Positions 1 through 43,530 of a DNA stretch of 43,530 nucleotides are shown here, piece by piece. Numbering within the stretch: position 1 is the first letter of the stretch; each line of letters starts with the position of its first letter. The translations under genes were made by a program, and so were the position numbers. The stretch is taken from the IMG/VR virus record IMGVR_UViG_3300015371_000929, positions 1 through 43,530 of that record; one strand, 5' to 3'. The notes beneath the pieces were generated by a model. It was not told the origin of the DNA. It saw nothing but the letters and a program-made list of their open reading frames with translations, and did not search any database. The DNA comes from a virus.

Positions 1-18
1 CGAACCGGGCCGATCGCC

Positions 19-34
19 CATAACGGGCATTATG
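19..34. promoter_or_regulatory. Inverted repeat CATAA-N6-TTATG, operator-like
   Basis: CATAA (19-23) and TTATG (30-34) are inverted around CGGGCA, and GCCC (16-19) pairs with GGGC (25-28) across the same spot. It is one of the few AT-rich points in this GC-rich control region. A protein-binding site is possible; no function is shown. Confidence 0.3.
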
Positions 35-38
35 TCAA

Positions 39-56
39 GCTAGGCACGGCTCACGC
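39..56. repeat. GCTAGGCACG-type direct repeat, copy 2
   Basis: GCTAGGCACG (39-48), followed three bases later by CACGC, matches a copy at 43389-43398 that is also followed by CACGC. On the closed circle the two copies are 57 bp apart. They look like a small direct repeat in the origin/control region. Confidence 0.4.
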
Positions 57-124
57 CTGCGATTCGCACACGATGCTCTCAGGCTGGGGGGGGGTCGCGT
101 GTGATCGCGGCTTTGTCCGCCCCC

Positions 125-136
125 CTACGCGCGTAG
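125..136. promoter_or_regulatory. Perfect 12-bp palindrome CTACGCGCGTAG
   Basis: A perfect 12-bp palindrome in non-coding DNA, upstream of the rightward promoter. It fits a binding site for a dimeric regulator. No regulator gene is recognised in the genome, so the reader would be a host protein or an unrecognised phage protein. Confidence 0.35.
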
Positions 137-270
137 CCTGACCGGGGTGGCATAAACCGCGCTCGACGCCATACCAATCTATCCCCCGCCCACTTCTCCA
201 CCGACGCGAGCTGGGGTCCCCGTAATTCCAGCCCACCATGCAGGATATGCCGTCCCGTAGGAGGCACGAT

Positions 271-300
271 TTGACTCCGATTTGGCGCAGGAATTAGGGT
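271..300 (+). promoter_or_regulatory. Putative promoter for the rightward arm
   Basis: TTGACT (271-276) and TAGGGT (295-300) are separated by 18 bp, a good sigma70/HrdB-type match in otherwise GC-rich DNA. It points at the HNH gene (409) and could drive the first part of the morphogenesis operon. Confidence 0.5.
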
Positions 301-408
301 GCCGCGCACGGGGCGAGCGGCAGGCGAGCCCCAGGTAGTTCATGGCCGAACGCCTCCGGCACCCCCCTAGGAGCGAGGCCATGAACACCATTCCTGGGAG
401 GTGGTCGC

Positions 409-699
409 ATGGATTCTGAGCAGAGATCCTTCTGGGCTCAGGTCAAGGTGCAGGACTCCGGGTGCTGGCTCTGGGCCGGGCGTGTACGAACGGGGCGCAA
501 GGCCGGGTTCGGGATGTTCTCCGGGCGCTACGCCCACCGGGTCGCCTGGGAGCTGGTCATGGGCCCCATCCCTCCGGGGCGGTCGCTCGTCCACGGCTGC
601 CCGAACCGCCACTGTGTACGCCCCGACCATCTCGTCCTGCTCCGCTCCTCCGTCGCCCAGCGTCTTGACGGGGCCTGGTCCTACGAGCGTGCCTTGTGA
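409..699 (+). CDS. HNH endonuclease next to terminase
   Basis: This 96-aa protein shows the compact HNH pattern: CWLW at 19-22, AHRVAWEL at 42-49, then VHGC (61-64), C69 and PDHL (72-75). Such phage HNH proteins bind a structural zinc through the Cys/His set and nick DNA. Beside a terminase they are known in other phages to support DNA packaging or maturation, and that role is inferred here. ATG 409 is chosen because GGGAGGTGGTCGC lies directly before it, the same extended ribosome box used by the leftward genes. The next gene starts inside its stop codon (GTGA). It is the first gene of the rightward arm. Confidence 0.85.
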   Translation: MDSEQRSFWAQVKVQDSGCWLWAGRVRTGRKAGFGMFSGRYAHRVAWELVMGPIPPGRSLVHGCPNRHCVRPDHLVLLRSSVAQRLDGAWSYERAL

Positions 700-1040
700 A
701 GATCGTCGTCGACGTCGATGGGACCTGGGTGTGCACGGGGTGCTCGAGGACGTTCCCCAAGGCCCAGAGGCCGCCCCGGCGGGGCGGGTGCAAGGAGTGC
801 CGGGGGCACCGGGTGTCCATCCCGAGGCTCGGGGAGACCTTCCTGGCGAGGTGCTCCTGCGGGTGGATGGGCCGGCGGTGGCGCTCCTACGGACAGGCGA
901 AGCGGGAGCGGGAGGTCCACGAGCACTACGTGCTGTTCGAGCTGTGCTCCTGTGGTCGACCGGAGCTGTACGCCCCCCATGACCGGCCCTGTGTGCTCCC
1001 GGTCCTCGGCACCGTCCCCCAGCAGGAGCTTCGCTTGTAG
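696..1040 (+). CDS. Zinc-ribbon-like hypothetical protein
   Basis: The 114-aa product is not recognised as a named family. It has several Cys pairs: CTGC near residue 13, CKEC near 32, and two CSCG-type knuckles near 53 and 84. This suggests two zinc ribbons in a very basic protein. The GTG start overlaps the HNH stop by four bases (GTGA), so the two are probably translationally coupled. Its place just before the terminase makes a small-terminase or packaging-accessory role possible, but no helical small-terminase signature is visible. Confidence 0.7.
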   Translation: MKIVVDVDGTWVCTGCSRTFPKAQRPPRRGGCKECRGHRVSIPRLGETFLARCSCGWMGRRWRSYGQAKREREVHEHYVLFELCSCGRPELYAPHDRPCVLPVLGTVPQQELRL

Positions 1041-1091
1041 CGCGGTGTATTCTCACCGCGGGGTGCTGGCCTCACCCACGCGAGGAGTGCC

Positions 1092-2906
1092 GTGCCCCGA
1101 GGAAAGACCGCCCGAGCCCGGCTCCCCATCGCCGAGCTGACCCCCCAGGTTCTCGCCCTCACCGCCCGTGGGCTCACCGTGAGGAAGATCGGTGACGAGC
1201 TGGGGATCGGCGAGACCTCCGTTCGCAAGATCAAGAAGCTCGCGGCGGCCTCGGGCCAGGGGACCGTCATCATCCCCAACCCGGTCCTCGACCACGATCT
1301 CCTCGATGCCCGGTACCAGCTCATGCTGGGGTGCCGGGATCTCGGGGAGGGTCACTTCCACACTCCGACACCTGGGGGGTTCCGCGACTTCTTCGACGAG
1401 TTCTCGGGCCATGTCCTGCCCGATCACTGTTTCCAATGGGTGTGCGATGCGATGGGGGATGGTGGGTTCTCCGGCATCCGGCTGCTCATCAACTGCCCCC
1501 CCCGGCACGCCAAGTCCAAGGTGTTCACCGTGTGGATGCCGATCTTCCGGGTGGTCATCGACCGGGACGTCCAGTGTCTGCTCGTGTCCCAGACCGAGGA
1601 GCTCGCCAAGAAGTTCGCACGCGAGATCGCCTACCACCTCGAGTACAACCGGCCGCTCCTGCAGGCGTTCGGTCGGTTCAAGGGGCAGAACGCGGACGAG
1701 GCGTGGCGCCCCAACTCCGGGATGCTCCTCGTGGCGGGTCGCCGGCGCGACATCAAGATGGGCGACATGACGATCCAGGTCCGGGGATCGGGCCAGCAGA
1801 TCCTCGGCATGGAGGCCGACCTCATCATCGGCGACGACCCGGTGTCGCGGCGCAACTCGGCCACCGAGGGCGAGCGCATGAAGCTCTCGGAGTGGTGGCA
1901 CGGCGACGTGATGACCCGGCTCACCCCCGACGGCGACGCCTACGTCATCGGCCAGCGCCTCCACCACCAGGACCTCTACGGCGAGCTGGCCGCCAAGCGC
2001 AAGACCAGGGTGGCCGGTGCTCCCGAGCTGTGGCGCCACATCAACTACCCCGCCGTCCGCAACTGGACGACCCAGGAGGTGCTCTGGCCCGAGGTGTGGA
2101 GCTTCGACCGGCTCATGGAGAAGTACGAGGACATCACCTCGGTCCACGGCACCGCCCTGTGGGAGTCCATGTACCAGCAGAACCCCATCCCCCCCGAGGC
2201 CCGCACCGTCCGCCCGGAGTGGGTGTACGGATCGGACGTCCACATCGGGTGCCTCGACCGGCACCGCCGCCTGGGCCAGGCCGCGACCGCTCTCGAGGGC
2301 GAGCAGTTCGTCCGGGTGGCCTCCCTCGACCCCTCCCCGACCAGGGCCACCGGGCTCGTGGTGGGCGACCTGCTGTCCTCGCGCGACCGCTTCTACTTCG
2401 TGGTCATGGAGACCCTGCGGGACCGCCTGGACGTCCGGGGCATGATCCGCGAGCTGACCCGCATGGTGATCCAGTACGGCTTCTCCTACCTCATCGTGGA
2501 GATCAACGCCGCCCAGCGGTGGTTCCTGCAGGACCCCGAGTTCCGCCAGTGGCAGCTCCGGTACGGGGTCCGGGGGATCCCCCACACCACCCACCGGAAC
2601 AAGGCGGACCCCGACTACGGGGTCGGCTCCCTCGCCGGGGACTTCGAGTTCGGCAGGGTCCGGTTCCCCTACGGGAACACCGACGCCATCGAGCGCACCG
2701 ACCTCATGATCGACGAGCTCATCACCCACCCGTTCGGGGCCTACGACGACCAGTTCATGGCCCTGTGGTTCGTGAAGTACAACTTCGCCCGGCTCACTCC
2801 TCCGGGCACCTCGCACCAGATGCGTGACGGCGATCGCCGGGGAGGCCCCTACGGGTATCACGTCCCGGCCCGGCTCGAGAAGGGGTACGCATGGATGTCG
2901 TCCTGA
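1092..2906 (+). CDS. terL: Terminase large subunit with N-terminal HTH
   Basis: The 604-aa protein is the ATP-driven motor and nuclease that fills the capsid. Residues 15-50 form a helix-turn-helix-like segment (TVRKIGDELGIGETSVRKI), unusual for TerL and more like a small terminase or transposase DNA-binding domain. The ATPase has Walker A CPPRHAKS (135-142) and Walker B ADLIIGDD (242-249). YQQNP (361-365) marks the junction. The RNase H-like nuclease has the expected acids at D413 (SLDPS), E470 (IVEINAAQ) and D552/D553 (YDDQF). GTG 1092 is preceded by CGAGGAG. The gene overlaps the portal start by 16 bases. Confidence 0.95.
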   Translation: MPRGKTARARLPIAELTPQVLALTARGLTVRKIGDELGIGETSVRKIKKLAAASGQGTVIIPNPVLDHDLLDARYQLMLGCRDLGEGHFHTPTPGGFRDFFDEFSGHVLPDHCFQWVCDAMGDGGFSGIRLLINCPPRHAKSKVFTVWMPIFRVVIDRDVQCLLVSQTEELAKKFAREIAYHLEYNRPLLQAFGRFKGQNADEAWRPNSGMLLVAGRRRDIKMGDMTIQVRGSGQQILGMEADLIIGDDPVSRRNSATEGERMKLSEWWHGDVMTRLTPDGDAYVIGQRLHHQDLYGELAAKRKTRVAGAPELWRHINYPAVRNWTTQEVLWPEVWSFDRLMEKYEDITSVHGTALWESMYQQNPIPPEARTVRPEWVYGSDVHIGCLDRHRRLGQAATALEGEQFVRVASLDPSPTRATGLVVGDLLSSRDRFYFVVMETLRDRLDVRGMIRELTRMVIQYGFSYLIVEINAAQRWFLQDPEFRQWQLRYGVRGIPHTTHRNKADPDYGVGSLAGDFEFGRVRFPYGNTDAIERTDLMIDELITHPFGAYDDQFMALWFVKYNFARLTPPGTSHQMRDGDRRGGPYGYHVPARLEKGYAWMSS

Positions 2907-4717
2907 ACGCACCGCCCACTCCGTCCCAGGTCCAGCTCGCCGACATGGTGTGGCGCCGGGAGTTCGAGGAGATGGTGCTCCCCCTGCGGCACGACTTCGT
3001 GGAGTCCAACTCCGACTGGAAGTCCCGCATCCGCAAGGTCCGGGCCCTGTACCGCGGCGACTGGGAGGAGGCGTTCCCGGACGGGACGGTCCGCATCGAC
3101 CTGCCCAAGACCTCGAACCCCGTGCAGACCGGCCTGGACGACCTGTCCCGGCTGACTTCCGAGAACGAGGCCCGGCACCACTGTGAACCGGCCAACGCCT
3201 CCCAGGAGGCCATCCTCAACGCCGAGCTGCGCGAGCACATCTTGGACACGTACTGGTTCCACAACGAGGGCGAGGAGCTGGCCCCGCAGCTCGTGTTCGA
3301 CCTGGCCGGCACCGGCGGGTGCTTCATGTCCGTGACCGCGCGGTCGGAGTTCGACTACCCGTTGTTCACCCGGCTCGACCCGGACTGCTCCTACCCCGAC
3401 ATCGTGAACGGGATCCTCGTGACGTTCCTGTACGCCCAGCGGATGAAGGCCCGTCACGTCAAGGCGCTCTACGGGATCGACTACACCGCGGAGCGTCTCG
3501 GCGCCTCGGACACCTCCGACGTGGAGATCGTCGACTACTACGACACCTCCGTGCACATGCGCGGGGCCGTCCTCATGGGGTCGGACGGGGGCGTGCGCTC
3601 GGGATCGGCGCGGGTCATCAACCGGACCCAGCACGACCTGGGGTGCGTCCCGGTGGCCTGGGCCAAGCTCAAGTCCCTCGACGGGGCGTGGCGGGGGATC
3701 TACGACCAGGCGGGCGGGTCGATGCTGGCCCGGAACCGCATCCTGCAGCTCACCCTGGACTACGCCGACCAGCTCGTGTACTCCCCGCTGTTCGCCCATG
3801 ACGTCGAGAACGACCGCGACCCCCCGGCCCCCAAGACGATCTATCGCCTTCGGACCCCGGAGGGCAAGATCGGCCGGGTGGCCCCCGCGGGGAACAACCC
3901 CGAGCTGTTTCAGCTCATGGAGTACCTCGACCGGGAGGGCCGCACCGGGACCATGCAGCCAGCCGCCCGCGCCGGGGAGGTGTCGCAGTCCATCGCGTCC
4001 GCCGCCTTCGTCACCTCGACCCTCGGCCAGCTCACCTCGCTGATCCGGGTCCTGCAGCGGGAGGTCGGCTCGCTCCGGCAGCGGGCCAACCGCATCGCCA
4101 TGAAGATCGACACCGAGTTCCTCGACTTCAACAAGCCCCTCATGCTGAACGCCGGGAAGCGCGCCACCTACACACCCGGCGCGGCCATCGCCGAGCGGTA
4201 CGACCACCGGGTGCTGTACGGCGCCGGCGCCGGCCTGGACGCCCTGAACAAGAAGGTGGCGCTCCTGCAGGACCTCGGCGCGCGGCTCATCTCGAGGGAC
4301 ACGGCGCGGGACCAGCTCGACTACCTGGGGGACAAGGTGTCCGAGGAGCTCAAGGTGGACCGGGAGCTGGTGGGCGACGCGCTGACCCAGCGCCTCGCCA
4401 CCGAGAAGGACCTCTCGGTGCTGATGAACATGCTGCGGCTGATGATCTCCGGCCAGTCCTTCGCGGAAGCCTCAGGCGTCATGGCTCCCCTCGTCGACCA
4501 GCAGATGCAGCAGGCCATGCTTCCGCCCGGAGCACCCCAACCCGGAGGGGTGCCGCCACCGGGTGCCGAGGGGCTGCCCCCCGGCGTGCCCCCCGATCAG
4601 GCCCAGCAGGCGCTCATGGCCGGGGCGACGGGTGGGCCACCGCCGGGGGTCCAGCCCCAGGTGCAGCTCCCGCCACCGCCCATGGAACAGGTCATGGTCC
4701 GGCCGGTGTCGGGCTGA
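2891..4717 (+). CDS. Portal protein
   Basis: The 608-aa product follows the terminase and has the size and layout of the larger podovirus-type portals: a helical N-terminal third, a mixed central part and a long helical segment around 350-520. The portal ring is the DNA channel at the capsid vertex and the docking site for terminase. The last ~80 residues are very rich in Pro, Gly and Gln (PPGAPQPGG-like), probably disordered. ATG 2891 has GAGAAGGGG upstream and sits inside the terminase gene; its stop overlaps the next ATG (TGATG). Assignment rests on gene order, length and general sequence pattern. Confidence 0.85.
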   Translation: MDVVLNAPPTPSQVQLADMVWRREFEEMVLPLRHDFVESNSDWKSRIRKVRALYRGDWEEAFPDGTVRIDLPKTSNPVQTGLDDLSRLTSENEARHHCEPANASQEAILNAELREHILDTYWFHNEGEELAPQLVFDLAGTGGCFMSVTARSEFDYPLFTRLDPDCSYPDIVNGILVTFLYAQRMKARHVKALYGIDYTAERLGASDTSDVEIVDYYDTSVHMRGAVLMGSDGGVRSGSARVINRTQHDLGCVPVAWAKLKSLDGAWRGIYDQAGGSMLARNRILQLTLDYADQLVYSPLFAHDVENDRDPPAPKTIYRLRTPEGKIGRVAPAGNNPELFQLMEYLDREGRTGTMQPAARAGEVSQSIASAAFVTSTLGQLTSLIRVLQREVGSLRQRANRIAMKIDTEFLDFNKPLMLNAGKRATYTPGAAIAERYDHRVLYGAGAGLDALNKKVALLQDLGARLISRDTARDQLDYLGDKVSEELKVDRELVGDALTQRLATEKDLSVLMNMLRLMISGQSFAEASGVMAPLVDQQMQQAMLPPGAPQPGGVPPPGAEGLPPGVPPDQAQQALMAGATGGPPPGVQPQVQLPPPPMEQVMVRPVSG

Positions 4718-4836
4718 TGCCCTTCCGATCGGCGCGTCAGCGCCGGTTCATGTACGCGCGCCACCCTCGGATCGCGGCCCGGTGGACGCGCAAGTACGGA
4801 TCGAAGCCCAGGCCGCGACGAAGGAGGTCGAGATGA
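4717..4836 (+). CDS. Tiny basic phage protein, 'MPF..AQRRFMYARHP' type
   Basis: This 39-aa ORF begins MPFRSARQRRFMYARHPRIA and ends in an Arg cluster. The opening resembles a short conserved protein seen in many phage genomes (MPFKS.AQRR.MYA..P.IA), whose function is unknown. Its ATG overlaps the portal stop (TGATG) and its stop overlaps the next start (ATGA). About one third of the residues are Arg or Lys. It is the first of four tiny basic proteins in a row. Confidence 0.75.
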   Translation: MPFRSARQRRFMYARHPRIAARWTRKYGSKPRPRRRRSR

Positions 4837-4967
4837 GAAGGATCACAGGTGGGATCAGGACCTTGCCGCGGCGCGGTCCCAGCACCCCCGGTCCCAGGCG
4901 GGTCACGGGTCGCGTCCTGCGGGCTGCTCGGGTCCGTGCGCGGGCCCGTTTCCGCGCTGGCGGTTGA
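4833..4967 (+). CDS. Arginine-rich small protein
   Basis: A 44-aa ORF with about 15 Arg and almost no acidic residues, ending in RVRARARFRAGG. AAGGAGGTCG lies ten bases before ATG 4833, a strong ribosome site, and the start overlaps the preceding stop (ATGA). No family is recognised. The composition suggests nucleic-acid binding. Confidence 0.65.
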   Translation: MRRITGGIRTLPRRGPSTPGPRRVTGRVLRAARVRARARFRAGG

Positions 4968-4969
4968 GT

Positions 4970-5074
4970 ATGGCCCGTGCCAGGGAGTTCACCCGGCGCA
5001 AGCCGCGCAAGAAGGGCCGCCGGCGCAAGCCGCGTTCCGCGGTGCGGGGGGAGCGCACCAAGAAGGGGTACTGA
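4970..5074 (+). CDS. Protamine-like 34-aa protein
   Basis: The ORF encodes 34 residues, more than half Arg or Lys (core RRKPRKKGRRRKPR). It starts two bases after the previous stop and ends four bases before the next gene. The composition is protamine-like and suggests DNA binding; that is inference from composition and context only. Confidence 0.6.
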   Translation: MARAREFTRRKPRKKGRRRKPRSAVRGERTKKGY

Positions 5075-5078
5075 GCCC

Positions 5079-5273
5079 ATGGCGAAACGCAAGTGGATCA
5101 AGGGCGCGATCAAGCGTCCGGGGGCCTTCCGCGCGAAGGCCAGGCGGGCAGGGATGAGCACCTCGGCCTACGCCCGCAAGGTGTTGAAGAAGGGGTCGAA
5201 GGCCAGCGCCAGGACCAAGCGGCAGGCCAGGCTCGCCCAGACCCTCGGGAAGATGCGACGGAGGCGTAGATGA
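5079..5273 (+). CDS. Small basic protein, 'MAKRKWIKGAIK' type
   Basis: The 64-aa protein begins MAKRKWIKGAIKRPGAFRAK, has a central GMSTSAYARKVLKKGSK segment and ends KMRRRRR. Similar short basic proteins are common in phage structural regions, function unknown. ATG 5079 is preferred over the in-frame start at 4977 because it has AGAAGGGG at a good distance, matches the usual start of such proteins, and avoids overlap with the preceding small gene. The stop overlaps the next ATG (ATGA). Confidence 0.8.
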   Translation: MAKRKWIKGAIKRPGAFRAKARRAGMSTSAYARKVLKKGSKASARTKRQARLAQTLGKMRRRRR

Positions 5274-5821
5274 GTCAGCAACCGGGTTCCTCCTCGGATC
5301 CGTTCCAGCAGCCCCGCCCCGGAGCCTCCGGGGAGGGTGATCGCCGCTCGTTCCAGAACTTCGTCTCGGCCACTCCGTTGCCGGGGTACGTGTACTCCCC
5401 CGAGCTGGCCCTGTATCTCGACCCGAACATGCCGAAGGACCTGCAGCCGCATTACGTCACCCTCAAGAACCCCCAGACGGGGCGCACGGCGACGGTGCCG
5501 TACACCGGGGAGCGCCCCACCGAGTTCCTCGACATGATGCAGCAGCCCATCGCCACGAATCCGGGCCAGGAGGCCATCCCCGGCTACGCCCAGCCCTCGG
5601 GCGAGCAGAACCTCGACATGTTCATCCACGGGCCGACCCAGCGGCCCAACGAGCCGGTCACGGCGGGGGTTCCCATGGGAGGGGGGCCGCAGTTCGTCCG
5701 CATCCCCGGCGAGTCCGACCCGCAGTTCCGCTCGAGGATCGGACAGAGCCTCATGCAGTCCGCGGTCAAGACCGACCCGCTGATCCGGTCCTTCGCCCTG
5801 CGGCTCATGCAGGGGGGCTAG
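5270..5821 (+). CDS. Hypothetical structural-region protein (183 aa)
   Basis: Not recognised. The N-terminal 25 residues are Gln/Ser/Pro-rich, the centre is mixed with beta-strand character (VYSPELALYL, HYVTLKNPQ), and the C-terminal 40 residues look helical. It is coupled to the gene before (ATGA) and ends directly before the GTG of the giant gene. A partner, chaperone or capsid-internal role linked to the giant protein is possible. Confidence 0.75.
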   Translation: MSQQPGSSSDPFQQPRPGASGEGDRRSFQNFVSATPLPGYVYSPELALYLDPNMPKDLQPHYVTLKNPQTGRTATVPYTGERPTEFLDMMQQPIATNPGQEAIPGYAQPSGEQNLDMFIHGPTQRPNEPVTAGVPMGGGPQFVRIPGESDPQFRSRIGQSLMQSAVKTDPLIRSFALRLMQGG

Positions 5822-8800
5822 GTGGCGGTCCTCACCGACCCGAGGGTTCCCCTCCCCGAGGAGGAGGAGCCCCGGCCCCAGGTCCAGCCGACGCCGCAGC
5901 CGTCACCCCAGCCTCCCTACGCCCCACCGACGCGGCCTCCGGTCACGCCGACCCCCTCGCCCACGGTGGGCGTCGCTCCCGGCGAGGCTCCGCGCCGGGA
6001 TTCCCCGGAGACCTGGGACACCCCCGGCATCCTCAAGTCCCAGGTGCCCATGTCGGGCCTCGTCCCCACCAAGCGGATTCGCGTGCCGATCCCGTCCGAG
6101 CCCGAGCACCTGGACCAGCCCGAGCCGGAGCCCTGGACGGCCCAAGGTCCCTACGCGCGGCTGCGCCGGGTGGAGCAGGCCAGCTTCGGCAAGCTCCCCA
6201 CCACGTTCGTCATGGGGCTGTCGGAGGCCGACGTACCGGACTGGCTGCTGACCAGGGCCACCGGCGAGCTGTCCCAGGCGTGGGACGTGAACCCCTCGCT
6301 CCTCGGGCTGCACCCCGGTCCACCGGGGTCGGACACGTGGATCGCGCCGAACACGAATCAGATCGTGTCCGGTGTCCAGGCCCGGCACCTCCTCGCGGTG
6401 TACAAGGAGCAGTCCATCCGGTCGCTCCTCGCCGACATCACCACCCCGGATGGGCGCGTCGAGCTGCAGGCTGGTGCCATCGCGCACCGGCGCGGCGAGC
6501 CGGTGGTGAACAACCCCGGCATCCTGTCGGTGGCGACGGTGATCGACGCCCTGACGCGCTCCGGCCACATGAGCGAGCGGTCGTTGGAGCAGGTGCTCGG
6601 TACGGGGGTGTCGATCGCGGGGCTCCTCGACGACCCGGCCCTGACCGACGAGGAGCGGACGAAGCGCCTGGACGATTTCGCCCACAACCTCGCGCTGACG
6701 GAGGGCCAGACCGCCGGCCACTGGACGATGTGGGTGGGCGCCGCGGAGGACGCGGCCGCGAAGGGCGTCCGGTTCGACACGATGGCCGACCTCCTCGTCC
6801 AGTACGCCGGGCTTCCCCCACCGGGGTCAAGGGGCGAGGCGGTGGACCCGGAGGAGATCAAGCGCCGGTTCCACATCTCCTCGGTCCAGCAGAACCCCGT
6901 GCGGGAGTTCGAGGGGACCTACTACTTCTTCGACCCCATCTCGGGCCAGTGGCAGGTCGTGTCCCCCGAGGTCGTGGGCGAGCTGCGGGCAGCCGCGCCC
7001 CGCATCGTGAGCCGGTTCGCCCCGACCGAACAGGCGCTCGCAGTCGGCGCGGTCCAGGCGCTCGGCGCCGACGTGCAGCACATGGACACCTCACCGGGTT
7101 CGTGGGGTCTGCCGACGAACGTGGCGACCTCCTACGGCGGGGGTCATGTCTCCAAGCCCCCCAGCCGGGAGCAGTACGCCGCGATGGGGTTCCTCCCCGG
7201 CCCCGGTGGGTTCGACCTGTCACGCCCGAACGACTGGTGGCGGGAGTCGGCGAAGATCGCCGCGAAGGTCAAGACGGACCAGGCGGCGTGGGAGAACTCC
7301 TGGGTGGCGGCGGGCCTGGGGTCGCTCGGCATGTCGCTCGACTGGATGTACCGCCACGGGCAGGGGCTTCTGCTGCGGGACGCGGCCAGCGTGGGGTGGC
7401 TCCTGAGCCGCCCGTTCATGGGCCAGGACGAGGCCAACGCCGGGTTCGACGAGATGGTGTCCAAGGCCCAGGCGGTCGAGCAGGGCCGGACGTCCCTCGG
7501 GAAGCTCGCGGTGTCCGAGGGGTCGCTGTTCTCGTTCCTGCCTCAGTGGTCGGCCCCGATCCTCGACCTCGGGACCGCGTGGTACTTCGACCCGTTCGTC
7601 GTGGGGATGGGCGCGTTCAAGGCGTATCGGATGGCCCGGTACGGGGTGAAGTCGGTGGACGAGGCGCTCCGCGCCGGCCGCAGCGTGTTCACGGCGCCGA
7701 GGCTGGAACGGGCCCTGGCCGAGGACAGCTCGACGTACCTGGGGCGTCTGTCGGCGCGGTCGCCGACCGCACGCAACGTCTTGGAGTCGATGCTCGAGCG
7801 GAACAAGGACCGCGCGGAGCGGCTGTGGGCGCGCTCGGCTGAGCAGGTCATCGACACCCCACACGCCAAGCTCGGGGGCAAGCCCCTGTGGCAATGGCTC
7901 TACGACCAGGCGGTCACGGTGGCGAAGGAGGGGAAGTCCGGCACCCTGTTCCGCCGGGCGAACGAGCACCTGCGGACGGTCATGGCCCGCGACGCCATCG
8001 ACCCCAACCTGGCCCGGACCATCGAGCAGGTCGTGAACCTCGGTTACACCTCGGGGCGCTCCGCGGAGGAGGTCGCCCGGATGGTCCGCCAGACCCTCAT
8101 GGCCGGGCTGGGGGTGAAGCCGCTCGACGACCAGTTCTTCCGGGTGATCCGCCGCCAGCTCCTCGACGAGGCGACGACCCAGCGGATGCGGATGTCGGTC
8201 CCGATCCCCGACCGCACCCTGGTCGGTCGCACCGACTCGTTCCGCCTGTTCGACCTGCAACAGAAGCTCGCCCACCTCGATGAGGTCGAGCATGTGTTCA
8301 CCGGCGGGAGCCGGATCACCGATGCCGGCGAGCGCCAGGCGGGGTCGTTCTTGGACGTGCTCGGCGGGGGGGAGGTCCCCACCGGCCACACCTACGGGGA
8401 GGCGCAGACCGGTAGGGGCATCGCCGTGGGGGACACGGGTGGCCGGATCGGGTTCGTCCAGGGCGAGCTGCCGTACTACTCGGCGGTCCACCGCGCCGCG
8501 GAGCGGATCAGGCAGTCGGCGTTCGCGGACACCGAGGCGGGGTCCTACATCGACCGGCTCCTCAATCACGTCCCCCCTGCGCTGCTGCCGTTCGAGCGGA
8601 CCTTCGTGAAGAACATCGACATGCGTGCACGGCGTGCCGGTGTGTGGACGCGGGAGGAGCAGGAGGGGTTCGTCGCCAGGGCCGCCCAGATCTCGGCGGT
8701 CACGAACCCCGACCGCGAGCGCTCGATGATCCGGTTCATCGAGGACTTCACCAAGCGGACCTGGGAGCAGATCAGGCTCCGGGCCGGGCTCCCGGCGGAC

Positions 8801-11800
8801 ATCGCCGATGGGCTGTGGAAGGGGATGCTCATGGTCTCCGACGCGACGAACACCAACGTCGCGTTCGGCATCCTCGAGCGGATCCGCGATCCCAAGACCG
8901 GCGAGCTGGTGCTGGAACGGGTCAAGACCCCCATCGGCGAGACCCAGCTCATCAACCAGTGGTTCGCCCTGGACCCGGTGGCGATGCGCCGGGCGATCCG
9001 CAACGCCTCGGGTGGGTGGACCCAGGTGAAGATCGGGCTGCACCGGTTGCTGAACAACGTGCCTCTCGGGGAGCACGTCACCGAGGATCATCTGCTCGCG
9101 TCCGCCGCGCGGTCGGGACTCAAGACCCGTCTGGCCGAGGCCATGGGCAAGGCCCGCCAGCCCGCCGCGACCCAGGTGGAGCGGGTGGTCGCGCCGGAGG
9201 TGGCGAGAGCCGAACGGGCTGCGTTCGCCGATCAGGTGTTCAAGGAGATGACGGCTCCGGGCGCTCCCTATGCCTCCCGGCCGCTTCCCGGTGGTGCGCT
9301 CGATTCCGTCGCAAAGACCGACCTTCGGGCGCGTCTTGACCGCTACGTGGACACGGGCAACGTCGAGCTGCTGCCGCAGAAGGAGCTGTCGACTCCCCAG
9401 CGCAAGGACGCCGCCGCGCTCAAGGCCCGCCACGAGGGGACTGCCGAGGTGGCACCGGATGAGGAGGCCGGGTCGCTGTTCGACCGCGACGAGCTCGAGA
9501 AGGCCATGTGGGTCATGGACGACCTCGCCAAGGCGGCGGTGTCCTCGGGAGCGCACGAAACCGTCGACGACTTCTACAACTCGGTCCGGCCCCGGTTCTC
9601 CGACCTCGTGGACGAGCAGAACGGGATCGCCTACTACAAGCGCATCTACGAGCCGGTGGGCCGGTACTCGCCCCAGGACATCGCACGGCGGGCCGAGGAG
9701 CACCTGGCCGCGCATCGCGGCGCCGACCTGTGGCATGTGGTGTCCAAGGAGGGGCTCGACCGCTACGCCACGCCGTTCCTCACCGGGGTCCACACGTTGC
9801 TGGACGGCTCCCAGGTCAACCGGCGCGACCTGTTCATGCAGATCCTCTCGGTGCTGTCCTCGGCGAACCCCCCGTCCCGCCAGCTCGACATGGCGATCGA
9901 GGCGTTCATCGGGGTCACGCAGGGCGAGCCGGCATCCCAGATTCTCGACCGCTGGGCGATCCAGGTGGCGAAGCACCGGGTCGCGGCAGAGGCCGGTGTC
10001 GCCACGCATGTCCGTGATGAGGTCGAGGCGGCCTGGGATGCGGTGGACGATGTGGTCGGCAGCAAGCTCATCGCGCGGGCCCGGCGCGATCTCGACGAGA
10101 CCGATTGGGAGGAGCTGTTCCGCGACGTTCCGACGACCTCCCCCGAGGCCGAGGGGCGGTGGGGGACGCGGACGGAGCTGCATTGGCAGCGCAACGACGA
10201 CGGGTCGTACACGGTCCACGGGTGGCACGGCACGGACCGGGGTGGCCTGCCGAACGACGACGTGCCGCGCGGGGTTCACGTCGGGACGTACAAGGCCGCC
10301 GTGGACCGGCTCTCGATGCGGGGGATCATCCAGCATCCGGCGCAGCCCGGTGCCCCGTCCACCATCCCGGCTATCGCGGAACCCACCTTGCAGGAGTCGA
10401 TGGACGAGGTGGGGCTGTGGCTCGAGAACAGCGAGTACTCGGTCGATCAGGTGATCGACATGGTGAAGGCCGGGGACCCGGAGATTCCCTCGGACGTCAC
10501 CAAGATGGTCGCCGACGCGCTCGACAACCCGAACCTCGATACGGAGGAGGCGGTCGACTGGCTGCACGCGCTCGCCGACAGCGATCACGGGCTGGCATAC
10601 GAGCCGCCCGACACCTTCGCTGGTGAGGCGGTTTCCGAGATGCTGCAGCCCGGCGAGCAGCTCCCCCCCGGTCCCGCCGAGCTGGCGCTCGATTGGGCGC
10701 ACAACATGGCGAAGGCGGACGGGTTCCATCCGGGGACGGCGGAGTACCAGACGGCGGTTCAGCAGCACTTCGAGCAGCAGCTCCAAACGGAGCTTGAGCT
10801 AGCGGGCGAGTCGCTTCCCGGTGCGCCTCCCACGTCCGTGCCGGGGACCAAGCCGGATGGGCCGTTCGTCCCGACGAGGATGCCCGGCGGGGCCATGCTC
10901 CCCCTCCATGAGCAGCCCGGCCGGGTGCGGGTTCTCCCGGTGTCGTTCCACCTCGAGAACCCCCTGGGCAGCCCGTGGGACGCGCTGTCCGATGCGGAGG
11001 CGAACACGCGAGCGATGGCGGTCGCGGAGGAAGGCATCCATGACGGCATCTTCTACCGCAACGAGGTGGAGGGAGAGGTTCTCGGGCGTCAGTCGCTCTC
11101 GGCCATCGTGTTCCGCAACGGCAAGGCGCTGCACCTCCGGCTGAACACCGGGAACCCGCTGCCGTCCGTCCGCACGATGCTCGAGGACATCGTGTCGGGC
11201 TCCCGCAAGATCGGGGAGCTGGACTACAAGACCCAGCAGATGTTCATTCAGCCCGAGCTGGTGGATCGCGGGTTGAAGCGCGACAGATTTGTCCGCGATC
11301 CCAACGCCCCGACCCGGACGTTCCATGAGGGGCAGCGTGCCCTGGTCGATTGGGGGCCGGGGATGCCGGGGCACCACAACCAGGCCGAGCTGATGCGCGT
11401 GCCGATCTCGGAGCTGCTCGAGGCCCACCCCAGCCACTTCGATGCGGTCCACGGTCCCGGCGCGTACCCGATCCTGCACGCCGATCCCTCGGAGATCGCC
11501 GCGGCGGGCGATGTTCGTCCGCCGGTGGTGCAGTTGCAGGGGTCGAAGCTGGGGGGGACCACGCACGACGACTCCCAGCTCATCGTCGATGCCTTGCAGC
11601 GGGGCGACGAGGACGTCCTCGTGTGGCGGCACGACCACAACCCGCACAAGACCTACGAGGAGGACGTCGACGACGCCGTGGGGGCCATCCGGAACCGGCT
11701 GGTCTACACGGGGATGGACAAGTGGCCGGACCTGTACACGGGCGAGCACCTTCCGCTGTTCGCCCAGAAGCGCATGAAGGTCCACGCCATGTACCGGCTC

Positions 11801-14800
11801 CTGCATGACGGCGACGACCAGGCCATGATGATCGACCGCTGGATCGCCAGGGGGTTCGGGTTCTCGGGCAAGGGCGAGATCCCCGCCGGCGACTTCCGCC
11901 AGATCGAGGATGCCGTCCGCCTCGTCGCCAAGCAGAACGGGTGGAGTCCGGGTCAGGCCCAGAGCGTGCTGTGGGACATGTTCAAGAACGAGCACGCGGA
12001 CATGCTGCAGAGCACCGCGGCCGACCTGCGCGTTGCGGCTGATCGCTTCGAGGTCGCCGCCGACCCCCGCATCGACGAGGCCACGATGGCGCCCATCGAC
12101 CTCGGGCCGATGTACGAGGCCACGGGGCGCGACCCCATGTGGCAGTCGCTCCGTCCCGAGCATGTCCTGACCACCTGGGGCATCCCGACGGTGGGGCACT
12201 TCCCCGGCGTGACGATGCACTCGCTGATCGAGGACGGGCGCCGGATGGGGGACATCGCCATCTGGGCGGACGAGTCGGGGCGGGCCCGTGGCTATCTCAC
12301 CCACTACAAGCAGGTCCCCGAGGGCAGCCCCATCTCGGAGATCGGGGTCGAGCCGGAGTTCCGCGCCCAGGGGATTCCTCAGCAGATGGCCGAGCAGCTC
12401 GTGGACCACCTGGGGATTCGCATGAGCGACCTCGTGGAGGCCGGGCTGCACGGCGGGGGGTTCACCGAGGCCGGTGCCAGGATGCTCAAGCGCGAGGCGC
12501 TGGCGGACGGCAACGCCGCGTGGGAGCGGGTGCGGAACCACCCCGCCCGCAAGCAGTTGTTCGGCAAGAGGATGCCGAACCGCAACGACCCGGCAGCCCT
12601 GCGGAAGCTGGCGAACTCCCTGTCGAGGCAGGCCAAGAAGGCTCGTGACGCCCGAGACATGAAGGAGCTGATCGAGTCCGGCGACGTGTTCGAGAACGGG
12701 CTGACGCAGCGCATGGCGAGGCTCCGCGCGCTGGCTCCCCGCGAGAAGGGCCAGGTCGGGGAGCTGACGTGGCTGACCCAGGACAAGCTCGACAAGTTCC
12801 GCAAGCGCAACGAGATGGGCAAGACCCTCGCCATGACCGAGCTGGGCGACCAGCGGGCACGCATGACGATCTACCAGGGTGGCGGGGACTGGCTGACCGT
12901 GACGCATGAGATGGGCCACTACATGCGCTCGATGCTCACCGATGCGGACCTCGACCTCCTCGAGCACTACCTCGGCGTGCAGCGCCAGACCCGCCGGGTG
13001 TTCTCCGCGCCGGGGCAGGTCTTGTTCCACTCGAAGCCGGAAGGCGTGGACATGGGGGCTAGGGTCCGCGACACCTCGCGCTGGCCGATGGAGGCCGAGG
13101 AGAAGTTCGCCGAGGGCTTGGAGAACTTCGCCAACTACGCGATCGCTCCCCCGGAGCTGACCGGGGTGTTCCGGCAGATCATGGGGTGGCTCAAGCGTGG
13201 GTACCAGCGATTGCAGGGCAACCCGGAGCTTCGCGCCGAGATGGGCCTCACGCCGGAGCTCGAGGCGTTCTGGAAGCGCATGTTCGACGGGTCGCGCTAC
13301 GCGAAGCACCCCCTGGTCGCCGTCCCCCGGCTGACCCCGGAGGAGATGGTCCTGCACGGGGGCGAGTTCGCGCGGGAGCTGTTCACCCGGACCCTCGGCT
13401 CAGAGGGCTACCTCGCCATCTGGAAGCCCGCGATGGTCATTCGCCTGGGCTACATCTTCCGCGTCCCGTTCTTCGATGAAACGATCCGCAACTTGGCCGA
13501 CGTCGGGCTGCTGAACCGCATGAAGGCCGGCACCCGCTCCGCGCAGGTGCTCACCCACGCCTCCAACGCCGGGCTCGTCCCGAAGGGGTGGGTGGAGACT
13601 GTCCACGAGCTGCCGATGCAGGACGGCGGGACGTTCGCCCTGCGCCAGCCGCTTCCGGGGATGCTCCCCCACGAGCTGTACGCCGACTCCCGCACCAAGC
13701 ACTTCGGCGAGATCTACCAGTCGTTCGGGGAGGAGCAGAAGCGGGTCCAGAAGGGCCTCGCCGACGGGTACGGCCTGGTCGATCCCCCCGGTCCCAAGCC
13801 TCCCTCGTTCGGGCTGCGGAGCCGCAGGGAGGACAAGGCGTGGAGCCACTACTTCCGGTCGTGGACCGACGCGGTGAACGGCCACCTCGCCATGGGGGCG
13901 TTCGGCCACGAGGCGCTGTTCCACATCTCGGAGGGCATGACCCGCGAGCAGTCCATCGACGAGCTGCTGCGTCTGCTGGGATCGGGGGACCGGGCGTTCA
14001 CCTCGGCCGCCAAGCGCATCGGGATCGACGAGCTGTCGCCGGAGGAGCTGCGGACCTGGATGGGCACGACGGTGGACATGGCGCGGCGCTACACGCTGGG
14101 GGACCGCAAGCTCGCGTTCGCCGCCATGCGCCGGGAGGCCGATCCGGGGATGCTCGCCACCGTCATCAACGAGGCTGCGGCCCACGGTGAGGAGCTGACG
14201 CTGCCGTCCGTCCACGGGATGCAGGCGGCGGTCCAGTCGGGCCGCATGAACCCGCTGAAAGACGCGGTGGACTTCATGGCGAAGTGGATCCTGCAGGAGC
14301 CCACGAACCGCCTGAACCGCCAGCCGTTCTTCAAGGCGTGGTACTCGATGATGATGGAGATGCAGATGCGCCTCGCCAAGGCGGGGGGGGCGATGCCTCT
14401 CGACACCCGCGAGGCCGAGATGGTCGTCAAGCAGATGCAGCGCCAGGCCCGAGAGTTCGCCATCAACCGGACCCAGCGCATCCTGTTCGACTTCCGCGAC
14501 CAGTCCCGGCTCGCGGAGATGATGTCGTTCGTCGCCCCGTTCTTCCAGCCGTTCGCCGAGGCGATCAGCGTGTACTCCCAGCTCATCCGCAAGAACCCGA
14601 TGCTGATCCCCTACGCGCGGGTCCTGTGGAAGTACGCCAACGACCAGGGCATCGTCCGCAAGGATCCGGACACGGGCCAGAACGTCGTGCCCCTGTCCAA
14701 CTTCTTCTTCATGGCGCCGATCCTGAGCGCGGTGTACGGCCACGAGAACATGCCGGGGTTCTCGCTGTCCGCGCCCCTGTCCTCGTTCAACCTGTTCTTC

Positions 14801-16939
14801 AACAACGCGATCCCGTTCGCCACGCCGTTCAACATCGCCGGGACCGTGAACATCCCCCTGCCGGGGTTCGCGCCGCCCGTCCAGTGGCTCATCCAGGCGT
14901 ACCTCAACTGGCGTGACCCGAACCACGACTCCAAGCTGACGGCCTGGGCGTTCCAGTACGGCCCCATCGGGATTCACTCGCTATTCCCGACCTACGTGAA
15001 CAACATCATCAACGCGCTGTCGGGCGGGAAGTGGAACCCGGACCAGTCGGCCGCCTACGTCGACGACTTCGAGGCGCTCGCCATCGCGCAGGGCACGGCG
15101 CCGCTCAAGGAGGACGGGCAGATCGACTACGAGCGGCTCCGCGAGATGGCGAACAAGCAGGCGGGCATCTTCTACGGGTTCAAGAGCTTCATCTCCTGGG
15201 CGTTCCCCGCCGGCCCGACCACCGACTTCCCCACCGTGGAGCTGAGCCGGGAGTTCCGCGACTTGCAGGCCAACCCGAAGTACGGGCCGCTCGGGGCGCG
15301 CGACGAGTTCATCCGTCGCCACCCGGAGCCGGGCATGGGCATCTTCACCATCGCCAAGACGATGTGGGACAAGACCGACCCCGGCCTCCCGACCAAGTTC
15401 TCGGTCCCGTCGATCCCGGCGAATGAGATCGCCGACAAGGTGCTGTCGACGCCTGGGTTCAAGGAGTTCGCGGCTCGGTTCCCCGCGCTGGCGTGGGCCG
15501 TCCTGCCGCCGGCGGCGTTCGCGTCGGGGGAGTACGACCCCGACATCTTCCGCAAGCAGGTCGCGCTGATCCAGCGGTCGTACAAGGACCCCACGGCCTA
15601 CGCCAAGGAGGGCCGGGCCGCGGAGGGGTGGGTCTCGTACTTCCACCTCCGCGAGGGCTGGGAGGCCCGCCAGCAGGCGTTCATCGACCAGGGCATCCCG
15701 GAGACAGCACCCGAGTGGATCGCGGCCAAGAACGACTTTGACGCCGGTGTGACCCAGCTCCAACGGACCAACTTCGAGTGGGACACGGAGTTTGGCGCGG
15801 CCATCGACTTGAAGATCGACCCGAACGTCCTGGCGTACCTGCGGAAGGCCCGGAGCGACGAGGTGCTCCGCGACTTCCCGGTGGGCAAGGCACTCGATGA
15901 GTACTTCACCGGGCGCGATGCCATCGAGAAGGAGATGAAGCGCCTCGGGATCGGCTCGATCGACAGCCAGTCGGCCATCGACACGGGGCTGGCCCAGCAG
16001 TACACGGACCTCGTGGGCGACCCGGAGAAGAACACCGGGCTCATGGCCGATCCCGACTTCGAGCGGCTGTACCAGATGTTCCTCGGCGACGACCTCATGG
16101 GGCTCAAGTCGAACGCGAGCGTGAAGATCAACGGCATTCCCCCGGAGTTGAAGGACCGGGTGTACGGGTGGGGCCGGGACTACGCGGACATCCTCGACCG
16201 CATCCAGATCGCGGGTTCCGACACCGACCGGGCGCTGCTGTTCCAGCAGGAGCGCGACATGGTGAACCGGGCCTATGCCGACTACCCGGAGGAGTGGAAC
16301 CCGGCGATCCTGCAGTACGACGCGCTCGGCTACGACATGAAGCGGCGCCGCGCCATGAGCGTGATGACCAAGCCGTACGAGTTCCTCGACCAGCTCGAGC
16401 GCAGCTACATCCTGGGGGATGCCACGTCGGCCTCGGCCGAGCAGATATGGGCGCAGGTCGGGGACGCCCGCATCCAGATCGGCCAGGCCCAGGACGCCAA
16501 CCCGGACTTCGACTCGGCAGCGGCCTACGCCCAGCTCGATGAGTGGGTCCAGGGCAAGGCCGAGTCCGACCCGACCTTCGCCGCGCAGCTCGCCAACGCG
16601 AACACCTGGGGGTACTCGTTCTTCAAGATCAGCGGGTTCACCAACGGAGACTCCCCCTCGGCGGATAGCTGGCGCGCGGTGCAGTCCGCCATGGTGCAGA
16701 TCCAGGATTGGGCGGATCAGAACGACATGCACGGGGACATCGGGTTCGACGAGACCAAGAAGTTCGCCTGGACGGACGCGAAGAAGCAGCTCTACAGCTA
16801 CATCCAGCAGCTCGCGGGGTCGGACACGACGTTCGCGGGGCAGATCGAGTACCTCGAGCGGAACACCCGGTCCGACCTGATCGACGTGTTCATGCCAGAG
16901 GTCTACTTCCCACTCGGGGGGGTGAGGTCCGTTGGCTGA
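5822..16939 (+). CDS. Giant 3705-aa polyvalent protein: ART-like, GNAT-like, HExxH protease
   Basis: This single gene spans 11.1 kb. Regions in order: Pro-rich disordered N terminus (1-110); a long mixed/helical region (120-1400); an ADP-ribosyltransferase-like first half with HGT (1469-1471) and GVHVGT (1484-1489); a ~210-aa Pro/Glu-rich insertion; the second ART-like half with VLPVSFHLENPL (1704-1715) and DGIFYRNEVEG (1741-1751); a GNAT-like stretch (about 2144-2205, VEPEFRAQGI at 2176); a zinc metallopeptidase with HEMGH (2362-2366) and a downstream AEEKFAE (2425-2431) that could supply the third ligand; then ~1250 mostly helical residues, with an NRTQRILFDF...APFFQP segment near 2882. This matches phage polyvalent proteins that are packaged and injected to act on host or invading-DNA defences. 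That function is inference. GTG 5822 follows the preceding stop at once. Placement between portal and capsid is unusual. Confidence 0.85.
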   Translation: MAVLTDPRVPLPEEEEPRPQVQPTPQPSPQPPYAPPTRPPVTPTPSPTVGVAPGEAPRRDSPETWDTPGILKSQVPMSGLVPTKRIRVPIPSEPEHLDQPEPEPWTAQGPYARLRRVEQASFGKLPTTFVMGLSEADVPDWLLTRATGELSQAWDVNPSLLGLHPGPPGSDTWIAPNTNQIVSGVQARHLLAVYKEQSIRSLLADITTPDGRVELQAGAIAHRRGEPVVNNPGILSVATVIDALTRSGHMSERSLEQVLGTGVSIAGLLDDPALTDEERTKRLDDFAHNLALTEGQTAGHWTMWVGAAEDAAAKGVRFDTMADLLVQYAGLPPPGSRGEAVDPEEIKRRFHISSVQQNPVREFEGTYYFFDPISGQWQVVSPEVVGELRAAAPRIVSRFAPTEQALAVGAVQALGADVQHMDTSPGSWGLPTNVATSYGGGHVSKPPSREQYAAMGFLPGPGGFDLSRPNDWWRESAKIAAKVKTDQAAWENSWVAAGLGSLGMSLDWMYRHGQGLLLRDAASVGWLLSRPFMGQDEANAGFDEMVSKAQAVEQGRTSLGKLAVSEGSLFSFLPQWSAPILDLGTAWYFDPFVVGMGAFKAYRMARYGVKSVDEALRAGRSVFTAPRLERALAEDSSTYLGRLSARSPTARNVLESMLERNKDRAERLWARSAEQVIDTPHAKLGGKPLWQWLYDQAVTVAKEGKSGTLFRRANEHLRTVMARDAIDPNLARTIEQVVNLGYTSGRSAEEVARMVRQTLMAGLGVKPLDDQFFRVIRRQLLDEATTQRMRMSVPIPDRTLVGRTDSFRLFDLQQKLAHLDEVEHVFTGGSRITDAGERQAGSFLDVLGGGEVPTGHTYGEAQTGRGIAVGDTGGRIGFVQGELPYYSAVHRAAERIRQSAFADTEAGSYIDRLLNHVPPALLPFERTFVKNIDMRARRAGVWTREEQEGFVARAAQISAVTNPDRERSMIRFIEDFTKRTWEQIRLRAGLPADIADGLWKGMLMVSDATNTNVAFGILERIRDPKTGELVLERVKTPIGETQLINQWFALDPVAMRRAIRNASGGWTQVKIGLHRLLNNVPLGEHVTEDHLLASAARSGLKTRLAEAMGKARQPAATQVERVVAPEVARAERAAFADQVFKEMTAPGAPYASRPLPGGALDSVAKTDLRARLDRYVDTGNVELLPQKELSTPQRKDAAALKARHEGTAEVAPDEEAGSLFDRDELEKAMWVMDDLAKAAVSSGAHETVDDFYNSVRPRFSDLVDEQNGIAYYKRIYEPVGRYSPQDIARRAEEHLAAHRGADLWHVVSKEGLDRYATPFLTGVHTLLDGSQVNRRDLFMQILSVLSSANPPSRQLDMAIEAFIGVTQGEPASQILDRWAIQVAKHRVAAEAGVATHVRDEVEAAWDAVDDVVGSKLIARARRDLDETDWEELFRDVPTTSPEAEGRWGTRTELHWQRNDDGSYTVHGWHGTDRGGLPNDDVPRGVHVGTYKAAVDRLSMRGIIQHPAQPGAPSTIPAIAEPTLQESMDEVGLWLENSEYSVDQVIDMVKAGDPEIPSDVTKMVADALDNPNLDTEEAVDWLHALADSDHGLAYEPPDTFAGEAVSEMLQPGEQLPPGPAELALDWAHNMAKADGFHPGTAEYQTAVQQHFEQQLQTELELAGESLPGAPPTSVPGTKPDGPFVPTRMPGGAMLPLHEQPGRVRVLPVSFHLENPLGSPWDALSDAEANTRAMAVAEEGIHDGIFYRNEVEGEVLGRQSLSAIVFRNGKALHLRLNTGNPLPSVRTMLEDIVSGSRKIGELDYKTQQMFIQPELVDRGLKRDRFVRDPNAPTRTFHEGQRALVDWGPGMPGHHNQAELMRVPISELLEAHPSHFDAVHGPGAYPILHADPSEIAAAGDVRPPVVQLQGSKLGGTTHDDSQLIVDALQRGDEDVLVWRHDHNPHKTYEEDVDDAVGAIRNRLVYTGMDKWPDLYTGEHLPLFAQKRMKVHAMYRLLHDGDDQAMMIDRWIARGFGFSGKGEIPAGDFRQIEDAVRLVAKQNGWSPGQAQSVLWDMFKNEHADMLQSTAADLRVAADRFEVAADPRIDEATMAPIDLGPMYEATGRDPMWQSLRPEHVLTTWGIPTVGHFPGVTMHSLIEDGRRMGDIAIWADESGRARGYLTHYKQVPEGSPISEIGVEPEFRAQGIPQQMAEQLVDHLGIRMSDLVEAGLHGGGFTEAGARMLKREALADGNAAWERVRNHPARKQLFGKRMPNRNDPAALRKLANSLSRQAKKARDARDMKELIESGDVFENGLTQRMARLRALAPREKGQVGELTWLTQDKLDKFRKRNEMGKTLAMTELGDQRARMTIYQGGGDWLTVTHEMGHYMRSMLTDADLDLLEHYLGVQRQTRRVFSAPGQVLFHSKPEGVDMGARVRDTSRWPMEAEEKFAEGLENFANYAIAPPELTGVFRQIMGWLKRGYQRLQGNPELRAEMGLTPELEAFWKRMFDGSRYAKHPLVAVPRLTPEEMVLHGGEFARELFTRTLGSEGYLAIWKPAMVIRLGYIFRVPFFDETIRNLADVGLLNRMKAGTRSAQVLTHASNAGLVPKGWVETVHELPMQDGGTFALRQPLPGMLPHELYADSRTKHFGEIYQSFGEEQKRVQKGLADGYGLVDPPGPKPPSFGLRSRREDKAWSHYFRSWTDAVNGHLAMGAFGHEALFHISEGMTREQSIDELLRLLGSGDRAFTSAAKRIGIDELSPEELRTWMGTTVDMARRYTLGDRKLAFAAMRREADPGMLATVINEAAAHGEELTLPSVHGMQAAVQSGRMNPLKDAVDFMAKWILQEPTNRLNRQPFFKAWYSMMMEMQMRLAKAGGAMPLDTREAEMVVKQMQRQAREFAINRTQRILFDFRDQSRLAEMMSFVAPFFQPFAEAISVYSQLIRKNPMLIPYARVLWKYANDQGIVRKDPDTGQNVVPLSNFFFMAPILSAVYGHENMPGFSLSAPLSSFNLFFNNAIPFATPFNIAGTVNIPLPGFAPPVQWLIQAYLNWRDPNHDSKLTAWAFQYGPIGIHSLFPTYVNNIINALSGGKWNPDQSAAYVDDFEALAIAQGTAPLKEDGQIDYERLREMANKQAGIFYGFKSFISWAFPAGPTTDFPTVELSREFRDLQANPKYGPLGARDEFIRRHPEPGMGIFTIAKTMWDKTDPGLPTKFSVPSIPANEIADKVLSTPGFKEFAARFPALAWAVLPPAAFASGEYDPDIFRKQVALIQRSYKDPTAYAKEGRAAEGWVSYFHLREGWEARQQAFIDQGIPETAPEWIAAKNDFDAGVTQLQRTNFEWDTEFGAAIDLKIDPNVLAYLRKARSDEVLRDFPVGKALDEYFTGRDAIEKEMKRLGIGSIDSQSAIDTGLAQQYTDLVGDPEKNTGLMADPDFERLYQMFLGDDLMGLKSNASVKINGIPPELKDRVYGWGRDYADILDRIQIAGSDTDRALLFQQERDMVNRAYADYPEEWNPAILQYDALGYDMKRRRAMSVMTKPYEFLDQLERSYILGDATSASAEQIWAQVGDARIQIGQAQDANPDFDSAAAYAQLDEWVQGKAESDPTFAAQLANANTWGYSFFKISGFTNGDSPSADSWRAVQSAMVQIQDWADQNDMHGDIGFDETKKFAWTDAKKQLYSYIQQLAGSDTTFAGQIEYLERNTRSDLIDVFMPEVYFPLGGVRSVG

Positions 16940-17954
16940 CGCACAGGGCAACCAGTTCCAGTTCGGCGATCCCACGGGAGCGTCCACGTCGTACTCCGCA
17001 CCCGGAGGGGTCGCTCCGGGGACGACGTACACGCCCGGTGCCGTCGACAACAAGCTCTACGTCGAGGTGTCCGCTGCCGGGGTCGCGGCGTTCGTGTACC
17101 TGACGGGCCAGGAGCTTCACGACGCCATCGCCGCGGGTCGCCACGTCTACGAGCCGACGTCGAGCGAGGTGCTCACGATGCTCAAGGACGGGCGGCTGAA
17201 CCCGGAGCAGCTTCCCGACGAGGTTCGCACCGAGCTGGGCCGGTTGCAGCACGCCGACCCCAGCATCGGCCCGGTGTTCCAGACCCCCGCGCTGGCGGGG
17301 GATTCCGGCGCCGGCGCGGACGGCGGGTTCCACTTCGACCCGAACGCCATCGGCGATCCCATCACCAAGGACGCGACCGACTGGTACTACAAGCTGTACG
17401 GGATCTCCCCGCCCGAGGGGTACATCGACCAGCTCAAGTCGCAGTACACCGACATCTACTCGATCAAGGCCGCGATCCTGGCCCAGGCCCGCAAGGACAA
17501 GGCACCGGGCCTCGCCACCCTCACCAAGTCCCAGCTCTCCCCGCAGGAGCAGCGCCTCTCATCGCTCACGTCCGCAGCGGAGACCTACTACTTCGAGCTG
17601 TACGGGCGCCCGTCGCCACCGGGCGAGATCCTCAAGATGGCGCAGTCGGGCATGAGCCTGTTCGGCATCCAGCAGTCGCTCCTCAAGGGAGCGAAGGCGG
17701 CCGGGGCACCGGGGTACGCCGACGTGAGGTTCCAGCAGGAGGTGTCCTCGGGCCAGCAGCTCTACTTCTCCCTGTGGGGCCGGGACGCCCCGCCGCAGTA
17801 CATCGAGAAGCGGATCACCGACGACGGCATGAACCTGTGGGAGCTCGAGAAGTTCGAGCGGTCCAAGCCCGCGTTCATGGACACGAAGGTGGCGAAGGAC
17901 GAGATATTCGCGGCCGCGGGCCAACTGACGAACTTCCTGGGGATGGGGTACTGA
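16932..17954 (+). CDS. Triplicate-repeat virion protein candidate
   Basis: The 340-aa product has three degenerate ~45-aa units: about 148-195 (WYYKLYGISPPEGYI), 215-260 (YYFELYGRPSPPGEI) and 274-315 (LYFSLWGRDAPPQYI), each followed by a helical part with a 'G.sl..i' turn. The pattern recalls DUF4214-type repeats ('lY..lLGR.pd..Gl..w'), but no firm family match is claimed. The TTG start overlaps the giant gene's end by eight bases, with GGTGAGG upstream, so its expression is tied to the giant protein. An internal virion or ejection-associated role is plausible. Confidence 0.8.
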   Translation: MADAQGNQFQFGDPTGASTSYSAPGGVAPGTTYTPGAVDNKLYVEVSAAGVAAFVYLTGQELHDAIAAGRHVYEPTSSEVLTMLKDGRLNPEQLPDEVRTELGRLQHADPSIGPVFQTPALAGDSGAGADGGFHFDPNAIGDPITKDATDWYYKLYGISPPEGYIDQLKSQYTDIYSIKAAILAQARKDKAPGLATLTKSQLSPQEQRLSSLTSAAETYYFELYGRPSPPGEILKMAQSGMSLFGIQQSLLKGAKAAGAPGYADVRFQQEVSSGQQLYFSLWGRDAPPQYIEKRITDDGMNLWELEKFERSKPAFMDTKVAKDEIFAAAGQLTNFLGMGY

Positions 17955-17955
17955 G

Positions 17956-18804
17956 ATGACGACCGAGAGCCAGCTCACCCAGGCGTTCATCCTGTCGGGC
18001 ATCCCCATCGCCCCGTTCCGCGAGCTGATCCACCAGGCCGTCATCAACTCGTGGTCGCACGACGAGCTGATGTTCCACGTCGTCATGTCCCCGGCGTTCG
18101 AGTCCGCGTTCCCCGGCATCAAGCGTGACGACGGGTCGCTCAAGATGGACCCGGCCACGTACCGGGCCACGGTGGACACCTACACGCACACGGCGTACCT
18201 CCTCGGGTACACCCCGTCCGCCGAGATGATCGGGGGCTGGATCGGGAACGACGTGTCCCCCCAGGAGGTCGCCGACCGTTACTCGGCAGCGAACCGGATC
18301 AAGGAGTCCCCGGAGGCGTTCGCGGCGCTGCAGAAGGAGTGGTCCGCTGCGGGGCTTGGGAAGATCAGCGAGGCCCAGGTGGCGAACGCGCTGCTCGGGC
18401 AGGCTCCCAAGGAGTTCTACGACATCTGGGAGCGGGTGAACCTCCGCACGGCTGCGGCCAACGCCGGCACCTACCTCACTCACGCGGAGGCGGCTCGCAT
18501 CCAGGCCGTCAGCCCGGAGACCCTCACCGAGTCGGGGACCCAGGCGACGATGGCCGACCTCGCCAACCAGCTCCGCACCACCATGCCGCTCTCCCGCCTG
18601 TATGCCCAGCACGGTCTGACCCGCTCGGACCTCATCACCCTCGAGTTCGGGGGACCCGGCCAGGCCGACATCAGAATCCGCGCTGAGAAGGCCCTGGCGA
18701 CCGCCAAGGCTCAGAGCGAGCCGAGGGCTACCCCATACGCGGGAGCGCTCACAGGGGCGCCCAGGACGGTCGTGGCGGGCTCTGGGGGGCCGCAGACAGC
18801 GTGA
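17956..18804 (+). CDS. Repeat-containing helical structural protein
   Basis: The 282-aa, mainly helical protein starts one base after the preceding stop. Segments such as FILSGIPIAPFRELIHQAV and AYLLGYTPSAEMIGGWI resemble the repeat units of the upstream protein, so the pair may be divergent paralogues. The C-terminal ~60 residues are low complexity. With the giant gene and its 3' neighbour it forms a three-gene block between portal and capsid. No catalytic motif is visible. Confidence 0.75.
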   Translation: MTTESQLTQAFILSGIPIAPFRELIHQAVINSWSHDELMFHVVMSPAFESAFPGIKRDDGSLKMDPATYRATVDTYTHTAYLLGYTPSAEMIGGWIGNDVSPQEVADRYSAANRIKESPEAFAALQKEWSAAGLGKISEAQVANALLGQAPKEFYDIWERVNLRTAAANAGTYLTHAEAARIQAVSPETLTESGTQATMADLANQLRTTMPLSRLYAQHGLTRSDLITLEFGGPGQADIRIRAEKALATAKAQSEPRATPYAGALTGAPRTVVAGSGGPQTA

Positions 18805-20342
18805 CCGCTGCGCTCGTCCAGCATGTCGACTTCGGCATCCACACCTCCGGCACGGGTGGTGCGGGTGGTGGGGCAGTCAGCTCCACCACGTTCGCCGCGT
18901 CGATCTCCTCCGCGACCGCCGGGAACCTCCTGATCGTCGCCGCCGCCTGCCTGACGCTCTCGGGATCGAGCAACGTCATGTCGATCACCGACAACCTCGG
19001 GGGGACGTGGACGCAAATCGCCCAGATGAACACCGCCTCGCGCAACTCGGGGATGTGGTGGAAGGAGGCAGCCGGTGGGGAAACCACCGTCACCGTCACG
19101 TTGACGGACGCACGTACCTGCGTGTGGGAGGTCCGGGAGTATTCCGGGATCGTCGTGGCGGACCCCATCGACGCATACACCCAATCGCCCCAGGTCGGCT
19201 CGGGCGCGGGCAGCGGCGCCACGGAGCAGCCCACGTATCAGGACGGGGTTCACCTGTACTGGTGCCCGATCCTCGACACCCGGTCCAAGGCGAACATGGA
19301 GGCATCCCTGTCAACGAGCTGGACCCGCGGCGAGATCGCCACGACCGGCTGGATCAGACACGGAGCGGAGGGGTACGCGGGTGTTCCGTCGCGTGACACC
19401 GGGGGCGGCACGCGGACGCAGGACATGCGGAACGGGACGTACACCGGCGACATGCTCTGTGCGTGGATGCTCCACAAGCTCTCGGGCACCGCGAGTAACA
19501 AGGCGCACATCAGTGTCCGGGCCGAAACGAGTGCTGTCTCGAGCGTGTTCTGGATTGCCGTTGTCCTGCGGACGACGAGCACCCCCACCGAAACGGAGAA
19601 CGGGACCGGGACGGGCGCGGCGTCGGTGGTGGGGACGGGGAGCGGCGTGAGCGGGAGCGGCACCACCATCACGCTGAACACTCCCACGCATGTGTCCGGG
19701 GACCTCCTGCTGGCGTTCATCGGTCGCTCCGAGGGGATCACGCTGACGCCTCCCTCCGGGTGGACCCAATGGCCCCCTGAGCTGGGCTACGTGGACATGA
19801 TGGGCGAGGGCGGGGATTGGGCCGGTGGTATGGGCGCCGATCCGAATCAGGTGTCCGTGTGGTTCCGGTGCGCGGACGGTACCGAGGGGGGCTCGTATGC
19901 CTGGACCCTCTCGTCGGGCACCACCTATGCCGGGACCATGATCTGCGTCAGGACCAGCTCCCCGTACACCGGGACGGACTGGCAGCTCCAAGACCCGCTC
20001 GGCCACCTGCACCACTCGGGGATCGTTTCGGGGGGCTTCTGGCAGGTGAGCGGCAGACGTGAGGTCCCGGACGAGGAGGATGTCATCTACATCTTCCTGA
20101 GCCGGCAGCTCAACTCGATCTCCTCGGCGACCGGGTGGACCACGGTGTCGCTGCCGGGAACGGCAAACCACATGGTGTTCTGGCGCTCCGTGGCGCACTC
20201 GGGTCCGTGGGAGTTTCGGGGGGAAACGACCGGGCGTGCCGACCAGGGGGGTCTCTCGCTGTGCATCCTGGGGGTTCCGCCGGGGGCGGATCATTGGGCG
20301 TGGTCCGAGGAATCCGAGGACAGTTGGGACCACTCGGCCTGA
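18801..20342 (+). CDS. Beta-rich fibre/appendage protein with two related domains
   Basis: The 513-aa protein is rich in Thr, Ser, Gly and Trp, typical of beta-sandwich virion proteins. Residues ~25-115 (SATAGNLLIVAAACL, MSITDNLGGTWTQIAQ, TTVTVTLTDA, REYSGI) resemble a domain common in phage tail or fibre proteins and surface proteins. A second version follows a Gly/Ser linker: TPTHVSGDLLLAFIG, PPSGWTQWP, YAWTLSSGTTYAGTMI. Host recognition or capsid decoration is inferred. GTG 18801 overlaps the preceding stop (GTGA). It is the last gene before a 305-bp gap. Confidence 0.75.
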   Translation: MTAALVQHVDFGIHTSGTGGAGGGAVSSTTFAASISSATAGNLLIVAAACLTLSGSSNVMSITDNLGGTWTQIAQMNTASRNSGMWWKEAAGGETTVTVTLTDARTCVWEVREYSGIVVADPIDAYTQSPQVGSGAGSGATEQPTYQDGVHLYWCPILDTRSKANMEASLSTSWTRGEIATTGWIRHGAEGYAGVPSRDTGGGTRTQDMRNGTYTGDMLCAWMLHKLSGTASNKAHISVRAETSAVSSVFWIAVVLRTTSTPTETENGTGTGAASVVGTGSGVSGSGTTITLNTPTHVSGDLLLAFIGRSEGITLTPPSGWTQWPPELGYVDMMGEGGDWAGGMGADPNQVSVWFRCADGTEGGSYAWTLSSGTTYAGTMICVRTSSPYTGTDWQLQDPLGHLHHSGIVSGGFWQVSGRREVPDEEDVIYIFLSRQLNSISSATGWTTVSLPGTANHMVFWRSVAHSGPWEFRGETTGRADQGGLSLCILGVPPGADHWAWSEESEDSWDHSA

Positions 20343-20345
20343 GCC

Positions 20346-20411
20346 GTGGGGTGTGCGATTGGCCTGCTTCTCATGGTGCTTGTCCTGTGGTTCTTCCTCC
20401 ACGGCGCTTGA
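20346..20411 (+). CDS. Candidate 21-aa membrane peptide
   Basis: GTG 20346 opens a 22-codon ORF encoding one hydrophobic helix (IGLLLMVLVLWFFLHG), starting three bases after the preceding stop. There is no clear ribosome site, so it would depend on coupling. It could be a real small membrane protein or chance. Confidence 0.3.
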   Translation: MGCAIGLLLMVLVLWFFLHGA

Positions 20412-20437
20412 CCAGCCGATCGTTGCCGTGAGAACTT
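20408..20437 (+). promoter_or_regulatory. Possible promoter for scaffold and capsid genes
   Basis: TTGACC (20408-20413) and GAACTT (20432-20437) are 18 bp apart. The -35 is good; the -10 keeps only the A at position 2 and the final T, as does GATGCT in the leftward promoter at 36375. Position in the single large gap supports it. Confidence 0.3.
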
Positions 20438-20647
20438 GTCCGCGCCAGCAGCCCAGGGCCGACCGTGCGCGGTGTAAGTCGGGGTCACACCCGACCGGCC
20501 CACTCGGCGGGGATCGCCAGGCCCCCCGCTCGTACAAGCCCTGGACATAGCTCCACTCCCTCCGGGGAACAGCCGGTCCCCGTGAGCGCGAAACCCGGCA
20601 CCCTTCACCGCGCATGTCTGCGCGCCCTCTCGTGAGAGGAGAGATTC

Positions 20648-21181
20648 ATGGCACCTGAGAACGACGACGACCTGGGTGGTCGTGCTTCGGGCAATCTCGA
20701 CGAGGTACGGGCCTGGGGAGAACGCAGGGACAAGGCAGCACGCGAGGCGGCGAACCGTGCGAAGGATGCCGAGGAGCGAGCCGCGAGGTTCCAGGCACAG
20801 GCCGTGCAGGCACAGGCCCGTGCTCTTGGACTGAGCGAGGCGCAGCTCGAGGTCCTCAACACGATGAACCCGAACCTCGAGCCGGAGCAGGTCCAGGCGT
20901 TCGCCCAGGCGTTCAACATCCAGGGGGCACCGGCTTCTGCCACCGAGGGGGAACCGGCGCCACCGGAACCGCAGCCGCAGCAGCAGCAGACCACCACGGC
21001 GGCTCCCATGGCTCCCGTCGTCGCATCGTCCACGGGTGTCCCACCCGCTCCGTACACGACCGCAGCCTTCCTCGAGGCGAACGCCCGAGGGGACACGGCG
21101 GCGCTCGAACGTATGGCGAGCGAGATCGCATCGGGAGCGCGGCCCCTGGTCCTGAACCATCCCGAGGCCCAGGAGCCCTAG
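20648..21181 (+). CDS. Putative scaffolding protein
   Basis: The 177-aa protein lies directly upstream of the capsid gene. It has an acidic start, a charged coiled-coil-like helix over residues ~18-60 (Ala/Arg/Glu/Gln heptads), a Pro/Gln-rich middle (EPQPQQQQ) and a short helical C terminus. This layout is typical of phage scaffolds, which are defined by position and composition rather than sequence. GAGAGGAGAG precedes ATG 20648. Confidence 0.7.
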   Translation: MAPENDDDLGGRASGNLDEVRAWGERRDKAAREAANRAKDAEERAARFQAQAVQAQARALGLSEAQLEVLNTMNPNLEPEQVQAFAQAFNIQGAPASATEGEPAPPEPQPQQQQTTTAAPMAPVVASSTGVPPAPYTTAAFLEANARGDTAALERMASEIASGARPLVLNHPEAQEP

Positions 21182-21200
21182 GCCGGGAAGGAGCTGAGAA

Positions 21201-22052
21201 GTGGCAGCAACAACGACGTCAACCGCGACCGAGCTGATCTACGCCAAGATCCTCTCGGACGTGATGGTCGACGCCATGTATTCGGTGGCGGTCATGGACA
21301 ACCTCGTCCGCCAGGAGTCCCTGGTGGGCAAGCCGTCCAACGCGATGAGCTTCGATGTGTGGCCGTCCCTGACGGCTGCGGCCATCGCGGAAACGGTGGA
21401 CCTCGTGTCGACGGCGGTGGACACGACGAATGTGGACATCTCCGTGACGGAGGCGGCGTCCATCCGTATCGACGTGACCGACCTCCTCATGGAGGCGTCG
21501 ATCATCTCCGACGGGATGCGCTTCGCGGCGCAGGGCGGCAAGGCGGTGGCCGACAAGCGGGACACCGACCTGGCGGCGCTGCTCGCGGGGTTCTCCACGG
21601 TGGCCGGCACGACGAACGTGGCATTGACCGAGGCGAACCTGCTCTCGGCCATGACCTCGCTCACGAACGCCGACGCACCGCGGCCCTACGTGCTGGTGCT
21701 GCACACCAAGCAGCTCGGCGACCTCCGGGTCGCGCTGGCGGCCACGTCGGCTGCGATCTGGTCGACGGTTCCGCCGGACACGTTCGGTCCGAACGGGAAG
21801 GTGGGGTACGAGTTCACGTACTACACCATCCCGATCTACGCCACGACGAACGTGGCGACGGCGAACGCCGCCGTGGACCGGGCCGGTGCGATGTTCGCGC
21901 GGGACGCGCTGGCTCGGGTGGACAAGCGCCCGATCCGGTACGAGCCGCAGCGTGACGCATCGCTCCGTGCCACGGAGCACAACATCACCAGCGTGTACGG
22001 CCAGGGTGAGCTGGTCGACGGCTGGGGTGTCTCGGTCATCACCAAGGCATAG
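21201..22052 (+). CDS. Major capsid protein
   Basis: The 283-aa product has the mixed beta-rich pattern of HK97-fold capsid proteins: a helical start, a strand-rich segment with a DLVSTAVDTTNVDISVTEA stretch, a long helix following VTDLLMEASI, and a C-terminal strand-rich domain (GYEFTYYTIPIYATTNV). It follows the scaffold candidate and has a strong AAGGAG site before GTG 21201. The gene ends in a very stable hairpin, which fits a highly expressed transcript. The shell-protein call rests on context plus general pattern; no catalytic motif is expected. Confidence 0.75.
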   Translation: MAATTTSTATELIYAKILSDVMVDAMYSVAVMDNLVRQESLVGKPSNAMSFDVWPSLTAAAIAETVDLVSTAVDTTNVDISVTEAASIRIDVTDLLMEASIISDGMRFAAQGGKAVADKRDTDLAALLAGFSTVAGTTNVALTEANLLSAMTSLTNADAPRPYVLVLHTKQLGDLRVALAATSAAIWSTVPPDTFGPNGKVGYEFTYYTIPIYATTNVATANAAVDRAGAMFARDALARVDKRPIRYEPQRDASLRATEHNITSVYGQGELVDGWGVSVITKA

Positions 22053-22059
22053 GGGATGA

Positions 22060-22079
22060 GGGGGGGCTTCGGCCCCCCC
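22060..22079 (+). terminator. GC-rich UUCG hairpin after the capsid gene
   Basis: GGGGGGC (22061-22067), loop TTCG, GCCCCCC (22072-22078), extendable by one pair. The stem is perfect and closed by an extra-stable UUCG tetraloop. There is no T-tract, so it may be a high-GC terminator, a partial attenuator or a 3' mRNA stabiliser. Downstream genes probably rely on readthrough. Confidence 0.7.
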
Positions 22080-22099
22080 CTCTCCCGGAAGGAGAAGGC

Positions 22100-22537
22100 A
22101 TGGCCGAACCGAAGGTCGAGGAGCCGCTCACGGAAGCTCCGCTCGTACACCCGGCACTCCGTCCGAGGCCGAAGCCCAAGAAGCTGTCGGACAAGCAGCG
22201 GCGCACCACGGTGCGGACGGTGAAGCTGGTGAACCCGCTCAATGACGTCCCGGTGCTGATCCAGGTCCCCATCGAGCCGTCGTTCAACAACCGGGGATCG
22301 CTCACGGACCCCACCACGCCGCTGCGGCACTACCTCGACAAGGGGTTCGTGTTCCCCCACGAGTACGACCCCGCGAAGTACCCGGACATCTTCTGCGCGG
22401 TGAAGGACTGCTGGGACTCCGCGATGGTCAACGACGACCACGAGAACGGATCCGAGCGGTGTCTCGAGCACGAGCTGCTGTTCCGCCAGGGCGTCGTCCG
22501 GTACCCGACCGCAGCGCGGGAGCCTGCTCGCGTATGA
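22100..22537 (+). CDS. Hypothetical structural-region protein with Cys/His cluster
   Basis: The 145-aa protein has a Pro/Lys-rich N terminus and a C-terminal Cys/His set (CAVKDC near residue 95, then RCLEHE), possibly a zinc site. ATG 22100 has GGAAGGAGAA upstream. Its stop overlaps the next start (ATGA). No family is recognised; position after the capsid suggests a head-completion or accessory role. Confidence 0.7.
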   Translation: MAEPKVEEPLTEAPLVHPALRPRPKPKKLSDKQRRTTVRTVKLVNPLNDVPVLIQVPIEPSFNNRGSLTDPTTPLRHYLDKGFVFPHEYDPAKYPDIFCAVKDCWDSAMVNDDHENGSERCLEHELLFRQGVVRYPTAAREPARV

Positions 22538-22968
22538 GCATCGAGAAGATCACCACCCAGGTCGTGACGGTCCCCGATGGGCAGGACATGGTGTTCCGCA
22601 ACGTCGAGGGCGTTGGTCCCGTGCGGCCTGCGGTGGTGCGCGAGCTGGTCAAGCGCGAGCTGGTCAGCCGGGGAATGATCCCCTCGCGGAGAGAACGCCG
22701 GCGGTTGGAGCGGGTACGCACGGCGCCGCCGATCCCGGCACCGGGGCCGCCCATCCGGCCCCGGCGCATCTCGGAGCGAGAGACGACCGACCGCATGGCG
22801 GCGCTCCTGCTGGACGAGTACGCACGCCACCGTATGTTCCCGGCCAGCACCCTCGGGCAGTACGTCGACGACGACCTCACGGGCGAGCGCCTCGACCGTG
22901 ATGCCGTTCGTGAGGCGGTTGCGAATCTGTGGGTGCAGACCCAGAGGCAGCAGAAGGGAGCGAGATGA
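22534..22968 (+). CDS. Hypothetical protein, Arg/Pro-rich centre
   Basis: The 144-aa protein has an N-terminal beta-rich segment, a basic Pro-rich linker around residues 50-85, and a helical C terminus. It is coupled by ATGA overlaps to both neighbours. Not recognised. ATG 22534 gives the overlap with the preceding gene; the later ATG at 22541 would not. Confidence 0.7.
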   Translation: MSIEKITTQVVTVPDGQDMVFRNVEGVGPVRPAVVRELVKRELVSRGMIPSRRERRRLERVRTAPPIPAPGPPIRPRRISERETTDRMAALLLDEYARHRMFPASTLGQYVDDDLTGERLDRDAVREAVANLWVQTQRQQKGAR

Positions 22969-23729
22969 CGGCGAAGAAGAAGGACGAGGAAGCCCCCGCG
23001 GGCGATGTCCCCTCGACGGACGTGGGCACCATCGAAACGGGCACGGAGTCCGACGAGGTGGTGGTCTCCGAGCGGGATCGCGTCCCGACCGACACGGCGG
23101 TGGACGTGGAGCCGCTTCCCTCGGCCCAGGCCGAGCTCGAGCGGATCAGGGCCGAGGAGGACGAGCAGCGCAAGGCCCAGGAGGAGTCGGCCCAGGCCGA
23201 CAACGAGTTGAAGGCTGCGATCAACGCCGAGAAGGAGGCCCGCGACCAGGAGTTGAAGCTGGGGTTCGGCACCCCGACCGGCACCACGGTCGACGAGCGC
23301 GTCGACGTGGAGCTGGGCAACTGCCTGGCGTGCGGCAAGCCGGTCACGGCAGCGGACGGCTACGTCAAGTACGTCGCCGGCATCACCCACATGCACGAGT
23401 GCTCCGTGGCGTATCAGGACGCGCTGAACGGGATCGCCAAGAGCCGGGACGTGTCCCACGAGCCGAACGAGGTCCGTCACCCGAACCTCGCCGCGCCGCG
23501 CGGGGCCGAGATCACCGACGCCTCTCCGGGCGAGCCGCTCAACGTGGCGCAGGGCACCACGGCGCTGCCCGGTGAGAACGACACGCCCACCACGGGCGTC
23601 GAGGTGACGGTGCCGAAGGTCGGGAAGTTCGACACGCCCATCCGCGATGCGGTGGCGAAGCAGCAGAAGGACACGGAGGAGTTCGCCGCCAAGCAGCAGG
23701 CATCCGGCGAGTACGTGAAGAACCCATAG
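22965..23729 (+). CDS. Acidic coiled-coil protein with CxxC-HxHxxC motif
   Basis: The 254-aa product has an acidic N terminus, a charged helical stretch (about 55-100, EELERIRAEEDEQRKAQEE-like) likely to form a coiled coil, then NCLACGK and THMHEC near 120-145, which resemble a zinc-binding site. The tail is disordered-looking. ATG 22965 overlaps the preceding stop; an in-frame GTG at 22929 would lengthen it, but coupling favours 22965. Not recognised. Confidence 0.7.
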   Translation: MTAKKKDEEAPAGDVPSTDVGTIETGTESDEVVVSERDRVPTDTAVDVEPLPSAQAELERIRAEEDEQRKAQEESAQADNELKAAINAEKEARDQELKLGFGTPTGTTVDERVDVELGNCLACGKPVTAADGYVKYVAGITHMHECSVAYQDALNGIAKSRDVSHEPNEVRHPNLAAPRGAEITDASPGEPLNVAQGTTALPGENDTPTTGVEVTVPKVGKFDTPIRDAVAKQQKDTEEFAAKQQASGEYVKNP

Positions 23730-23757
23730 CCCACAGCAGCAGCAGAAGGGAGGGCGC

Positions 23758-24018
23758 GTGATCGCCGACAAGAACGTCGCCCTGGTGGCATCGGGTGCCT
23801 CTGGGATCACCCTGCTCACCGGGTGGCATATCAAGGCCACGGCTGCGGCTGTGGTGAACATCCGCAAGGACTCGGGAGCGGGGGCGATCATCGTCCCGCT
23901 CAAGCTCCCCATCGACACCTGTACCGGGGAGATCTATCCCCACCCGATGCAGGCGAATGACTGGTACCTCGAGGTGGTGTCGGGCACCGTCGTCGCGTCG
24001 TTCTCAGGGAGGGCGTGA
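23758..24018 (+). CDS. Small beta-rich structural protein
   Basis: An 86-aa, strand-rich protein (LVASGASGITLLTGWHIKAT, NDWYLEVVSGTVVASFSG) with an AGGGAGG site before GTG 23758. It resembles small capsid-decoration or head-tail proteins in composition only. Its stop overlaps the next ATG (TGATG). Confidence 0.65.
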   Translation: MIADKNVALVASGASGITLLTGWHIKATAAAVVNIRKDSGAGAIIVPLKLPIDTCTGEIYPHPMQANDWYLEVVSGTVVASFSGRA

Positions 24019-24962
24019 TGGGGTACTGGGTCGGTGCGGGGGCCAGCTCCGGGGCGGCGGCCGCGATCCTCGGGAACGTGGCCTATGACCCCTCTACGGC
24101 CGAGCAGATCAACGGGACGCCGCTCTCGGTCATGGCCGCCATCTCGACGACGAACCTTCGCATCACGTTCACGGCTCCGTCCTCGGGGAGCGTGCGGGTC
24201 CACATCCGGTGCGTTGTGTCGGGAACGTCCACTCCTCCGTGTCTGCTGCTGGGCGTGATGGAAGGGTCCACGGTCAAGGGCAGGGTGACGCCGTTCGCTA
24301 CTGCGGCGCCGAACCCCAACACGGGCGACTCCTGCGTACAGGATGCCGACTTCGTGGTGACGGGCCTGACGCCCGGCAACTCCTACATCTGGGACGCCGC
24401 GTACAGCGTGGACGTCCTGAACGCCTCCGGTGGGATCAAGCTCGGAGGCCCGGACAACGCGACGGTGACGAACGCCTGGGGTCAGTTCGCCTACGAGATT
24501 TGGGACGCGAACGCCCTGCTGGCCGGGAAGCTCTACGATCCCGCCGCCGCGGTGTCCAAGGCGCTCACGGCGGGGCTCGCCATGACGGCCATCGACACCA
24601 CGAACCTCCGCAACGCGTTCACCGCGCCGTCCTCGGGGCGGGTGCGGTGGCGCCTCGCTCTGGCTGCACACGGGGCTGCCGGTTACTCCGTTCCCCTCCT
24701 GGGGGTGATGAGCGGGGCGAGCGTGGTCGCGCGGGCGGCTCCGCTGCAATCGTTCGCCGGCACCTGGGACACGAACCGGCGGTGGGTGCACATCGGCGAG
24801 GGCGTGATCTCCGGGCTGACACCGGGCAACTCGTACACCTACGACGCGGCCTACGGGGTGGAGACACTCCTCGCGTCGCTCAACTTCAAGTACGGGGGAC
24901 CGGACGACACGACGACGAACAACGCCTTCGGCGGGGCTGCGTTCGAGATTTGGCAGGCGTAG
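24018..24962 (+). CDS. Duplicated-domain beta structural protein
   Basis: The ~314-aa protein consists of two ~140-aa copies of one domain. Both contain AISTTNLR/AIDTTNLR, FTAPSSG.VR, GLTPGNSY, a YDAAY-like strand, a GGPD turn and end in FAYEIW/AAFEIW. Such internal duplication is common in fibre or decoration proteins. ATG 24018 is preferred to GTG 24015 because AGGGAGGG then has a better spacing. Function is unknown beyond a structural role. Confidence 0.75.
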   Translation: MGYWVGAGASSGAAAAILGNVAYDPSTAEQINGTPLSVMAAISTTNLRITFTAPSSGSVRVHIRCVVSGTSTPPCLLLGVMEGSTVKGRVTPFATAAPNPNTGDSCVQDADFVVTGLTPGNSYIWDAAYSVDVLNASGGIKLGGPDNATVTNAWGQFAYEIWDANALLAGKLYDPAAAVSKALTAGLAMTAIDTTNLRNAFTAPSSGRVRWRLALAAHGAAGYSVPLLGVMSGASVVARAAPLQSFAGTWDTNRRWVHIGEGVISGLTPGNSYTYDAAYGVETLLASLNFKYGGPDDTTTNNAFGGAAFEIWQA

Positions 24963-25823
24963 ATGGCGCTCACCGAAGCCGATCTCGTCCGCCTGGTCCG
25001 CATCGAGCTCGAGGAACAGCCGTGGCAGGACTACCTGGGGGCTGTGTTCAACACGGCGGACTCCACGATGACGGTGGTTGACCCGGTGAAGTGGGCGCAG
25101 GGCGACATCGCCGAGCCGGACGACGGCCTCGGAGAGATGGTGCTGGTGAAGGCGGACGGCGTGGCCGCCACCCCGTTGAGCGTTCGCCGGGGGTACAACG
25201 GGACCACCGCCCAGGACCACGCGAACAACACCCCGGTGGTCAAGGGTCGCCGGTGGAGCTACCAGCAGATCGCGTCGGCCATCGCCAAGGAAGTGCCCCG
25301 CATGTGGCCCCATGCGTGGCTCGAGGGAGGTCCCACAACCGTGACGCCGGTGAGTGGCGTGCGCTGGTACGCCCTTCCCGCGACCGCCATGGATCTCATC
25401 GACGTGCTGCAGGTGCGGACTGGGACCTCCCTCGATTACGTCCGGTACGGGGACGGCAAGGCTCCCCCGGTGATCTTCGAGCCTCGGCACCCCACGCTGG
25501 GGTTCCCGGCCATCGGGTTCCCCCAGGGGTTCGTCACGAACGCGAACACCGTGAAGGTGTCCTGGCGGAAGAAGGTGCTTGTGGCAGCCGACGTGGAGGA
25601 CGGCCTCATGGCCGAGGTCGTCGTGTCCGGGGTGTGCTCGCGCCTCATGGCAGCCGAGGAGACGGAGCGCACGGGCGAGCAGACGAACATCGGGAACGAC
25701 GCCGGGCCGGGGACGAGACTGTCCGACGCGAGCTGGTTCGAGAAGCTGCGGGATCAGAAGCTCTTTGAGCTGAACCTACAGATGCTCCGTGACCGGCCCC
25801 CGATGGGACTCTGGCGGGGATGA
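24963..25823 (+). CDS. Head-tail adaptor candidate
   Basis: The 286-aa protein starts right after the preceding stop. It opens with a helix (MALTEADLVRLVRIEL), continues with beta-rich sequence including VRRGYNGTTAQDHANN, a motif style seen in podovirus connector proteins, and ends with a helical, charged C terminus. Gene order (before the probable nozzle/hub) suggests the ring that joins portal to short tail. That is inference; no diagnostic motif is visible. Confidence 0.6.
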   Translation: MALTEADLVRLVRIELEEQPWQDYLGAVFNTADSTMTVVDPVKWAQGDIAEPDDGLGEMVLVKADGVAATPLSVRRGYNGTTAQDHANNTPVVKGRRWSYQQIASAIAKEVPRMWPHAWLEGGPTTVTPVSGVRWYALPATAMDLIDVLQVRTGTSLDYVRYGDGKAPPVIFEPRHPTLGFPAIGFPQGFVTNANTVKVSWRKKVLVAADVEDGLMAEVVVSGVCSRLMAAEETERTGEQTNIGNDAGPGTRLSDASWFEKLRDQKLFELNLQMLRDRPPMGLWRG

Positions 25824-27742
25824 CGCTTCCGTCCGGGGCCCACGTCAAGCTCGGCGACGACGAGTTCATGCTGGCCGAGGACGAGTCGCAGCACTACGTC
25901 CACCGCCTGTCCACGCTGTCCTCGCAGCGCCAGGAGATCGCCGGTGATCCGGGCGCCCAGATCCTCGACCCCGAGCTGGTCGCCTGGTCCTACACGGACT
26001 GGTCCGGGGGGGAGGGCAATCAGTTCTACAACCCCGAGCAGCCGAACAAGTACGACCACGGTGGCCTCGACGCGAGGATGCAGGGGTTCATCACGAACCG
26101 CCCGGCCCACACCGAGACCACCAAGACCGCAGGGGTGGACATCACCAGGGTCCGCATGGCGCTGGGCTGCGGCATCCTGTGGCTCATCGGGGGCCAGAGC
26201 ATGTGGAAGTCCACGGACGGGCTGACGTGGAACACGCAGTCGGTGTCCACGATCACCGGGCTGGCCTCCGGGTGGACGCTCCGGGCCATCGCCGGGGACC
26301 CGCAGTACGTCTACGTCCTGGCCCACGACACCCCCGGCGGGGTCGGCAAGTGCCGGATCATCCGCATCGACGCGGGCGGGAACCAGGAGGTGTTCTTCAC
26401 CAACGACACCGTGCACGACTCCTTCGGCATGGCCGTGCTGCGGGGGCGTCTGTACCGCTGGACGGGGCTGTACCTGCGCGAGTACGACGTGACCCGCACG
26501 GTGCCGATCACGGCGGACTCATCGCCGGGGACCGATGCGGACTACGTGGGGTACGAGGCGGCTGCCTCTCCCGACTTCCCCACCTACGGGGACGTGGTGG
26601 CCGGGGACAACATGGTCGTGTACTTCGCCGGCGCCGTGGGTTCGGGGCAGGTGTACATCTATCAGGACGGCGTGCCTCGCCCGCTGTGGACCCTGCCGCT
26701 CGGGTTCACCCCGCGTTCCATCTGCGTTCAGGACGGCGTGGTGTACGTGGGCGGCTCCCTCGACAACCGGAACACGTTGTACGCCATGTCGCTCGTGACC
26801 CGCCAGGAGGTGATGATCGCCAAGGTCCGCCCGTGGCGGGACCGTCAGATCAGTTGGGTCTCCCCCGGCCCTGCGTCCTCGGTGATGTTCGGGGGGACGG
26901 GCGGGATCGTGTACCAGTACGACGCGCAGCTCGACTCGGTGACGGCGGTGGACTACACCGCGGAGTGGCAGCAGTCGTCGGAGATCGACGCCTCGATGTA
27001 CCTCGGCCGCCGTGTGGTCGCGTGGAAGGACGGGACGCGCGACATCATCATCCACTCCTTCGGCCCCGACGAGGACGCCTCCACCGAGCTCGACGATCTC
27101 CCGCTGTACATGCCGGCATGGGACTTCGGCTACCCCACCTGCAAGAAGCTCATCGTGGGCGTGGAGATCCTGTACAAGGCGATGGACACCGGCGAGAGCT
27201 TCGACGTCGCGTACTGCCTCGAGGAGAAGAACATGTATCCGGGGTTCGACGAGGACCCCGCCGTCGACGCCTTCACCCTGCTCGATACGGTCACGGGTCC
27301 CACCGCTGGCGACGAGCTGCACCGCAAGTACATCCCGGTGTCCACCGCCTCGGCCACCCTCGACTGCTTCATCTCCCGGTGGCGCATCCGCATGACCGGG
27401 GCCGTCCGCATCTACCGCTTCACGGTGTTCGCCTACATCGCCGACTACGTGGAGTGGTTCGACCTGCTGCTCCGGGTGGCCCAGGAGGACACCGACGCCG
27501 GGGAACGGCGCACGCGGCCACGGTCCGCGCAGCGTCCCCAGGAGGAGATCAGGGACAAGCTCCTCACCATGATCCGCGCGAAGGAGGTCATCACCTTCCT
27601 CGACGGGTACGGGTACTCCAAGCGGTACGAGGGCACCTACGACACGTACTCCCGGTGCGTCCTCGAGATGCCTGCGGACGAGATTCGCTCGCTGGCCGAG
27701 GGCGTGTTCCAGGTCCGCGTCCGCAACCTGGCACGGACATGA
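25820..27742 (+). CDS. Tail nozzle/hub candidate, propeller-like
   Basis: The 640-aa product shows repeated short beta-blade-like strings (ILWLIGGQSMWKSTDG, YVYVLAHDTPGG, VVYFAGAVGSGQVYIYQDG, VVYVGGSLDNRNTLYAMS, VMFGGTGGIVYQYD), suggesting a propeller in residues ~110-400, followed by a beta-rich C-terminal domain. T7 gp12-like and P22 gp10-like nozzles have comparable size and position. It overlaps both neighbours by four bases (ATGA). The nozzle call is inference from order and fold pattern. Confidence 0.6.
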   Translation: MTLPSGAHVKLGDDEFMLAEDESQHYVHRLSTLSSQRQEIAGDPGAQILDPELVAWSYTDWSGGEGNQFYNPEQPNKYDHGGLDARMQGFITNRPAHTETTKTAGVDITRVRMALGCGILWLIGGQSMWKSTDGLTWNTQSVSTITGLASGWTLRAIAGDPQYVYVLAHDTPGGVGKCRIIRIDAGGNQEVFFTNDTVHDSFGMAVLRGRLYRWTGLYLREYDVTRTVPITADSSPGTDADYVGYEAAASPDFPTYGDVVAGDNMVVYFAGAVGSGQVYIYQDGVPRPLWTLPLGFTPRSICVQDGVVYVGGSLDNRNTLYAMSLVTRQEVMIAKVRPWRDRQISWVSPGPASSVMFGGTGGIVYQYDAQLDSVTAVDYTAEWQQSSEIDASMYLGRRVVAWKDGTRDIIIHSFGPDEDASTELDDLPLYMPAWDFGYPTCKKLIVGVEILYKAMDTGESFDVAYCLEEKNMYPGFDEDPAVDAFTLLDTVTGPTAGDELHRKYIPVSTASATLDCFISRWRIRMTGAVRIYRFTVFAYIADYVEWFDLLLRVAQEDTDAGERRTRPRSAQRPQEEIRDKLLTMIRAKEVITFLDGYGYSKRYEGTYDTYSRCVLEMPADEIRSLAEGVFQVRVRNLART

Positions 27743-28152
27743 GCGTCGAGGACAAGCCTGCGTGGCACCGGCCACACGTCACGAAGTTCGGCATCCCCAC
27801 CCCCCGCAAGCTCACCCCGGACGTCCGCCATTGGACGTGGACCTCCAAGGGAGCGCTCGTCGCGGAGACCGGCACGCCCCTGTTCCCGACGTTCGCCGGC
27901 CAGCTCATCCGCGTCCGATGCGGGATCAAGACAGCCGGGTCCTCGGCGACCTCCGGTACGCTTGCCATCTCGGGGACCACCGTGGCCTCGTGGACGATCC
28001 CCGCGAGCGTTCGCCTGGGGTACCCGGTGCGTCCCTCGGTGAAGGCCCGATGGACGGACACCGACTATTTGGAGGTGGTCATAGCGACGATCGGCACCGG
28101 CGCGGTAGGACCGCTCACCGTGATCCTCGACTACATCAGATCGGAGCTGTGA
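27739..28152 (+). CDS. Small beta-rich tail-associated protein
   Basis: The 137-aa protein has a strand-rich core (GQLIRVRCGIKTAG, GTLAISGTTVASWTI, DTDYLEVVIATIGTGA) ending in VILDYIRSEL. It is coupled to the nozzle candidate (ATGA) and to the following membrane gene (TGATG). Possible tail tip, plug or fibre component; not recognised. Confidence 0.65.
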   Translation: MSVEDKPAWHRPHVTKFGIPTPRKLTPDVRHWTWTSKGALVAETGTPLFPTFAGQLIRVRCGIKTAGSSATSGTLAISGTTVASWTIPASVRLGYPVRPSVKARWTDTDYLEVVIATIGTGAVGPLTVILDYIRSEL

Positions 28153-28301
28153 TGAGCTGGGGAAGAATCTTCGGACTGGCAGCACTCGTGGCAGGCATCG
28201 TCGCCATCGTGCTGATCGTGGCTGTGACGGAGCCAAAGACGGCGTTGACGTTCGCGGCTATCGGCGTGGCCTGTGCGGGTGCATCGGAGGTGGTGTCGTG
28301 A
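28152..28301 (+). CDS. Small membrane protein, holin candidate
   Basis: The 49-aa protein has two hydrophobic segments (IFGLAALVAGIVAIVLIVAV and ALTFAAIGVACAGA) joined by a short TEPKT turn. Its position directly before the peptidase gene and its size fit a small holin. The stop overlaps the peptidase GTG (GTGA). Confidence 0.65.
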   Translation: MSWGRIFGLAALVAGIVAIVLIVAVTEPKTALTFAAIGVACAGASEVVS

Positions 28302-28720
28302 CGTTCAAGGTCAACTCCACGAGCACCATCACCCGCGAGTGTCACGAGTTCGCGTTCGACGTGATGCAGCGGTCGAGCCCCAGCCGCAACGGGAAGATCC
28401 TGTACGCCGGGGTCTACAACTGCCGCCACATCGCGGGTCAATCGAGCTGGTCGCAGCACGCCTTCGGCAACGCCATCGACCTGTTCGGACACGAGGCGGA
28501 CCTCGACGAGATCGCACACAACGTGGTCCTGCAACGCAACGAGAGCACCTACGCGAACCGCGGGGATCGTCAGCCGGTCCACTACGTGATCTGGAAGGAA
28601 GGCAAGGGGGGCATTTGGTCCCCCACGAAGGGCTGGCACGAGTACGTGGGCTACCACCCGCCGACGCATGTGCATGTGGACTTCGACCCGCTCAGGACCG
28701 GAAGGCCACCGTGCGCCTGA
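28298..28720 (+). CDS. Endolysin candidate, M15/DUF882-type zinc peptidase
   Basis: The 140-aa protein has the ligand pattern of M15-type D,D- or L,D-peptidases: SQHAFGNAIDLF gives H54 and D61, and HVHVDF near 124-129 gives the third ligand. VHYVIW (94-99) and a GW..YVGYHP string precede it, as in many actinophage peptidases. It would cut peptide bridges of host peptidoglycan. There is no signal peptide, so release depends on a holin. GTG 28298 is preceded by GGAGGTGGTGTC, a near copy of the extended ribosome box. No separate mycolate esterase (LysB) is seen, so a non-mycolate host is possible. Confidence 0.8.
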   Translation: MTFKVNSTSTITRECHEFAFDVMQRSSPSRNGKILYAGVYNCRHIAGQSSWSQHAFGNAIDLFGHEADLDEIAHNVVLQRNESTYANRGDRQPVHYVIWKEGKGGIWSPTKGWHEYVGYHPPTHVHVDFDPLRTGRPPCA

Positions 28721-28827
28721 TCGCTCACGGGCTGGAACCCACGATCCAGGGGCTCGTGTACGTCATGTGCTTCGCCGTGGGGTTCATGCTCGGGCGTGTG
28801 ACGGATCGGGCGTGGGAACGGCGGTGA
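28711..28827 (+). CDS. Single-span small membrane protein
   Basis: The 38-aa ORF has one hydrophobic stretch (LVYVMCFAVGFMLG) followed by a basic tail. Its GTG lies inside the end of the peptidase gene and its stop overlaps the next GTG (GTGA). It may help lysis as an antiholin or spanin-like piece; that is inference from location. Confidence 0.55.
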   Translation: MRLIAHGLEPTIQGLVYVMCFAVGFMLGRVTDRAWERR

Positions 28828-29039
28828 AGAAGGAGCACCTCGTCACGATCATCGTCGTGGTGGTCGTGACGGTGTGGGGGATCAGCGGGTTGATCGACCT
28901 CCTGCTCGAGGACTACACCGCCCTGTCCATCACCACGCCGGTCATGCTCCTGGTGGTGGGGGCCATGCTCGGCATACGTACCAGGCCGAACGGGAACCAC
29001 GTAGCATCGGCGAAGCCCGACGACAAGAAGGGGGTCTAA
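28824..29039 (+). CDS. Two-span membrane protein, second holin candidate
   Basis: The 71-aa product has two hydrophobic helices (LVTIIVVVVVTVWGISGLI and ITTPVMLLVVGAMLGI) and a charged hydrophilic tail (PDDKKGV), the common form of class II holins. It is coupled to both the preceding and following genes. Confidence 0.65.
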   Translation: MKKEHLVTIIVVVVVTVWGISGLIDLLLEDYTALSITTPVMLLVVGAMLGIRTRPNGNHVASAKPDDKKGV

Positions 29040-29366
29040 GTGAGGAAGCTGCTCGTAGGACTGCTGTGCGCCGGCGCGCTCAGCGTGACGGTACCGGCCC
29101 AGGCGCAGGAGGTGGTGCTCGGCTCGTTCGTGTCGAGCGAGGTCCGGTCCTCCCAGCCGCACCGGGTGTACTGGACCGTCACGGCTGGCAAGGGGTCCAA
29201 GACGTGTGACGTGACCCTGGTGGGCAAGACCGTGCAGACCACGCTTGGCACGGACAAGCAGGGTGACGGGATGACGTTCTTCCTGCGGGTCCGCAACGCA
29301 CAGAGGGCGCTGGTGCAGGCGCAGACCGCGCCGTCACCCACGTCACGGATCGTCTGTACGCACTAG
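29040..29366 (+). CDS. Secreted small protein
   Basis: The 108-aa protein begins with a classic signal peptide (MRKLLVGLLCAGALSV...AQA) with likely cleavage before QEVV. The mature ~85 residues are beta-rich with two Cys (TCDVT and the C-terminal IVCTH) that could form a disulphide. It is the last gene of the rightward arm, just before the terminator. An exported role in lysis or superinfection exclusion is possible; no family is recognised. Confidence 0.7.
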   Translation: MRKLLVGLLCAGALSVTVPAQAQEVVLGSFVSSEVRSSQPHRVYWTVTAGKGSKTCDVTLVGKTVQTTLGTDKQGDGMTFFLRVRNAQRALVQAQTAPSPTSRIVCTH

Positions 29367-29380
29367 CTCGTTTACCAGAC

Positions 29381-29426
29381 GGTGAGGGGCGCCCGGCCTT
29401 CCCCAATCCGGTGCTTACCCCTCACC
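29381..29426. terminator. Terminator between convergent arms
   Basis: GGTGAGGGG (29381-29389) pairs perfectly with CCCCTCACC (29418-29426), with a 28-nt loop that can fold further (GCCCGG/CCGG). It lies between the rightward stop at 29366 and the leftward stop at 29422, overlapping the latter, so it probably works in both directions. Confidence 0.7.
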
Positions 29427-30102
29427 GCTGGTATCCACGGAACCGCCACATCTGCGCGCGGCCGTCCCGTTGGTAGAGCGCCTGCCCCATCGTGATCGGG
29501 CGGGTGTCCTTGGGGTGGCGCATCCCGTGAACCTCAAGGACCGGGAACACGTAGGTCGAGGCTCCCCTGATCTTCGACGCGGGAAGCACCCGGCCATGGG
29601 CCGGACCCCCGACGAACCACGCGAAGCTCACGAGCAGCTCGAGCGACACGTCGACGGAGTACGTCTGGGCCACCCGCTGCGCCAGGGCCAGGTTGTTCGG
29701 CAGCCCCAGCACCTCGACGACCTTGGCGTACTGCCCCCGGTACCCGGTGCTCCCCTCGATCACCGTGCCCCAGAAGCAGACCTTGGCCCAGATCGACTCC
29801 ATGGATCCGACCCACGACTCCACCCCGAAGTGCTCCATGAGGAGCTCCGGGGACTTGAGCGCGTAGAACCCGCACCGGCACTCCGGGTCGGGGGCGACGT
29901 GCTCCGGTTCCTCGTCCACGTCCGAGAGAATCATCATGTGCGCCATGCACTTCGCCTTGTTCACGTCGGGCGTCCAGTACGACTCGAAGCTGATCCCTGT
30001 GGAGTGCAGCCACGGGTCGCTGGGGCGCACGTTGAACGTGCGGTAGCCGATGACCGGCTCCCACGAGTCGGGAACGATGATGTCGCCGGAGAAGTCGCTC
30101 AC
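29422..30102 (-). CDS. Actinophage/actinobacterial Cys-containing protein, unknown function
   Basis: The 226-aa protein has an opening GYRTFNVRP, a CRCGFYALKS knuckle near residues 75-84 and a WAKVCFWGTVIEGSTGYRGQYAKV block. The same order (GWR.F, C.CGiYA, V.lWG.Vie...GYRA) occurs in a family spread among actinobacteria and their phages; its function is unknown. The GTG start has no strong ribosome site. It is the last gene of the leftward arm. Confidence 0.75.
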   Translation of the reverse strand: MSDFSGDIIVPDSWEPVIGYRTFNVRPSDPWLHSTGISFESYWTPDVNKAKCMAHMMILSDVDEEPEHVAPDPECRCGFYALKSPELLMEHFGVESWVGSMESIWAKVCFWGTVIEGSTGYRGQYAKVVEVLGLPNNLALAQRVAQTYSVDVSLELLVSFAWFVGGPAHGRVLPASKIRGASTYVFPVLEVHGMRHPKDTRPITMGQALYQRDGRAQMWRFRGYQR

Positions 30103-30112
30103 GGAGCTGAGG

Positions 30113-30244
30113 CTACGCCGGGACGGTGACAGGCTCCGGTTCGATGACCGGCTCTGCCGGCGCAGGTGCCGTGGGCTCGCCGGGAATCTCGAACGGCTCG
30201 ATCCGGCGGATGATCCGCGTTTCCTCGTCCTCGCCGATGTTCAC
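30113..30244 (-). CDS. 43-aa acidic/proline-rich small protein
   Basis: The ORF encodes a charged helix (GEDEETRIIRRIEPFEI) and a Pro/Ala/Glu tail. GTG 30244 is preceded by TAGGAGGTGGTCGAG, the extended ribosome box of this phage, which is the main reason to call it. It lies between the Toprim gene and the terminal gene. No family is recognised. Confidence 0.6.
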   Translation of the reverse strand: MNIGEDEETRIIRRIEPFEIPGEPTAPAPAEPVIEPEPVTVPA

Positions 30245-30289
30245 CTCGACCACCTCCTACTTCGATGAACGAACTCTACCCCGATTCAC

Positions 30290-30886
30290 CTAGCTCACGA
30301 ACGGACCAAGCTGGCCCTTCATGTGCAGCGAGTTCACGTCCTCCCCCTCGGGGAGATGCACCACCTCCACGAACGCTGCCACCGTGGAGATGGCCCGGAG
30401 CACCCGTGCTCCCCCGTCCTGGCCCGGACGGTACGCCTCGCCACTGACACGGTGCTTCACCGCGTCCGCATCGAACACGATCCGTACCTTCCGGTCCACG
30501 AACAGCCAGCGCCACGCCTCACGGAATGCGCCAGCTCCCGGTACCCCGACTGCGGCGAGGCCGAGCTGCTTGAGGGTCAGGCAGTCGATCTCGCCCTCGG
30601 TGAGATACACCCATGGCTCGTCGACGTCAACCACGTTGTACAGCCCGGCCTTCACTCCGCGCGATCCCATGTACTTCGGGACGGCATTCGGGTGGAGCTT
30701 GCGCCACCGGGCCGAGGTCTGGCGTCCCCATGCGTCGTAGTACGGGAACGTGATGGCCTGCTCGTGGGGGTCGTAGCCGACCCCGTACTCCATGACGGTC
30801 GCCGGGGAGATGCCCCGGCTCCCCAGGTACACCTCCGCTGCATCCTCCGGGTGCATCCCCAGGATGATCTCGTCCTCCACGTTCAT
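30290..30886 (-). CDS. Toprim primase catalytic protein
   Basis: The 198-aa product matches the core of DnaG/T7 gp4-type primases. The Toprim acids are seen at EGEID (98-102) and DADA (139-142), with VGVPGAGAF between and LPEGEDVNSL (178-187) after. It lacks the zinc finger, which is in the gene just upstream; the two overlap by four bases (ATGA), so they are probably made in equal amounts. It would lay RNA primers for replication. A domain-divided primase is unusual; normally zinc finger, Toprim core and often helicase share one chain. Confidence 0.85.
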   Translation of the reverse strand: MNVEDEIILGMHPEDAAEVYLGSRGISPATVMEYGVGYDPHEQAITFPYYDAWGRQTSARWRKLHPNAVPKYMGSRGVKAGLYNVVDVDEPWVYLTEGEIDCLTLKQLGLAAVGVPGAGAFREAWRWLFVDRKVRIVFDADAVKHRVSGEAYRPGQDGGARVLRAISTVAAFVEVVHLPEGEDVNSLHMKGQLGPFVS

Positions 30887-31206
30887 AGCAGCTTCCTCAC
30901 GATGAACTCCCGCGCCTGGATGAACTCGGAGAACCCCTCCACCTTCTGTACCAGGGAGAAGATGTCCCCGCGCATGTCACACGTGTGACACCGGAACCAC
31001 CCCTGCGTGTTGTCGATGGTGGCCGAGGCCACCCGGTCGTCGTGGAACGGGCACCGCATGGAGCGGCGCCCCGACACCGGCACCTCGTCGGTGTACAGGG
31101 CGAGCACCATCCAGATCGGCACGCGAATCTTGATCGTTTCGGTGGTGAACTCGTCGTCGGAGTATCTGATCCACCGCCGGGCTGAGCGCGTCCGCCACCT
31201 AGCCAA
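30883..31206 (-). CDS. CHC2 zinc-finger primase subunit
   Basis: The 107-aa protein carries the primase zinc finger CPFH (52-55) and CHTC (73-76), followed by GDIFSLVQ, exactly the DnaG CHC2 layout. This domain reads template sequence and positions primer synthesis. The best start is a TTG at 31206, overlapping the RusA stop region; a later ATG would remove the strand before the finger. It is coupled to the Toprim gene downstream. Confidence 0.85.
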   Translation of the reverse strand: MARWRTRSARRWIRYSDDEFTTETIKIRVPIWMVLALYTDEVPVSGRRSMRCPFHDDRVASATIDNTQGWFRCHTCDMRGDIFSLVQKVEGFSEFIQAREFIVRKLL

Positions 31207-31561
31207 TGGTGCTCACCCGCAGCTCGGTCCCCACGTACTGATCGAGGACCCGCTCGTGCTTCCGCATGTACACCTCGACCACCTGGCGGTCGTCTGACCA
31301 CAGCACGCCGGTACCGGCGTCCAGCACCGTCTTGAGCAGGTTGTCGAGGTCGTTCGCGCTGCGGCCCTGACGGCGGGACAGGTTGAACTCCGCGATGATC
31401 GAGAACTTCGCGGTCTGATCCCACTCGGGGGGCCGGGCCACCAGCAGGGCGAGGCCCGTGGCGCTCAGGTGCTCCTTGTATCCCCGTGGCATGTACACCC
31501 GACCGCTGGCGAAGCGCGGTCGCGGCGATGGCACGGGTTCACCAAGCAGGAATGTCCTCAT
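31199..31561 (-). CDS. RusA-type Holliday junction resolvase
   Basis: The 120-aa protein has the RusA opening (GEPVPSPRPRF) and the catalytic acid set NDLDNLLKTVLD (70-81) and DDRQV (90-94). RusA cuts four-way junctions, so it would resolve recombination or replication intermediates before packaging. ATG 31561 gives the usual RusA start; a TTG at 31570 lies closer to AAGGAG and is an alternative. It overlaps the ATPase gene by about 23 bases and the CHC2 gene by eight. Confidence 0.85.
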   Translation of the reverse strand: MRTFLLGEPVPSPRPRFASGRVYMPRGYKEHLSATGLALLVARPPEWDQTAKFSIIAEFNLSRRQGRSANDLDNLLKTVLDAGTGVLWSDDRQVVEVYMRKHERVLDQYVGTELRVSTIG

Positions 31562-32375
31562 CGTCGCCAAGCAGCTCCTTCAACTCGGGCTGCTGCCATG
31601 CGTCGGTGAACTGGACCCGCTCGGGGTCCACCGAGAGATCGGCGAACAGCGACCCGTCCGGGGCGGACGGGCCGTAGCGGTTCTTGAGCACACCCACGCG
31701 TGCCAGCAGCGGGTACGGCCTCCACAGGCCGAGCACCATCTCGGCCTCGTACTCCCCCCCGTACCGACCATCTGACAACCCGATGGGGTTGGCCGCGAAG
31801 TCGGTCGTCACGCCGACCCTGGTGGACCGGCGGATGTGGTGCAGCGCGAGGATCACCGTGTTGAACGCACGGGCGGCTGCGTGCATCCTGGCGAACGCCT
31901 CGTCGTAGGCGTCGAATCCCCGCTCCCCGGTGAGGAACTTCGACACGTCGTCGATCACCACGAACGCGGGGGTCTGGCCCCAGTACAGCGAGTCGGCTTC
32001 GAGAAGCTCGTCCAGCTCGCGGGGGTTGATCTGCCGGTCGAGCACCCGCATGGGCCGCGACCGCATGGCGACCTCGAGGGCCTCCACGTACTGCCGGGGG
32101 TTGGACAGCACGTCATGCGTGGACACGCCCGTGAGGGCCGCTACGGTGCGCGCTCCCTGTGTCAGGGAGTCGGTGTCGAGTGAGATCAGCCGGGACGGAC
32201 GGGGGCACCGCAGACACCACGCCAGGGAGAACAGCGACTTCCCCGATCCGGGCGCACCGAGGCAGATGATGAGCGACCCCGGCAGGGGCCGGAGGAGCGC
32301 GGCCAGCGAGGGCCACGGCACCTCCAACCCTTCCCGGTCGTCGTCCAGCGCGGAGACGAGCGGGTTGTACCCCAC
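31539..32375 (-). CDS. DnaB/RecA-like ATPase (replicative helicase candidate)
   Basis: The 278-aa protein has Walker A GAPGSGKS (40-47), Walker B FVVIDD (138-143), ALHHIRRS (177-184) in the motif-3 position, and a C-terminal KNRYGPSAPDG block like the KNR.G loop of DnaB. It is shorter than full DnaB because the N-terminal primase-binding domain is absent. Next to the two primase genes it most likely unwinds DNA or loads as a RepA/AAA_25-type helicase. The GTG start has only a weak ribosome site and follows the preceding stop within three bases. Confidence 0.8.
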   Translation of the reverse strand: MGYNPLVSALDDDREGLEVPWPSLAALLRPLPGSLIICLGAPGSGKSLFSLAWCLRCPRPSRLISLDTDSLTQGARTVAALTGVSTHDVLSNPRQYVEALEVAMRSRPMRVLDRQINPRELDELLEADSLYWGQTPAFVVIDDVSKFLTGERGFDAYDEAFARMHAAARAFNTVILALHHIRRSTRVGVTTDFAANPIGLSDGRYGGEYEAEMVLGLWRPYPLLARVGVLKNRYGPSAPDGSLFADLSVDPERVQFTDAWQQPELKELLGDDEDIPAW

Positions 32376-32378
32376 GGG

Positions 32379-32831
32379 CTACCCGCGCTGGATGTAGTCG
32401 CAGTTCGGGTAGCGGTTGCAGCCGTAGAACACGCCCGAGCCGTCACGCCGGTTCTTCGGGACGACCTGACCCTGCCCACACTTCGGGCACGGGGGACCGC
32501 CCATCTGCGGTGCGGGCTGCGGGACCGGCTGCGGCGTCGGCACCACGGGAGCGGGAGCGGGTGCGGGACCGACGCCAGCACCCATCGGGGCAGCAGCGGC
32601 GCCCGTCTGGGTGCCCGTCTGGGCGGCGGCCTGCCCGTTCGAGCGGTAGTACGGCCCCAGGCAGTCCTGCACGATCTGCCGGGCCACGCCTTCGGGATCG
32701 GGGAACCCCCCGAGGGTGAGGACGTCGGTGAGCTGGGCCCACCACTCCTCCGCGTTCGTCCCCTGTGCCGTCAGGATGGCACCCGTCGCGTCCTTGAACG
32801 ACGTCGCCACCCCCTTGTCAATCTGTGCCAC
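32379..32831 (-). CDS. Zinc-ribbon protein with topoisomerase-type C4 finger
   Basis: The 150-aa protein has a short globular N terminus (1-63), an Ala/Pro/Gln-rich linker (64-112), and a C4 finger of the topoisomerase I C-terminal type: C115, C118, C138, C144 with FYGCNRYPNCDY. Such fingers bind single-stranded DNA. Between nuclease and helicase genes it could act as a single-strand-binding accessory; that is inference. The GTG start lies inside the end of the nuclease gene and has GGAGGCG upstream. Confidence 0.75.
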   Translation of the reverse strand: MAQIDKGVATSFKDATGAILTAQGTNAEEWWAQLTDVLTLGGFPDPEGVARQIVQDCLGPYYRSNGQAAAQTGTQTGAAAAPMGAGVGPAPAPAPVVPTPQPVPQPAPQMGGPPCPKCGQGQVVPKNRRDGSGVFYGCNRYPNCDYIQRG

Positions 32832-33711
32832 GCTTCGCCTCCTCGAATGCCTGCAGCCCGTAGTACACCGGCACCATCGCCTCCGCGGCGGCAGCCGGAA
32901 CCTCGCGCTGATCGGTGAAGTACCTGCCCTGTGCGTCCACGACGAGCACTCGGTTCCCGTCGGGGATTCCCTGCGTGTGCGGCACCTCCTCCCATCCGAT
33001 CCGGTAGAACCTGAGCTGGAACGCGTCGTGATTGAAGGCGGGGAAGCCCTGGGTCGCGGGCTTGTGGGTCTTGAGGTCGACGATCTCTAGGAACCCGTCG
33101 TCCATGCGCTCACGCGCGAAGTCCAGGGTGCCGGAGAACCCCACCCGAAACGACCACACGGGGATCTCGCACGCGACGATGCGCCACCCCTCCATCTGCT
33201 CCCCGAACCACTGGATGACGCCCCGCACGTACCCGTCGTCGGCGATGGTCACGAACTCGCCGGTGTAGACGAGACCCTCGCCCTCCACGTAGTCGGTTTC
33301 GAGGAAGTCCAGGGTGTCGCCGTCTGCGGTGTCGAGCTGGGGGATGAACCCTGCGGCGAGGAGCTGCATCCCCTTGTGGGCGTTGGTGCCCTTGTCCCCG
33401 CCCCGGTCGCGGACCTGATTCGGGGAGTACTTCCCCTCCTTGAGCCGGGCCTTGATCTCCTCGACGGGAAGCTCCGTGAGGTCGGCGACGTGGGCGAGGT
33501 CGCGCATCCCGTCGATGGCGAGGTTGTACCCCCAATGGGACATGGCGCCGGCGGGCTTGCCGAGCACGGTGTCGAGGATGTCGGACACGGACGGCAGCCC
33601 GAACGTGAAGTCGGTCGGGTGCATCCCATCGTCGCGCACCCGCACCAGGGCGAACGTGTAGTGCTTCGCGTTGCCTGCGATGCGGTCGTCAAGGATCGGT
33701 TTGCCTGCCAC
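32818..33711 (-). CDS. Cas4/RecB-type PD-(D/E)XK nuclease
   Basis: The 297-aa product shows the full motif set: GTNAH (108-112), E182, GTLD (194-197), VDLKT (211-215) and the QxxxY motif QLRFY (232-236). This is the RecB/Cas4-like family, which in phages acts as a 5' or 3' exonuclease in recombination and replication. GTG 33711 is chosen because CAGGAGG lies eight bases upstream; a longer ORF reaching 33834 would run through the terminator hairpin. It starts the replication block of five overlapping genes. Confidence 0.85.
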   Translation of the reverse strand: MAGKPILDDRIAGNAKHYTFALVRVRDDGMHPTDFTFGLPSVSDILDTVLGKPAGAMSHWGYNLAIDGMRDLAHVADLTELPVEEIKARLKEGKYSPNQVRDRGGDKGTNAHKGMQLLAAGFIPQLDTADGDTLDFLETDYVEGEGLVYTGEFVTIADDGYVRGVIQWFGEQMEGWRIVACEIPVWSFRVGFSGTLDFARERMDDGFLEIVDLKTHKPATQGFPAFNHDAFQLRFYRIGWEEVPHTQGIPDGNRVLVVDAQGRYFTDQREVPAAAAEAMVPVYYGLQAFEEAKRGTD

Positions 33712-33825
33712 CAGCCCTGCCTCCTGTGTCTGGAACCTGCACCCTAGCGGGGAGGTCCGACACGCCATCCGAGGGGAACCGACCGTACACCCGCGCTCGG
33801 AGGGGGGGCAAGACGGACAAGAAAT

Positions 33826-33856
33826 GAGGGGCACCCGGATGGCCCAAGTGCCCCTC
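33826..33856 (-). terminator. Leftward terminator upstream of replication block
   Basis: GAGGGGCAC (33826-33834) pairs perfectly with GTGCCCCTC (33848-33856), loop 13 nt. On the leftward transcript the stem is followed by ATTTCTTGT, the most T-rich tail of any hairpin in the genome, so it is a good intrinsic terminator. The replication block downstream then needs its own promoter or readthrough. Confidence 0.75.
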
Positions 33857-33931
33857 GTGCGAGAACGGTGCAGCTACCGGGGGGAGGTGGTCGCCCCTTG
33901 CCCCGGTGCCGTCGTCACACGCCCCCGCATC

Positions 33932-34270
33932 CTACGGCAGCTTCACTCCGGCACCGCGGCGGTGGTCGCGGAACCCCTCGAACCAGGCGAGCATGAAGTC
34001 TCGCACCATGCGTCCCAGCGCGGTGTCCTCGGGCATCCCGCCCTGGTACTCGACCGCCCGCCAGGCGAGCGTGGGGTAGTCCTCGGCGTCTACCAGCACG
34101 GAGCACAGCCGACAGGCCGTCCACCCTCCCTCGGAGGGCTGCTCGATCACGCGCTCCTCGCTCACGGCCACGAACATGTAGTCGTCGGCGGGGTAGTACA
34201 TGACCACGGGACGCTGCGAGCAGAAGTCGCACTTCGGGTCGCTCGGCAGGTCCGTCACCTCGATGCTCAC
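33932..34270 (-). CDS. Zinc-binding small protein (CxxC...CxxC)
   Basis: The 112-aa protein has CDFC (14-17) and ACRLC (about 52-56) around a YYPADDYMF strand, a pattern seen in small actinobacterial and actinophage proteins of unknown function. GTG 34270 overlaps the preceding stop (GTGA) and is preceded by CAGGAGGTGGTCGAA. It is the last gene before the 33826 terminator. Confidence 0.75.
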   Translation of the reverse strand: MSIEVTDLPSDPKCDFCSQRPVVMYYPADDYMFVAVSEERVIEQPSEGGWTACRLCSVLVDAEDYPTLAWRAVEYQGGMPEDTALGRMVRDFMLAWFEGFRDHRRGAGVKLP

Positions 34271-34416
34271 TTCGACCACCTCCTGTGTCCGTTGGTGCTG
34301 GGCTTCTCCTCCGACCGGCGGGTTCGCCGGTCGCTCACACCCATGAACAGGGCGAGCACGGCGACCGTGACGAGGCCACCGATGGCCCACCCGATCACCA
34401 GCCCGACCCAGAACAT
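34267..34416 (-). CDS. 49-aa single-span membrane protein
   Basis: The ORF encodes FWVGLVIGWAIGGLVTVAVLALFM, one long hydrophobic helix, then a basic tail ending RRWSK. The last codons are made from the ribosome box of the next gene. ATG 34416 overlaps the preceding stop (TGATG). Small one-span proteins of this type are common in actinophage early regions; role unknown. Confidence 0.65.
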   Translation of the reverse strand: MFWVGLVIGWAIGGLVTVAVLALFMGVSDRRTRRSEEKPSTNGHRRWSK

Positions 34417-34757
34417 CACAATGTCTCGCTGCGGAAGTAGGCCACGACGTACAGGTACCCGAAGCTCTTGTGCGGGTTGCCGATCACCCGGACCTGGGCG
34501 TCCTCGTACAGGATCCAGTCGAGCTCATCGCGGGGGGACATGGCCCCCCGGTCGGCCAGCTCCCGCGCCCTACGCCAGGGTGCGTCCCCCACGGTGTCCC
34601 GCAGGTGCGCGAGCAGCTCGTCCTTGCGTGGCCCGGTCGCATCCTGGCGATCCCACACCACGTCGTCCGGGTAGATGAGGCGTGCGCCCCACGCGGTGCG
34701 GACGTGCTTCGGCAGGCTCCACGTATGGCCCCACCGCAGGTCGATCTCGTCGCTCAC
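34416..34757 (-). CDS. Hypothetical early protein (113 aa)
   Basis: Mixed charged protein with a Trp-rich N terminus (LRWGHTWSLPKHV), a helical middle and strands at the end (VRVIGNPHKSFGYLYVVAYF). GTG start overlaps the preceding stop (GTGA) and its stop overlaps the membrane gene. No family is recognised. Confidence 0.7.
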   Translation of the reverse strand: MSDEIDLRWGHTWSLPKHVRTAWGARLIYPDDVVWDRQDATGPRKDELLAHLRDTVGDAPWRRARELADRGAMSPRDELDWILYEDAQVRVIGNPHKSFGYLYVVAYFRSETL

Positions 34758-35020
34758 TGTCCCTCCCCGTATCCGCCGGCGTAGGGGAACCCGCGATCCT
34801 CGAGCGATCCCACCCGTGCATCCCGCTCCTCGGCCTCGGCCACGTCGAGCGGGTCCGGCAGGAAGTCCACCCCGTCGTCCAGGCCGAGGCGCACGACGAG
34901 CGTTGCGCCGTAGTCCTTGACCGTGCAGCGTGGCGGGAGCGCGATCACCTGATCGGTGTCCACCTCCATGTGTCCGAGGCTGTTGCCGTTCGCGTCCTGC
35001 ACGTAGATGTCGATGCTCAT
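34754..35020 (-). CDS. Hypothetical early protein (88 aa)
   Basis: The protein starts MSIDIYVQDANGNSLGHMEV and continues with strands and an acidic C terminus ending GGYGEGQ. GAGGAGGAGGC precedes ATG 35020. It is coupled to both neighbours. Not recognised. Confidence 0.65.
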   Translation of the reverse strand: MSIDIYVQDANGNSLGHMEVDTDQVIALPPRCTVKDYGATLVVRLGLDDGVDFLPDPLDVAEAEERDARVGSLEDRGFPYAGGYGEGQ

Positions 35021-35073
35021 GCCTCCTCCTCGGTCATGGCGAGTTGCAGCACTCGCGCTGGGATGGACGGCAT
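35017..35073 (-). CDS. Candidate 18-aa coupled micro-ORF
   Basis: An 18-codon ORF (MPSIPARVLQLAMTEEEA) fills the gap between two genes exactly: its ATG overlaps the preceding stop (TGATG), its stop overlaps the next ATG (ATGA), and its last codons are the GAGGAGGAGG ribosome site of the next gene. It may serve only to carry ribosomes across the junction. Confidence 0.4.
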   Translation of the reverse strand: MPSIPARVLQLAMTEEEA

Positions 35074-35504
35074 CAGTTCTCCTCCGCGCCGGTGTTCTTC
35101 GGGTGCTTCTTCATCTCGTAGGTGATCTGATCCTCGGTCACGCCGTACGGGAACCGCATGGTCTTGGCCGAGTACTGCCCGTCCGTGTCCATGTGGATGC
35201 ACGCCAGCACCGCGATGGCCTCGTCCCGGATGATCTGCGCGTTGGCGATGATCCGGTTGCACTTCAACTCGAGCCCGTAGTAGTCGTCGTCCATCGTTTC
35301 CGCCCGGTACTCACCCTCGGGCGGCTCCACGCCGGGGAAGGCGTAGCTGAACGACGCCTTGTCCTCGTGCTCGATCGCGTCGCGCAGCTTCTCGGCGTCG
35401 ATCAGCAGCTCCCCCGCCGCGATCTGGAACTTGGTCCGCTCGGGGAAGTACGCGAACGTGCGATGGCACGTCGGGCACTCCGGGCGGCGTTCTTCTGCCA
35501 GCAT
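35073..35504 (-). CDS. Hypothetical early protein with CPTC knuckle (143 aa)
   Basis: The protein opens MLAEERRPECPTCHRTFAYF, a half zinc ribbon, followed by helical and mixed sequence with an acidic middle. ATG 35504 is fixed by CAGGAGGTGGTCGGA, the extended ribosome box. Not recognised. Confidence 0.7.
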   Translation of the reverse strand: MLAEERRPECPTCHRTFAYFPERTKFQIAAGELLIDAEKLRDAIEHEDKASFSYAFPGVEPPEGEYRAETMDDDYYGLELKCNRIIANAQIIRDEAIAVLACIHMDTDGQYSAKTMRFPYGVTEDQITYEMKKHPKNTGAEEN

Positions 35505-35581
35505 TCCGACCACCTCCTGTGAGCGGGTACCTCCCACTCCCGAGAGCCACGGACCAGCAGCCCATGACTCCCGAGCAGGGA

Positions 35582-35824
35582 CTACCCTGCTGCGATCTGC
35601 ACCATGAGCACGTCCGGGTCGCCGAGCGCCTCGACCGCGTGCTTGCTCACGTAGAGCGTGCCGACCACCGCCGGGTCCGACTGCCGACCCAGCTCCTCCT
35701 CGTAGACGACCTTGTTCTTCGTCTCACGCAGCCGTGTGAACGTGATCGCGTCCAGCACGAGGTTCGTGTCCGGCTCCTCCTCCGCCGCCTCCGGGGGCTT
35801 CGTCGCCGCTGCTGCTCTCGTCAT
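35582..35824 (-). CDS. Conserved small actinophage protein (80 aa)
   Basis: The C-terminal 50 residues read LRETKNKVVYEEELG, GTLYVSKHAVEALG and VLMVQI. A 'TKNtv.yeE...gtlYv.K..l' order is common in small actinophage early proteins of unknown function. GGAAGGGAGGTG precedes ATG 35824. The upstream gene overlaps it by about 100 bases in another frame. Confidence 0.7.
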   Translation of the reverse strand: MTRAAAATKPPEAAEEEPDTNLVLDAITFTRLRETKNKVVYEEELGRQSDPAVVGTLYVSKHAVEALGDPDVLMVQIAAG

Positions 35825-36092
35825 GTGTCACCTCCCTTCCGTTCGCCTTGGAGCACCGCTCCGGTGCGTCCCACACACACAGGCCGCACAGCAGGCAGAC
35901 CATCCCGTCCGCCTTGATCGGTGCCTTGCCGAGCTTGCTCAACATCCGGGTGCCGGTGATCCTGGCCCCGAATCCCTCCCGAGCGGAGATGTCAGCCGTG
36001 CAGCCTCCCCGCATCGTGCATGGGCGACGGTCGCCGACATGGGCGTCGGCCCGTCCCCAGGTGTGCGGGCGTTCCAGCCGTGGGCGGCCCAT
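35724..36092 (-). CDS. Cys-rich protein overlapping the next gene
   Basis: The ATG overlaps the preceding stop (TGATG), giving a 122-aa product. It has CTMRGGC near residue 25 and MVCLLCGLCVWDAPERC near 64-80, suggesting a zinc ribbon. The last ~33 residues (Gly/Ala/Arg-rich) lie wholly inside the next gene and look like out-of-frame sequence, so the true end may be affected by a frameshift, or the overlap is real. Confidence 0.5.
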   Translation of the reverse strand: MGRPRLERPHTWGRADAHVGDRRPCTMRGGCTADISAREGFGARITGTRMLSKLGKAPIKADGMVCLLCGLCVWDAPERCSKANGREVTHDESSSGDEAPGGGGGGAGHEPRAGRDHVHTAA

Positions 36093-36340
36093 CAGCGGGC
36101 CGTGATCCGCAGCAGATCGAACAGCAGCGAGCGGGTGTTCTCGATGCTGGCCTGGACCTCGGAGCGTGCCTCCGCTGCGGCCTCGACGAGCGCCTCCATC
36201 ACCTCGGGGAGACCCTGCTCCGTGTGCCTGTCACGGAGCCTGACCTCCCACACCGCCTGCTGGCAGTCGGCCAGGGCTATGAGTGCTGCGTTGATCGCCC
36301 CGACACCCCGGTCGGGGCTGGGGGACGGCGAATCCGTCAT
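36092..36340 (-). CDS. Helical early protein (82 aa)
   Basis: After a Ser/Pro-rich start the protein is almost entirely helical (AINAALIALADCQQAVWEV, EVMEALVEAAAEARSEVQASI), likely a coiled coil. ATG 36340 has AGGAGGTGGTCGCACC upstream and lies behind one of the repeated promoter blocks. It is the first gene of its transcription unit. Not recognised. Confidence 0.7.
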   Translation of the reverse strand: MTDSPSPSPDRGVGAINAALIALADCQQAVWEVRLRDRHTEQGLPEVMEALVEAAAEARSEVQASIENTRSLLFDLLRITAR

Positions 36341-36374
36341 GGTGCGACCACCTCCTGTGTTGGGGACCGGCAGC

Positions 36375-36420
36375 AGCATCGAAGCCGCCGATCCGATCCG
36401 TCAAGGTCCACGGGGGTGAG
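36375..36420 (-). promoter_or_regulatory. Repeated early promoter block, copy 1
   Basis: On the leftward strand CTCACC, three bases, then GTGGACCTTGACG ends with the -35 TTGACG (36399-36404); 18 bp later comes GATGCT (36375-36380) as a weak -10. The upstream block is shared with copies at 39561-39582 and 41880-41901. It faces the gene starting at 36340. Confidence 0.65.
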
Positions 36421-36445
36421 GCCGGATTGCCCCACCCCCCTCACC
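36415..36445 (-). terminator. Hairpin before promoter copy 1
   Basis: GGTGAGG (36415-36421) and CCTCACC (36439-36445) form a 7-bp stem just after the stop at 36459. One arm overlaps the upstream edge of the next promoter block, so the end of one unit and the start of the next are fused. No T-tract follows. Confidence 0.45.
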
Positions 36446-36458
36446 TGATCGTGATGCC

Positions 36459-36545
36459 CTACCGCTGCGGGGCGAACAGCAGCAGGTAGCCGACGATGAA
36501 CGCCAGGATCACGAGCCCGACGACGAGCCAGCCCTCGCGCCTCAT
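36459..36545 (-). CDS. 28-aa single-span membrane peptide
   Basis: MRREGW then a long hydrophobic helix (VVGLVILAFIVGYLLLF) and APQR. ATG 36545 overlaps the stop of the secreted-protein gene (ATGA), which favours this start over a longer reading. It may partner the secreted protein. Confidence 0.55.
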   Translation of the reverse strand: MRREGWLVVGLVILAFIVGYLLLFAPQR

Positions 36546-37072
36546 TCCTGGCCCCGCTTCCACGACCATGTGCTCGTCGACCCGCCTGCCACAGCCCGCA
36601 CGGAGAGCCATGCGAGCACGTCCGGGCAGTACCACGTCAGGCACCAGTGGAACTTCGCCTGGCGCCAGCGGTACGCATACGTGGACGTGAGCGGGAACCC
36701 GTCATTGATCGAGCCCACGATCCCGTCGTACTGCCAGGGTCCACTCGTGGTGGCGTGGGTGAACACCTTGAAGTACGTCAGCCCGGTGAGCGGCTTCCAG
36801 CACTTGTGCGCCTCCATCACGAAGCGCCAGAGCTGGTCCCCGAACACGTTGTAGCCAGCGATGAACCACGCATCCCAGGCGCTCCCGTACTCGCAGACCC
36901 CGGTGGTCCCCGCCTGGTCGAGCGTCTTGTCGAACGGCACGGCGTCCCCCGAGCGGGTGGACGCGAGGTCGTACGCCTCCGCGCCCGGTGGTGGTGCCTC
37001 CGCGCTGGCCGGCGGGGGGGTGATCCCCCCCACCAGCAGCGCGACGCCGATTGCCAGCAGCGTCTTACGCAT
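36542..37072 (-). CDS. Secreted protein encoded in the early arm
   Basis: The 176-aa protein has a clear signal peptide (MRKTLLAIGVALLVGGITPP, cleavage after ASA near 24). The mature part has a Pro-rich start and a Trp/Tyr-rich domain with four Cys (GVCEYG, HKCWKP, HWCLTWYC) that could form two disulphides. Exported phage proteins of early or middle class can block superinfection or act on the envelope; that is inference. It is followed by a coupled one-span peptide. No family is recognised. Confidence 0.7.
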   Translation of the reverse strand: MRKTLLAIGVALLVGGITPPPASAEAPPPGAEAYDLASTRSGDAVPFDKTLDQAGTTGVCEYGSAWDAWFIAGYNVFGDQLWRFVMEAHKCWKPLTGLTYFKVFTHATTSGPWQYDGIVGSINDGFPLTSTYAYRWRQAKFHWCLTWYCPDVLAWLSVRAVAGGSTSTWSWKRGQE

Positions 37073-37085
37073 GTGTCTGTCCTCC

Positions 37086-37496
37086 CTACTCGCCGAACGG
37101 CTTGCCGTTCAGCAGCGTGTGGAGCGGCGTGCCCTTGTCGAGCGCGTCGAACCACTCCTGGGGCAGGTCGGCATCCTCGGAGCCGTCCGCTGACTCGCCC
37201 ATGATGAGCATGTTGCCGACGACCCCGACATCTGCGCCGGGGTACGCCGTGCGGTACAGGATCGAGCCGAGGTCGTTCATGGGCAGCCCTTCGAGCAGCC
37301 CCTCCTCGTTCACCCAGCCGTGGACGCCGGGTGCGAGCTGGATGGCCTCGATCAGCCCGCCCACCGCGGCCTGCAACTCCTCAAGCGAGTTGGCCTCGTA
37401 GACCTCCTTGCCCGTGCGGATCTGGGTGGCGATCACGGTGCCGCCCACCTCGATGTCACGGACCCGCTCGCAGCGGATCAGGATGCCCTTACTCAT
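37086..37496 (-). CDS. DUF3846-like protein
   Basis: The 136-aa product has the DUF3846 pattern: LQAAVGGLIEAIQLAPG near 41-57, then VNEEGLLEGLPMNDLGSILY near 62-81 and VVGNMLIMG. This family is widespread in phages and plasmids of Gram-positive bacteria; its function is unknown. Its start overlaps the preceding stop by eight bases (ATGAGTAA). Confidence 0.75.
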   Translation of the reverse strand: MSKGILIRCERVRDIEVGGTVIATQIRTGKEVYEANSLEELQAAVGGLIEAIQLAPGVHGWVNEEGLLEGLPMNDLGSILYRTAYPGADVGVVGNMLIMGESADGSEDADLPQEWFDALDKGTPLHTLLNGKPFGE

Positions 37497-37746
37497 GCGC
37501 TGTCCCCCCCTCCTCCACCGGGCGGATCTTCCGCCCGGTCTGTGTGACCACCTCCGCGATTGCGATGGTGGTGCCCGAGTCCCATTCCTGGGCGTCGAGC
37601 AGACGATGGATCAGGTCCATCGCGTCCGTGTCCGGCGGCGGTAGCTCGTCGTGACGCCGCTCAGTGAGCGTGTCGAGCGCGTCCGCGATCCGGCGCACGT
37701 CTGCGAGGAACATGCCCTCGTTCCGGTTGCCCGTGTCGAACGTCAT
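37489..37746 (-). CDS. Hypothetical early protein (85 aa)
   Basis: The protein begins MTFDTGNRNEGMFLADVRRI, has a helix (ADALDTLTERRHDEL) and an acidic C terminus. ATG 37746 overlaps the clamp stop (ATGA), so it is made together with the clamp. Not recognised. Confidence 0.65.
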   Translation of the reverse strand: MTFDTGNRNEGMFLADVRRIADALDTLTERRHDELPPPDTDAMDLIHRLLDAQEWDSGTTIAIAEVVTQTGRKIRPVEEGGTAHE

Positions 37747-39242
37747 TCCTCGTCCCCTTCCTTGAGCCAGCAGCGGTGCGGGGCCCCCGTCGTCCCATCG
37801 ACCCCGGCGTACGTGACCACCTCCTCGCATGTGCAGCACTCGTAGCCGTCCGCCCCGAGGTCGGGCTGCCAGCCCAGCTCTCGGAAGGCGTGGCGACCGA
37901 TGTAGATGAGGTCGCCCTCGTCGTCGTCGTCGTCGGCCTCACCGGGAGCGACGGCGACCGGCTCGTCGTCGTCGTCCAGGTCCACGTACTCGTCGAGCGC
38001 CTCCTCCTCGGCGTCGCCGTCACTCTCGGGCCGCAGGTACGGCCCGTCCTGCACGTAGGCCGTCGGCTCCCGCACTACGCCCTCCTCCGGGCCGGGTGGC
38101 GGTGGCATCGTCGGACGTGGCGCGGGTGTCGTCGGTGGCGGCTCCACCGGCATACGGATCGGCATGACGAGCGCCACCGCGCCCTTGCCCCGGAGCACGA
38201 GCGGCTTCACCCCGTCCTGCACCCGGATCGACGCCGACGGGACTGCCACCAGCGCCTTGTGGAGCAGCTCCGGGTTCACCACGAGGTCGAGCGGCTGGCC
38301 GTTGCCCTCGAACACGCCGGGGATCATCCGGCTGACCGCGGCCACCGCGCCCTTGGCCTCCACCTCGATCTCGCCGTTCAGGTGGAACTCCATCCGCTCG
38401 GCGCGGAGCTTGCGAGCGGCGTCGACCACATCGCGCAGCTCGGCGATGCTCAGGTCCAGGGCGTATCCCTGATCGGGCTCCGGCATGAGCTGCCGCCAGT
38501 TGGGGAACTCCCCGTCCACCGTGCGGGTCACGAACGTCCAGCGCGCGTGCCGGAACCACAGCCACGTCCACCGGCTCGCCTTCTCGTTGGGCCGCTCCTT
38601 GGACAGCGAGAGCGTGACCGGACCCTCCTCGCCCTTGAGGAGCTTCACGAGGATCGCCACCGCACCGGCAGGAAGGATCAGCGGATCGGGGTGCGACAGC
38701 GTGGCGTGCGGGACGTCGATGGCGGCGAGCCAGAACGAGTCCGTGGCGACGAGCCGCATCCCCACCTGGGGGTCGTTGAGCATCGACAGCCCGTTCAGCG
38801 TGGGCCGGTAGGCATCCTTGCTCATCGCCAGCGCGGCCCTCGCCAGGCAGTCGAGGAACGACGGCGCCCGGAGCTTGCCGACCGACGCGCCGGCGCCGGG
38901 CTGCTTCGGCCAGTCGGCGAGCTTGAGGCCGGGGCACGTCACGTCCCCGACCCGCATCCCCGGACCATCCGGCAGCACGTCCACGAACGTCTGCTTCTGG
39001 GCCTTGAGCGCGTCGATCACGGCCTTGCCGTGGACCAGGCGCTCGAAGCCCTCGCTGGCCTCGGTGTAGATGCGCTGCTCGATGCGCTGCTCCCCGTTCG
39101 TGGCCTCCAACCGGAGCGACCCGTGCGGGGCGTGGGAGAACAGGATGCCCTCCATCGCAGGCACCGCGGAGTACTGCTTCGACGCGGCCATCCCGACGCG
39201 GGAAACGGCGTCGAGCAGGCGCTTACGGTCGATGTGAAACAC
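37743..39242 (-). CDS. dnaN: DnaN-like sliding clamp with acidic, Cys-rich C-terminal extension
   Basis: Residues 1-364 follow the bacterial beta clamp: AVSRVGMAASKQYSAVPAME opening, KLRAPSFLDCLARAALAMS at domain 2, ATDSFWLAA, VDGEFPNWRQLMP at domain 3 and a C-terminal VMPIRM (359-364) in place of the usual MPMRL. Residues 365-499 are extra: a Pro linker, a highly acidic stretch (EYVDLDDDDE, ADDDDDEGD) and a possible zinc finger (C469, C470, C472, H489, C491). Clamps tether polymerases to DNA. As no phage polymerase is seen, it may recruit host Pol III or act as a platform for other proteins. GTG 39242 has GGGAGGTGG upstream. Confidence 0.85.
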   Translation of the reverse strand: MFHIDRKRLLDAVSRVGMAASKQYSAVPAMEGILFSHAPHGSLRLEATNGEQRIEQRIYTEASEGFERLVHGKAVIDALKAQKQTFVDVLPDGPGMRVGDVTCPGLKLADWPKQPGAGASVGKLRAPSFLDCLARAALAMSKDAYRPTLNGLSMLNDPQVGMRLVATDSFWLAAIDVPHATLSHPDPLILPAGAVAILVKLLKGEEGPVTLSLSKERPNEKASRWTWLWFRHARWTFVTRTVDGEFPNWRQLMPEPDQGYALDLSIAELRDVVDAARKLRAERMEFHLNGEIEVEAKGAVAAVSRMIPGVFEGNGQPLDLVVNPELLHKALVAVPSASIRVQDGVKPLVLRGKGAVALVMPIRMPVEPPPTTPAPRPTMPPPPGPEEGVVREPTAYVQDGPYLRPESDGDAEEEALDEYVDLDDDDEPVAVAPGEADDDDDEGDLIYIGRHAFRELGWQPDLGADGYECCTCEEVVTYAGVDGTTGAPHRCWLKEGDEE

Positions 39243-39486
39243 GGTCCACCTCCCTCGTGTAGTCGATGGCAGCGGCCACGTAGGGCGCAGCCATCTCGTG
39301 CTGGCGGATGAGTTGCTGGACACGCTCCTTGCCGCGTGCCAGAGCGGCCCGTCCCGCCACCTCGGTGCGAGGGACACGGGAGAACCGCTCGTGCAGGAGC
39401 TTCTCGATCTCCTGCAAGCGAACGAGCTGCACGTCGAACATGGCGAGCAGCTCCTCGCCGGTGTGTGTCACCGGCGTCGTCCTCAT
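39223..39486 (-). CDS. Helical early protein upstream of the clamp (87 aa)
   Basis: Apart from a short N terminus the protein is helical (EELLAMFDVQLVRLQEIEKLL, AALARGKERVQQLIRQHE). ATG 39486 has CAGGAGGTGGTCGGT upstream. It is first in the unit behind promoter copy 2 and overlaps the clamp start by 20 bases, suggesting joint expression. Not recognised. Confidence 0.7.
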   Translation of the reverse strand: MRTTPVTHTGEELLAMFDVQLVRLQEIEKLLHERFSRVPRTEVAGRAALARGKERVQQLIRQHEMAAPYVAAAIDYTREVDRVSHRP

Positions 39487-39537
39487 ACCGACCACCTCCT
39501 GTGCGCTCCCTACCGGGCCATCCGGCGGGGCTGCGGC

Positions 39538-39582
39538 AGACTGGCCGCACCGACCAGCGGCGTCAAGGTCCACGCCGGTGAG
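39538..39582 (-). promoter_or_regulatory. Repeated early promoter block, copy 2
   Basis: GTGGACCTTGACG with CTCACC three bases upstream (39561-39582), then 17 bp and CAGTCT (39538-39543). The leader continues with GCAGCC...CCGGATGGCCCGG, shared with the 41803 unit, before the AGGAGGTGGTCG box. It drives the clamp unit. Confidence 0.7.
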
Positions 39583-39614
39583 CCGGTTCGATGCTGTTGC
39601 GCTCAGCACCAGGA

Positions 39615-39638
39615 GCCACTCGGGATGAGGCGAGTGGC
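39615..39638 (-). terminator. Hairpin before promoter copy 2
   Basis: GCCACTCG (39615-39622) and CGAGTGGC (39631-39638) form a perfect 8-bp stem with an 8-nt loop, between the stop at 39673 and the next promoter. A small CCGAT/ATCGG hairpin (39647-39659) lies beside it. No T-tract. Confidence 0.6.
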
Positions 39639-39672
39639 CCCCGCTACCGATGCAATCGGCAGCTCCCCCCGG

Positions 39673-39930
39673 CTAGGCTCCCCCTCTCAGCACAGCTTGA
39701 GTGGCGTATGCCTCGTCCACGGGCCATGAGACTGTTCCCGTGACAAGCCCGGAGGCAGCCATCGAGGCTGCCTCCACGTCGGGGGTGGTCACGAACACCT
39801 CGTGCTCGTCGTTGCGGTCGATCATGCGGAAGGCCACGCTGATCCTGGCCGATACCCGCCCACGGGCGTCACGCAGGATCGTGACGGAGCGGATGGGACA
39901 GGACACCATGCCCGAGCGTCGGCGCTCCAC
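39673..39930 (-). CDS. Hypothetical early protein (85 aa)
   Basis: A beta-rich protein (IRSVTILRDARGRVSARISVAFR, HEVFVTTPDVEAASMAASG). GTG 39930 is chosen because GAGGAGGTGTGGTGA lies before it, close to the extended ribosome box; ATG 39909 is possible. Not recognised. It ends the unit before the 39615 hairpin. Confidence 0.65.
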   Translation of the reverse strand: MERRRSGMVSCPIRSVTILRDARGRVSARISVAFRMIDRNDEHEVFVTTPDVEAASMAASGLVTGTVSWPVDEAYATQAVLRGGA

Positions 39931-39931
39931 C

Positions 39932-40144
39932 TCACCACACCTCCTCGTAGCTCTCGCCTGCATACGTGGGGTCGAAGCCCTCCGGCCCCTCGTCCCGGTA
40001 GCCGGATTCCTTCCAGCACGGGTCGCAGTATCGCCCCGCATACAGCCCGAGCGAGTAGCGTTCCTCGATCCCCGCCTGGGGGTGCGTGCCGTTGGTCCGG
40101 TCGCACGTCCCCGAGCAGCGCCATTCCTCCCACGGCCTAGCCAT
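39932..40144 (-). CDS. Cys-rich small protein (70 aa)
   Basis: Two Cys pairs, RCSGTC near 9-14 and YCDPC near 39-43, suggest a zinc ribbon; the C terminus is acidic. ATG 40144 overlaps the preceding stop by eight bases (ATGGCTAG). Not recognised. Confidence 0.65.
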   Translation of the reverse strand: MARPWEEWRCSGTCDRTNGTHPQAGIEERYSLGLYAGRYCDPCWKESGYRDEGPEGFDPTYAGESYEEVW

Positions 40145-40319
40145 TGGTGAACCCCCTCCCTCCGCAGGACCGGCATGGCTCCGTCCGGTCGAACGGGTTG
40201 CGCCCGGTCGAGCCGCAGGCCCGGCAGGGTTCCTCGTTGTGCAGGTCCGTGCAGGACCGGGCGCCGGCCTCGTCCGGGTGCAGCCCGTGATGGCGGCACA
40301 GCCACATCTCGAGCGCCAT
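40137..40319 (-). CDS. Small DnaJ-finger-like zinc protein (60 aa)
   Basis: The C-terminal half carries CRACGSTGRNP and CRSCGGRGF, two CxxCxGxG-type motifs like those of the DnaJ zinc domain. There is no J domain, so this is an isolated finger. ATG 40319 overlaps the preceding stop. Function unknown. Confidence 0.7.
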   Translation of the reverse strand: MALEMWLCRHHGLHPDEAGARSCTDLHNEEPCRACGSTGRNPFDRTEPCRSCGGRGFTNG

Positions 40320-40600
40320 CAGGCATCCACCCCCTTGCCCACGGTGCCCTTGATCGCGGCCTCGGCGCTGCGGCGGGTGCCGGTGCCGGGCGGCGTGCGC
40401 CGGTACAGCTCGTTGAGCATCGAGCGCTGGTACTCGGTCACGGCATCGAACAGCAGCGCCCCGGTGCGCTGGGCCTCCCGCTTCGCCTCGGCCATGCCCT
40501 CGGTGCCTCCGGGCATGGAGTTCACGTCGTCGCGGAGCTTGTCCACCCGACGCAACATGCCGGTGATCTGCTCAAGTGCGTCGACCATCGGTGATACCAT
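40319..40600 (-). CDS. Helical early protein (93 aa)
   Basis: Helical sequence (ALEQITGMLRRVDKLRDDVN, GMAEAKREAQRTGALLFDAV) followed by a basic tail. ATG 40600 overlaps the DUF6197 gene's stop (TGATG). Not recognised. Confidence 0.65.
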   Translation of the reverse strand: MVSPMVDALEQITGMLRRVDKLRDDVNSMPGGTEGMAEAKREAQRTGALLFDAVTEYQRSMLNELYRRTPPGTGTRRSAEAAIKGTVGKGVDA

Positions 40601-41067
40601 CACTCGCCTCCCAGAAGTCCAGCGATCTCGGTGAGCGTGTCCGCCATCCGAACCTCGGCTTTGCGCTCCTTGACCGACCCCGGCTTGCTCCATCCGTGCG
40701 GCCCCATGGCCTCCTTCACGAACGAGATGGCGTCGGGCCCGTCCAGGCAGTACCCGTCGTTCCACTCCGAGATCGACTGCGCCTCGTGGTACAGCGCCGT
40801 GCGGTGCAGCCGCTCGTACAGCCCCTCGGTCCAGTTCTCGTGGTACTCCCCGTATGCCGACGCGATGGCGTCGGCCTCGGACTCCACGCGGCGCACGGCG
40901 CCGAGCAGGCAGAACCACCGGGCGTCCGGCGAGGCCGGAGCCACCCCGACCCTGCCGTAGCGGGAGTCGATGCGCTGCGCCAGATCGCGCCGGCACCACC
41001 CCCTTTCCAGCACCTCGACGACGCGCTCCGCGGCGAGCTGCGTCTGGGTCTCGAACGAGTACGTCAT
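40600..41067 (-). CDS. DUF6197-like protein
   Basis: The 155-aa protein fits the DUF6197 layout: AAERVVEVLERGWCRRDLAQ, then WFCLLGAVRRVESEADAI, a middle helix, and ISEWNDGYCLD before a last helix. The family is found mainly in actinobacteria and their phages; function is unknown. ATG 41067 is fixed by CAGGAGGTGGTCGC directly before it and overlaps the preceding stop (ATGA). Confidence 0.75.
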   Translation of the reverse strand: MTYSFETQTQLAAERVVEVLERGWCRRDLAQRIDSRYGRVGVAPASPDARWFCLLGAVRRVESEADAIASAYGEYHENWTEGLYERLHRTALYHEAQSISEWNDGYCLDGPDAISFVKEAMGPHGWSKPGSVKERKAEVRMADTLTEIAGLLGGE

Positions 41068-41459
41068 GCGACCACCTCCTGTTTCGTAGCGAACAGCAGG
41101 CCCGATGCCAGCCGTTCGGTGAGCCATTGCGTGTGGGCGACGGGGCAGTCGACGACCACCTCGACGATGACCCTGCCGTGGCGCAGGTTCTCCGGCAGCG
41201 GGTTGGAGTTGATGATCTCGGCGCCGAACCCCAGGTAGTTCGCCACCTCCTCCCGGCTGCGGGCGTGGACGATCAGCCGGTCCACCTCGTACCCCTCATG
41301 GGCACGGTCGTGCTCCGACAACTCGCTGGTGTAGATGCCGCCATGCTCGTCGAACATGTGCGTGCCAAGCTCGTCGCCGCCCTCGCCCCACGGCCCCCCG
41401 ACCCACTCGTGATCGGGGAACCGGATCCTGCGTCCGTCGATGATCTGGCAGCCCCTCAT
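41064..41459 (-). CDS. Hypothetical early protein (131 aa)
   Basis: Mixed protein with GGDELGTHMFDEHGG, EVDRLIVHARSREEV and RVIVEVVVDCPVAHTQWL segments, probably alpha/beta. ATG 41459 overlaps the preceding stop (ATGA). No family is recognised. Confidence 0.65.
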   Translation of the reverse strand: MRGCQIIDGRRIRFPDHEWVGGPWGEGGDELGTHMFDEHGGIYTSELSEHDRAHEGYEVDRLIVHARSREEVANYLGFGAEIINSNPLPENLRHGRVIVEVVVDCPVAHTQWLTERLASGLLFATKQEVVA

Positions 41460-41803
41460 GGCCGCACCGCCACACCGACGAAGTGGGAGCCGAGCTCGAG
41501 CATGAGGGTGGTCGTCGCCACCCGTGCAGCGAGGTCGGTGTCGGTGGGCCATCCCAGCTCGTCCCGAGCCTCGTCCTCCCCCAGCCATGTGTAGACCGTC
41601 ATGGCCTCGTCCAGGGTGAGCAGCCCTTCGAGCTGGGCGCGGGACTTCCAGCCCTGGTAGACGAACAGCTCGTCGGTGGACAGCGACGCCTTCTCCCGCA
41701 CCTTGCGCCGGGCTGTCTCCGGCATGTCGTCCAGGCGCAGAGCGATCCGCTCCCTCGCCTCGAGTAGCCGGTTCCGTTCGCCGAAGATCGACGTGACGGT
41801 CAA
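41456..41803 (-). CDS. Helical early protein with TTG start (115 aa)
   Basis: Mostly helical (RNRLLEARERIALRLDDM, RRKVREKASLSTDELF, LLTLDEAMTVYTWLGEDEA). A TTG at 41803 is preferred because AGGAGGTGGTCGCA lies eight bases before it, exactly where other genes have ATG. It is first in the unit behind promoter copy 3. Not recognised. Confidence 0.7.
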   Translation of the reverse strand: MTVTSIFGERNRLLEARERIALRLDDMPETARRKVREKASLSTDELFVYQGWKSRAQLEGLLTLDEAMTVYTWLGEDEARDELGWPTDTDLAARVATTTLMLELGSHFVGVAVRP

Positions 41804-42189
41804 TGCGACCACCTCCTCATCCTGCCCGGCGAGGCCATCCCGCCGTGGCTGCAACAGACTGCCCACCGGCTGACGAAATCGTCAAGGTCCGCCCAGGTGA
41901 GCACGGCGATCCCCCCCGACGCGCCCTTCGCGGGGAGAAGGCGGTATCCGGGGTAAACGGTGTCCTCACCCGCGATGAGGCGTACCGTTTCATCCTGGCT
42001 GGCGGGGCCGACGGTGGTGGCTGCCAGCCCCCCGGCCCCGCGGCACCCCCCTCGCTGCGGGGTCCGGGCGTGAGGGAAGTCATCGCCCACGAGCTGCTCG
42101 CCCGCGAAGGACCCCCCCCACGCGACGCACACGCGCGCGGAGGGCGCAGGTGCGTGAGGCGTGCGTGTGGGTGGCGGTGCCCCCCCGCA
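41804..42189. other. 386-bp gap with promoter copy 3 and an uncertain ORF
   Basis: The stretch carries promoter copy 3 (41856-41901). A leftward ORF ending at 41800 (up to 110 aa; DETVRLIAGEDTVYPGYRLL, GIAVLTWADLDDF) looks partly protein-like and its stop overlaps the TTG at 41803, but it has no good start or ribosome site and would run through the promoter. A decayed or very short gene is possible. Confidence 0.5.
41856..41901 (-). promoter_or_regulatory. Repeated early promoter block, copy 3
   Basis: GCGGACCTTGACG with CTCACC three bases upstream (41880-41901), then 18 bp and CAGTCT (41856-41861). The leader has GCAGCC...GGGATGGCC as in copy 2, then the AGGAGGTGGTCG box before the TTG at 41803. 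Confidence 0.7.
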
Positions 42190-42201
42190 TCACGCGGGGG
42201 G
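42181..42201 (-). terminator. GC hairpin with a stop codon in its loop
   Basis: CCCCCCGC (42181-42188) pairs with GCGGGGGG (42194-42201), loop ATCAC. The stop codon of the His-rich gene (42190-42192, read leftward) sits inside the loop, so translation to the end would disturb the hairpin. No T-tract. Confidence 0.6.
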
Positions 42202-42402
42202 GGAGGGAGCCTGAGCGGCGAGATGCGCGGCGCGGTGGTAGGCGAGCATGTTCGCCTCGCGCTCGTGCCCGGTCGTGGACGGGGCATCGGGACCGTGGTA
42301 GCCGTGCTCACGGGTGACGTGCGAGAGCAGCGCCTCACGCGCCTCCGGATGGACGACCTCGTGGGGAGCAGGCACGTAGCCGTGCTCGTGCGTGTGGGTC
42401 AT
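42190..42402 (-). CDS. His-rich small protein (70 aa)
   Basis: About twelve His residues, in MTHTHEHGY, VTREHGYHGPD and YHRAAHLAA. ATG 42402 is chosen over a start at 42438 because GAGGAGG lies seven bases before it and the longer form would enter the 42426 hairpin. Metal binding is possible. No family is recognised. Confidence 0.6.
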   Translation of the reverse strand: MTHTHEHGYVPAPHEVVHPEAREALLSHVTREHGYHGPDAPSTTGHEREANMLAYHRAAHLAAQAPSPPA

Positions 42403-42425
42403 GTGCGTGCCTCCTCGTGAGCGTG

Positions 42426-42451
42426 GGGGGACGGGCATGTGCCCGTCCCCC
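42426..42451. terminator. 11-bp perfect terminator hairpin
   Basis: GGGGGACGGGC (42426-42436), loop ATGT, GCCCGTCCCCC (42441-42451). It lies 14 bases after the stop at 42466 and is among the strongest stems in the genome. It should stop most leftward transcription after the first gene, making that gene nearly monocistronic. No T-tract. Confidence 0.7.
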
Positions 42452-42465
42452 GTGGGTGAGCGTGC

Positions 42466-42906
42466 CTAGACCTCGACCGGCACCTCCACGCGCACCTCGT
42501 ACCCGGCCGCCTTGAGCGCCTTGCCCACGAGCCTGACGTGGGCGAGCCTCGGCGGGTCGAGCACGAGCGTGCCGTCCGATGCGACGTGCTCCTCACGCAC
42601 GAGCCACTTCGAGAAGCCGGACGTGCGTGGGAGGACCGTGAGGTATGCCTCCGGCGAAGCGTTGATCGTCGCCGCCTTGAGCTTCGCAAGGCCAGCCGCA
42701 CCCGCAGCCGTGGCGGCCAGGTACGTGTCGGCGTACTCCGCGTAGCGCTCCTCGCGCTCGCCCGACTTCGCCTCCAGCATGGCCTTGAACGCCGCCCGTG
42801 CCTCCCGGCGGTGCTCCCGGCAGTACTTCGACTTGCCGACCGTCGGCTCCGCGCACTTGGCGCAGGTGACACCCGTGGCCGTGGCCGTGCTTGCCTGGGT
42901 CGCCAT
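42466..42906 (-). CDS. First leftward gene: zinc-knuckle helical protein (146 aa)
   Basis: Near the N terminus CAKCAEPTVGKSKYCREHRREAR forms a C-x2-C...C-x2-H knuckle, followed by Ala-rich helices and a basic/beta C-terminal part. ATG 42906 is set by GAGGAGGTGGTCGCATC. It has its own promoter (42963-42992) and an 11-bp terminator directly after it, so it may be the earliest, strongly expressed gene. A host-takeover or regulatory role is inference. Confidence 0.75.
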   Translation of the reverse strand: MATQASTATATGVTCAKCAEPTVGKSKYCREHRREARAAFKAMLEAKSGEREERYAEYADTYLAATAAGAAGLAKLKAATINASPEAYLTVLPRTSGFSKWLVREEHVASDGTLVLDPPRLAHVRLVGKALKAAGYEVRVEVPVEV

Positions 42907-42962
42907 GATGCGACCACCTCCTCGGCGAGCCTGCCGGGCCATCCGGCTTCGTCGCCGAGCAC

Positions 42963-42992
42963 AGATTGCGCCTCCCCGACCCCCGTTGTCAT
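42963..42992 (-). promoter_or_regulatory. First leftward promoter
   Basis: ATGACA (42987-42992) and CAATCT (42963-42968), 18 bp apart, read leftward. CAATCT is one base from the CAGTCT of copies 2 and 3, and the leader shares CCGGATGGCCCGG with copy 2. The GGACCTTGACG upstream block is absent, so its control may differ from the other three. Confidence 0.6.
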
Positions 42993-43186
42993 CGGCCGAA
43001 AGTCTCGAATCCGACCGACTTTGGACCTAGGCCGAATGGGGAAGTTCGTGCCTGTGGTCCGGGGAGCCTCCGTGGAGCTGGCCGGCGGAAGAACAGCCCG
43101 TGCGCCCAGGCACGACGCTGCGCGGTGGGACCATCGCGCATCCCTATGCGCGTCCGGTGCTTCTCAGGGTTGCTGGCCGGTCTGCC

Positions 43187-43344
43187 GGAGAACAGCGCGT
43201 AGCGCGTGGTAGGGACGCTCCCGCGCGTGCCGTCAGGGAGCGTCCCGGTGTGCTCACAGGCACGGATTCGCAGGACGGCAGCCGAGGAGAACAGCGTGTG
43301 TGCGGGCGGTAGGGACGCGCATCATGCGTGGTAGGGACGCGCAT
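43187..43344. repeat. Iteron-like direct repeats
   Basis: GGAGAACAGCG occurs at 43187-43197 and 43286-43296, each followed ~21 bases later by GGTAGGGACGC (43208, 43308). A further full copy GGTAGGGACGCGCAT at 43330-43344 repeats 43308-43322 with a 22-bp period, two helical turns. Such spacing suits an origin-binding or regulatory protein. Confidence 0.6.
43212..43246. repeat. 11-bp perfect inverted repeat
   Basis: GGGACGCTCCC (43212-43222) and GGGAGCGTCCC (43236-43246) are perfect inverted copies around 13 bases. One arm overlaps the first GGTAGGGACGC repeat. It could be a terminator, an origin stem-loop or a packaging/initiation site. Confidence 0.6.
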
Positions 43345-43388
43345 GTGGGCGTGGTCGATGCGGTGCGGTGGGTGCGGGATACCGTAAC

Positions 43389-43406
43389 GCTAGGCACGAG
43401 CCACGC
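43389..43406. repeat. GCTAGGCACG-type direct repeat, copy 1
   Basis: GCTAGGCACG (43389-43398), then CACGC, repeats the element at 39-48 (also 43446-43455) 57 bp away on the circle. Confidence 0.4.
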
Positions 43407-43407
43407 A

Positions 43408-43530
43408 CGAACCGGGCCGATCGCCCATAACGGGCATTATGTCAAGCTAGGCACGGCTCACGCCTGCGATTCGCACACGATGCTCTCAGGCTGGGGGGGG
43501 GTCGCGTGTGATCGCGGCTTTGTCCGCCCC
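43408..43530. repeat. Terminal direct repeat, right copy
   Basis: Identical to bases 1-123; see the left copy. Annotation of the circle should count it once. Confidence 0.95.

Follow-up and report, generated by a model that had tools for sequence, protein, structure and literature searches.

A giant cysteine-free protein of a podovirus-like phage as a putative ejection protein with an inserted polyvalent payload

The giant gene and its surroundings

We analyzed a phage genome of 43,530 bp (IMG/VR record IMGVR_UViG_3300015371_000929; hereafter, the window), a quarter of which (25.5%) is taken up by a single gene. As the first-pass annotation of this DNA had proposed, the gene is one uninterrupted frame of 3705 amino acids (aa), running from a GTG codon at position 5822 to a stop at 16939 on the plus strand. 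The GTG is preceded by a G-rich, Shine-Dalgarno-like stretch and abuts the stop codon of a 183-aa gene (5270-5821, +), and the 3' end overlaps the next gene, which starts at 16932. In each 300-codon block of the giant gene, the G+C content at third codon positions is 0.89-0.97, showing that the gene is coding throughout rather than a chance frame; taken together with the abutting start and the overlapping end, this composition indicates that the gene is genuine. Copies of a 123-bp direct repeat are located at the ends of the record (1-123 and 43408-43530). The repeat suggests either a complete genome or true terminal redundancy, and the genome is probably complete.

The giant gene sits between the portal and capsid genes. 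Upstream of it, on the same strand, are the genes for the terminase large subunit (1179-2906; phrog_38, 1.1e-67) and for a 608-aa portal protein (2891-4717), which has tblastn matches to the portals of Beephvirinae (24-32%). Downstream are the genes for a 340-aa protein (16932-17954, +) and a 282-aa protein (phrog_8424; 17956-18804, +), the latter kept beside the giant gene in relatives, and the gene for the major capsid protein (phrog_267; 21201-22052, +). The order terminase, portal, small genes, giant gene, further virion genes, scaffold and capsid is the same as in Beephvirinae, and in both cases the capsid gene is followed by replication genes, including those for helicase, primase and exonuclease, that form a leftward block. 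Podovirus morphology has been observed by electron microscopy for the Beephvirinae phage Abafar (PMC11536984).

Several minor features of the genome were also recorded. The primase- and DnaB-like matches are spread over two separate short genes, of 198 and 190 aa (30290-32111, -), and the Beephvirinae primase is likewise split into two short genes. A 499-aa protein (37743-39242, -) matches a family of DNA polymerase processivity factors (phrog_947, 1e-40) and has a weaker match to a RusA-like resolvase family; of the window genes scanned, none was recognised as encoding a DNA polymerase. No tRNA genes were found in the window, whereas in related Beephvirinae arrays of ~19-22 tRNA genes separate the giant-gene block from the scaffold gene.

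Among cultured phages, Streptomyces podophages are the nearest relatives, and this relationship, along with the G+C content of 68%, makes the actinobacterial host assumed in the first-pass annotation plausible. A search of host genome contigs for prophage relatives by terminase found none, with one remote match in a contig of a Brocadiia MAG. At the DNA level, the window had no match among 50,697 phage records, and tblastn with aa 1-2995 of the giant protein likewise gave no match.

A carrier shared with relatives and an additional block

The corresponding slot in Beephvirinae is occupied by a hypothetical protein of 1635-1650 aa (Dennebes gp9, Manuel gp10, Immanuel3 gp9; phrog_10618), which accounts for ~11% of the genome. 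A literature search, in which few subscription journals were covered, found no paper on its function. The Beephvirinae and window proteins are colinear: residues 543-624, 912-1070 and 2677-3207 of the window protein match Beephvirinae residues ~163-256, ~466-640 and ~852-1362, respectively. The third match reaches pairwise E-values down to 1e-10 (3e-6 in tblastn against all phages), and the first two are weak when taken alone. Two motifs, WYFDP (aa ~576-613) and ETQLxN...D (aa ~1040), are common to the window protein, the Beephvirinae proteins and an IMG/VR relative, L015, that is considered below. The phrog_10618 profile, which represents the Beephvirinae giant proteins, matches the window protein at 1.8e-12 (aa 2810-2959), within the most conserved domain of the chain (aa ~2765-3010; 14114-14851, +). 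Although the two proteins share their slot, their colinear motifs and the lack of cysteine, the Beephvirinae protein is much shorter, is only 21-23% identical in the aligned stretches and has no HExxH motif and no counterpart of the additional block described below.

Through an alignment of terminases, ~35 further relatives were found in IMG/VR (terminase identity 30-51%). A giant frame follows the portal gene in every one of them that has enough downstream DNA, and the complete frames are 2226, 2125, 2501, 2054, 2536 and 2014 aa long. A profile of the C-terminal domain of the relatives matches the window protein (hmmsearch, 4e-8 in a small set; hhalign, 96%, 3e-9); alignments of the complete giant proteins by hhalign were degenerate and were discarded, so that these values refer to the C-terminal block alone. 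The C-terminal domain is preceded by ~890 residues in Beephvirinae, by 1122-1593 residues in the other relatives and by ~2765 residues in the window protein.

Comparison with L015 (terminase 48% identical) placed an additional block in the middle of the window protein. Residues 840-988 and 1001-1128 of L015 match window residues 902-1059 and 2484-2585, and the space between the two matches is ~1,424 aa in the window versus 12 aa in L015. The additional block (hereafter, the cassette) comprises aa ~1066-2485, that is, ~1,420 aa (9017-13276, +). In the flanking alignments of the window, L015 and Beephvirinae proteins, the ETQLxN...D motif lies before the cassette and the pattern WK...(L/I)...GY..R...DE after it; outside L015 and Beephvirinae, homology of the flanks across the junction is weak. 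Without the cassette, the window chain would have ~1341 residues before the C-terminal domain and a total of ~2,281 aa versus 2014-2536 aa in the family, so that a carrier of ~2,280 aa is of normal size for its family.

The N-terminal part of this carrier, delimited by BLASTP and MAFFT colinearity, consists of aa 1-1065 (5822-9016, +), and 28% of its first 110 residues are proline. The C-terminal part consists of aa 2486-3705 (13277-16936, +), with the motif WKP..VI..GYIFRVP..DETIR (13409-13501, +) located directly after the cassette. It corresponds to the run of ~1250 helical residues described in the first-pass annotation (aa ~2485-3705), which turns out to be conserved in relatives. No solved structural relative of the carrier was found, and its structure model failed (pLDDT 38.9). 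LPD38 was considered as an identity for the C-terminal domain and matched nowhere, although the controls were also unmatched.

The giant gene is more variable than its neighbours. The phage represented by L014 and the window phage share 68% identity in the capsid protein (21201-22052 compared with L092) and 50% in the terminase, yet BLAST of their giant proteins gave no match. The giant gene thus diverges or recombines much faster than the neighbouring genes, or has been replaced.

Cassette domains and cargo in relatives

All enzyme-like parts of the giant protein lie within the cassette. At the C-terminal edge, aa 2324-2489 (12791-13288, +) are predicted to form a zincin-like metallopeptidase of the polyvalent MPTase type. 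The HExxH motif reported earlier is present at aa 2362-2366 (12905-12919), and a glutamate in the following helix, E2427 (13100-13102), provides the third ligand; H2362, E2363, H2366 and E2427 are invariant in a 19-row alignment. Homologues were identified in 27 giant frames from IMG/VR (L094-L120) and in the Pseudomonas phages AF and HU1 (0.03 and 2 in full-database tblastn; 3e-6 and 1e-4 in pairwise comparison). In AF, the protein concerned, gp16, carries the Pfam domains LPD22/LPD23 and is encoded directly after the internal virion protein genes. The core helices of the window domain were modelled at pLDDT 84-95, and the best BFVD match of the model is to part of a giant viral protein (2e-5). 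A PDB profile search with the alignment returned nothing significant, with penicillin acylase (0.025) and apolipoprotein E ranking above ACE/aminopeptidase N. The homologues and the invariant ligands make assignment of the domain to the phage polyvalent metallopeptidase group well supported. In one of the homologous frames, L112, a clear ART-like domain (YHGT...GYDGI) directly precedes the zincin, and a further HGT segment lies upstream.

Upstream of the zincin, a RimI-like GNAT segment (aa ~2110-2230; 12149-12511, +) includes a putative acyl-CoA loop, VEPEFRAQGI. PF00583 matches it at 12251-12412 with an E-value of 0.0012 in a search within the window genome, below the cut-off; the mycothiol synthase (MshD) model scores 0.015, RimI 0.058 and RimI in the PDB 0.66. 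The matches from several libraries thus fall on the same residues, and none of them is over its cut-off; the model of this part shows strands followed by a helix at low confidence. A GNAT-like segment had been noticed at aa ~2120-2200, and the concordance of weak matches gives a RimI-like GNAT moderate support. A third segment, aa 1982-2058 (11765-11995, +), resembles DUF7178 and phrog_3842 (Pfam 1.9e-4, below the curated cut-off; PHROG 9.8e-4).

The ART-like segment (aa ~1455-1785; 10184-11176, +) is unproven. The motifs noticed in the first reading are all there, namely, HGT at aa 1469, GVHVGT at 1484, NPLG (followed by D) at 1713 and DGIFYRNEVEG at 1741, and together with a final strand, SAIVF, they occur in the right order, with an interruption of ~190 aa. 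The segment has no tyrosine at the position where polyvalent ARTs have it, PF18760 (ART-PolyVal) has no match in the window protein, and a profile built from the ARTs of L095, L112, L115 and L015 scores the cassette no better than shuffled sequence. The structure model of the cassette had no significant match in the PDB.

Recognizable cargo is sporadic in the family. The giant protein of L015 contains an ART-PolyVal domain over the curated cut-off (36.3 versus 31.2 bits) at another site of the carrier, after the DE motif. L014 has a GNAT domain over the PF00583 cut-off in a genome search, and G009 (L036/L089), which is probably complete as judged from a 50-bp end overlap, has a weak ART-like match. 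No convincing Pfam domain was found in L024, L027, L038, L039, L041, L043 or Beephvirinae. The family thus shares a carrier in which effector domains occur sporadically and at differing places, most relatives having no recognizable cargo. A remoter terminase relative, L090 (G014), encodes a 2467-aa frame with an ART-PolyVal match (1.3e-5), and this frame has no detectable similarity to the giant-protein family of the window.

These domains in the relatives bear on the possibility that the ART label, the GNAT label or both are wrong and that, apart from the zincin, the cassette is mostly non-enzymatic. We regard such misassignment as unlikely, although it deserves to be taken seriously: neither label has a profile at its cut-off, the ART profile stays within the range of shuffled sequences and the GNAT part of the model is of low confidence, but several GNAT/RimI matches coincide on residues that include the RAQGI loop, and the same gene in relatives carries ART-PolyVal and GNAT domains that are over their cut-offs.

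The distribution of cargo also bears on the origin of the cassette, our preferred reading being that it was inserted in the window lineage. That the block is instead an ancestral feature, missing from L015, Beephvirinae and others through loss, appears improbable. The recognizable cassette domains are absent in Beephvirinae, in L015 and in the group of L024, L039 and L043, and cargo elsewhere in the family occupies different sites, favouring independent gains; nonetheless, L015 is the only close relative that resolves the junction, and all comparisons within the family are remote, which leaves room for ancestral presence and loss.

Cysteine absence and a proposed route into the cell

The giant protein contains no cysteine in 3705 aa, whereas ~32 would be expected from the other predicted genes of the window (73 cysteines in 8468 aa; Poisson P ~1e-14). 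The cassette alone has none in 1421 aa (~12 expected), and the neighbouring 183-, 340- and 282-aa proteins also lack it. Across 23 giant frames of the family (41,776 aa, counted from stop to stop), which as members of one family are not independent, there are 9 cysteines, all within the first 45 residues and mostly upstream of the likely start; the terminase and portal proteins of such phages have 99 in 13,233 aa. Cysteine is likewise absent from the giant proteins of AF and HU1, and absent or nearly so from at least 24 of the 27 metallopeptidase-bearing giant frames (1100-2150 aa); by direct count, 25 of these frames have no cysteine, the exceptions being L096 (3 cysteines) and L110 (2).

The ejected proteins of well-studied podophages, used as a control, follow the same pattern. 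There is no cysteine in 4294 aa of N4 gp50-52 or in 1309 aa of P22 gp7, gp16 and gp20, and T7 gp14-16 have a single cysteine in 2261 aa, located in gp14. In contrast, the other virion and packaging proteins of N4, P22 and T7 contain 29 in 5108, 27 in 3495 and 20 in 3317 aa, respectively (0.57-0.77%), although some non-ejected virion proteins are also free of cysteine, such as the capsid protein of the window (0 of 283). The lack of cysteine in the N4 and roseophage vRNAPs has been considered possibly relevant to entry (PMC2784036, citing Kazmierczak et al. 2002). Because the cargo obeys the same rule as the carrier, it may well travel by the same route, and the podophage gene order together with the total absence of cysteine supports ejection of the giant protein.

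We consider it likely, on these grounds, that the giant protein is a podovirus-like internal virion or DNA-ejection protein with an inserted polyvalent payload. The earlier designation of the entire chain as a polyvalent protein holds for the ~1,420-aa insert; the remaining ~2,280 aa would be a virion-protein carrier. By analogy with N4, the family-specific carrier would be packaged at the portal, inside the head, and would leave it at infection either ahead of the DNA or together with it, taking along in its middle the metallopeptidase, the GNAT acetyltransferase, probably an ART-fold domain and the DUF7178-like segment. The N4 vRNAP, of 3,500 aa, is ejected through a tail of 30-45 A and has been modelled to unfold (PMC12633501). 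The lack of cysteine in the chain, payload included, would then reflect a need to pass the tail in a largely unfolded state and to regain the fold inside the cell. There, the zincin at the boundary between payload and carrier would most likely cut the payload free, its position at the C-terminal edge of the cassette, adjoining the carrier, being a plausible place for a cutter. Release of other domains by self-cleavage has been proposed by Iyer et al. for the zincins of polyvalent proteins, as has modification of host proteins by the ARTs and GNATs (PMC5512222), which is what the freed GNAT and ART-like domains might do.

A static role in structure or assembly, as part of an inner core, a tail hub or the machinery of head maturation, with the zincin as a prohead maturation protease and no entry into the cell, is decidedly improbable. 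It would accord with the position of the gene among head genes and with the proposal that metallopeptidases of the polyvalent type process proteins before packaging, as for P1 DdrB (PMC5512222). However, most relatives have no recognizable peptidase, so that assembly of the carrier does not need one; GNAT and ART domains have no obvious part in assembly; and the absence of cysteine extends to the payload, matching the ejected rather than the other virion proteins of T7, N4 and P22. A large virion-associated adhesin or wall-penetration protein with enzyme domains acting outside the cell is hardly credible, since, even though wall-degrading domains can occur in the internal proteins of podophages (T7 gp16; AF gp15, annotated as an endolysin), Pfam and PHROGs revealed neither a lysozyme, transglycosylase or amidase domain nor a binding domain, and GNAT and ART need acetyl-CoA and NAD+, both cytosolic.

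Delivery by ejection, the preferred reading, would combine two kinds of protein that are each already known. Phage-type polyvalent proteins (Iyer et al. 2017, PMC5512222) share with the window protein the zincin group and the encoding with virion genes, and the window payload may, like them, combine unrelated activities. AF gp16 resembles the window protein in lacking cysteine and differs from it in carrying LPD22/LPD23 and in having no detectable homology to the carrier; the window payload, unlike AF gp16, is embedded in a carrier that in most relatives has no recognizable cargo. The N4 vRNAP (gp50), which has been listed among MPTase-bearing polyvalent proteins (PMC5512222), is of similar size, cysteine-free and from a short-tailed phage, but takes up ~15% of a 70-kb genome. 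T7 gp15/gp16 and P22 gp7/16/20 are also cysteine-free internal virion proteins of short-tailed phages; unlike the window protein, they are much smaller, have no such effector payload and show no sequence relation that we could find. Two specific identities were rejected: an N4-like RNA polymerase (no match in Pfam or PHROGs at E-values up to 1) and a T7 gp16-like lytic transglycosylase (no match in Pfam or PHROGs). Three aspects appear to be new: carrier and payload are separate in a podophage family, the payload is of this size, and the cysteine-free rule extends to the family and its cargo.

Although injection has been predicted for polyvalent proteins, there is little direct evidence for it, and most descriptions of their architectures include no distinct delivery part; in the present family, comparison of relatives with and without cargo separates the carrier from the payload. 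Some Beephvirinae infect ordinary laboratory strains of Streptomyces, making packaging and ejection testable, and the cysteine-free signature could be used as a rule when searching for phage effectors that are injected. More generally, the evidence leaves about evenly poised the broader proposal that the ejection protein of these actinophage-type podoviruses is a delivery vehicle with cargo slots, in which effectors (ART, GNAT, peptidase) come and go at several sites of a fast-diverging carrier and the cargo is kept free of cysteine for unfolded threading. If this proposal is true, the absence of cysteine would be a general sequence signature of phage proteins that enter the cell.
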